Part shown: positions 1-39,915 of the stretch, piece by piece
Numbering within the stretch: position 1 is the first letter of the stretch
Layout: each line of letters begins with the position of its first letter
IMG/VR virus record: IMGVR_UViG_3300008267_006832
Coordinates: 1-39,915 of that record
DNA: 39,915 nt
Source: a virus
Reading direction: 5' to 3' (one strand)
Notes under the pieces: generated by a model
The model's input: only the letters and a program-made list of their open reading frames with translations
Told to the model about the DNA's origin: nothing
Database searches by the model: none
Made by a program: the position numbers and the translations under genes

Positions 1-3000
1 GTAAAGTTAGTATTAAGTACGTATTTATTAAACTCAGTCACCTTATTTTCATCCTTAAACACACTTGAAGTTATCATGTAGAATCTTTTGTTTTCAGGAG
101 TATTAGTTAATTTACTCTTTTCGGGTAACTCAAAACCACCAACAGTCTTATAAGAATCAGTGATTATTTTTTTCTCTTTAAGGAGAAGGTCAACATTGGT
201 GTAATATAAGTATATTTTAGATATATCTAATCTTAACTGATTAAAATTATCGTCAACAACCGTTAGGTAATAAACTAAAGGTAAACCTGTATCTAATTTT
301 TTACCATCGATTGGGGTTGGGTTACCTTGTCCTGGTCCACCGTTAATTAATGCAATCTTTTTAAGGTCTAAAATTGTGTTTTGTTCCATAACACAAATAT
401 CATTGATGATAGTTTGAACATCATTCGACATCACATTTAATTTACTAACGTAGTTTTTAATGTTTTTCTTGATATTCAATAAATCTTCAGCTTTAATATC
501 CCCATAAACAGCAAGTAATTTTTGAATAATTGGGTTTGTATTAAGTTCTATATCAGAGTAAGCCCCATTAAATAATTCTGTAAAAACATTCTTACCGTTA
601 GATGCGTTGTCTTGGATTGTTGGTTTACCATATAAAGTTGTTAACTTTTCAGTACCTACACGATAAACAACACCATCGGTATAATTTCTTTTTTGATTAA
701 TCATCTGAAGAATACCGTAGTTAAATTGTGAAACAACACTTTCAAGTTTGTTGGTTAGTGTTATTAAATATTCAGGTGTCGATACCAATTGTTTGTCCAT
801 AAATGAGGTGTACGAAATTTCACCTGTCTGTCCGCCAGTAACATTGTTATAATTAATTATAGTACCAATGGTATCACCAAATGAATTTTGTGGTGGGTTA
901 TCAACATTATTTAAACCGGTAGTATTTGGTTCATTAACTAATAAATCTTTTATTAATGATTGGTCAATCTTTTGGAATGAGTCGTCAGTCCAAACAGACC
1001 TTTCGTCATAAATTTCAGTATTAGCATAATAGTTAAATGATAATGCGTTTTGTAATTGTTCTACAGGTCTAGCCAAACCATGACCACCTATAAAGTCAAA
1101 TGTCATTGTCACGTTGGCAATCATAGGTTGAATACCAATACCTTCAGGGTTCATATCTAAAACTAATGGTTCATAAGTAAACCCAATACTTTTAGGTATA
1201 ATTTTACTGTTGTAGAAGTCACCGATTCTTAAAATTAATACTGGCGGTGCACCAAATGAGGTGTTCACTGCGTTATCATATTTTGGTTTACCGTCAGGTC
1301 CAATCACCGGAATTGTTTCACCAGGTCTAACACATTGATTAAGGAATGTTAAACGAGCATTTAACCCTTCAGGTGTCATAGAGTGGAACGCAGGGTTGAA
1401 GTACTTGATTTTTTCTCTAATAGAATCATAGACCATAGGTACTTCTTCTTTAATTACTTCAAAGTAATCACACTCAGATAATAATTGTCTTAAAATCTTC
1501 TTACCGATACCCTCCTTAAGTTTTTGTTCAATAGTTACAGTTGGTTTTGGTTTTTCTGGTGTAACTAAACTAGTTTCAATAGTTTTAACAGGTTCAGGAG
1601 TAATCTGATTAGTTTGGTTATCAACATTATTTTCACTAACAGGTATTGTTACTTTAGCAGTAAATTTAACACGACGACAAGCCATCGCATCAACAGAATA
1701 GATTTGTGAATTGGATGTTACTTTACCCGTACTACCATCAATTATATCATTATTACAATTAACGGTTCTACCATTAGACCCTCCTTGAACTGAAACGGGA
1801 ACAACAACAGACTCCTTTTCATTAGTTGTACTTGGTTGTTCACCTAAAGGTTTACCATTTATAGTTATTTTAGATAGATATGGTTTTAACACACCACCTT
1901 GTTCTTCAGATAGATATTTTCTAACCGAATCAATTCTTCTAGTTGATAAATTTACGTTATAAGCTTCTTTAGCAGGTGCTGATGCGGAACCAATCAACTC
2001 GATTGCAACTGTGGCGTTTTTGTCTTTAACTAAAGTTAATAAACTAGCAATTAACCCGTTAGTTGGGTCGTCAATAATACTAAAATTATCAACAATAACA
2101 CTATTCCAAAACTCATTAACTTTTTTATTATCACTACAATAAGCGGGATTTGCCTTACAATAACTTGAGGTATCTTTGTAAATTGAGTCTGAAATAGATT
2201 TGTAAGGTGGGAAGTATGTATTTTTATAAACCTCAAAACTTTGTTTAAAGTTTACCGTTGATACAATACTATCAGTATTTGGGTTTGGTCTATCGTTGTG
2301 GAAATAGAACGCTAAATTATTAAATTTATTTTCAAATTCAACACCTGAATTATCAGGTGTAGTTTTTTTAGCTGAATCATCACCACCAGGGGTACTACCA
2401 CCACCATCAGTCGCCCCACCACTATTTTCTTTTTGGATATTTCTCTGAACCCCTTTAGCTTCCTCAGGAGTTAAGTTAGGGTTGTTTAAAATTTCTTGGT
2501 AGGTGTATAAATCTTTAGTTGGTATAGTATTAAATTTCTGAGCTAGTTGGTAAATATCATATTTTACACAACCCGCAAAGAATGAGTCAATAACAGAATT
2601 CAGTCTTTCTTTATTAACACCATTTAATTGTTTATCAACAATAAGGTTTAATATTGAAGGGTGGTCAACAATTATTTTCCAACTTAAACTACCTGTTCTA
2701 CTTGTGTCTTTATACGTGTAAATTGGTTCGGGTCTACCTAAGAATGATTGTTGATTCCAATTCGCGGAACTACTATCACTAAACTTTAAATCATATGGTG
2801 GGAACCACATAACTCGTCCACCATTAGGACCTTTTTCACAAACAGGTAAGTCATCATAAGTAAAACCAGGTCTACTTGATGTTCTCCACGCAAGGTTCTC
2901 TATCGAGAACATGTATTTTTTGGCATATCCACCAAGACCTTGGTCATTGTTTGGTATTATATTAGTTGAGCCAGGGTTTTTTAACGGGGCAATATTTAAA

Positions 3001-4766
3001 TTATATGTGTTATCAAACACTGACCACGTAAATCTACGACCTGAATTGGTAATACCGTCAGTTTTTTGTAAGTCAGCATATGTGTAATATGGTGTGTCTT
3101 TTGTGAAAACACGACAATATTCAATACCCGCCTCTAAACCTGTAGTATTATCTTGATAAGATAAGACCATTGAACCTTTGGTCATTTCCTTATAACCGTC
3201 ATGGAATACCTTACTAACTTGGTTCATTGCGTTACCAACGTGTTTTAATCTAGATAAACCACTAACATTGTCCGCAGATTCAATTAATCTTTGAGTTTGG
3301 TCTAATATTGAGTTTTCTTTGAAGGTGAAGTTCGTAGATTCGTCTCGAGTATATTGAGCACTAACTAAATTAAACTCATTATCTAATGAACCTGTTCCAC
3401 CACCAGGTGTGGCTTTAAATCCCGCATTACTCTTGTATTTTGGTGAAGTCCAAACAAATTGTCCGTCAATACCACCACCATCAGATAATGGTTTTGCCGC
3501 TAATCCAAAGTTTAAATTATCTTGGTTACCCTCATATAATATACCCAATTCTGAAGGACCATATACAGGAGATTCGACTTGTTGACCATAAGGGTTAACT
3601 GGTATTTGATTTGGGGGTGATGTGATTGTTGATGGGTCAGCGTTTCTACTACCAACATAATAACCACCCACTAAAGTACCATTAGGGTTAATAACCGCAG
3701 TTGCTAAACTAGTAAGACCCTGAATAATACCCGCAGCACCACCAAGTACTGTTTCATAACCAGGTTGGTATCTATTATATTCAATGTTACGGAATAAAGC
3801 GGACCTTTGTCCATTACCCGTATTGGCGATAAAAATTTCGGAAGGATTTCTTCTTAGATTAAGTATTGGACCTAAGAACCCACCCGTTAATTGGTTTGTT
3901 ACGTTTAAGGCTAATGATGTTTGTGGTGTTTGACTTTGACCTTTACTATCATCAAAATAATCACCCGGTATTGGGGATACAGGCCAATAAGCACTCGATA
4001 ATCTTGTTGCCAAATCAACCGCAGCGAGAATTGGATTTTCAGGTATGGTGATTCTCCAATTCTTATATATTAAAGGTTCTTGACCTGTAGCGATTAAACT
4101 TGCTTCAAACGGGTCACTTAAAGAGTCAATGTTGACAGCACCAATAGTTGTTTGGAATATCTCAGCAGCAACTCGTGCCTCAAACGCCTTATTTAATTGT
4201 TCCGCACCAATCTTAGCGATGTATGAGTCTTGAGACAAAGGTCCATCAGAACCAACAGGGTCCGTATTTGTTAAAATAGCATAAGGACTATAAGAAGAAG
4301 GGTTGTATGATGGTGGGTTCCAATAAGGTTGATAAATTTTGTTATTATTTTGGATGTCCGTAATAATAACCATGTCGTTAAATCCACCATCAGGACCATA
4401 TCGGTTCTCAATATAAGCGGCATCAATATAAAACTCGTTAACTAAATCTAATACAGTGTCATTAGGTCCGTATTCCCCCTGATTTGAATTTACAGGTAGT
4501 GGCGGTCCATTGAAAGTAATATTGGTATTAAACCCTCCATTAGGTCCGAATTCATTTAATGGATATAAATTATTCGCAAAAACACCATCAGTGATTAAAT
4601 TGTCAGGCGAATCAACAACCGTTAAACTAGATAATACGGTCTCATAACTTTGAGGTCCTGAAGGTGGTGTATAAACACCGGGAACATCATAAGGCTCTAA
4701 ATTTTTAGCTAATAGAGAATTTCTAAAAGTGGAACTATTAACAAATGATAATGTACTATCTGACAT
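1..4766 (-). CDS. Very large baseplate-type structural protein with OmpA-like domain (partial, C-terminus outside window)
   Basis: An uninterrupted reading frame of 1588 codons starts at ATG 4766-4764 (MSDSTLSF...) and is still open at base 1, so the 3' end is missing. The start is supported by a TATTTATA motif 14 bases upstream and an A-rich leader. The N-terminal half is rich in Pro, Gly and Asn, as in virion proteins. Around residues 675-710 there is a segment including SRTGSLSWKIIVDHPS, and around 1195-1240 one including GFTYEPLVLDMNPEG and FDFIGGHGLARPV; both have the look of phage baseplate or tail-tube-initiator domains. Roughly residues 900-1040 resemble an OmpA-type peptidoglycan-binding domain: GSASAPAKEAYNVNLSTRR and a closing ACRRVKF, although the usual Asp of the TD motif is replaced. 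It lies last in the tape-measure transcription unit, which fits a baseplate hub or adaptor role. The structural role is likely; the exact part is inferred. Confidence 0.6.
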   Translation of the reverse strand, partial: MSDSTLSFVNSSTFRNSLLAKNLEPYDVPGVYTPPSGPQSYETVLSSLTVVDSPDNLITDGVFANNLYPLNEFGPNGGFNTNITFNGPPLPVNSNQGEYGPNDTVLDLVNEFYIDAAYIENRYGPDGGFNDMVIITDIQNNNKIYQPYWNPPSYNPSSYSPYAILTNTDPVGSDGPLSQDSYIAKIGAEQLNKAFEARVAAEIFQTTIGAVNIDSLSDPFEASLIATGQEPLIYKNWRITIPENPILAAVDLATRLSSAYWPVSPIPGDYFDDSKGQSQTPQTSLALNVTNQLTGGFLGPILNLRRNPSEIFIANTGNGQRSALFRNIEYNRYQPGYETVLGGAAGIIQGLTSLATAVINPNGTLVGGYYVGSRNADPSTITSPPNQIPVNPYGQQVESPVYGPSELGILYEGNQDNLNFGLAAKPLSDGGGIDGQFVWTSPKYKSNAGFKATPGGGTGSLDNEFNLVSAQYTRDESTNFTFKENSILDQTQRLIESADNVSGLSRLKHVGNAMNQVSKVFHDGYKEMTKGSMVLSYQDNTTGLEAGIEYCRVFTKDTPYYTYADLQKTDGITNSGRRFTWSVFDNTYNLNIAPLKNPGSTNIIPNNDQGLGGYAKKYMFSIENLAWRTSSRPGFTYDDLPVCEKGPNGGRVMWFPPYDLKFSDSSSANWNQQSFLGRPEPIYTYKDTSRTGSLSWKIIVDHPSILNLIVDKQLNGVNKERLNSVIDSFFAGCVKYDIYQLAQKFNTIPTKDLYTYQEILNNPNLTPEEAKGVQRNIQKENSGGATDGGGSTPGGDDSAKKTTPDNSGVEFENKFNNLAFYFHNDRPNPNTDSIVSTVNFKQSFEVYKNTYFPPYKSISDSIYKDTSSYCKANPAYCSDNKKVNEFWNSVIVDNFSIIDDPTNGLIASLLTLVKDKNATVAIELIGSASAPAKEAYNVNLSTRRIDSVRKYLSEEQGGVLKPYLSKITINGKPLGEQPSTTNEKESVVVPVSVQGGSNGRTVNCNNDIIDGSTGKVTSNSQIYSVDAMACRRVKFTAKVTIPVSENNVDNQTNQITPEPVKTIETSLVTPEKPKPTVTIEQKLKEGIGKKILRQLLSECDYFEVIKEEVPMVYDSIREKIKYFNPAFHSMTPEGLNARLTFLNQCVRPGETIPVIGPDGKPKYDNAVNTSFGAPPVLILRIGDFYNSKIIPKSIGFTYEPLVLDMNPEGIGIQPMIANVTMTFDFIGGHGLARPVEQLQNALSFNYYANTEIYDERSVWTDDSFQKIDQSLIKDLLVNEPNTTGLNNVDNPPQNSFGDTIGTIINYNNVTGGQTGEISYTSFMDKQLVSTPEYLITLTNKLESVVSQFNYGILQMINQKRNYTDGVVYRVGTEKLTTLYGKPTIQDNASNGKNVFTELFNGAYSDIELNTNPIIQKLLAVYGDIKAEDLLNIKKNIKNYVSKLNVMSNDVQTIINDICVMEQNTILDLKKIALINGGPGQGNPTPIDGKKLDTGLPLVYYLTVVDDNFNQLRLDISKIYLYYTNVDLLLKEKKIITDSYKTVGGFELPEKSKLTNTPENKRFYMITSSVFKDENKVTEFNKYVLNTNF

Positions 4767-4780
4767 TTTATTATTTTATT

Positions 4781-4788
4781 TATAAATA
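4781..4788 (-). promoter_or_regulatory. TATTTATA motif upstream of the baseplate-type gene (candidate late promoter)
   Basis: In gene orientation the sequence is CTATTTATAAATAAAA, ending 14 bases before the ATG at 4766. The 12-base core TATTTATAAATA is its own reverse complement. The same octamer precedes the other tail genes here. Confidence 0.4.
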
Positions 4789-4806
4789 GATATCATCTTA
4801 TTTTTT

Positions 4807-6723
4807 TTATCCTAAAACGCCAGTGTTTTCACTCATTGTTCTTAATGCTTGTCGTTCATTTGGATTGATTGAAGATAGTCCGTCGTTAAATCTTCCTTTA
4901 GAAACTACGTCAACTAACGCTTGTTTAACACCGGTATCTTGCATAGCAACCATTAGTTGATTAGTATCAATATTTGATGGTGCGTTAATGTTTAAATTAA
5001 CATTTGCGGTTATAGTACTATTAGTATTTGTTGGTTGGGGTGTTGTTGTTTGAGGTGTTTGATTTTGTAATACCTCCATACCTTTCTCAACAGAACTTGG
5101 TGAGGTCATTGGTGAGGGAACAGGTTTTGGATTATCGTAATTATAATCTTTACCCTCAACAAAATCTTTACCACTTTTATATAAACCTTTAAATGACTCT
5201 TCAAATAATTTATACATACTATTATTAGCATTTGTTAGATTATTTAAAGATTGTTTGTATTTGTCAGCAGATTCAACAAACGCACTTTCAGCGAAGGTAT
5301 TTAATTTTTCACCATTTTCAGATAATTTAGTGAATACTTCAGTCAATGAACCTTCACCTGAGGCTAACTTAGTTAATGACCCTAAAATATCTTGAGCACC
5401 TTTATCAAAACCCTCACCTAAATTTTTAATACTTAAGGCTTGTGTATCAAAAGTATCCGCCAACACTTTAGTTAATTGTGCGGGTAATTGGATTGCGTCG
5501 GTAGCAGTTTTACCTCGAGCAATCGCTGTAGGTAATTTGGTTAAAGACGCAATATTAGCATTAATTTGACCTAAAACACCTAATTGGTCTGAAGCCAATT
5601 GTTCCATAGTCTTAGGTTCACTAGCAGCTTTTAATGCGTCCAAATAACTAGGGTCATCTTTAGCCCTTTTAAAAGCCTCTTCAAGTGATACCGAATCACC
5701 ACCAATAGTTAACTTAAATTCACCATCTTTACCCATTTCCGCCATATTGGCTATCATGGTTTTTTGGTCTTCAGTAAACGTGTCAGGGAATTTAATACTA
5801 CTTAGTTTTTGGTCGAGTTCTTTAGAACCAATCGCCATTTTAGTTAACTCATCATAAGCTAACCCTGTTTGTTGAGCAATTTCCCTCAATTGTCGTTTAG
5901 CCCCCGGCATAATTTCAAATTGTCCTTTTTCATTTAACTGAACAAATTGTTCGGTCATGTTAACAATCTGATTCTGTAATTCCGCAGGGTCATTTTGGGC
6001 TAAGTCCATTAAACGTAATGGGTCTAATAATTCGGTGTTAGCGACACCAAGTCTTTGCATTGCCGCGGCCATTTCAATAGCTCCTTCAGGGTCAAAAACT
6101 TTTTCAGCAAAACCAAGAGCGGTTTTCATATCAATTCTAAGTGATGTTGCTTGTGCGGCCATTTTTGCCATACCTTCAACCCCACCTTGGAAGTTGAACC
6201 TATTAAGTGATGACATGTTTTCTAAAACTTTCCCACTAACCGCCTCAGCACTTACACCGACTTTTCTTGCTTGGTCGACAACTTTCTGCATTTGGTCACC
6301 TGCTTGATAAACAGAAAAACCAACATCTTTAAATTTACCTACAATGGTACTAGCATCTTTATCAATAACTTTACTAGTTGCGTATAATTTTTCAAAAGAA
6401 TCTGAGGATAAAACAAGGTTACGTCCTAACTCTTTAGCAACACCCGTTTGAATCGCTTGTATATCTGATAAACCACCACCTAATCTTGTTACACTGATAA
6501 CAGCGTCGGCCATGGCTTGTTTAATTCCAAGAACATTTTCACGACCTTGTCCAAATGATTTAGCAACCGCAACCGCGGCGTTATCAAGTTCTAAAACCGT
6601 TTTAGCGATTTCTTTAGCGTCAAAGTTAGCTTGTAGAGCACCACCTACTTTACTTAACATAGCGTTAAGTGAAGAATTCAATCTACTTAAAAAATCTTCC
6701 GAATTTATATTTTCATCAGCCAT
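4807..6723 (-). CDS. Tail tape measure protein candidate
   Basis: 638 residues, predicted largely helical, with long stretches of Ala, Lys, Gln and Leu and no enzymatic motif. It begins MADENINSEDFLSRLNSSLN and has a Thr/Pro/Asn-rich segment (QTTTPQPTNTNS) near residues 555-575 before a short beta-prone end. Three things point to a tape measure: composition, the position directly after a chaperone pair with an apparent frameshift, and a downstream baseplate gene. The length is close to that of T4 gp29 (about 590 residues), which measures a tail of roughly 100 nm, so a T4-sized tail is a reasonable inference. The start is ATG 6723, with TATTTATA 17 bases upstream and no Shine-Dalgarno sequence. 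An alternative is another helical tail or baseplate component. It lacks the hydrophobic transmembrane stretch seen in many longer tape measures. Confidence 0.6.
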   Translation of the reverse strand: MADENINSEDFLSRLNSSLNAMLSKVGGALQANFDAKEIAKTVLELDNAAVAVAKSFGQGRENVLGIKQAMADAVISVTRLGGGLSDIQAIQTGVAKELGRNLVLSSDSFEKLYATSKVIDKDASTIVGKFKDVGFSVYQAGDQMQKVVDQARKVGVSAEAVSGKVLENMSSLNRFNFQGGVEGMAKMAAQATSLRIDMKTALGFAEKVFDPEGAIEMAAAMQRLGVANTELLDPLRLMDLAQNDPAELQNQIVNMTEQFVQLNEKGQFEIMPGAKRQLREIAQQTGLAYDELTKMAIGSKELDQKLSSIKFPDTFTEDQKTMIANMAEMGKDGEFKLTIGGDSVSLEEAFKRAKDDPSYLDALKAASEPKTMEQLASDQLGVLGQINANIASLTKLPTAIARGKTATDAIQLPAQLTKVLADTFDTQALSIKNLGEGFDKGAQDILGSLTKLASGEGSLTEVFTKLSENGEKLNTFAESAFVESADKYKQSLNNLTNANNSMYKLFEESFKGLYKSGKDFVEGKDYNYDNPKPVPSPMTSPSSVEKGMEVLQNQTPQTTTPQPTNTNSTITANVNLNINAPSNIDTNQLMVAMQDTGVKQALVDVVSKGRFNDGLSSINPNERQALRTMSENTGVLG

Positions 6724-6740
6724 ACTAGGTATATTTTATA

Positions 6741-6748
6741 TATAAATA
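6741..6748 (-). promoter_or_regulatory. TATTTATA motif upstream of the tape measure gene
   Basis: Gene-orientation sequence GTATTTATATATAAAA, ending 17 bases before ATG 6723. It is one of the candidate late-promoter octamers in this window. Confidence 0.4.
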
Positions 6749-6764
6749 CCCCCCACACCATTTT

Positions 6765-6956
6765 TTATTGTCTATCTTTAGGAGTATTGTCTTCCACTAC
6801 CCTATCAATAAGATATTTTCTTACATATGTTGGCATAATGTGAAAATCAGAGTATGACAACCTGATAAATCTTGAGAGTATATAGTACTCCTCAATCAGA
6901 ACTTGACGGTAATTAGAAGAAAGGCCGAAAAAACTCCACCCCAAAGGTGATATCAA
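6765..6956 (-). CDS. C-terminal extension of the tail assembly chaperone, probably made by +1 frameshifting
   Basis: This frame overlaps the end of the gp26-like gene by 44 bases in the +1 frame and then continues for about 50 codons to TAA at 6767-6765. After the likely shift point it reads GLSSNYRQVLIEEYYIL followed by LSYSDFHIMPTYVRKYLI. That is a conserved-looking pattern of a hydrophobic and aromatic helix followed by a MP-x-x-x-R-K-Y motif. There is no ATG at a sensible place: the only early start is TTG 6956, and the first ATG is deep inside the conserved part. Direct translation is therefore unlikely, and a fusion to the upstream protein, as in lambda G-GT, is the simpler reading. It sits directly upstream of the tape measure, exactly where such pairs occur in many tailed phages. 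Confidence 0.55.
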   Translation of the reverse strand: MISPLGWSFFGLSSNYRQVLIEEYYILSRFIRLSYSDFHIMPTYVRKYLIDRVVEDNTPKDRQ

Positions 6957-7671
6957 AATTCACCATTTCTCCTGACGGGGCTTTTACTGTTTGGGTTAAG
7001 TCTAATGAAGGGGAGTTGTCACGAATAAATTGTCTAATATACTTAGAGTCCATAATAGGTAATGAATTAACAAATCCTGCAATGGCTTCTTTGGAATCGT
7101 TACCATTAACCTCAACAATTTGTTTCATTAATCTCCAAGTTACTGTAGGTGCGATTCGACCTGCCGGATATGTTTCAGCCATTTTACCTAATTCAATGTT
7201 TTCACCAAAACTTAAAAGTTTTAATTTAACAGTCGCTCCTGTTTTTGGAAGGGTTGTTGTGAAATAACCGCTCTCGTCAGGTTTGTATTGAGTTTTTTTA
7301 ATATTTAACTCATCTAAAATTATAGTATGTTCGAATGGTTTGTTTGTTTGTGGGTCATTCAAGGTCAACTTATATTCAGGACCGAATGAAGTGTTACGTA
7401 AGAAGATTAAAATAGCCTCAATGTCCCCATCAAGTAGTTCTTCAGGTCTTAAATCTCTTTCGTAGAGTTTACTTCTAAGTAAAGTCATAATAAGACTATC
7501 GTTACCAAGACTTAATGAACCTAAGAGTACATTTTCATCATTAGCGGTTAAGTAACCAACCTTGATTGATTTCTTTTTTGACTTATAAAAAACACCACCA
7601 GAAGGTAATGATACCACATCGTGTGGTAAATTAAAATCTTGTGTTCCTGCTTCAATAATATTTGGTTCCAT
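6913..7671 (-). CDS. Tail assembly chaperone / T4 gp26-like baseplate hub assembly protein
   Basis: 252 residues. The N-terminal pattern VVSLPSGGVFYKSKKKSIKV, the following TANDENVL, and the LLDGDIEAILIFLRNTSFGPEY block (residues about 80-105) resemble the gp26 family of T4-like phages, which act in assembling the baseplate hub. No transmembrane or enzymatic motif is present. The gene lies between tail tube and tape measure, the usual place of tail assembly chaperones that bind the tape measure. The end of the frame overlaps a second frame that continues the protein, so two products are likely: the 252-residue form and a longer form of about 300 residues. The start is ATG 7671, preceded by AAAGGAAAAATAT, one of the few weak purine-rich ribosome-site candidates here. 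The family call is by pattern recognition only. Confidence 0.6.
   Translation of the reverse strand: MEPNIIEAGTQDFNLPHDVVSLPSGGVFYKSKKKSIKVGYLTANDENVLLGSLSLGNDSLIMTLLRSKLYERDLRPEELLDGDIEAILIFLRNTSFGPEYKLTLNDPQTNKPFEHTIILDELNIKKTQYKPDESGYFTTTLPKTGATVKLKLLSFGENIELGKMAETYPAGRIAPTVTWRLMKQIVEVNGNDSKEAIAGFVNSLPIMDSKYIRQFIRDNSPSLDLTQTVKAPSGEMVNFDITFGVEFFRPFF
6925..6933 (-). other. Candidate +1 slippery site in the tail assembly chaperone
   Basis: In gene orientation the zero frame reads GAG TTT TTT CGG CCT TTC TTC TAA. A Phe tRNA on the second TTT can move one base forward to TTC with perfect pairing while CGG, expected to be a slow codon in such an AT-rich genome, waits in the A site. Translation would then continue GGC CTT TCT TCT in the extension frame. 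A -2 slip on the run of six T would give the same frame. Confidence 0.4.
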
Positions 7672-7731
7672 ATATTTTTCCTTTTATAAGAAAATATACG
7701 GGTTATCTATTTTTTTTAAATAGTAAACAAA

Positions 7732-7757
7732 AAATCCACGCCTAATGACGTGGATTT
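7732..7757 (-). terminator. Rho-independent terminator after the tail tube gene
   Basis: In gene orientation a perfect 9-bp stem AAATCCACG / CGTGGATTT with loop TCATTAGG is followed by TTTTGTTT. It lies about 30 bases after the tube stop codon. It would separate the very abundant tube message from the chaperone and tape measure message. Confidence 0.75.
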
Positions 7758-7785
7758 CGATATTATTAACTGAAATTTTATTATT

Positions 7786-8274
7786 TTAGTATACTAAGAT
7801 ACATCTATCCATACGAAGTGTTGCTGAAATACTTGCTAGAGCGTCAGTGTTGTAAGCTAATGAATCGAAGTTAACACCTGTTAACCAAGTACCTTCTAAA
7901 ATCCATTTTTCCACAACAACACCTGTTGGGTCTAACATCTCAAGGTCAACGTTCTTTTTATAACCCGCAGCATAACCCATACGACCTGTTACAGACTCCG
8001 CACATAAACGAACCCATTCCATTAACGCTTGTGACGCTGAAGGTCCGATAGGGTCACGGAATTTAACAGGGATTGTTGCCCAAGTAAAACGACCAGCGAC
8101 GTAAGTTGATGTGTTTAAGAATGGAATCTCCACAGGGTTAACAGTAATATTTGGTCTAGCCGTTGATTCTACGAACCATTCGTTAATTCCCAATGTAGTA
8201 GGGAAACGAAGAATGAACCTGTTCTGTCTTTTAGGTTCATAAGGTATCGGCATTTTCATTAATAAATCAGCCAT
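7786..8274 (-). CDS. Tail tube protein (T4 gp19-like)
   Basis: 162 residues, essentially the length of T4 gp19 (163). It forms the inner tube of the contractile tail through which DNA passes. The sequence is beta-rich, with the typical order RQNRFILRFP, a central IPVKFRDPIGPSASQALMEW block (residues about 70-90), GRMGYAAGYKKNVDLEMLDP, and a C-terminal strand ending DRCILVY. It is flanked by its own terminator downstream and a TATTTATA motif upstream, so it probably forms an independently expressed late gene, as expected for a major structural protein. The leader between motif and ATG 8274 is strongly A-rich (AAGCAAAACAAAAAAAAACTGAA) without a Shine-Dalgarno site. Sheath and tube are normally adjacent; here a phosphatase gene lies between them. 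Confidence 0.88.
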   Translation of the reverse strand: MADLLMKMPIPYEPKRQNRFILRFPTTLGINEWFVESTARPNITVNPVEIPFLNTSTYVAGRFTWATIPVKFRDPIGPSASQALMEWVRLCAESVTGRMGYAAGYKKNVDLEMLDPTGVVVEKWILEGTWLTGVNFDSLAYNTDALASISATLRMDRCILVY

Positions 8275-8316
8275 TTCAGTTTTTTTTTGTTTTGCTTATT
8301 TTTGTTTATCTTTGTT

Positions 8317-8324
8317 TATAAATA
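8317..8324 (-). promoter_or_regulatory. TATTTATA motif upstream of the tail tube gene
   Basis: Gene-orientation sequence GATATTTATAAACAAAG, 42 bases before ATG 8274, in the 121-base gap between the tube and HAD genes. The remainder of that gap is AT-rich with only a small CTAG-TTTT-CTAG palindrome by the HAD stop. Confidence 0.45.
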
Positions 8325-8395
8325 TCACCAAATAAATTTTTTGTATTTACTTTTAGATTTTTAAAATTTATTCTTGCTTATAAGTATCTAGTTTT

Positions 8396-9223
8396 CTAGT
8401 TTTGTAATTTTTTAACTCCACCAGCAGTAGAATAAGTTTTTAAAATATTATCTGGTTCATTTTCGAAATGAGATTTAACTTTCTCTACATTTCTAGGGTC
8501 GTCATCAGAGAAACCAATACTAGGTATTACAAAATTATTTGAAACTTTGTTTTTTAAGAATGCTTTTTTCTGAATATGTTGGGATAAGTCTCTCACATAT
8601 TGAATGAATTCTTTTAAAGCTTTAATTTTCCCTTCTTCAGGATTTGTTGCAGAACCTTCACCATAACTTACAGGATAAAATCTACACATGTCAAGATACT
8701 CTCGTATCATGTCTTTTTTGGATAATTGTTCTTCATCCGCTAAGTCTCTATATTTCTCTAAGTTCTTAACTAACTCATTTGAGTTAATACCATTATGATT
8801 AGAAACTATATAATTATAACAAGCCTCTTTTAATGTGTTTGGGTGGTGACCCCTTGCAGTTACTATTGAAAAGATTGACCCGTTGTTGATTGCTTCCACA
8901 AAGTCATCCCATGCAGGACCTGGTTTTGCGGTCATAGAATCAACAATAAATTGTTTATCACCCATAGTTCTAAAATAACGGAAAGCGTCATCGGCAAACC
9001 CTGTAATTGTGTGACCTTCATATTCGAAAGGTTCTTTTCCTATCTCAGTTCTATATTCGGCAAAATCTTCGGTAGACATACCAACTTCTTTACCATCTTC
9101 ATCCATTAGAACTATCTTTGTTGGCATTACCGCAATATTGTCATCCCAGTCAAAAGAATAATATTTCATGTCGGGGGTACCCGCCTCATCAAACCCTTCT
9201 CTTACTATTTTTCTTATACTCAT
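8396..9223 (-). CDS. HAD-superfamily phosphatase-like protein
   Basis: 275 residues with a recognisable haloacid dehalogenase fold. Motif I is YYSFDWDDNI (nucleophile and acid Asp25 and Asp27), motif II is FSIVTARG (Thr122), a Lys-rich segment GKIKALKEF near residue 200 could supply motif III, and motif IV is GFSDDDPRN (Asp240-242). These enzymes transfer phosphate through an aspartyl-phosphate; the substrate cannot be read from the sequence, and a nucleotidase or nucleic acid 3'-phosphatase are possibilities. The N-terminus IRKIVREGFDEAGTPDM precedes the enzyme domain. The gene sits between the sheath (separated by a strong hairpin terminator) and the tube, so it may be expressed late or even be virion-associated. 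The stop is TAG at 8396-8398. The fold is confident; the role is unknown. Confidence 0.72.
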   Translation of the reverse strand: MSIRKIVREGFDEAGTPDMKYYSFDWDDNIAVMPTKIVLMDEDGKEVGMSTEDFAEYRTEIGKEPFEYEGHTITGFADDAFRYFRTMGDKQFIVDSMTAKPGPAWDDFVEAINNGSIFSIVTARGHHPNTLKEACYNYIVSNHNGINSNELVKNLEKYRDLADEEQLSKKDMIREYLDMCRFYPVSYGEGSATNPEEGKIKALKEFIQYVRDLSQHIQKKAFLKNKVSNNFVIPSIGFSDDDPRNVEKVKSHFENEPDNILKTYSTAGGVKKLQN

Positions 9224-9244
9224 AATTTATTTTATATTAGGCTA

Positions 9245-9271
9245 AAAAGTGGGGCTTTTGACCCCACTTTT
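9245..9271 (-). terminator. Terminator hairpin after the tail sheath gene
   Basis: A perfect 10-bp stem AAAAGTGGGG / CCCCACTTTT with a 7-base loop lies 13 bases after the sheath stop codon and just before the HAD start codon. In gene orientation only a short T run follows, so read-through into the HAD gene is possible. Confidence 0.72.
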
Positions 9272-9283
9272 GTTTTATCTTTA

Positions 9284-12200
9284 TTAGATATTTTCGAAAG
9301 ATGCTCCTGTTGGAGTAATGTAGAACGTGATGTCGATGAATTCAAGTGACCTTGTTGGTTTGATGTAAATCTTACCAGTCATTTGGTTTCTATCTAAATC
9401 TGATACATCAGATGATACGGTTACACGGAAATCGTATAAACCACGGTCTCTTCTGATAGCATCTAAGATAGGGTTCACCGCATCTAAGAAGTCTTGTCTT
9501 ACTTTAGCATCGTTTTGTTCAAACAATAATCTAACAGAAACTGCAGAAATCAATTTACGAGCTTGTAATAATAATCTTCTTACGTTGATTCTATCAAGTG
9601 CTGATTGTCTAATTTGTAGAGTTTTATTACCCCAAATTACAGTTCCTACATCAGAGAAAGTTGCGATTGGGTTAATTCTACCTTGATATAGAACGTCTCT
9701 ATCTTCTTGTGTTAACTTCTTACGTGCTTTAACCGCATTTACAATACCACGAGTGTAACCTGCCGTTGCAAACCATGGATAAGCGATATTATCGGTTAAC
9801 GCTAAGTTTCTTGTTACTTCAGCGGTTGCTGGTAAGTAAATTTGAGTGTTATTCACACTATCACGAGTTAATACCCATGGGTAATAAGTTGCTGTGTAGT
9901 TAGAGTCAATTCCTGTATTATCTAAGTTATCAACTGCCTCTTGAGGGTAGATGAAGTCTTGAGGATTAGTACTTGTTGGTACATACATATTGTAGTCAGG
10001 TGTTGTACATACATAAAGTGAGTCAGCTCTGTCGTTTTCAATCATGTCGATTGCTTGTTCAACTAAGTCTGAGTTATTTACATAATCAATACCCGGTGTA
10101 ACAAACACGTTGATGTTAACCGCTTCAGGGTTAGCAAATGTTTGTTGACCTAATAAGTATGCGTAGTAGTCAGTGTTTGCAAATGTCTGAGTTGCATCAC
10201 CAACAGTAATTTGTTTGAATGCTCCCCATCCTGTTGCTGTTGGGTATTTTATTGAAGGACAAGCTCCTTTTAAGTAACCTGCTCTACCAACCGCAAATCT
10301 GTCAGTGTTAGTTCTATATTCTCTATAGATATCCCATCCGTCAAAACCACCTTGTGCTAATACAGAGAACTTACGAGCGTAAATTCTGTAGTATGGGTTA
10401 ACCGCATCTTCAGGGTCTTGGATAAATGGTGCATCACCACAAACGAATGCTGGTGTACCACTAGTTACGAACACATCAGGGATTGTGATAGCACTTGCGT
10501 TGATGTCCATGTGGAAACCTTTACTTCTCCAATTCCAAGGTTCACCTGTAGTATCTGTACAGATATCTAATGGTAATTGTTTACCTTTATAAGAGTAGTA
10601 ATCAACATCAATACCGATAGTATCAGAAATACCTAAGTAAGTTCTACGAACATTATCACCATTACTTCTTGTGATGTCATCAGCACCTGATGCTAAACCA
10701 AATGGTGGGTTATAAACAACTTCACCTGGGTAGTCATATTTGTTTTTAATGATTGGGAATGGAGGTTTAACACCCGCATATTCTCTAAAGTTGAATCCGT
10801 CGAATCCACAAGGTAATGCGTCTATTGGTGCATCTTCATTCATTTCCACCATAATGTATTTAGAATTTAAGATGTATTCACCATCAACAGTACCAATTTT
10901 TTGTGCTATAAATGAGTTATCACCCGGATTCATAGTACAGTTAGTAAATTTCTCTAATACAACAGGATTAGCATCAGTGTCAAAGAAGTCACGTACTAAA
11001 ATGTCAAATGTTCCGTTGTTGAACGACATGTTAGCCATTGAAATCTTAACTAAAGTGTTTGCACTATCACCGTCAGAAATTAATCTAAACTTAAATAGGT
11101 TATACACTTTATTACCTCTTAATTCTGAAACAATCCATGGAGTTTCAGGTGATTGATATTGTTCTAAATAGAATGCGATTGATGTTGGGTCGTTACCTTG
11201 TCTTGCGTCAGGTAATGCTGTTAAGTCACAGCTTAGACCTCTAATAAATCCTTTTCTCCATCCGTAGTTTAATAAAGCTTGGAATCTTTCTTCCACAAAT
11301 AAAGGAACAACAGTTCTTGGTTTTGAGAAGTTAGATGAACCAAATACTTTAGGTAAGTACTGAGTATCTGAGTTTTGGAATGATGTTTCAAAGAAGAATT
11401 GTTTACCATCTTTATTAGTAACATTAACACCAAAAGTTGAGTATGGGTTTTTAGTTACACCTGAGTATTGACCAGCACAATCTAAAGTAACATCAGTTAA
11501 ACCTGAAACTTCATAAACCGCACCATTGTCAAGTCCGTAAGTTGCCAAACCTCTTGAACGAAGTGTTGCTATTACAATATCATCGTAGTCAGTATAAGCG
11601 GTTCCTGAATAAACATATATTCTACCAATTAAAGTACCTGTATAACAATTAACAGGTGCCGCAGTTGTAGTTGTTGTAGTTGTTGTTGGTGTTGGTGTAA
11701 TACAAGGGTCTGTTGTAGTTGTTGTTGTTGTCGGTGCCGCAGTTGTTGTTGTGGTAACCGGCATCATTGTTAAACCTGTAACAATAGACCAGAATGAGTA
11801 ACCTGTGTAAGCTGCATTACCAAGATTATCGAATAATGCGTAGTACCAAGGGTCGTTTTGTGGTGCTGCGTAATTAATTAAAGATGCGTCAACACTTTCA
11901 ACACCCATTACGTTAGTTTCTGCGGTAAATATTGTTGAGAACGCCTCGTAAGTATCTCCTGAAATAGCACCATAATAGTAAATTGAAGTGTCTTCAGTTG
12001 ATGGTGTATTCATGATATCAAAAATCTGATTATTCATGTTAGTTCTCAAAGTTGATAAACTACCATCAAATAATTCATAAGGAGTATCAATTCTTCCTGA
12101 AATTTGTGCAGGAATTTGTGTTGGGTCTAAAAACTCAATCGTGTCTAAACTATTAGTACATCCTGAGAAATCAATTGCGAAGTCTATTGTCAAGAAATCG

Positions 12201-12613
12201 TTACATGTTGGTAAACAATCAACGATTGCTGGTGATTCACAATAGAAATCAACCGTACTTGGGTCTACGTTCGCTTTAACCGAGATTGACCAAGATGGTC
12301 CCGCATCGTAACCTGATAAACCTAAAATTCTTGTGACAAACAATTGGTTAGATTGTTGTAAATAAGCTTTTGCGATATACGCGGCTTCGTATTTAGGTAT
12401 TTGTGTGTTAATGAATTTTTCTGGTGAAGTCCCACCAAAGTAAGTCGAGAACTCATCAAAGTTTGTGATAAAGATGGGTTCAAATGCCGGACCCGCTAAA
12501 GTCTCACCAACGATACCCAATGTTGTAACACCAACACTCTGAGCCACGAAACTTAAGTCAACTTCTGATGTATACACCCCCGGTGATACGAATACTTTAC
12601 TGTTTGTTGCCAT
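9284..12613 (-). CDS. Contractile tail sheath protein (T4 gp18-like), enlarged by an insert
   Basis: 1109 residues; T4 gp18 has 659. The N-terminus has the sheath hallmark VFVSPGVYTSEVDLSF followed by GVTTLGIVGETLAGPAFEP. The C-terminus has NLALTDNIAYPWFATAGYTR, a VKARKKLTQEDRDVLY block and the conserved end RSLEFIDITFYITPTG. Subunits polymerise around the tube and contract to drive it through the cell envelope. The extra length lies in the middle. Around residues 284-320 a tract of Thr runs broken by AAP and DPCITPTP leads into a Cys-flanked domain (NCYTGTLIGRIYVYSGTAY ... LDCAGQYSG), probably on the outer surface of the tail. The start is ATG 12613, with TATTTATA 33 bases upstream and an A-rich leader. 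A hairpin terminator follows. Confidence 0.92.
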   Translation of the reverse strand: MATNSKVFVSPGVYTSEVDLSFVAQSVGVTTLGIVGETLAGPAFEPIFITNFDEFSTYFGGTSPEKFINTQIPKYEAAYIAKAYLQQSNQLFVTRILGLSGYDAGPSWSISVKANVDPSTVDFYCESPAIVDCLPTCNDFLTIDFAIDFSGCTNSLDTIEFLDPTQIPAQISGRIDTPYELFDGSLSTLRTNMNNQIFDIMNTPSTEDTSIYYYGAISGDTYEAFSTIFTAETNVMGVESVDASLINYAAPQNDPWYYALFDNLGNAAYTGYSFWSIVTGLTMMPVTTTTTAAPTTTTTTTDPCITPTPTTTTTTTTAAPVNCYTGTLIGRIYVYSGTAYTDYDDIVIATLRSRGLATYGLDNGAVYEVSGLTDVTLDCAGQYSGVTKNPYSTFGVNVTNKDGKQFFFETSFQNSDTQYLPKVFGSSNFSKPRTVVPLFVEERFQALLNYGWRKGFIRGLSCDLTALPDARQGNDPTSIAFYLEQYQSPETPWIVSELRGNKVYNLFKFRLISDGDSANTLVKISMANMSFNNGTFDILVRDFFDTDANPVVLEKFTNCTMNPGDNSFIAQKIGTVDGEYILNSKYIMVEMNEDAPIDALPCGFDGFNFREYAGVKPPFPIIKNKYDYPGEVVYNPPFGLASGADDITRSNGDNVRRTYLGISDTIGIDVDYYSYKGKQLPLDICTDTTGEPWNWRSKGFHMDINASAITIPDVFVTSGTPAFVCGDAPFIQDPEDAVNPYYRIYARKFSVLAQGGFDGWDIYREYRTNTDRFAVGRAGYLKGACPSIKYPTATGWGAFKQITVGDATQTFANTDYYAYLLGQQTFANPEAVNINVFVTPGIDYVNNSDLVEQAIDMIENDRADSLYVCTTPDYNMYVPTSTNPQDFIYPQEAVDNLDNTGIDSNYTATYYPWVLTRDSVNNTQIYLPATAEVTRNLALTDNIAYPWFATAGYTRGIVNAVKARKKLTQEDRDVLYQGRINPIATFSDVGTVIWGNKTLQIRQSALDRINVRRLLLQARKLISAVSVRLLFEQNDAKVRQDFLDAVNPILDAIRRDRGLYDFRVTVSSDVSDLDRNQMTGKIYIKPTRSLEFIDITFYITPTGASFENI
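11654..11758 (-). repeat. Low-complexity threonine-codon repeat in the sheath gene
   Basis: Runs of ACA/ACT codons form imperfect direct repeats, and the Ala-Ala-Pro unit (GCG GCA CC) occurs twice. They encode blocks of 5, 7 and 8 Thr separated by AAP, DPCITPTP and AAP. A similar Thr-block architecture occurs in the gene at 24213-24722. Confidence 0.75.
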
Positions 12614-12646
12614 TAGTCTTTTTGTTTCTTAGATTTTTATTTTTCT

Positions 12647-12654
12647 TATAAATA
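12647..12654 (-). promoter_or_regulatory. TATTTATA motif upstream of the tail sheath gene
   Basis: Gene-orientation sequence AATATTTATAAGAAAAATAA, 33 bases before ATG 12613. It is one of the candidate late-promoter octamers. Confidence 0.45.
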
Positions 12655-12670
12655 TTATCAAATAAACCAA

Positions 12671-12697
12671 AATACTTTACTTTATACGAAGTATTTA
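12671..12697. promoter_or_regulatory. Inverted repeat between sheath and regulator genes, candidate operator
   Basis: AAATACTT and AAGTATTT form perfect 8-base arms around an 11-base spacer (TACTTTATACG). The site lies in the divergent gap between the sheath gene and the small ribbon-helix-helix gene, 37 bases before the latter's ATG, where an autoregulating repressor would bind. A direct repeat TTTTCTACC also occurs twice just before that ATG. Confidence 0.35.
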
Positions 12698-12733
12698 TTA
12701 TTAGGGCAGACTATTTTCTACCTTTTTTCTACC

Positions 12734-12898
12734 ATGGCTGAAGACAACAAAAAAATAAAGAATTTAAAGATATCAATTGAGGTTCACGACATCCTGAAAA
12801 CATATTGTGAAAAAAGAGGGATTAAAATGTATAGGTTTTTAGAAAGACTTATTGTTGAGAAGTGTAAGGAGAAACCCGATATCTACGGGGAAAATTAA
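12734..12898 (+). CDS. Small ribbon-helix-helix DNA-binding protein candidate
   Basis: A 54-residue protein, MAEDNKKIKNLKISIEVHDI onward to KPDIYGEN, ending in TAA 12896-12898. The pattern is a short basic N-terminus, a strand (KNLKISI) and two helices (VHDILKTYCEKRG and MYRFLERLIVEKC). This is the Arc/MetJ/CopG ribbon-helix-helix layout, in which a dimer inserts a two-stranded sheet into the major groove. It is the only plus-strand gene inside the minus-strand tail block, and its last 4 bases overlap the end of the gp15-like gene on the other strand. The position next to the sheath promoter and an inverted repeat suggests it could control the sheath promoter, itself, or both. The fold is inferred from the residue pattern. 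Confidence 0.65.
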   Translation: MAEDNKKIKNLKISIEVHDILKTYCEKRGIKMYRFLERLIVEKCKEKPDIYGEN

Positions 12899-13935
12899 AG
12901 AAGTAAGTTACTTAACTTTATTTTTGACTCCTGATTAACATCTTGTTTAGTCACAACAATTCTCACAACATCATTAGTGTTAATTTGAATTTCCTCGATA
13001 TCCGAACCGTAAAAATCATTATTAATGTAAACATCGTATGACGTTATATTTTCAGCACCACTCAATGAGGCGTCTGTAGTATACTCAAACACTTCAGTAA
13101 TAGTGTCGTTTCCAACAACAAATAATATATCCATCTCAACTCGTTTATTATCAATAATAATTTTCTTTTCTTTTTGACGAGTTGTTGTTTCGAATTCAAC
13201 CACTTGTAATATTCTTGATACTGCGGGGGAAACTTCAAATTCGTTTTCATCAATTAAGAATCCTAACATTGTAAACTCATATGATTGGACATAGTATTTT
13301 CTTTTACCAATATCCATAACAGATTCGTCAGAAATATTACCCATCACAATAGGAATGTAATGTCCTTTAATAACTGAATAGGCTTGTCTTGAAGCAAACA
13401 TCTCAATAACATTTTTATTGAATTGATTTAACTCCCTCATTCTATTACAAACAATCTTAACCTGATAACTAATATCAATAGGTACAGGTTGAGGTATTTT
13501 ATAAACATCCGCACCGTGTCTTTGTCCGTCCCATGTTGGAACCTGAGCGTAGAAATATTGTCTTCTGTTAGGTATGTTATAAAGTAACGCGGGATTAGTA
13601 CCAAACTTTACTTCAGGTACTCTAACAACAGTAATAAATGGAGGTTCAACATTCTTATCAATATTTTGGAAATTCCAAGACTCAGTAAACTGACTCCAAT
13701 TTTGTGTGGTGATTAAAATATCAATCATTGGTATTACTTTACCATCCACAACTGTTTTTAAATCATTTTTAACAAAATCTAAAAATCCACCATCTAAATC
13801 GGCATGAAGAATTGACTTAGGAAGGTAGGTACCATCCTTATTAATCTTCTCTAACAATTCCTCTCTTCTTGGGTATAAAGTCTTGGGGAATGTTAAAGGT
13901 ATATTCTTCTTTATACTTTTTTTAGGTAACGGCAT
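12895..13935 (-). CDS. Tail completion / sheath terminator candidate (T4 gp15-like)
   Basis: 346 residues. The central part (about residues 140-235) reads PQPVPIDISYQVKIVCNRMR, then ELNQFNKNVIEMFASRQ, GHYIPIVMGNISDES, and KRKYYVQSYEFTMLGFLIDE. The order of elements matches T4 gp15 (Pro-x-Pro, a strand with a Tyr, paired helices, IPI strand, then a strand ending in a Gly-aromatic pair), the hexamer that caps sheath and tube under the head. N- and C-terminal extensions are longer than in T4 (272 residues). The ATG follows the stop codon of the zinc-ribbon gene with no gap, so they are co-translated. Position between neck-type and sheath genes matches T4 order 14-15-18. The assignment rests on pattern and position, not on an alignment. 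Confidence 0.5.
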   Translation of the reverse strand: MPLPKKSIKKNIPLTFPKTLYPRREELLEKINKDGTYLPKSILHADLDGGFLDFVKNDLKTVVDGKVIPMIDILITTQNWSQFTESWNFQNIDKNVEPPFITVVRVPEVKFGTNPALLYNIPNRRQYFYAQVPTWDGQRHGADVYKIPQPVPIDISYQVKIVCNRMRELNQFNKNVIEMFASRQAYSVIKGHYIPIVMGNISDESVMDIGKRKYYVQSYEFTMLGFLIDENEFEVSPAVSRILQVVEFETTTRQKEKKIIIDNKRVEMDILFVVGNDTITEVFEYTTDASLSGAENITSYDVYINNDFYGSDIEEIQINTNDVVRIVVTKQDVNQESKIKLSNLLL

Positions 13936-15414
13936 TTATTTCGCTATTTTTGGTTCTTGTTTAAATACTACACGACTCTTACTAATCACATCGTAATCTT
14001 TGTTATCAAATTCAATAACCTTACTTGGATTAGCGAATGCTATCTTATCCACTTTTGGTTTGCTTGAGTAATCCCTCATTCCATAAGTATCCACAATAGT
14101 AATACCCTCTTCGGTGTTATAAGATTTAAGTGGTTTGATTTGATAATTAACACCATTGATTGTTACATCAACACCACCCCATCTATCCATCTTTGACCCG
14201 TGTGGGTAATAAGTAATGTCGGTTGTATCAATATTCTTTAAGAAGTTGTTTACTGAGTCCCTCTCAAGTTTTAATCCGTTGGCAATCGACATCCATTGTC
14301 TATCAACTAATAATTTTGTGTACTCTTTATTATTTTTAAATAAATCCGCCATCCACTCCACAATATCTTTGTCTGTGTTCTCCTCAACATACTTTAAGTA
14401 AATTAACGAATGAATTTCATCTTTTGTGTCAAAGTAATTAAGAACCGACCAAGATTCATCATCACCAAGTTTCTCACCAATAGTATACACATCTCTTAAA
14501 CCAGGTGTGTATATTTGGTCTTCTTGATGCCAATTTTCAGGGAAGGCTAATTCTAAAGCCTTTTTAATATTGGTTGAATTAATACCTACTTTAGATGGTT
14601 CTTTAGATTTGGTTGAGTTTGGATATTTCTTATCAAAATTTGAAATGTCTACACTTAACTTATTTTTGATGGGGTCGTAATTAACCTCATCTTCATTAAA
14701 AATGAAATTACCATTACCACCTTTTATACTAACTAAACCATTAGGAGTATCACTACTTGGTACAGGTAATGGGTTATTAAAATAATATCTTCTCGTGTTA
14801 AACTTTTCGTATTTACCAATTGTTGTATAGGTGAAACTATTTGGTCTTTCAGAAACTTGTTCTGTAATACCAATCTTTCTAACTTCTGAAATAACAAACA
14901 ATTTATTTCTTAGGTTAACCATGTCAACCTCTTTGGCTTTGTAAACAGGTTGTTCACTATCCTTATAGACAAACGAGTCATATTTGTAAGGGTTATAAGT
15001 AACGATATTACTATTTGGTTCCTGAGGAATATTTTCACAAGGGTACTGACAATAGTCTAATAATTTACCAATAACAAATGCGTGAACATTTTTAGCCATT
15101 TCAGTTCTAACTTTTTCTTTACCACCTTTTCTAACTCTAAACTCAACATCACCAAGTTTAACATAGTCAGCATGTAAGATAACCTTACTCTTATAGGTTA
15201 CAGAAAAAGTGTGTTTGTGTAAGTTGTAGTAAACCATAACTCGTTTACCTATAAACTTATCTTCGGCATTGTCGTGACCGCACTCATGACAAACATAAGG
15301 GTCATCACCACCTTCAGATAGACTCCATTCCCACCCACATTCTTTGCAAGTAACTTTCTTATCGACTTTATCGAATAATCTTTTGGCTTGTTCTTCTGTT
15401 AATACAAATTTCAT
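13936..15414 (-). CDS. Zinc-ribbon protein with Mrr-like (PD-(D/E)XK) nuclease-type C-terminal module
   Basis: 492 residues in three parts. After MKFVLTEEQAKRLF, residues 21-50 form a zinc ribbon with Cys23, Cys26, Cys42 and Cys45 (CKECGWEW ... CHECGHDN). Residues 57-118 (VYYNLHKHTFSV ... KNVHAFVIGKL) form a domain of unknown function that I associate with other phage proteins. Residues about 277-492 resemble the C-terminal part of the superoxide dismutase fusion at 17773-19311: KALELAFPENW and GLRDVYTIGE, then GSKMDRWGGVDVTINGVNYQ ending IKP. The GGVD (Asp416) and QIK (Gln425, Lys427) pair is the metal-binding and catalytic pattern of Mrr-type endonucleases. The gene overlaps the previous one by one base (TAATG) and abuts the next, inside a neck and tail operon. 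The activity and its target are unknown. Confidence 0.55.
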   Translation of the reverse strand: MKFVLTEEQAKRLFDKVDKKVTCKECGWEWSLSEGGDDPYVCHECGHDNAEDKFIGKRVMVYYNLHKHTFSVTYKSKVILHADYVKLGDVEFRVRKGGKEKVRTEMAKNVHAFVIGKLLDYCQYPCENIPQEPNSNIVTYNPYKYDSFVYKDSEQPVYKAKEVDMVNLRNKLFVISEVRKIGITEQVSERPNSFTYTTIGKYEKFNTRRYYFNNPLPVPSSDTPNGLVSIKGGNGNFIFNEDEVNYDPIKNKLSVDISNFDKKYPNSTKSKEPSKVGINSTNIKKALELAFPENWHQEDQIYTPGLRDVYTIGEKLGDDESWSVLNYFDTKDEIHSLIYLKYVEENTDKDIVEWMADLFKNNKEYTKLLVDRQWMSIANGLKLERDSVNNFLKNIDTTDITYYPHGSKMDRWGGVDVTINGVNYQIKPLKSYNTEEGITIVDTYGMRDYSSKPKVDKIAFANPSKVIEFDNKDYDVISKSRVVFKQEPKIAK

Positions 15415-15929
15415 TATAATCCTCTAAATTCATTTTCAGTCACCGCAGATGCCATAATAGTTCTATAGTATGGTTTGTAACCTGCGTAAGTATGTTTATT
15501 GTCTGAAACAACCCTTCCATCATCATTAACAACATAATATCTAACCCTACTTTCAGTTTCATAGTAAGCGATATAATCACCATAATTAATGTCAATCTCT
15601 AATTCATCAAGTTGTCTTTGATAAACTGATATTCTAGCATTACCTGGTTCAGATTGTTGTATTTTTGAATTACCTAAATATTTATTTTCGGGTGCACTAA
15701 CTTGTAAGTACCCTTTAAACTCAACAGGTGGTAAAAATTTAATACCATCAGAAACCGTTTCACCATAAACATCATCTGTTTTAGTTTTCAGTCTGTCAAT
15801 ACGATAAAGAACCATAGTGAAATTCATATCACCATACAACCATTCCTCACCAATCGAAATATCGAGGTTAAAATCTTCGGAACCAAAAAACTTCCCGATT
15901 CTAGTAATAGGTACTTTATTCTCTGACAT
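15414..15929 (-). CDS. Small neck / head-tail connector-type protein candidate
   Basis: 171 residues, beta-rich, with no enzymatic motif and no signal peptide. A notable segment is NARISVYQRQLDELEIDINYGDYIAYYE (residues about 97-125), where a strand is followed by a GD-hydrophobic turn as in phage connector or adaptor proteins; then RYYVVNDDGRV and a Tyr-rich YAGYKPYYRTI. Being first in the operon before a nuclease-like protein and the gp15-like protein, and not far from a gp13-like gene on the other strand, it could stand where gp14 is in T4. Sequence similarity to gp14 is not convincing by eye. The start is ATG 15929; a variant of the TATTTATA motif lies only 3 bases upstream, so the start or the promoter role of that motif is uncertain. 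Confidence 0.4.
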   Translation of the reverse strand: MSENKVPITRIGKFFGSEDFNLDISIGEEWLYGDMNFTMVLYRIDRLKTKTDDVYGETVSDGIKFLPPVEFKGYLQVSAPENKYLGNSKIQQSEPGNARISVYQRQLDELEIDINYGDYIAYYETESRVRYYVVNDDGRVVSDNKHTYAGYKPYYRTIMASAVTENEFRGL

Positions 15930-15932
15930 ATT

Positions 15933-15940
15933 GATAAATA
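15933..15940 (-). promoter_or_regulatory. Variant TATTTATC motif upstream of the connector-type gene
   Basis: Gene-orientation AATATTTATCAATATG: seven of eight bases match TATTTATA, but the motif ends only 3 bases before ATG 15929. If it is a -10 type element the transcript would start inside the gene, so this copy is the weakest. Confidence 0.2.
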
Positions 15941-15977
15941 TTCTGTTTTTTATTATTATTAATACAAGTATTGTGTT

Positions 15978-17732
15978 TTGGAAAATATAAACCTAACGAT
16001 AGAACAAAAAGCTCTTAACCTCCTTGATAAATATGAGGGGGCAAATAACTATATACTTAAGTTAAGAAAACAAAAGCAATCAAACAAAAAGTTTTACCCG
16101 ACAAGAGCTCAAGCTGATTATATCACAAATTATTATGACGTACAACCTAAAGTTGCTAAACGATGGGTTGACCTTGACCCCTACTTCGCAAAGAAGATTG
16201 CAGACGAAAAATTATTAACCACAATACCCGAACAAGTTTGGGTTGAAAAATTATTAGTTGAGAAAGATAAGTCGTATCATGTTTGGGGTAAGATTTTGGA
16301 AACCCAAGAAATTCACGATTTTTGGTTACCAAAAGGTGCGTTGATTAAGACTCATAAAACTGAAGAGGTTACTATTGATTACTCAAAGTATTCTCATCGT
16401 CCTCCACTTGAGCACCAAAAAATTGCTATTGAAAAATTGGTGGGAACCAAAAGGTTTATCTTAGCCGATGATATGGGTCTTGGTAAAACAACCTCAACAA
16501 TTATCGCAGCCTTAGAAACGGGGGAAGAAAAGGTTTTAATTATCTGTCCTGCATCACTTAAAATTAACTGGGAAAGAGAAATTAGAAATTACACCGATAG
16601 AAGTGTGTATATTGCCGAAGGTAAAAACTTTTCAACAGAGCACGATTTCGTTATTGTAAATTACGATATTTTAAAAAACTTTTACGATATAAAGAACAAA
16701 GAAAAATCGTTGATTACTCAAGCCAACTTTGGTTTAGTTGTAATTGATGAGGCTCACTACATACAAAATGGTCAGGCACAAAGAACAAAGTTAGTTAATA
16801 GTTTTGTTAAGAACGTGAAAAGATTGTGGTTATTAACAGGAACACCAATGACATCACGACCAATGAATTATTTTAACCTACTACAACTTATTGAAAGTCC
16901 TGTGGCTCAGAATTGGATGGCGTACGCTATTCGTTATTGTCAAGGTTATCAATTTAATGCGGGTAAAAGAAAAGTGTGGAATGTTACGGGGGCGTCTAAT
17001 CTAGAAGAATTAAGAGATAGAACATCACGACAAGTGTTAAGAAGGTTAAAGACTGAAGTGTTGGATTTACCCGATAAGATTATATCACCTGTGTACCTAA
17101 GACTGAAATCAAGATTATATGAAGGTCTTATGGGTGAATATTATAATTGGTACGAAAATAAAACCGAAGAGTCTTCATCATTAACGGTTCAGTTTAGTAA
17201 GTTGATGAAAGTAAGACAAGTAATTGCGGAAGAAAAAATTAAAGATACGATAGAGTTAGCGGAAAATATTATAGAACAAGATAAGAAGGTGATTATTTTT
17301 ACAAATTTCACCGACACATTAAATAAAATAACTGAACATTTTGGTAAGATTGCCGTTAGTTTAGATGGGTCAACGTCAAAACCCGCTAGACAATTTGCCG
17401 TTGACCAATTCCAAGAGAATGATAAGGTTAAAGTCTTTGTTGGTAACTTAAAAGCTGCGGGTGTGGGTCTTACGTTAACCGCAGCTGAAGCTGTTATTAT
17501 GAATGACTTATCATTCGTCCCATCAGACCATAGTCAGGCCGAAGATAGAGCGTTTCGTTATGGACAAAAAAATAATGTGTCAGTTTATTACCCCATCTTT
17601 GAGAACACAATTGAGGGGGCGATATATGACATCTTAATAAAAAAGAAAAATATTTTTGAAACGGTTATGGGTGACAATCTTGATAAGGGTGATTTTATCG
17701 AGGAACTTATGAACCGTATTAATTCTCGATAA
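15978..17732 (+). CDS. SNF2-family helicase (SMARCAL1-like DNA translocase)
   Basis: 584 residues. Helicase motifs are complete: Q-like region PPLEHQKIAIEKL, motif I DDMGLGKTT (residues 164-172), Ia ICPASLKINWERE, motif II DEAH (257-260), motif III LLTGTP, a second RecA-like lobe with KVIIFTNFTDTLNKI, motif V AAGVGLTLTAA, and motif VI SQAEDRAFRYGQ. These ATPases move on double-stranded DNA and can remodel forks or strip proteins; the SMARCAL1-type subgroup anneals and reverses forks. In T4 a related need is met by UvsW, so a role in replication or recombination is likely. No ATG exists before the core; the best start is TTG 15978 (15 bases after an in-frame stop). It is divergent from the neck operon and starts a plus-strand unit. 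The stop is TAA at 17730-17732. Confidence 0.88.
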   Translation: MENINLTIEQKALNLLDKYEGANNYILKLRKQKQSNKKFYPTRAQADYITNYYDVQPKVAKRWVDLDPYFAKKIADEKLLTTIPEQVWVEKLLVEKDKSYHVWGKILETQEIHDFWLPKGALIKTHKTEEVTIDYSKYSHRPPLEHQKIAIEKLVGTKRFILADDMGLGKTTSTIIAALETGEEKVLIICPASLKINWEREIRNYTDRSVYIAEGKNFSTEHDFVIVNYDILKNFYDIKNKEKSLITQANFGLVVIDEAHYIQNGQAQRTKLVNSFVKNVKRLWLLTGTPMTSRPMNYFNLLQLIESPVAQNWMAYAIRYCQGYQFNAGKRKVWNVTGASNLEELRDRTSRQVLRRLKTEVLDLPDKIISPVYLRLKSRLYEGLMGEYYNWYENKTEESSSLTVQFSKLMKVRQVIAEEKIKDTIELAENIIEQDKKVIIFTNFTDTLNKITEHFGKIAVSLDGSTSKPARQFAVDQFQENDKVKVFVGNLKAAGVGLTLTAAEAVIMNDLSFVPSDHSQAEDRAFRYGQKNNVSVYYPIFENTIEGAIYDILIKKKNIFETVMGDNLDKGDFIEELMNRINSR

Positions 17733-17747
17733 CAATTTAAAACTTCC

Positions 17748-17769
17748 GCTTATTTATTAGAAAATAAGC
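17748..17769 (+). promoter_or_regulatory. Hairpin immediately before the superoxide dismutase fusion gene
   Basis: GCTTATTT and AAATAAGC form an 8-bp stem with a 6-base loop, ending 3 bases before ATG 17773. There is no T run, so it is a poor terminator. It may mask the start codon or contribute to separating this gene from the helicase gene upstream. Confidence 0.4.
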
Positions 17770-17772
17770 CGT

Positions 17773-19311
17773 ATGAAAAAAATAGAAGATAAGATTGAAT
17801 CTATCTCCGAACAAATTAAAATTGTTGAAAAGGAATCTGTCAAGGAAAACTTGATAGTCGAAATGAAAAAGATAGGGATAGAGAAACTACCTTACGCCTA
17901 CACAGCCCTTAAGAAGTTTATTGATGCCGAAACCATGAGTTTCCATTACAACAAACATTACAAAGGTTACGTAGATAAATTAAATGATGCGTTAAGTAAA
18001 AAAAAGTATGGTGATTTAGAATTAGAAGAAATCATCAAGTCAATTAGCCGTTTTGATAAAACAATTAGAAATAATGCTGGTGGTGCTTTTAACCACGCGT
18101 TATTTTGGAAAATGTTATCACCAACAACTCAAACACCTAATGGTGAAGTCTTAAAACAAATTAAAAAAGATTTCAAAACATTTACGATTTTCAAGAATAA
18201 ATTTGAGGAAGTTGCTAATGAACGATTTGGTTCAGGTTGGGTGTGGTTAGTTTTAAACAAACGAAACAAATTAAAAATTGTGTCAACACCAAACCAAGAT
18301 AACCCACTTATGAATGTTGTTGAGGATGGTGGATATCCCATTTTAGGTTTGGATTTGTGGGAACACGCGTATTACTTAAAATACCGTAATAAAAAAGATG
18401 ACTATATTAATAACTTTTGGAAGTGTGTTAATTGGGAGTTTGTTAATAAGTTGTTTTCGATGAGAGTTGAGAATAAATTAAACGAATCTGTTAAATTAAG
18501 AACAATTATTAGTGAAGGTAAGTCTGAAAGATGTAGTAAAGAAGAAACCGAGTCTATTAGAATGGTGTTTAATATCAATCCTAAGGTTAAAGACATCTTT
18601 AAGGTATCAATTAACAAAATTTTAAAAGAAGCTTTCCCTGAAAACCATTACGGTGTTAATGAATATGCTAAAGGTGAAATGTCAGGAGTTTATGATTTAG
18701 AAAGTACTGGTCGTTCAGTTATTAATAAGTTAAATACGAACTATAGTTGTTTCTGTGTTTTATTAAATGATGTTAATACTGTTCTTGAAAAGGGTGGTTA
18801 TCCAAAAATTAATATGGTTGGTTTAACTCCCGCAGAACAAATAAATGAAGTCTATAAGTTTGTTAAAATTTTAGACAAATACAAGTTCAGAATCTTTAAC
18901 AGGGAGTCGGCAACATTCCAAAACATTATGAAAATATTAACTCAGACTGATAGTTGGGGTCAAAAACGTGAGGATGTTACCGCACTAATTCTTAAAAAGA
19001 AATTTGGTGAGGACAATGTAAAGTCTGTTGGTAAATTAGGTAGTCGTGAAGATATGATTGGTGGTATTGATTGTGAAATTGTTGTTAACGGAACTAAACA
19101 CACGTCACAAATCAAACCTTTTACGGGTATCAAAAAAATTGATGGTGAAATTCATGTTTATGGGTCGGCAAACGTTAAGAAATACTCAACCGATTGGTTA
19201 ATATTCACAAAAAACAATAAAGATGTGATTATTTTTAGAAATAAGAATACTAAGATTGTTGAAGGTCAATACGTTTTCCCTGAGAAAGATTTAATTTATT
19301 CTTTGAATTGA
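17773..19311 (+). CDS. Fe/Mn superoxide dismutase fused to an Mrr-like nuclease-type module
   Basis: 512 residues. Residues about 38-230 are a complete iron/manganese superoxide dismutase domain. All four metal ligands are present: His58 (ETMSFHYNKHY), His108 (NNAGGAFNHALFW), Asp194 and His198 (LDLWEHAYYLKYRNK). The Gly pair at 103-104 and Gln175 (PNQDNPLM) are typical of the Mn-type rather than the Fe-type. The helical N-terminus (1-37) is extra. Residues about 270-512 match the C-terminal module of the zinc-ribbon protein at 13936-15414: ILKEAFPENHYG, GVYDLEST, GSREDMIGGIDCEI and TSQIKPF. Asp433 with Gln446 and Lys448 gives the D-x(12)-Q-x-K pattern of Mrr-type nucleases. The dismutase domain should remove superoxide; the nuclease function is inferred. 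It lies between helicase and neck genes and ends in TGA. Confidence 0.85.
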   Translation: MKKIEDKIESISEQIKIVEKESVKENLIVEMKKIGIEKLPYAYTALKKFIDAETMSFHYNKHYKGYVDKLNDALSKKKYGDLELEEIIKSISRFDKTIRNNAGGAFNHALFWKMLSPTTQTPNGEVLKQIKKDFKTFTIFKNKFEEVANERFGSGWVWLVLNKRNKLKIVSTPNQDNPLMNVVEDGGYPILGLDLWEHAYYLKYRNKKDDYINNFWKCVNWEFVNKLFSMRVENKLNESVKLRTIISEGKSERCSKEETESIRMVFNINPKVKDIFKVSINKILKEAFPENHYGVNEYAKGEMSGVYDLESTGRSVINKLNTNYSCFCVLLNDVNTVLEKGGYPKINMVGLTPAEQINEVYKFVKILDKYKFRIFNRESATFQNIMKILTQTDSWGQKREDVTALILKKKFGEDNVKSVGKLGSREDMIGGIDCEIVVNGTKHTSQIKPFTGIKKIDGEIHVYGSANVKKYSTDWLIFTKNNKDVIIFRNKNTKIVEGQYVFPEKDLIYSLN

Positions 19312-19319
19312 TATTTATA
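19312..19319 (+). promoter_or_regulatory. TATTTATA motif upstream of the gp13-like neck gene
   Basis: GATATTTATATAGAAAACAAAACT, ending 14 bases before ATG 19334, directly after the stop codon of the dismutase fusion. It is the plus-strand copy of the tail-gene octamer, which shows the motif follows gene orientation. Confidence 0.45.
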
Positions 19320-19333
19320 TAGAAAACAAAACT

Positions 19334-20455
19334 ATGTCAATTATTCCAGAACCAGAAAGAAGTAAACTTTACACAAGGGTAAGACATGTACTTGGTGCAC
19401 CTTTACGTTCAGTTGAGTTAGAAGACGAACAAATGGATACTCTTCTTGAGTTCGCCATTGATGACTACTCACAATATATCCAAAATTGGTTAATCGAATC
19501 TCAGTGGTCAAACCTTTGGGGGTTAAATGTTGAGACTCAATCTTTAGCTCGAGCGTTTGTAACTAAGAGTTTAGATTTTGAAACTCGTTACACTTACGCC
19601 TACTCTAAAATAGTTGGTTTACAAGCTGGTGGTGATTGGGTTTTAAAGAAAGATTACATTAACTTGGTACCTAACCAACAAATCTATGAGATTCCCGCAG
19701 GTAGGGAATTAAATGAACTATTATGGTTCACACCTTCAGAGTTAAATAACATGTTGTTCGACCCATGGTCATTCGGTGCTTTAGGTGGTGCGGGTCTTGG
19801 TGGGCCAGCGGGTTATTCTCAAATGGGTATGTCAGGTTCATACTTTATGATGCCTGCATTTGATATGTTATTAAGAATGCAAGAAATTAACATCCAAAGA
19901 AGAATTATTGCGGGTGAGTTAACTTATCGTGTAACAGCATTGCCTGATGGTAAAAAGGCGGTTCACTTAATGAATACACCTGGTGGTAAGTTTGACTTTG
20001 GTAATGCCGAATTAATGAAAGGTAAAGTTTGGTATTGGTATTATGATGTTGGTCCTGATGATAGAGATAAATGTCTTAAAAACAATCCTGAGATTATTAA
20101 AATGCCATCAGACGTTCCATTAGATAAAATGTCTTGGGTTGATTTAAATAATCCTGCACAACAATGGGTTAGACGATATTTTATAGCAACTTGTAAAGAA
20201 ACATTAGGTCGTGTTAGAGGTAAGTTTTCAGGTAACATTAAAACACCTGATTCTGAATTGACAATGGATTACCAAAGTTTACTAACTGAAGGTAAAGATG
20301 AAAAACTTAAATTGATTGAGGAATTAACAGGTGCCGAAGGTACATTAACAAGACTTAAACCTGATAAGGTTATGGAAAGAGAGGCGTTGTTAGCGGAAAA
20401 CTTAAATAAACAACTTAAGTTTAGAGCAATGCCACGTCAAATATATGTGATTTAA
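19334..20455 (+). CDS. Neck protein candidate (T4 gp13-like head completion)
   Basis: 373 residues. The N-terminus SKLYTRVRHVLGAPLRSVEL followed by EDEQMDTLLEFAIDDYSQYI and the C-terminal block YFIATCKETLGRVRGKF followed by a Glu/Leu-rich helix match the layout of phage neck or head-completion proteins of the gp13 type, which sit between portal and tail. A Gly/Met-rich loop (GALGGAGLGGPAGYSQMGMS, residues about 148-172) interrupts the middle. T4 gp13 is shorter (309 residues). The next gene starts one base after its stop codon. The start ATG 19334 is supported by the candidate late motif upstream. It could instead be another connector ring protein; a head-tail junction role is fairly likely. 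Confidence 0.58.
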   Translation: MSIIPEPERSKLYTRVRHVLGAPLRSVELEDEQMDTLLEFAIDDYSQYIQNWLIESQWSNLWGLNVETQSLARAFVTKSLDFETRYTYAYSKIVGLQAGGDWVLKKDYINLVPNQQIYEIPAGRELNELLWFTPSELNNMLFDPWSFGALGGAGLGGPAGYSQMGMSGSYFMMPAFDMLLRMQEINIQRRIIAGELTYRVTALPDGKKAVHLMNTPGGKFDFGNAELMKGKVWYWYYDVGPDDRDKCLKNNPEIIKMPSDVPLDKMSWVDLNNPAQQWVRRYFIATCKETLGRVRGKFSGNIKTPDSELTMDYQSLLTEGKDEKLKLIEELTGAEGTLTRLKPDKVMEREALLAENLNKQLKFRAMPRQIYVI

Positions 20456-20456
20456 T

Positions 20457-20837
20457 ATGAGTTACAGACAAAATTATGGTAGAAAAATGATTGGTGAAAA
20501 AAATTTTATGACCAATAGAGATTTAGAAACATTAATGAGTATTCCTAGGGTTGAGCCTAACCATAGTCACAAGATAATTAAATCACCTGAGTATAGTACA
20601 AATGGTGAAGAGTTTATAGTTGTTAAGGATATTCCTGAATGTAAAGTAACACTAAATTCTGCCACAACTAACCACATCATCATTAAGGCTCTTACTAAAG
20701 TACTTATAGTCCCCGACAAAAATAGAATTGACGAGGACTATGACGAACTTTTAATTGATAGAGGTGCTTGTGTTGAATTTTATTTCATTGAGGGTAATTG
20801 GTACATTGGTTCTTCTGATGGTATCAAAATGGGTTAA
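20457..20837 (+). CDS. Small beta-rich virion-type protein of unknown role
   Basis: 126 residues, with an N-terminal basic and polar tail (MSYRQNYGRKMIGEKNF) and then alternating strands: EEFIVVKDIPECKVTLNS, NHIIIKALTKVLIVPDK, ACVEFYFIEGNWYIGSSDG. Regular hydrophobic alternation ending in a W-Y-I-G strand is common in phage decoration proteins and fibre shoulder domains that trimerise. It starts one base after the gp13-like stop, so it is co-translated with it and is probably a head or neck accessory protein. It converges with the DNA polymerase gene, overlapping its end by 4 bases; no terminator hairpin is seen at this junction. I do not recognise a named family. Confidence 0.5.
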   Translation: MSYRQNYGRKMIGEKNFMTNRDLETLMSIPRVEPNHSHKIIKSPEYSTNGEEFIVVKDIPECKVTLNSATTNHIIIKALTKVLIVPDKNRIDEDYDELLIDRGACVEFYFIEGNWYIGSSDGIKMG

Positions 20838-23629
20838 ATAATGTGTTCTTCCCATCCTTCAGACGCTAAGTCGTAAATATAGTTAGGGTCTAATCCACGT
20901 TTCGCCCAATACTTCAATTCACCTTCACTAATATCTAACACATCTTCCTGTAATCTATCTTGGTCACCTTCTTTAAAAGGTACACCATTAATTAGTTCAC
21001 ATTGTTCTTTAGTGAAGAACCCTCTTTCTTCAGGGTCAGTAACTAAAAGACCTTCTCTAATTTCTTCTTTAAACACAACAAGTAATGGTTCAATACGTTT
21101 GTTAAATGTTACAATTGCTCTTGGTACATTATAATCACCTTTCATTTCAGGATTATTCTCAATTTCACCTTGGTCTAACATATAACAATTAATTCTAACC
21201 ATAGAATCCATTACATCATCTGGAAGTTTTCCATTTACACCCATGTAGTATTCGATATCATCTTTTCTCCACCCACTCTTTAGTTTGTTAACCTTTTGGA
21301 CATCCCCCTGTGAAGCTTTGGTACCGTTATTAACATAATAGATAACATCACCTAACTGAACGTTTAGTTTGTGTTGTATTGCCAACTCCATGTGAGCCAT
21401 ACGACTCATGAGTGAACCACCTTTCGTCTTTTGAGTACAACGGAACTTATAGTCATCTAACGATAATTTAACTTTAGCTCGTTGTGCAATTTTCATTAAC
21501 GGAATCTCTTTGTTGAAGATTTTGTTAATGTACTCGTAGTACCACTCAACAAACTCTTGACCTTTACCCTCAAGTAATTGTTTCACCCCTTTATCTAAGA
21601 AGTCCTCAATATAGAGTGGGAGTTTTTTAGATTTGATGGTGTTACCTGTAAGTTTGATTTTACCACTCGCCTCCATAACCGCATAGTTCTTACGAGCCAA
21701 GTTAATACATGAAGGCCAAGTTCCGTCAGTGTCTAACGCCATCTCACCTCTCATGAATAGGTCATTGAACTCAGCAACGTCAGCGTCATCACCTGTGTAT
21801 TCTTTACCCTCTTTAACCTTCCAGTTTAATCCTTTACCGATATAACGACGGTTTTCCCATCCTTCAGGTTTAGAGAAGTTCACACCATCCGTATCCATTA
21901 CAAGGGGGGTATATCCACGTTTCATAAAGAACTTAATCATCTGACGAAGATATTGACGACCCGTACAGGTAATCTGTTCACCCATATACATATCACCCCA
22001 AGCAAATACCTGTGGAGCAGATAAAGCACCGAACATCGAGTTGATAAAGATTTTAATTGGTAATTGTTTACGGTCATAAGAAAGTGACTTCTTTTTATCT
22101 TTATCGTACCACTCGGACGCCAAGTTTTTATACATGATACGAGCGTTACGGAAGTAAGATAACATACCTTTCATACCACCAAGAACATCACACTTAGGGA
22201 ATACATCGTGAACCAATTGAATTGATGGGTATAGAGATGAGTAGTCAAGTTTTAATACGTTTCTTGAATATCCAACTTTTAGTAGTCTTGATAAACCACC
22301 AACAAAATCAGTCTTTTCTTCTTTTTGTGGAATAGCTAATTTGTATTTATAACTCCACGCCAACATAATCATTTTCCATAGAGTTGCAGTACCCATCGTA
22401 CTTACACGTTCATAGGTTGTTGGTACCATCGATGCAAGTAGAAACGTACCCTGGTTGAACTCGTCATCCACAGTCAACGTTTCTTCTAAGTCATCGTCAA
22501 GATATCTCTCTACGAGGTTATCACCTGTTGTCTTTATATAAACATCAGGGAATTTCTTGTCCAAGTCTTTAAACTCAGGTCGGTCAGCTTTTTTGTATTT
22601 ACCGTTCTGAACATTTAACCAATACTCTTCTTTCTTAGCATACATTGACCCGATGTCTTCATGTGGGATGTATACACGGTCAGCGGCTTCCGCGTCAATA
22701 TATTGAGTAATATACTTCAAACCCGCAGACTTAATACTTGAGTTGATTGCTTGTGCTCTACGAACAGAGTGGATTATATCAATTACGTTATAACCCCAAA
22801 GGTTAGTTTGAGTATATCGCTCAACCTCGTTAGCCAACTTCAACATACCATCTTTCTGACCAATTGGTCGTTGAGGGTTTAGTGATTTTGCAATACGTTT
22901 AATATCTAAGTTGAGTGCCTTACATCGCTCAAAAATCCAATACCAGTCGAAGTTAAATGAGTTGTAACCACCGATGATTGAAGGTTTGAGTTCGTCAATA
23001 ATTCTGAAGAACTCGACAAGACCTTTTCGTTCTTGGTCTTCGTCAGCACATTCGATAACTTTTTGAAATCCTTTATTGGTTTTGATTCCAATCATGAATA
23101 TACGACCGTCTTTTGGTTCAAGAGCGGTCGTCTCTAAGTCGAATCCGAGTCTCGTAATGTCATTATATTCTTCATACCCTTTGAACAATCGTTTCTCTCT
23201 TGAGATGAGGTATTGTTCTACAGGTGGTAATACCATTATTTTATCCTTGGCTTTATCTGACCACGGGTCCAATCCACCATCACGAAAAAACTGAATAAGT
23301 GTACGATAACCTTTAAGTGACTTAACCATATACTTAAGACCTGCCTCAAGTCGTTCATCACCTTTGGTTTCTAATTTATCAATCACGATACCGTATTTGG
23401 TCATCGCTTCTTTCTGTAAATCTTTGGATGTTTTGTAAAAGTTAAGACCTCGTAAATCACCAACCCACGCAAATGCCGTGAATGAATCTTTCTTAATAAC
23501 TTTACCCTGACCAGGGATTTCTTTGATTTTGTAAATTGAGTCCGTAACATAATCGAACTCGACCGCCACAATGTGTTCTTCGGGGTCATTACCTTCTAAG
23601 AAGGATTTAATTTCTTCTTGACTAAACAT
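20834..23629 (-). CDS. Family B DNA polymerase with 3'-5' exonuclease
   Basis: 931 residues (T4 gp43 has 898). Proofreading motifs are present: Exo I FDLETT (Asp164, Glu166), Exo II YNSFNFDW (Asp228), Exo III YLDDD (Tyr376, Asp380). Polymerase motifs follow: A LDYSSLYPS (Asp462), B KIFINSMFGALSA (about 526-538), C VMDTDGVNF (Asp579, Asp581). Motif C ends in Gly where DTDS is most common. This is the replicative polymerase of the phage. It sits among structural genes and converges on the neck genes. The start is ATG 23629. Upstream are a short inverted repeat and a possible 14-codon leader frame, reminiscent of the translational operator of T4 gene 43, but no TATTTATA octamer, as expected for an early or middle gene. 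Confidence 0.96.
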   Translation of the reverse strand: MFSQEEIKSFLEGNDPEEHIVAVEFDYVTDSIYKIKEIPGQGKVIKKDSFTAFAWVGDLRGLNFYKTSKDLQKEAMTKYGIVIDKLETKGDERLEAGLKYMVKSLKGYRTLIQFFRDGGLDPWSDKAKDKIMVLPPVEQYLISREKRLFKGYEEYNDITRLGFDLETTALEPKDGRIFMIGIKTNKGFQKVIECADEDQERKGLVEFFRIIDELKPSIIGGYNSFNFDWYWIFERCKALNLDIKRIAKSLNPQRPIGQKDGMLKLANEVERYTQTNLWGYNVIDIIHSVRRAQAINSSIKSAGLKYITQYIDAEAADRVYIPHEDIGSMYAKKEEYWLNVQNGKYKKADRPEFKDLDKKFPDVYIKTTGDNLVERYLDDDLEETLTVDDEFNQGTFLLASMVPTTYERVSTMGTATLWKMIMLAWSYKYKLAIPQKEEKTDFVGGLSRLLKVGYSRNVLKLDYSSLYPSIQLVHDVFPKCDVLGGMKGMLSYFRNARIMYKNLASEWYDKDKKKSLSYDRKQLPIKIFINSMFGALSAPQVFAWGDMYMGEQITCTGRQYLRQMIKFFMKRGYTPLVMDTDGVNFSKPEGWENRRYIGKGLNWKVKEGKEYTGDDADVAEFNDLFMRGEMALDTDGTWPSCINLARKNYAVMEASGKIKLTGNTIKSKKLPLYIEDFLDKGVKQLLEGKGQEFVEWYYEYINKIFNKEIPLMKIAQRAKVKLSLDDYKFRCTQKTKGGSLMSRMAHMELAIQHKLNVQLGDVIYYVNNGTKASQGDVQKVNKLKSGWRKDDIEYYMGVNGKLPDDVMDSMVRINCYMLDQGEIENNPEMKGDYNVPRAIVTFNKRIEPLLVVFKEEIREGLLVTDPEERGFFTKEQCELINGVPFKEGDQDRLQEDVLDISEGELKYWAKRGLDPNYIYDLASEGWEEHII

Positions 23630-23659
23630 ATTTTATATTTTTTTGATTGGTTCATTAGC

Positions 23660-23676
23660 TGTCATACAGGATGACA
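23660..23676 (-). promoter_or_regulatory. Inverted repeat in the DNA polymerase leader
   Basis: TGTCAT and ATGACA flank a 5-base loop, ending 30 bases before the polymerase ATG. A 14-codon frame (ATG 23677 to TAA 23633) runs through the hairpin and ends just before the start. It is a candidate translational control site, by analogy with the gp43 operator of T4. Confidence 0.35.
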
Positions 23677-23776
23677 TTTACCTTACCCTAATAAATATAA
23701 TTTTATCCCCCGATTAAGTCAAACTAAGTAATAATTTTTTGGTGGATTTTAAAAAAAAGTAAAATATCTTTATAAC

Positions 23777-24184
23777 ATGAATTCAATAATACAAGTACCA
23801 ACAAAAATATACATTGACAAATCACTCATTCATGGTTTGGGAGTGTTTGCTAAAGAAATAATTAGTGAGGGTGAGGTAATTGAAGAGTGTCCAATTTTTA
23901 CATTACCAATTAAGCAAGGTGAGTCAAGTCCATTAATGATTGACTATAGATTTAATTGGCCTCAAGGTAATGAACCCGAAGAACAGGTTATCGCTTGGGG
24001 TTATGGTTCACTTTATAACCATAGTAAAAACGCTAACGCTTATTGGATTTCTAATTTAGAAAAGAAAACATTTGTTTTTATCGCTAATAGGACTATATAC
24101 CCTAATGAAGAAATATTTGTTTGGTATGGTGATATGGACTATTGGAACGACGGACGTTGGGGTATAGATGTTGTCGGAAATTAA
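23777..24184 (+). CDS. Small SET-domain lysine methyltransferase
   Basis: 135 residues, almost only a SET domain, similar in size to the viral SET protein of chlorella virus PBCV-1 (119 residues). Motifs in order: IHGLGVFAKEIISEGEVIEE (residues 18-37, the cofactor-binding start), YGSLYNHSKNANAYW (76-90, including the NHS of the pseudoknot), FIANRTIYPNEEIFVWYG (101-118, including EE and the catalytic Tyr117). SET proteins transfer a methyl group from S-adenosylmethionine to lysine side chains in proteins. The target is not evident; a host or phage DNA-binding protein or a virion protein are possibilities. It is divergent from the DNA polymerase gene (147-base gap). Its upstream sequence ATATCTTTATAACATG resembles the one before the GT9 gene at 30540, which may be a second promoter class. 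Confidence 0.82.
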   Translation: MNSIIQVPTKIYIDKSLIHGLGVFAKEIISEGEVIEECPIFTLPIKQGESSPLMIDYRFNWPQGNEPEEQVIAWGYGSLYNHSKNANAYWISNLEKKTFVFIANRTIYPNEEIFVWYGDMDYWNDGRWGIDVVGN

Positions 24185-24212
24185 CATTATTAATTAATTA
24201 TTGTTTCGGCAA

Positions 24213-24722
24213 CTATAGTTGTGTTGTTGTGGTTGTCGTGTTTGGGGCGATTGTCGTAGTTGTTGTAGTTGGGGCAATTGTCGTAGTTGTTGTAGTTGTT
24301 ACGTATGGTAAACAACATGGGAACTCTACCACATAACAACTTGAGTATTCTAAATCATCCGCAATAAACGATTCTTGAACATTAATAAATAAAGACTCTC
24401 TAATCGGTACTATTAAAACCCCGTCATCATTCCTTAACATAAACTGACCTTCGTATCTACCCACTTTACTAGTATCTCTATTAGTAAACTGATAGTATAT
24501 ATAATACTCAGGTGATGCGTTAGGGTCTAATAATGTCTTCTCAACAAACCCTGCAGGTCTTGAACTAATTTTTGGAATCCCTGTTGCAGTATCAATCATG
24601 GAGAAAAATATGGCAGATTCCTCAATAGTTTTCATAAAACTATCGTAGTCACTTCTACCATCTTTTACGACTTGTAATTTTAGTACCGGTAAGGTTGCGT
24701 TCTTTTTAATGAAAAATTCCAT
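24213..24722 (-). CDS. Virion-type protein with poly-threonine tail
   Basis: 169 residues. The N-terminal 135 residues (MEFFIKKNATLPVLKLQVVK...) look like a compact beta domain of a structural protein. A Cys-rich turn (EFPCCLPYV) then leads into a tail that is almost only Thr: TTTTTTTIAP, TTTTTTIAP, NTTTTTTQL. Such tracts are flexible and are typical O-glycosylation substrates. The gene lies directly upstream of a long glycosyltransferase operon in the same orientation and has its own TATTTATA motif, so it is probably a late, abundant protein. The ATG is part of a 10-base inverted repeat. The tail is encoded by 27-base tandem repeats that could expand or shrink. The stop is TAG 24213-24215. 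No known family is assigned with confidence. Confidence 0.65.
   Translation of the reverse strand: MEFFIKKNATLPVLKLQVVKDGRSDYDSFMKTIEESAIFFSMIDTATGIPKISSRPAGFVEKTLLDPNASPEYYIYYQFTNRDTSKVGRYEGQFMLRNDDGVLIVPIRESLFINVQESFIADDLEYSSCYVVEFPCCLPYVTTTTTTTIAPTTTTTTIAPNTTTTTTQL
24244..24297 (-). repeat. Two tandem 27-bp repeats encoding TTTTTTIAP
   Basis: 24244-24270 and 24271-24297 differ at one base only (GGGGCGATTG versus GGGGCAATTG at the start, read on the plus strand). Each encodes six Thr followed by Ile-Ala-Pro. A degenerate partial copy precedes them at 24220-24243. Confidence 0.85.
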
Positions 24723-24742
24723 TTATAGTTTTAACTATAAAT
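24721..24742 (-). promoter_or_regulatory. Inverted repeat covering promoter motif and start codon of the poly-threonine protein
   Basis: ATTTATAGTT and AACTATAAAT are perfect 10-base arms separated by 2 bases. In the mRNA the start codon lies at the foot of the stem, so folding would hide it. The distal arm is part of the TATTTATA octamer. Confidence 0.45.
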
Positions 24743-24743
24743 A
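24736..24743 (-). promoter_or_regulatory. TATTTATA motif upstream of the poly-threonine protein gene
   Basis: Gene-orientation GTATTTATAGTTAAAACT, ending 13 bases before ATG 24722. It is a candidate late-promoter octamer outside the tail cluster, arguing that this is a late virion gene. Confidence 0.45.
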
Positions 24744-24762
24744 CTTTGAATTGAGAAATAAA

Positions 24763-26445
24763 TTAGCTTTCTTTTCTTAAAGAGGACTCATAGAAGTCAA
24801 ATCTATCGTGTTCTGTCGGTGTTAGTAATAATATACCCGAACTCAATTTACCCTTCTTAGTTTCTTGATACATGTGACTCATCCACGTTTGCTCAAATGG
24901 ATGGGGCCATTTAGTGGTTAAAAACATTTTTTGATTTCCTTTACGTGTCACAACTTGAGGCCAATTACAATAATATACCTCACCTAAAGCGTACGGAATA
25001 TTATTATATGATTTAATACGAGTAAATTCTGTTTTTGGGGCGTTAGGGTCAGTACCTGTTTGTGGTAATTTCTTATTATTTGGCCAAAACTTTTCTCTAA
25101 TATCTTGAGGTACATTATACCAACTCCATTGAGTTGAGTTGTCACCATAAAATTCAGTAAAGTTAAGTTTTAAAAAATCCAAGTTTTCATTTTGGGTAAT
25201 TGTTATTGAGTTTTTGTATAAATTTTTAACGTATCGGTTAAACCCGTTTCTACAAACCTCACCTTCTTTAGGGTAGAAAAACATATCATCCTCAAAGAAA
25301 TAATAAAAATCAAAACCTTCTTGTTCTGCGTGTTCGGCAATAAATTGTCTACCACCACAAATACCTAAATTATCCTTTTTAATATGTGTGAAACCATGTT
25401 CATTACATAACTCAACATATCGTTCTGTCGTACTTAAATCACTTGAGTTATCTAACAAAAACTTTTTAGGTTTATGTATAAAATCATCATCATATCTATA
25501 CATGGACTCAATCAATGTCTCAAATTGTTTTGGACTATTAAATGTGATAACATACAGACCAACATTATTTGGGTTGGTAAATAACAAATCTTCTTTTAGA
25601 TTTTGGGTATTGTAATTTTTCAACTCCTCAAAAAACGGCCAAACCAAACCATTACCCTCAACCTCAAACCTGTCAACAATATTAGAATGTTTATGAGCCA
25701 AAATTGTGAATAAACATTCGTCAGCACCCATAAGATTCTCTTTAAGTGTGTTTTCCATAACACCATAATAAAGAGTATTCATTTCATGAACTCTATCTTT
25801 AGAACCACCAAAAAATCCGCCACGACAAACATAATCAACGTAATCAACACCACAATATCTGGCCATCGCTCGTCTTTCAAAACCATGAATTTCGTCATTA
25901 GATGTATATGGGTATGAAATTTGAATAAACTTATTCTGTTTTTTAATTACATAATTTTCTAAGTTATCCAAAACTTTTTCATTATGAAAATATCCTGCCC
26001 CAACCGTATTAGTTAAACCACCGTCAATCCAAAAAAAGTAATCACTATTAAATGGATTCACTATTGCAGAATCATTTAACATAAACATTTTGGTAAACAT
26101 CATTGGGTTATAGTACTTTAACGCGGCTTGTGGTGACTCAGGTAACCAACCTGCAAAGTTTTTCCAATTAGGATTATTTCTAATTTCATCAATCTTATTA
26201 AAGAAAGGGTTCCACGTCTCAAAATCCGTAACATTCTTAATAAAAATTTTAGTGGGTTTATCCCCTCTAATATTTAATACCTCCTCCTCTAATTCTTGGG
26301 GAATCCAAATACACATTTGAGCGTCAGTATCTAACATCTCAAAGAACTTAGTTTTATAGTAGTTAAAATCTCTTTGAGCCCATCCTGATAACTCACCTCG
26401 TCCCATATCCCAAAGTCCTGTGACTATTGTTACATTTTTATTCAT
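24763..26445 (-). CDS. Two-domain glycosyltransferase: HtrL/YibB-like plus GT2
   Basis: 560 residues. Residues 1 to about 270 follow the HtrL/YibB pattern (VTIVTGLWDMGRGELSGWAQ at the start, then a conserved Trp/Tyr-rich core with YFFWIDGG), a family associated with surface polysaccharide genes. From about residue 285 a second, GT2-type GT-A domain begins (NNVGLYVITFNSPKQFETLI) and carries an acidic metal and nucleotide-sugar site in FYYFFEDDMFFY near residue 390. It is the last gene of the minus-strand glycosylation operon, starting one base after the previous stop codon. Two transferases on one chain suggest consecutive sugar additions to one acceptor. Donor sugars cannot be read from the sequence. 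Confidence 0.75.
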   Translation of the reverse strand: MNKNVTIVTGLWDMGRGELSGWAQRDFNYYKTKFFEMLDTDAQMCIWIPQELEEEVLNIRGDKPTKIFIKNVTDFETWNPFFNKIDEIRNNPNWKNFAGWLPESPQAALKYYNPMMFTKMFMLNDSAIVNPFNSDYFFWIDGGLTNTVGAGYFHNEKVLDNLENYVIKKQNKFIQISYPYTSNDEIHGFERRAMARYCGVDYVDYVCRGGFFGGSKDRVHEMNTLYYGVMENTLKENLMGADECLFTILAHKHSNIVDRFEVEGNGLVWPFFEELKNYNTQNLKEDLLFTNPNNVGLYVITFNSPKQFETLIESMYRYDDDFIHKPKKFLLDNSSDLSTTERYVELCNEHGFTHIKKDNLGICGGRQFIAEHAEQEGFDFYYFFEDDMFFYPKEGEVCRNGFNRYVKNLYKNSITITQNENLDFLKLNFTEFYGDNSTQWSWYNVPQDIREKFWPNNKKLPQTGTDPNAPKTEFTRIKSYNNIPYALGEVYYCNWPQVVTRKGNQKMFLTTKWPHPFEQTWMSHMYQETKKGKLSSGILLLTPTEHDRFDFYESSLRKES

Positions 26446-26446
26446 A

Positions 26447-27394
26447 TTAAATAAATTTTAAATCAATATTAAAGTTTTCGTTATAACAAATTCTATAAAC
26501 CTCGTTATCTAACTTAAGTTCAATTATTAAGAATTTTCGTTGTCCATGAATTGGGTCTCCCATAACGTTAATATCAACACGAAGATTAATCATTTGATTA
26601 TTGTTGTCAATTAAATTTTGTTTTATTTTTTCGGTAACATCAATTTGTGTTTTTGGTAAATCAGGTGGGTATCCTTCGTCTTGTTGGATTCCTAATGTAC
26701 CGAATAATCCACTAACAACCTCAATAGATTTATTTTTAAAGAATTCAGTATTTGTGTAAGCATCAATTGGTAGGTTACTAAAATATGGGTTCCATGTAAA
26801 ATGGAAGTATTCTTTTGAGTTATAATGTCTTGCATGGTGTAACCAGTCCTCAAAATACCATCTATCACCATGGACAGGGTCTTTATTTTCTTTAATAAAT
26901 GATAAGTTTGACCACCAAAAGTTACCCCAATACCAATTACCAACACAAGTCATCCCACAGGTATCGTGAGTTTTCAAATCCTCAATACATTGTTGGAAAT
27001 TATCGATTAAGTGGTATTCTAAAGCGTCTCTCCAAATACTAATCCCATCAATTTTCCATTGTGATGGTTCTCGGGTATTTAGATTGGTATATGTGTTTGA
27101 GACCCCTTTAGCATGAAAATAAAATACCTGACCATCATGTTCTTGAGACAAATCCCATATTTTTTTTATAGGCCAATACTCATATCCGTTTCTATTAGTT
27201 TTAAACATATTAACTTTATCCATTCCGTTGAATAGTTCGTCAATACCTTCGTACTTCTCCTCGGTATCAACACAAGACACCTCCATAACGTCACACCATT
27301 CGTAAAGTCCTGACGTTTTTAATCTATCTAATTGTGATTTAACAATGTCTTGGTAATTTCCAAAACAAAATATGTGATATACTATAGCTTTCAT
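26447..27394 (-). CDS. Glycosyltransferase-like protein with C-terminal beta domain
   Basis: 315 residues. The start MKAIVYHIFCFGNYQDIVKS looks like the first strand of a GT-A fold. A YFHAKGVSNT motif near residue 95 and GNWYWGNFWWSNLSF near residue 160 occur in putative glycosyltransferases of bacteria and large viruses, where the GNFWW segment forms part of the active site; this link is from memory and not certain. From about residue 250 a separate beta-strand segment (NNQMINLRVDINV ... KFLIIELKL) resembles accessory domains of other enzymes in this island. Its ATG overlaps the previous stop by 4 bases. No DXD motif is obvious, so acceptor and donor are unknown. Confidence 0.6.
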   Translation of the reverse strand: MKAIVYHIFCFGNYQDIVKSQLDRLKTSGLYEWCDVMEVSCVDTEEKYEGIDELFNGMDKVNMFKTNRNGYEYWPIKKIWDLSQEHDGQVFYFHAKGVSNTYTNLNTREPSQWKIDGISIWRDALEYHLIDNFQQCIEDLKTHDTCGMTCVGNWYWGNFWWSNLSFIKENKDPVHGDRWYFEDWLHHARHYNSKEYFHFTWNPYFSNLPIDAYTNTEFFKNKSIEVVSGLFGTLGIQQDEGYPPDLPKTQIDVTEKIKQNLIDNNNQMINLRVDINVMGDPIHGQRKFLIIELKLDNEVYRICYNENFNIDLKFI

Positions 27395-28653
27395 TTCTTT
27401 CTGATAATTGCGTAGATTGAATCATCCCTATCATTTGATATTTGAATTGATTCAATATTGTTTAGGAATGATTCCCAACTCGGTGTCATATAATCAGTTG
27501 TTGGGTTATTATCAATAATACTTTGTAACATATCCAAAGCAGTTGTTTTACTTGGGTCTCCCCACCCAAACACAGCCTTTTCTGGCATTCTACACTCTAA
27601 TGACGTTTGTAAATCTTCTATAATAAATAAACCACCCGGTTTAACATTTTCGAATAAAATTTGTACTGTGATTTGAACGTCGTTCATTCTATGTGAACCA
27701 TCATCAATAATAACATCATACATAAATCCGTTCTTAGAGAATTCATATAGCGATTCTTGATTTGATTGGTCTACGTTGAACATCCAAACTCTATCTAAAT
27801 CAGATTGATAATTGTTGATGTCAATCCCGTGAATAAGACCTTCTTTAAAGAAATCATTCCAAACTTTTAGTGATGCACCATCTAAAACACCAATCTCTAA
27901 AATATCACATTTTTCTCGGTACGGTTGTAATATTTTCTGATAAAATCTGTTATAGTAATTGTGAAGGTATTGCTTATCAGTACCGTAATATTCACCAATC
28001 TTATTAAGTTCATCAGTTTCAAATTCCATCTCAATACCGAACTTTTTATTATGAATAGTGTCTATAGTTCTATTGGGTAATTGACCGTATGAGAACGCAT
28101 GAAATATGAATTTATTATCACCATATTCTCTAGCATTAAAATCATTATTTTGAATTATACTAAATTGGGATTTGTCGATTTGTCTTTCATGCCACAAACC
28201 GATACATGTTTGGTCGTGCCATAACCCTTCTTTATATTGAGGATATTCTTCACATATGTCCCACCATTCATTTAGGAAATTTTTAGAGTATTCATTATTT
28301 TTTAATAACAAAACACCCGCATTTACTAATGATGGACCGTAATCTTGTGTCATAACAATACTACTAAGACCATCAATAAATTCTTCAATTCTTCTTGAGT
28401 TATTACAAAAGATTGCGTCGATATCCAAAAATAGAACATATTCCGAATCAGGGAAACGCTCAAGAGTTTCTCTAATTAGATGTGGTTTGTACCAAGTAAA
28501 TGAACGACCTGGTATTTTACTTTTTATTTTGTTACCGTCTTTCTCAACAAAGTAATAATACCCGTTATCTTGACAATACTTTTCATTTATTTTTTCAGCA
28601 TACTCACCGTATGATACGTTTGGAGTATAAAATTGACATACACTTATTTTCAT
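27391..28653 (-). CDS. Fusion: GT34-like galactosyl/mannosyltransferase plus class I methyltransferase
   Basis: 420 residues. Residues 1-205 resemble the GMA12/MNN10 type: ISVCQFYTPNVSYGEYAEKI at the start, metal site FLDIDAIF (Asp77, Asp79), a SLVNAGVLLLKN segment, and WHDQTCIG. Residues about 215-420 form an S-adenosylmethionine-dependent methyltransferase of the cephalosporin-hydroxylase/macrocin-methyltransferase kind: ILEIGVLDGASLKVW (251-265), HGIDI, VIIDDGSHRMNDVQ (314-327) with the metal-binding acidic pair, and VKPGGLFIIEDL. The fusion suggests that a sugar is added and then methylated, perhaps to cap the chain. It overlaps the next gene by 4 bases, and 4 bases separate it from the previous one. 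Confidence 0.82.
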   Translation of the reverse strand: MKISVCQFYTPNVSYGEYAEKINEKYCQDNGYYYFVEKDGNKIKSKIPGRSFTWYKPHLIRETLERFPDSEYVLFLDIDAIFCNNSRRIEEFIDGLSSIVMTQDYGPSLVNAGVLLLKNNEYSKNFLNEWWDICEEYPQYKEGLWHDQTCIGLWHERQIDKSQFSIIQNNDFNAREYGDNKFIFHAFSYGQLPNRTIDTIHNKKFGIEMEFETDELNKIGEYYGTDKQYLHNYYNRFYQKILQPYREKCDILEIGVLDGASLKVWNDFFKEGLIHGIDINNYQSDLDRVWMFNVDQSNQESLYEFSKNGFMYDVIIDDGSHRMNDVQITVQILFENVKPGGLFIIEDLQTSLECRMPEKAVFGWGDPSKTTALDMLQSIIDNNPTTDYMTPSWESFLNNIESIQISNDRDDSIYAIIRKK

Positions 28654-28657
28654 AATA

Positions 28658-29902
28658 TTATAGATAATTCATTATTCTGTCACACCATCCTTTAGATTTA
28701 GAGTGAGGCCATACAACCCAATAGGTTGGTTTTAATGAGGTTTGGAATGTTCTCCATACTTTACCATAACCATCGGGGTCTGATAAAATTCTTTTAACTT
28801 CATTTTCATCAGCATCTTCACGATAGATTGTTTCGTCGTTTTTATCGTGGAAAGCAACAACCCAAAAGTCATAATCTTGTTCAGGTACCAATTTGTAATC
28901 AATGTCAATACAATGTTTAAAGATAGATGCAAAACTAGCTTTCCATTCCTCTTCAGTATCAAACATTGTTGGGTTGGGTGGATAGTTTTTATCAATGGTG
29001 TATTGTTGAACTGAACGGTTATCAAATCTAATCCCCGCATATATTTCATAATCTCTTAATGTTCTGTTAGGTCCGAATCCATATTTACCCATGTCAGATT
29101 GTTGTTCACCATCCATACCAAATAATTTTCTATTCTTCTGGTGTGACCTAACATTTTTATTACCCCAATCAGGGTCATCATCCCATTGTTTGGTTCTACC
29201 GTTACGAGTGTATTCATGCCAAACCAAAGTCTTGTGAGGGTGGAATAAATCATAACCCCAAGTGTAGGCTCTAACAGCAATTGAAATTTCTTCTCCGTGA
29301 AAATAAAATTCAGGGTCGTGTTGTACCTCTTCAGAGAATTGACCTAACGTAAAACAGAAATGTGCTGAGTAGAATCTAGCAGGAATTGGTTTTTTAAGTT
29401 TCTCCCAACCAGGAATTGTTTCAGGTAGAAAGAATACCGCACCTTCAGGGATGAATCGGTCAAATACCATTCTCCATGGCTCTTTAACTCTTTCGGCAGG
29501 GTCATTTTCAGGATTGAAGGATGATACATAACCTGTTAGTAGTGGTTTTTCAAACCCATCCTTTTGAAGTTGTTTAATCATTTTGATAAACTCTGAGTCC
29601 CAATTCTTTTCGAATCTCATATGCGAGTCAATCTGCATAGTATATTCCTCACCTTCATACAAGGTTTGGGTTAGGTTTCTTGCCCAACACACACCTTTGG
29701 ATTCGGAGTATAGGACATCAATAACTCTAAATCGTTTATCGTCTTTGTACTCTTCTAAGGAATCAAAACCATCTTCAGGGTGGTACTGTCTACAAATACC
29801 GAACCTTATATTTTTTGGGTTTTTAGCGTTTTCTAAAATAGATTTGATTGTCTTAACCAATTCTGGGTCTCGGTAAGATGCAATTTGAATGAATATTCTC
29901 AT
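28658..29902 (-). CDS. GlcNAc transferase of the Skp1-type polypeptide family
   Basis: 414 residues. The start IFIQIASYRDPELVKTIKSI matches the family of Skp1-like polypeptide N-acetylglucosaminyltransferases (GlcNAc domain, GT60). The catalytic DXH-type metal site is YTMQIDSHMRF (Asp92, His94), and a second conserved segment is EFYFHGEEISIAVRAYTWG near residue 205, where Glu residues close the active site. In Dictyostelium the family adds GlcNAc to hydroxyproline on a protein; bacterial and phage members are less studied. That the nearest well-known relatives act on polypeptides is the main hint that this island may modify proteins. It is the first enzyme of the minus-strand operon, 51 bases after the Pro/Thr-rich protein gene. 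Confidence 0.8.
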   Translation of the reverse strand: MRIFIQIASYRDPELVKTIKSILENAKNPKNIRFGICRQYHPEDGFDSLEEYKDDKRFRVIDVLYSESKGVCWARNLTQTLYEGEEYTMQIDSHMRFEKNWDSEFIKMIKQLQKDGFEKPLLTGYVSSFNPENDPAERVKEPWRMVFDRFIPEGAVFFLPETIPGWEKLKKPIPARFYSAHFCFTLGQFSEEVQHDPEFYFHGEEISIAVRAYTWGYDLFHPHKTLVWHEYTRNGRTKQWDDDPDWGNKNVRSHQKNRKLFGMDGEQQSDMGKYGFGPNRTLRDYEIYAGIRFDNRSVQQYTIDKNYPPNPTMFDTEEEWKASFASIFKHCIDIDYKLVPEQDYDFWVVAFHDKNDETIYREDADENEVKRILSDPDGYGKVWRTFQTSLKPTYWVVWPHSKSKGWCDRIMNYL

Positions 29903-29953
29903 ATTTCTTTTTTACGAAAAAATACGAGATTTTTTAATAAAGTTAAGTGTAAA

Positions 29954-30466
29954 TTATGGTATAGTTGGGGTTGGTGTTGGAGTTTGTGTCGGTAATGGGG
30001 TTGACCCAATACAAGAATTGTCAACACAAGGACTACCGTGGTAAATTGTAACTCCGGTATCGGCATCAGGGTTTTTACCACAAAAATACAATAAGACACC
30101 TGGTTGTATGAAACTCCAAATAAAGTTACCTTCACAATCGGTTATCTCACAACTTAATTCACTTGCGGTCGTGTTATAGAAAGTATAACAATCACAATCG
30201 GTGTAAACAACTGTAGGTGATGGTGTTAATGTTGGTGTTGGTGTTGGTGTTACTAAAGGTGTCACTTGGAAATTAATGTACCCGCAAGAATCGATAGTTT
30301 GGACTAAGACTTGTGTAGTCCCTGTGAATTGGGTTGGGACATTAACAACAACAGGAAAAGATGTAACCCCTGTCATTACGGTACAACAGTATGTGTTTGT
30401 AACATCACAAATGTTAATTGTGAATGGTGGTGTTCCGATTGCGGATGATATTACGATAGTTTCCAT
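29954..30466 (-). CDS. Cys-rich protein with Pro/Thr linkers, virion surface candidate
   Basis: 170 residues from ATG 30466. I prefer this start over the in-frame ATG 30502, because a TATTTATA motif lies 6 bases upstream of 30466 and the protein then begins METIVISSAIGTPPF. Two Cys-rich domains (CDVTNTYCC ... SCGYINF and CDCYTFYN ... CEITDCEGNF ... CVDNSC) are joined by a linker VTPTPTPTLTPSPTVV (residues about 71-86) and end in STPLPTQTPTPTPTIP. There is no signal peptide. The linkers resemble mucin-like O-glycosylation targets. It lies at the divergence point of the two glycosylation operons and in the same orientation as the minus-strand one. The likely role is an exposed tail or head appendage, inferred from composition only. 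Confidence 0.62.
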   Translation of the reverse strand: METIVISSAIGTPPFTINICDVTNTYCCTVMTGVTSFPVVVNVPTQFTGTTQVLVQTIDSCGYINFQVTPLVTPTPTPTLTPSPTVVYTDCDCYTFYNTTASELSCEITDCEGNFIWSFIQPGVLLYFCGKNPDADTGVTIYHGSPCVDNSCIGSTPLPTQTPTPTPTIP

Positions 30467-30472
30467 TATTAG

Positions 30473-30480
30473 TATAAATA
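30473..30480 (-). promoter_or_regulatory. TATTTATA motif upstream of the Cys-rich Pro/Thr protein gene
   Basis: Gene-orientation CTATTTATACTAATAATG; the octamer ends 6 bases before ATG 30466. If it is a -10 element, the message would be nearly leaderless. Confidence 0.35.
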
Positions 30481-30539
30481 GTTGTAAAATTAGATTTTCC
30501 AATTATGTAAATTCCTGAAAAATCACTTATATTATAAAC

Positions 30540-31487
30540 ATGAAAAAGATTTGCTTAGATTTATCAGAGTCACACGCTATCGGTGATACGTTGTGTGCAA
30601 CACCTGTTTTAAGAAAAATCAGTCAAGCTTACAATTCAAAAGTTACCGTGGTAACCAAATACCCCGAGTTATTTAAAAATAACCCGTTAGTTGATAAGGT
30701 ATATAACACAAACGTAATTAATAGAGACTTTCTATATAACAACCCTGACTATATCACACACAATTCTTTTTACGAAAACGGTCAAAAGAATGATAGAGGT
30801 ATTGAATTTAAACATAATCGTATGGACATTAGACAATACCACGCGGTTAAGTTAGGATTCATGTTAACCAAAGATGAGATGGGTATGGATTTTATACCTG
30901 ACAATTACGAACCTATCGATGGATTACCTGAGAAGTTTGTCCTAATCCACCCTGTACAAAATTGGCCAAGTAGAACTTGGGATGCGTCTAAATGGATGGA
31001 ATTGACAAAAAGGTTAAATGATTACGGGATTAGTGTTGTATCAACGGGTAAGGACTCAAGTGAGACAGGGTTTTTCAATGTGAATAAACCAATCTTTAAT
31101 TTTGAGATTAGGGATGGTTTAAACTTAATGAATAAATCATCATTACATGATGCGTGGCACTTAATTAATAAATCCATATGTTTTGTAACAATGGATTCTG
31201 GTTTACTACATTTAGCAGGAACAACGGACGCCCATATAATACAATTAGGTAGTTCAATCGACCCAGAATTTAGAGCACCGTATCGTAATGGTAGTCAAGA
31301 GTATAAATACCATTATGTTGGTGGCACATGTCCTTTGTTATGTGCTTCGGACATGAAATATGGTGTTAAAGAGTGGGGAGACATCCAAGGTGTACCGCCA
31401 TTAATTGGTTGTTTAGAAAATAAAAAAACATACGAGTGTCACCCTTCGGTTGATAAAGTATTTGACAAAATTTTAAATTTACTATGA
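30540..31487 (+). CDS. GT9-family (heptosyltransferase-like) glycosyltransferase
   Basis: 315 residues with the GT-B layout of ADP-heptose transferases. The N-terminal site is AIGDTLCATPVLRKI (residues 13-27). A central FVLIHPVQNWPSRTWDASKW segment matches the start of the C-terminal lobe, and FVTMDSGLLHLAGTTDAHII (Asp219 region) is the donor-binding signature. Near the end, four Cys (GGTCPLLC and later Cys residues) may form a structural site. It opens the plus-strand glycosylation operon; all following genes start within about 10 bases of, or overlap, the previous stop. Its upstream sequence CTTATATTATAAACATG lacks the tail-gene octamer. Donor might be ADP-heptose, but other nucleotide sugars are possible. 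Confidence 0.85.
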   Translation: MKKICLDLSESHAIGDTLCATPVLRKISQAYNSKVTVVTKYPELFKNNPLVDKVYNTNVINRDFLYNNPDYITHNSFYENGQKNDRGIEFKHNRMDIRQYHAVKLGFMLTKDEMGMDFIPDNYEPIDGLPEKFVLIHPVQNWPSRTWDASKWMELTKRLNDYGISVVSTGKDSSETGFFNVNKPIFNFEIRDGLNLMNKSSLHDAWHLINKSICFVTMDSGLLHLAGTTDAHIIQLGSSIDPEFRAPYRNGSQEYKYHYVGGTCPLLCASDMKYGVKEWGDIQGVPPLIGCLENKKTYECHPSVDKVFDKILNLL

Positions 31488-32512
31488 AGATAGGTGTATT
31501 ACTCTCGGCTTATAATTCTGAAGAATATATTGACGAGTGTTTAAAACCATGGTTTGAATTAAGGGAGACCATGGACATTACCATTGGATGTAATAGTGGT
31601 ATGTATAAAGATTATTTAAATTTTGGATTCACCCCAAAAAATAAACCCACGTTACACAAACTAGTTAATTACGACTTAGATTTTTTAATCGCCACGGGTA
31701 GTAAGTCATTATTAGGTGAGAATGATAGTAAAAATAGTATACTACACGTATTAAAAAATAAATGTGATGTTGTGTGGATTGTCGACTCTGATGAATTTTA
31801 CACTAAAGAGGAAATTTTAAGTATTGTAAAGTACATTGAGGAAACACCTCAGTACGATTGGTATACTGTTAATTTTAAAAACTACACATTTGAAAAGAAT
31901 TTGTGGGTTGATGGATTTAATCCTCCTCGTATTTTTAGAACAGATAGAAATGGGGGTATTAATGAGTTTTATTTTGATAATCACATATCGTATAACGATG
32001 GGGACATATTTGAAAATAAACCATCCAACTCAATACCAAGAAATATCGCATGGGTTAAACACTATTCATGGTTAACCGATGACCCAAGAACTAATGAAAA
32101 AATATCATATCAGAACATGCGTTTTGATGGGGGTTGTTCTTTAGGTTTTGTTAACGGTAAATTAAATTTTATCAACGAATTTTATGAAAACCGTGGGTTA
32201 GAACCCCCAATTATACATGAAACTATTGAGGAGGTAAGTAATGAATTTACTTTTACTTTTGTACGTAGGGAAAATAAATTTTATATCCAGAACATTAAAA
32301 ATTTTAAATCAATTAATGTTCGAATCTATGATGGTCAAAACGGTAATTTAATTTACGATACTCATTTGGATATTGTGCCGGATACTAATTACTTTATCTA
32401 CCCATCTTCTATAATTTTTAATGATTTACTTGATTTTAAAAAGTTTAGAGTTGAGGTTATTGAAAATAATAAAATAATACATAACGAATTTTTACATATA
32501 AAATATGAATAA
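31484..32512 (+). CDS. GT2-like glycosyltransferase with C-terminal beta domain
   Basis: 342 residues. The GT-A start is MKIGVLLSAYNSEEYIDECL, and the metal site is VDSDEFY (Asp101, Asp103). A segment including NYTFEKNLWVDGFNPPRIF and IAWVKHYSW follows, as in GT2 enzymes acting on lipids or proteins. From about residue 250 an independent beta-strand domain follows (EFTFTFVRRENKFYIQNI ... FKKFRVEVIENNKI), similar in style to add-on domains in neighbouring enzymes. The ATG overlaps the GT9 stop by 4 bases. Sugar and acceptor are not known. Confidence 0.75.
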   Translation: MKIGVLLSAYNSEEYIDECLKPWFELRETMDITIGCNSGMYKDYLNFGFTPKNKPTLHKLVNYDLDFLIATGSKSLLGENDSKNSILHVLKNKCDVVWIVDSDEFYTKEEILSIVKYIEETPQYDWYTVNFKNYTFEKNLWVDGFNPPRIFRTDRNGGINEFYFDNHISYNDGDIFENKPSNSIPRNIAWVKHYSWLTDDPRTNEKISYQNMRFDGGCSLGFVNGKLNFINEFYENRGLEPPIIHETIEEVSNEFTFTFVRRENKFYIQNIKNFKSINVRIYDGQNGNLIYDTHLDIVPDTNYFIYPSSIIFNDLLDFKKFRVEVIENNKIIHNEFLHIKYE

Positions 32513-33443
32513 CATTTTTGAGATAAATAAGATTGAGGAAAATGGTACTATACATTTTACTTATTTGGGTGAAGATACTCAAGACGAGTACGTTGTATCC
32601 ATAATCGATAGTAACACTGATTTGGTAGTACATAAGGCCAAATTAGGTTTACGAAAAGGAACTAACTGGTGGATATCAACAGGACCGTCAAATGCAAGAA
32701 GACTTAGAAACGCGAAATTCACAATCACCGTTGGGAATGTTATTTATGGTAGAGACATTAATTTTTATGGTGAAAATAGATTCTTAGTAGTCAACTCAGA
32801 ACCAATAACATTAAACCATAATGGTGATGACTTATTCCCAATCGTTTGTGAGATTTTCTATGACAAAGTATACGAAAGAGACTACGTCAAAGTCTCTAAT
32901 GGTGACGTTGTTGTTGACATTGGGGCTAACTATGGTGTGTTCTCATTATATGCACAACAATTTAATCCGTCAAAAGTTTATGCGGTCGAACCTATTAAAA
33001 GTACTTTCAAATGTATGTCAAAAAATTTAGAGGAGTATGGGGTTGTTTGTGTTAATAAAGCAATTAGTAATACAGACGGGTTTGAGGTATTTGCAATTAC
33101 CGACGTTAATGGTAATAACTTCTCAATAAAAAACTCCGAAGGTTACCACCCATCACAAATGATTAATGAAGAAATTGTTGAGACGGTCGACATTAATACA
33201 TTCATTAATGATTATAATATTGAAAAGATTGATTTCTTAAAAGTTGATTGTGAGGGAGGTGAGTTAGACCTCTTTGAACAAATTGATAAGATATACTTAT
33301 CAAATAATATTAAAAAAATTGCGATTGAGTATCACTCAAATTCGATAAAATTAAGAGTCACACAAATTTTAATTGAGAACGGTTTTACAATAGAGGATAT
33401 TGTTGGTTCAGACGAAATTGGTTTGATGTACGCATATAAGTAA
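32505..33443 (+). CDS. FkbM-family methyltransferase with N-terminal beta domain
   Basis: 312 residues. Residues 1 to about 92 form a beta-rich domain (GTIHFTYLGEDTQDEYVV ... KFTITVGNVIYG). From about 105 follows an FkbM-type S-adenosylmethionine methyltransferase: VVVDIGANYGVFSLYA (residues 135-150), VYAVEPIKSTFKCM, ANKAIS-type strand VCVNKAIS, and KIDFLKVDCEGGELDLFEQI. FkbM enzymes methylate hydroxyl groups, often on sugars. In this operon it probably methylates a glycan. It overlaps the previous gene by 8 bases. Confidence 0.85.
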   Translation: MNNIFEINKIEENGTIHFTYLGEDTQDEYVVSIIDSNTDLVVHKAKLGLRKGTNWWISTGPSNARRLRNAKFTITVGNVIYGRDINFYGENRFLVVNSEPITLNHNGDDLFPIVCEIFYDKVYERDYVKVSNGDVVVDIGANYGVFSLYAQQFNPSKVYAVEPIKSTFKCMSKNLEEYGVVCVNKAISNTDGFEVFAITDVNGNNFSIKNSEGYHPSQMINEEIVETVDINTFINDYNIEKIDFLKVDCEGGELDLFEQIDKIYLSNNIKKIAIEYHSNSIKLRVTQILIENGFTIEDIVGSDEIGLMYAYK

Positions 33444-33453
33444 AAGTCATAAT

Positions 33454-36147
33454 ATGAGTGAAAAAAAGAGAATATTATTTATCACACCTCATTTAAGTAC
33501 TGGTGGTGCACCACAAGTAACATTAAATAAAATCGAATTACTTAAAGATGAATACAACATTTTATGTGTTGAGTACTCATTCATCGCTTGGTCTTTTGTG
33601 GTTCAGAGGAATAAGATAATTAACCTTCTCGGTGATAATTTTATTTCATTACCTGAAGATAAAACACAAATATTAAACATAATTAATCAATTTAATCCTG
33701 ACGTTATTTCGTTTGAGGAGTTCCCTGAGTTTTTTATGGATGACTCAATTACAAAAGAGATTTATAAAAAAGATAGGGATTACTCTATTTTTGAAACCAC
33801 TCACGATTCTAGTTTTCCTGTTGAACATAAAAGATTTTTTCCTGACAAATTTCACTTTGTAAGTGCCTTTAACGCATTTAGATATTCGGTTCATGACGTT
33901 CCTTATGAAATAATTGAATACCCCGTGGATTATAAAGTAAAAAATCAAAGACAACAACAAGATAACCTTAAACTTGATTCGTCTTGGAGGCATGTGGTTA
34001 ATGTTGGGTTGTTTACACCAAGAAAAAATCAATCGTATCTTTTTGAGTTAGCCGAATATCTTAAGGGTTATAAGATTAAATTCCATTTTATTGGTAACCA
34101 AGCCGATAACTTTAAACATTATTGGGAACCATTAATGAATAATAAACCTAAAAATTGTGTAATTTGGGGTGAAAGAAATGACGTTGATTCATTTCTACAA
34201 GCGTCTGATTTATTCTTCTTTGCGTCAAGGGGAGATAGGAATAATAAAGAATTAAACCCAATAGCAATTAAAGAGGCTTTAGAATATAAAATGCCGATGA
34301 TGATGTTTAATTTAGACGTTTATTGTGGTAAGTACAATAACGAAGAGACCGTAACATTCTTAACTGGTGACATAGAGAAAGATGCTGAAAACATGATTAG
34401 TATATTAAAACCTGAAAAAAATATAACGTTTAGTGAAGACGAATTGATTATAATATCAACATATCCTGACACTACAGACCGAGAACAATTAACTATAGAT
34501 TGTATTAATTCATTCAGAAAAACAGGTAAAAAAATTGCCTTGGTTTCTCACTATCCTGTTAATGATAAAATACAAAAATTGGTTGATTATTATATATACG
34601 ATTCTAATAATCAAATGATTAAACATTCGTATTATAATAAGTTCTATAATTATAAACCTAATTATGATGTTGAGATTAATTTAAATTCATTTACTAAAAC
34701 TAACCAATCATTAGCTGCGTTAGTAAATTTCCAAAACGGGGTTAAATTTGCGAAACAATTAGGGGTTTCTAAGGTGATGATTATAACTTATGACGTTATC
34801 CTAAATGAGTTAGATATACCATCCATTAATAATTATTTTACTAAATTAGATGAATGGAAATGTTGTATCGCTTATATGGACACTGAATTAGGTATTGGTG
34901 TTGAGACAACCTCTATGGTTTTTAGAACTGATTATTTCATGGATATTTTTCCTGATGTAAGAGACGAAGGAAGTTTTAATCAACTTTGTAATTCCGTGGG
35001 TAGTCAAAATTTCTTAGAGGATTATTTTTATAAAACAATTAAAGATGAGGTTGGTCTTTGGGTTGAGCCAAATACTAAAACAATTTTACATAATTCAGGT
35101 ATTGGGGTTTCTTCTTGTTCTGAATACCTATCAATAGTTCCTATTGAGGACGAACCAAATAAACTTATGTTTTATTTCTACACCTATAATATCGATAACA
35201 AATCGATGAAAGTCAGGGTGTATGAAGGAATGGAATTAATCTTCTCTGAATTATTTAAAATCAAAACCACAAATGAATTTTACACCGAAATAACCTTCAA
35301 CGGGAAACCAATTAAAGTTATGGTTGACAGGATAGATGGTAATAATGTTTATAAAACAGAAACATTCGAGATAACTGAAGAAAATTTTAGTGATTACTCA
35401 AATAACGGTTTATTTAAACAAAAGAACAAGTATAAAATTAAATTAGTTCATTTACAAACAACAAGAAATGATGAGCGAGAGCAAAAGTCATTCGAGTCTG
35501 TAAGTCGTGTTGCCGATTATGGTATTGAATATGTGTTACATCGTAACGACCCATACCAATCATTACCACCATCACATAATTGTTTAAGACCTGACTGTGT
35601 TTCAATGACATTGTTTGATGAAGAAACAACTAATAGAATTGGTACCGCCTTGACACCAGCGCATTATGGTTGTTATGAATCGTTTAAAACGGGTATATTA
35701 TCCGAGTTTGATAATGACTTAGATTTTTTAATTGTTTGTGAGGGGGATTGTATTATTGAAGTACCGATTGAGGAGTTTGTGAATAAAGTCCAAGAATCGG
35801 CAAAACTAGTTAAAAAACATAATATAGGTTATTTTTCATTTGGGGATGTTGATACTTTAGATTTTGGGTGGAAACAATCCAATATTGTTGAGGAAATCCC
35901 TAATCAGGATTTAATATTCATAACTAATAAAATCATTGGTCTACAATGTATTATGTTCCCTAAATCACATAGACAATTTTTAATGGATAGTTTAAAGTAT
36001 CATCAGTGGGATGCCGCAGATATGTACTTTAATACAATATTTGTTAATAACAATCAAAAAATGGGTATACTAAAGGAAAGGATTACTACCCAAGCGGATG
36101 GATACTCTTTGATTGATAATCAATTCAAAGAATTCAGAAAAAAATGA
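33454..36147 (+). CDS. Three-enzyme fusion: GT4-type, GT2-like and GT25-like glycosyltransferase
   Basis: 897 residues. Residues 1 to about 330 are a GT-B (GT4) enzyme: ITPHLSTGGAPQVTLNKIEL at the start, HVVNVGLFTPRKNQ, and a donor-site helix NPIAIKEALEYKMPM. Residues about 335-560 resemble the stand-alone GT at 36144 (IIISTYPDTTDREQLTIDCI, ALVSHYPVNDKIQKLVDYYI). A beta domain follows (570-660; KLMFYFYTYNIDNKSMKVRV). From about 668 a GT25-like domain begins (KIKLVHLQTTRNDEREQKSF) with LTPAHYGCYESFKTG near 732 and acidic site VCEGDCII near 760. GT25 enzymes include lipooligosaccharide and collagen-type galactosyltransferases. One chain may therefore add three sugars in sequence. All motifs appear intact. 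Confidence 0.75.
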   Translation: MSEKKRILFITPHLSTGGAPQVTLNKIELLKDEYNILCVEYSFIAWSFVVQRNKIINLLGDNFISLPEDKTQILNIINQFNPDVISFEEFPEFFMDDSITKEIYKKDRDYSIFETTHDSSFPVEHKRFFPDKFHFVSAFNAFRYSVHDVPYEIIEYPVDYKVKNQRQQQDNLKLDSSWRHVVNVGLFTPRKNQSYLFELAEYLKGYKIKFHFIGNQADNFKHYWEPLMNNKPKNCVIWGERNDVDSFLQASDLFFFASRGDRNNKELNPIAIKEALEYKMPMMMFNLDVYCGKYNNEETVTFLTGDIEKDAENMISILKPEKNITFSEDELIIISTYPDTTDREQLTIDCINSFRKTGKKIALVSHYPVNDKIQKLVDYYIYDSNNQMIKHSYYNKFYNYKPNYDVEINLNSFTKTNQSLAALVNFQNGVKFAKQLGVSKVMIITYDVILNELDIPSINNYFTKLDEWKCCIAYMDTELGIGVETTSMVFRTDYFMDIFPDVRDEGSFNQLCNSVGSQNFLEDYFYKTIKDEVGLWVEPNTKTILHNSGIGVSSCSEYLSIVPIEDEPNKLMFYFYTYNIDNKSMKVRVYEGMELIFSELFKIKTTNEFYTEITFNGKPIKVMVDRIDGNNVYKTETFEITEENFSDYSNNGLFKQKNKYKIKLVHLQTTRNDEREQKSFESVSRVADYGIEYVLHRNDPYQSLPPSHNCLRPDCVSMTLFDEETTNRIGTALTPAHYGCYESFKTGILSEFDNDLDFLIVCEGDCIIEVPIEEFVNKVQESAKLVKKHNIGYFSFGDVDTLDFGWKQSNIVEEIPNQDLIFITNKIIGLQCIMFPKSHRQFLMDSLKYHQWDAADMYFNTIFVNNNQKMGILKERITTQADGYSLIDNQFKEFRKK

Positions 36148-37124
36148 AAACTTTAATAGTCATTGGTGCTTATCCAAACACGCCAAAAAAAGAAGAGGTA
36201 TTAATTAATGAGATTGAATCTTTAAAAGGTTTAGGATATGATTTCATGTTGGTTAGTCATCATCCCGTATCTACGGAAATTCAAAATATGGTCGATTATT
36301 ACATATTTGAAAAGAATCAAACTTTAACACCTTTAGATAGGACAACTTACTATTGGTTTCAAACCGATAGTTTTATGGTTAGAGTTAACAACGCAAGACA
36401 CGCATTACCAATATGTCAAAATATGTTTAACGCTTTTAAGTTATCAGAGGTAAGGGAGTATGATTTTGTTTTTTTTGTTGAGAATGATAATCTATTTTCA
36501 CCTAACGATTCACTCAAGTTAAAGTCGTTGGTTGATGATATGGTCTCAAAAAACAAACAATGTATTTTTTTTAAACCTAACAATTATTTAGATTACGGTT
36601 CAGTTGTCTACGAAACACAGATGTTTGGAATATCCCCGAAGTACTTTAATCAAGTATTTAAACTACCAACAACGGAAGATGAATATTTCACAAATCCCGA
36701 ACACCCAATAAGTCTAGAGCTTGGGTTTTATCAATCATTGAGTAAATATGAATCGGATTTTTTAATTATTAATCAACATTCTTATGAGTACTTTTCAGAA
36801 AGTAGTATTAATATTTTTAGGGTTGAGGAATTAATTATTGAGTTAATCCGTAACGATAAAAATCCTAATCTACCCGTACTTTTTTGTCATATGAATAAAG
36901 AACCTTTGTTTAAACACAAAATAATCATAAAACTTAATGGTGAACCTATGGAGGAGTTAAATTTATTTTTTGGGTTTTGGTTCTTTAGGTCATTCGAGAT
37001 TAGTAATAATATTTTAACTATAGAGATTTATAAGGATGATGTACTTGATGAAATTAAGTCGTATCATTTGAATGAACAAATACACGATTACGTAAATAAA
37101 AACGGAATAATAGAATTTAATTAA
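36144..37124 (+). CDS. GT2-like glycosyltransferase related to the middle domain of the preceding fusion
   Basis: 326 residues. The start LIVIGAYPNTPKKEEVLINEI followed by FMLVSHHPVSTEIQNMVDYYI parallels residues 335-400 of the upstream fusion protein (YPDTTDREQ ... LVSHYPVNDKIQKLVDYYI), so the two are paralogues. The acidic site is FFVENDNLF near residue 113. The C-terminal 70 residues (KHKIIIKLNGEPMEELNLFF ... ILTIEIYKDD) form another beta domain. The start overlaps the previous stop by 4 bases (ATGA). The gene was probably formed by duplication within the island. Specificity is unknown. Confidence 0.68.
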   Translation: MKTLIVIGAYPNTPKKEEVLINEIESLKGLGYDFMLVSHHPVSTEIQNMVDYYIFEKNQTLTPLDRTTYYWFQTDSFMVRVNNARHALPICQNMFNAFKLSEVREYDFVFFVENDNLFSPNDSLKLKSLVDDMVSKNKQCIFFKPNNYLDYGSVVYETQMFGISPKYFNQVFKLPTTEDEYFTNPEHPISLELGFYQSLSKYESDFLIINQHSYEYFSESSINIFRVEELIIELIRNDKNPNLPVLFCHMNKEPLFKHKIIIKLNGEPMEELNLFFGFWFFRSFEISNNILTIEIYKDDVLDEIKSYHLNEQIHDYVNKNGIIEFN

Positions 37125-37125
37125 T

Positions 37126-37671
37126 ATGGCACACGACCAACAAAGAGATTTTTTTAGAAGGGTGAGAGACAACTACCCTCATTTTTTTAGTGATGTTAAA
37201 GTTTTAGACATTGGGTCTTTAGACATAAATGGTAACAATAGACATGTGTTTACCCACCCGTATTATTATGTGGGGGTTGATTTAAATATGGGTGAAAATG
37301 TTGATGTTGTTTGTCCTGGCCATCTATATGAATGTGGATTTCAATATGACGTGGTTATATCATCTGAGTGTTTTGAACATGATATGTATTATGCGAGAAC
37401 GCTACAAAACATGGTAAGACTACTAAGGTCTGGAGGTTTGATGGTGTTTACATCAGCTTCCACAGGTAGACCCGAACATGGTACATTAAGAACTAATCCA
37501 GGTGACGCACCTTTTTTGATAGACATGGATGAGAAGTGGGCGAATTACTATAAAAATTTAACAGAAGATGATATTAGGTCAGTTATTGATATCAACAATA
37601 CATTTACCTCGTTTGGTTTTGAGTATGAGCCGTCGTCTTGTGATTTATATTTTTGGGGTATAAAAAAATAA
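37126..37671 (+). CDS. Small class I SAM-dependent methyltransferase
   Basis: 181 residues. Cofactor-binding motif I is VKVLDIGSLDINGNNRHVF (residues 24-42), motif II YVGVDLNMGENVDVV, motif IV YDVVISSECFEHDMYYARTL, and a post-motif strand LRSGGLMVFTSAS. This is the methyltransferase type 11 layout, without an added substrate domain. In its operon it likely methylates a sugar intermediate or finished glycan. One base separates it from the previous stop codon. Confidence 0.8.
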   Translation: MAHDQQRDFFRRVRDNYPHFFSDVKVLDIGSLDINGNNRHVFTHPYYYVGVDLNMGENVDVVCPGHLYECGFQYDVVISSECFEHDMYYARTLQNMVRLLRSGGLMVFTSASTGRPEHGTLRTNPGDAPFLIDMDEKWANYYKNLTEDDIRSVIDINNTFTSFGFEYEPSSCDLYFWGIKK

Positions 37672-37675
37672 CCCT

Positions 37676-38362
37676 ATGATTGACGTTATTTGTCTAACAG
37701 ACACAACAAGTTTAAAGATATATGAAATGACTCATAGAACGATTACTTCTATACGTGAGTCAGAAACGGATTATAAGTTCAATATTATTTTATTGGATAC
37801 TAATCCAAATTCAGAATATTCTTACAATAACGTTGATTATTATGTAACACCTAATGAACCATTTAACTATAATAGATATCTAAATATTGCATCAAAACAC
37901 TTAAAATTTGATTGGGTTTTAATTACAAATGATGATGTTAGATACGAAAAAAATTGGTTCAGTGAAATTTTAAAAATTTACAATTCAGATAATACAATCG
38001 AATCTTTTAGTCCTAAAGATATGTTGTTTTATTCTACAATATACGGTGACCATTTTTTAGGGTCAAACGACACTCATTGGGTTAGTTATAATGTCACCGA
38101 AGCTGTGTGTGGGTGGTCAATCTTAATGAGAAAAAAAGTGTGGGATTTAATCGGTAAGTGGGATGAAGAATTTGATTTTTATTATCAAGATAATGATTAT
38201 GCAAAAACTATAGAATCTTTAGGTATTAAACATGCCATAGTTAGAAATTCGTTGACTTTACATATCGGTAATTTATCTTTTTTTAATCGAAAAGACGATG
38301 AACATAGAGATAACAAGATGAGAGAAGGTTATAAAAAATATTTAAAAAAATGGGGTGAGTAA
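37676..38362 (+). CDS. GT2-family glycosyltransferase
   Basis: 228 residues, a compact GT-A domain. The start is MIDVICLTDTTSLKIYEMTH, the metal site VLITNDDVRYEKNW (Asp86, Asp87), an acceptor-side segment VCGWSILMRKKVWDLIGKWD, and the base region EEFDFYYQDNDYAKTIESLG typical of rhamnosyl-type GT2 enzymes. There is no membrane segment. The sequence ends in TGGGGTGAGTAAC, whose GTG is also a possible but less likely start for the next gene. Confidence 0.82.
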   Translation: MIDVICLTDTTSLKIYEMTHRTITSIRESETDYKFNIILLDTNPNSEYSYNNVDYYVTPNEPFNYNRYLNIASKHLKFDWVLITNDDVRYEKNWFSEILKIYNSDNTIESFSPKDMLFYSTIYGDHFLGSNDTHWVSYNVTEAVCGWSILMRKKVWDLIGKWDEEFDFYYQDNDYAKTIESLGIKHAIVRNSLTLHIGNLSFFNRKDDEHRDNKMREGYKKYLKKWGE

Positions 38363-38363
38363 C

Positions 38364-38816
38364 ATGAAAGTAACACAAGTAACACCAGGATTAATCCCAA
38401 TCCCACCAAATGGTTGGGGAGCCGTTGAGAAGATAATTTGGGAATATAAATTAAAGTTGGAAGACTTAGGTGTTTCAACCGATATTAAATATCTAAACGA
38501 GGTTCAAGTTGATGAAACGGATATCGTCCATATTCATATCGCTAACTTAGCAATCGAAGCCAAGAATAAAGGTATTCCTTACATCTTTTCATTACACGAC
38601 CATCATGTGGTACATAATGGTAGAGGTTCAGGTAATTATAATCAAAATTTAGAGGCAATTAAAGGTTCTATAATTTCTTTTTGTCACGCGGAATACTTAG
38701 TAAATTATTTTGAAGAAACTGATAAATTATTTTATTTGAGCCACGGTGTCGACACGAGTTTCTTTAGAAATGACACACCAATTAAGTCGTCACATAAATT
38801 ATTATGTATAGAATAA
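38364..38816 (+). CDS. GT4 glycosyltransferase, N-terminal part of a broken gene
   Basis: 150 codons from ATG 38364 (MKVTQVTPGLIPIPPNGWGA); the upstream in-frame GTG 38355 is less likely, as the ATG gives the canonical GT4 beginning. The N-terminal lobe is present: DIVHIHIANLAIEA, PYIFSLHDHHVVH, ISFCHAEYLVNYF, FYLSHGVDTSFF. Just after SSHKLLCIE a TAA stop occurs. The C-terminal half of the same enzyme follows in another frame, and the usual segment between them, containing the KGF donor-site region of GT4 enzymes, is absent. A deletion of about 100 bases with frame change is the simplest explanation; an assembly error is possible. A truncated lobe alone should be inactive. Confidence 0.75.
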   Translation: MKVTQVTPGLIPIPPNGWGAVEKIIWEYKLKLEDLGVSTDIKYLNEVQVDETDIVHIHIANLAIEAKNKGIPYIFSLHDHHVVHNGRGSGNYNQNLEAIKGSIISFCHAEYLVNYFEETDKLFYLSHGVDTSFFRNDTPIKSSHKLLCIE

Positions 38817-39915
38817 ACACTTCTTTGATGAGAATTCCGATTTATTAAAATACGAAAAATTAAAGGTTATATACAATAACCCCAATGAATCCGACATTAG
38901 AGAACTTTATAATACACACTCAATTTTCTTACACCCATCGTCATTAGAAGCGGGTCACCCAAATCTAACATTACTTGAGGCCTTATCTTCAGGTTTACCA
39001 GTTGTTGGTACATACGAAGGAACTCAAGATTTAAATGGTATGGTTAGAGTGTCTCGTAACACAGATGAGGTGGTTGATGGAATTCAAAAAATTATAAATG
39101 ATTATCCTAGTTACGTTGAGGAGACTAAGAAAGTTAGGGAAAAATACGATTGGAAAATAATCGTAAAGAGAATGTTAAAGATGTATGAAGCTGTTGGGTT
39201 AATCTCAAAACCATACACTTCTGAAGATACTAAGAATCTTTACATTAAAGATTATACAAAAAAAGAACCTGAAACAATTGTACCGATTAAAGTAGACCCG
39301 AGACTAAGTTTTAACGTTAATTTTGTTGACGGTCCGTACTTTGAGATGATAGGTAATACGGATACGGTTTATACACTTAATTTTTATAGTGGTGATTCAC
39401 TTTACTACACATCTCAAATGACCAAAAATACTTGGACAAGATTAAATGTTAAATATTTTATACCTTGGAGGATTGAACTCATTGATGATGTTGGTGATAA
39501 AGTTTATGAACATACATTATCATTTAAACACAAGAGGGTTTATATCGCATTTGATTCATCATCATTGGGAGATAACATTGCTTGGATGCCATATGTTGAG
39601 GAGTTTAGAAAAACACACGAGTGTGATGTAATATGTTCAACATTCAAAAATGATTTATTTGTTAATGAATATCCTAACATAAAATTTGTTTCACCAGGTA
39701 CTGTTGTTGAGAATTTACATGGTATGTATAAGATTGGGTGGTTCTACGATAAATTTAAAGAACCTGAATTACCGAACACAATACCATTACAAAAAACAAT
39801 CACAAATATATTAGGTTTACCGTTTAAAGAAATTAAACCAAACATATCATTTACCCCATCAAAAAGACCTATGGTGTCTAAATATGTGGTAATAGCAAAC
39901 GAATCAACCGCAGGT
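38812..39915 (+). CDS. C-terminal part of the broken GT4 gene fused to a TibC-like O-heptosyltransferase (partial)
   Basis: This frame is open from just after TAG 38809-38811 to the window end and has no own start near its beginning; the first ATG is near 39040. It continues the GT4 fold: FFDENSDLLKYEKLKVIYNN, then SIFLHPSSLEAGHPNLTLLE and ALSSGLPVVGTYEG, the donor-binding E-x7-E region. From about 39300 a beta domain (LSFNVNFVDGPYFEMIG ... YFIPWRIELID) and VYIAFDSSSLGDNIAWMPYV, HECDVICSTFKNDLF, and IGWFYDKFKEPELP closely match autotransporter strand-loop-strand O-heptosyltransferases (TibC type), which add sugars to Ser or Thr of surface proteins. The protein continues past 39915. Alone it could only be made by re-initiation. 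Confidence 0.75.

Follow-up and report, generated by a model that had tools for sequence, protein, structure and literature searches.

A single reading frame of 512 residues in the 39,915-nucleotide stretch of viral DNA analysed here (the window) encodes, in order, a leader, a Mn-type superoxide dismutase (SOD), a linker and a nuclease-like module. It stands between a helicase gene and a neck gene, as the initial annotation had placed it, and the features of the locus and of one further related gene are listed below with the evidence for each.

13936..15414, minus strand: gene for a 492-residue protein with an MKFVLTE leader, a CxxC zinc-ribbon-like segment, an L5 gp82-like domain (Pfam L5_gp82, 9e-29) and a GGVD...QIK module
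15978..17732, plus strand: SNF2-type helicase gene, the conserved upstream neighbour (Pfam; synteny)
17751..17757, plus strand: TATTTAT promoter-like element, 79 of 89 relatives have it within -60..-1 of the gene
17773..19311, plus strand: reading frame of the putative precursor, 512 residues, ATG start
17773..17862, plus strand: predicted helical leader or propeptide, residues 1-30, a capsid-targeting candidate ending in I28-V29-E30 (conservation, pLDDT)
17854..17862, plus strand: predicted prohead-protease site 1, IVE30 followed by M (L/I-X-E motif, conservation)
17881..18456, plus strand: Mn-type superoxide dismutase domain, residues 37-228 (Pfam, solved relatives, invariant residues)
18478..18486, plus strand: predicted prohead-protease site 2, LNE238 followed by S (E238 in 91 of 91 relatives)
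18508..18516, plus strand: predicted prohead-protease site 3, ISE248 followed by G (E248 in 90 of 91 relatives; kept in relatives that lack the SOD)
18517..18945, plus strand: helical N-terminal part of the C-terminal module, residues 249-391, no recognised fold (AF2)
18946..19308, plus strand: PD-(D/E)XK nuclease-like domain, residues 392-512, with E400, D433, Q446 and K448 (AF2, structure comparison, conservation)
19334..20455, plus strand: head-tail adaptor (neck) protein gene, the conserved downstream neighbour (phrog_211, 2.6e-10; synteny)

The SOD part matches both Pfam families of the two-domain enzyme, Sod_Fe_N over residues 37-116 (PF00081, 4e-23) and Sod_Fe_C over residues 122-226 (PF02777, 2e-39), and its closest solved structures are Mn-SODs (1gv3, 1e-59). 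An alignment of 91 distinct full-length relatives shows no variation in the metal ligands His58, His108, Asp194 and His198 or in H62, Y66, Q175, W196, E197 and Y201; Q175 is the Gln of the Mn type, and the stretches NNAGGAFNH and TPNQDNP of the Mn-type second shell are present. Ligands and second shell were likewise invariant in a smaller alignment of 77 relatives; the four ligands and the Mn-type surroundings named in the initial annotation were all correct. The domain is intact and of Mn type, and it is predicted to be catalytically competent. Both halves of the protein are under strong purifying selection, with a median dN/dS of 0.039 for the SOD and 0.081 for the C-terminal module. The phage domain shares its full extent, all ligands and the second shell with the Mn-SODs of the Fe/Mn family; unlike the cellular enzymes, of which the nearest are approximately 50% identical and mostly from Bacteroidota, it sits between a leader and a nuclease-like module.

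The remaining part of the protein had been described as some 240 residues with a GGID and QIK pattern like that of Mrr-type endonucleases, for which a fold search was proposed. An AF2 model of residues 248-512, built from 38 relatives, has a mean pLDDT of 92, and in a structure comparison with VIA-align rows 1 to 23 are PD-(D/E)XK proteins without exception, led by archaeal Hjc (Z 8.5, rmsd 3.4 A, 101 residues aligned) and including NhoI, Eco15I, I-Ssp6803I, SPARDA effectors and DpnI. All 91 sequences have E400, D427, D433, Q446 and K448, and of these E400, D433 and Q446-x-K448 supply the acidic/(D,E,Q)xK set of the superfamily. Since Foldseek of the module against the PDB was weak (best E 0.016), the assignment is based on the consistent top rows together with the invariant E...D...QxK; a sequence profile of the module compared with the PDB gave nothing useful. 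In the model the last ~120 residues (approximately 392-512) adopt a PD-(D/E)XK nuclease fold, which places them in a nuclease-type family. Fold and E...D...QxK are common to this domain and to Hjc, NhoI/Eco15I, I-Ssp6803I and the SPARDA effectors, from which the module differs by an identity of only ~6-19% and by an additional helical part of ~140 residues. The nuclease fold proper is confined to that stretch, residues 249-391 being helical, barely covered by the fold-search rows and without a recognised fold. The GGID/QIK pattern is real, and D433, Q446 and K448 in it are invariant. The nearest solved folds are PD-(D/E)XK proteins other than Mrr, which is absent among the fold matches listed; Pfam, NCBIfam and PADLOC gave no match to the Mrr family, and PADLOC no match of any kind.

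A profile search of whole genomes for paralogues of the module found one gene per genome only. The 492-residue protein encoded upstream is related to the module by direct profile comparison (hhalign, 92% probability over 72 columns), and the relation is visible by that method only; in most relatives its gene encodes only 120-195 residues, too short for the module. A 735-kb phage carries a stand-alone relative of 290 residues with 24% identity, a sign that the module also occurs independently of the SOD and perhaps originated that way. In that phage (positions 2482-3822) the relative adjoins a 145-residue protein resembling a 135-residue protein of the window (23777-24184), and both of these are SET-domain-like by eye.

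The initial annotation had proposed a search for the same domain pair in other phage sequences, and the fusion recurs at full length in at least ~80 IMG/VR contigs. SOD and module are joined in all 91 distinct full-length relatives. All 89 loci with the SOD, and all 22 without it, show the gene order helicase, fusion, head-tail adaptor. An assembly join is ruled out by the number of distinct relatives and the fixed gene order, and a misbinned fragment of a host gene by the conservation of the neighbouring helicase and head-tail adaptor genes.

The leader and the linker between SOD and module are variable, and their invariant residues are the glutamates of three L/I-X-E sites and a few residues at the domain edges. 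E30 and E238 are each present in 91 of 91 relatives, with L or I at P3 in 91 and 87 of them, respectively (Met in the other 4); E248 is present in 90 of 91, with L or I at P3 in all 90. The middle residue of the three sites varies freely. The only other conserved Glu preceded by L/I in this way is E197, which belongs to the WEH motif of the SOD active site. In a model of the full-length protein the pLDDT falls below 50 at residues 19-41, 70-82 and 235-249, and the first and last of these segments contain all three sites, which thus lie in predicted-disordered, flexible linkers flanking the SOD. In phage T4 the prohead protease gp21 has L/I-X-E as its cleavage motif; the propeptides that it takes off range from 7 residues in Alt to 65 in gp23, and those of the T4 internal proteins (IPs) are capsid-targeting sequences (PMC9026906). 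Because L or I stands two residues before 19-23% of glutamates (23% within the fusion family), three given glutamates would match by chance in about 1% of cases. What gives the predicted sites weight is that, in flexible linkers bordering the SOD on either side, they are the points that do not vary; the conserved linker glutamates could also serve another role. The leader, at ~30 residues, exceeds the 10-19 residues usual for those of T4 internal proteins, and it does not have the MKxxITE form of the other leader-bearing proteins described below.

Versions of 294 and 309 residues lack the SOD and keep the locus, the module and site 3. The 309-residue version also retains the leader, site 1 and the sequence MKKIxIEKL just before the position of the SOD, as expected for a clean loss of the domain. 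The two SOD-less versions occupy two places in the module tree, where well-supported branches force two changes of SOD label; the SOD disappeared on two occasions, each time with the module retained. A separate SOD gave no match in the long SOD-less relatives G003, G004 and G005, whose genomes are possibly incomplete.

Genes for the capsid and its maturation were found outside the 39.9-kb window, in long relatives of up to 322 kb: a Peptidase_S77 prohead protease (PF03420) and a Gp23-type capsid protein (PF07068) each occur in 6 of 8. Within its first 60 residues the gp23-type capsid protein of these relatives contains five L/I-X-E sites, of which SFLINE followed by A comes last, and the predicted cut at residue 60 is comparable in place to the end of the 65-residue propeptide of T4 gp23. 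In two long relatives, a leader of the form M[KR]xx[ILV][TKNSA]E begins 23 of the 372 predicted proteins in one and 21 of 398 in the other; the pattern is absent from the rest of the two proteomes (~167,000 residues). L/I-X-E has its maximum at residue 7, where 25 and 29 proteins carry it, compared with ~6 per position. About two dozen proteins per genome (G001, G003) start with 7-residue leaders of the type MK[IVLF][IL][IL]TE[SN]. A large group of virion cargo proteins in these phages may share such leaders as a tag. Within the window, the 492-residue protein starts with MKFVLTE, a form kept in nearly all of its homologues; a 275-residue protein (8396-9223) was set aside as a weaker candidate, its MSIRKIVRE having V rather than L/I at P3. 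Cultured relatives of the capsid protein include Flavobacterium phages. One of these, Flavobacterium phage immuto (41% identity), gave no MKxxITE leaders when scanned with that pattern and is therefore a poor proxy, and no virion proteome of it was found in the literature.

The promoter-like element upstream of the gene belongs to a wider pattern. In two long relatives the sequence TATTTATA occurs upstream of genes with ~10-fold enrichment, and TATTTATA/TATTTAT also precedes the portal, scaffold and protease genes, which is in line with expression of the fusion among virion genes. A different sequence, TATCTTTG/TAnnTTTG, is 6-10-fold enriched upstream of other genes in long relatives; the two resemble two promoter classes, the second of them Bacteroidota-like, TAnnTTTG being the Bacteroidota -7 element. 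The host is probably a member of the Bacteroidota, given the nearest cellular SODs, the TAnnTTTG enrichment and the Flavobacterium phages among the capsid relatives. Elsewhere in the window, positions 24763-39915 hold a long run of glycosyltransferase-like and methyltransferase-like proteins (by eye) beside tail genes, and Thr/Pro-rich low-complexity stretches (TTTTTTAPTTTT, TPTPTPTLTPSPT) occur within otherwise ordinary virion-like proteins at 9284-12613, 24213-24722 and 29954-30502.

We consider it reasonably likely that the gene encodes a precursor of internal head proteins of large T4-like phages, which would be targeted to the prohead, cut, packaged and ejected. The predicted helical leader of ~30 residues would direct the precursor into the prohead, where a gp21-type protease would cut after E30, E238 and E248 in the flexible linkers and free the leader, the Mn-SOD and the PD-(D/E)XK nuclease-like protein. 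The latter two would stay in the capsid until they are ejected along with the DNA. Superoxide near the packaged DNA, or in the cell soon after infection, would be cleared by the dismutase, and the nuclease-like part would have DNA as its target at an early stage of infection. T4 offers precedents in the propeptides of the IPs and Alt, in the ejection of these proteins into the cell and in fusions of the capsid-targeting sequence (CTS) that carry foreign enzymes (PMC9026906). With somewhat more reserve, we find it slightly favoured that the particle carries a dismutase and a nuclease from one polyprotein, split in the prohead by the capsid-maturation protease, amid a few dozen cargo proteins with MKxxITE-type leaders. 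Virion proteomics or N-terminal sequencing of any member of the group was not found in the literature. The initial guess of an action in the virion gains support from the linker sites and from the protease and capsid genes of the relatives, with packaging itself a prediction. Its companion idea, that the SOD senses redox state to control cleavage, fares worse: the conserved linker sites and the two SOD losses speak against it, and for the same reasons two separable cargoes fit better than one coupled enzyme.

The same observations bear on an uncut bifunctional enzyme of the cytoplasm, whose SOD would protect DNA while its nuclease processes phage or host DNA, the two possibly redox-coupled. 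The fusion of SOD and module in every full-length relative and the helicase gene as fixed upstream neighbour would suit such an enzyme, yet it does not account for variable linkers whose invariant points are the three L/I-X-E glutamates and a few domain-edge residues, nor for the retention of the module after each loss of the SOD, and dismutase activity does not need a tether to a nuclease; we regard it as unlikely. A cytoplasmic stress SOD might instead have been joined through a chance fusion to a nuclease with a structural or packaging function, one that acts in head completion like T4 gp4. The leader and the conserved protease-like sites at both SOD borders would then be superfluous, which makes this account quite improbable in our view, even though the stand-alone SODs of other large phages lie near the stress genes clpX, clpS and ibpB, the downstream neighbour here is a head-tail adaptor gene, and gp4, a virion nuclease of the REase fold, completes heads in T4-like phages (PMC7824862). 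A scan of five long relatives for nucleases of the TnsA family or like gp4 found nothing above the cut-off, a result compatible with or without a gp4-like role of the module.

Mn-SODs assemble as dimers or as tetramers, and among PD-(D/E)XK enzymes many work in dimeric form, an arrangement that would suit an SOD serving as a mere dimerisation or targeting scaffold for the nuclease, with no enzymatic role. This seems very improbable, as all ligands and second-shell residues of the SOD are invariant, its dN/dS is lower than that of the nuclease-like module, and the module persists without the SOD in two lineages.

Cargo precursors cut in the prohead, the reading we prefer, have their closest known counterparts in the T4 internal head proteins IPI, IPII, IPIII and Alt. 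Like these, the precursor has an N-terminal leader ending in L/I-X-E, and its relatives have a gp21-type protease, a gp23-type capsid protein and cargo that varies between lineages; unlike them, it has a Mn-SOD and a PD-(D/E)XK module joined as a single precursor, for which three sites are predicted, and the likeness is one of leader, site and gene features. Fe/Mn-SOD genes are also known as stand-alone genes in large phages, namely Pseudomonas phages PA5oct, MIJ3 and Paride and Vibrio phage 2.275.O; these encode proteins of ~180-190 residues, ~27-29% identical and without the module, and adjoin stress, translation or topoisomerase genes. Eukaryotic giant viruses carry SOD in their virions, for example the megavirus Cu,Zn-SOD (reviewed in PMC9405923). 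That enzyme is particle-associated, as predicted for the precursor, but it is an unrelated Cu,Zn enzyme of eukaryotic viruses with no known dependence on prohead-protease processing.

The initial annotation knew of no described fusion of this type, and neither a phage SOD fusion nor a virion-packaged phage SOD was found described in the open-access literature. The same fusion has probably been deposited already, however, since the closest BFVD match is A0A6J5L953, a 501-residue 'superoxide dismutase' of an uncultured Caudovirales phage (TM 0.91, 38% identity over the module). It probably shares the architecture of the precursor, in which case its name hides the second half, and phage SODs as such were annotated before. 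Phage SODs, PD-(D/E)XK proteins and prohead-cleaved cargo are thus each known, and what was not found described is a precursor of SOD and nuclease-like module with predicted maturation sites.

If the proposed processing is true, an antioxidant enzyme and a nuclease-like protein arrive in the cell with the infecting phage, so that redox defence would precede any phage gene expression. T4-type capsid targeting, which in T4 serves a small number of internal proteins, would be widened to include a multi-part precursor and a large set of cargo, and cargo would become predictable from sequence through the leader and the L/I-X-E sites. The group of large freshwater phages that encodes the fusion is widespread.
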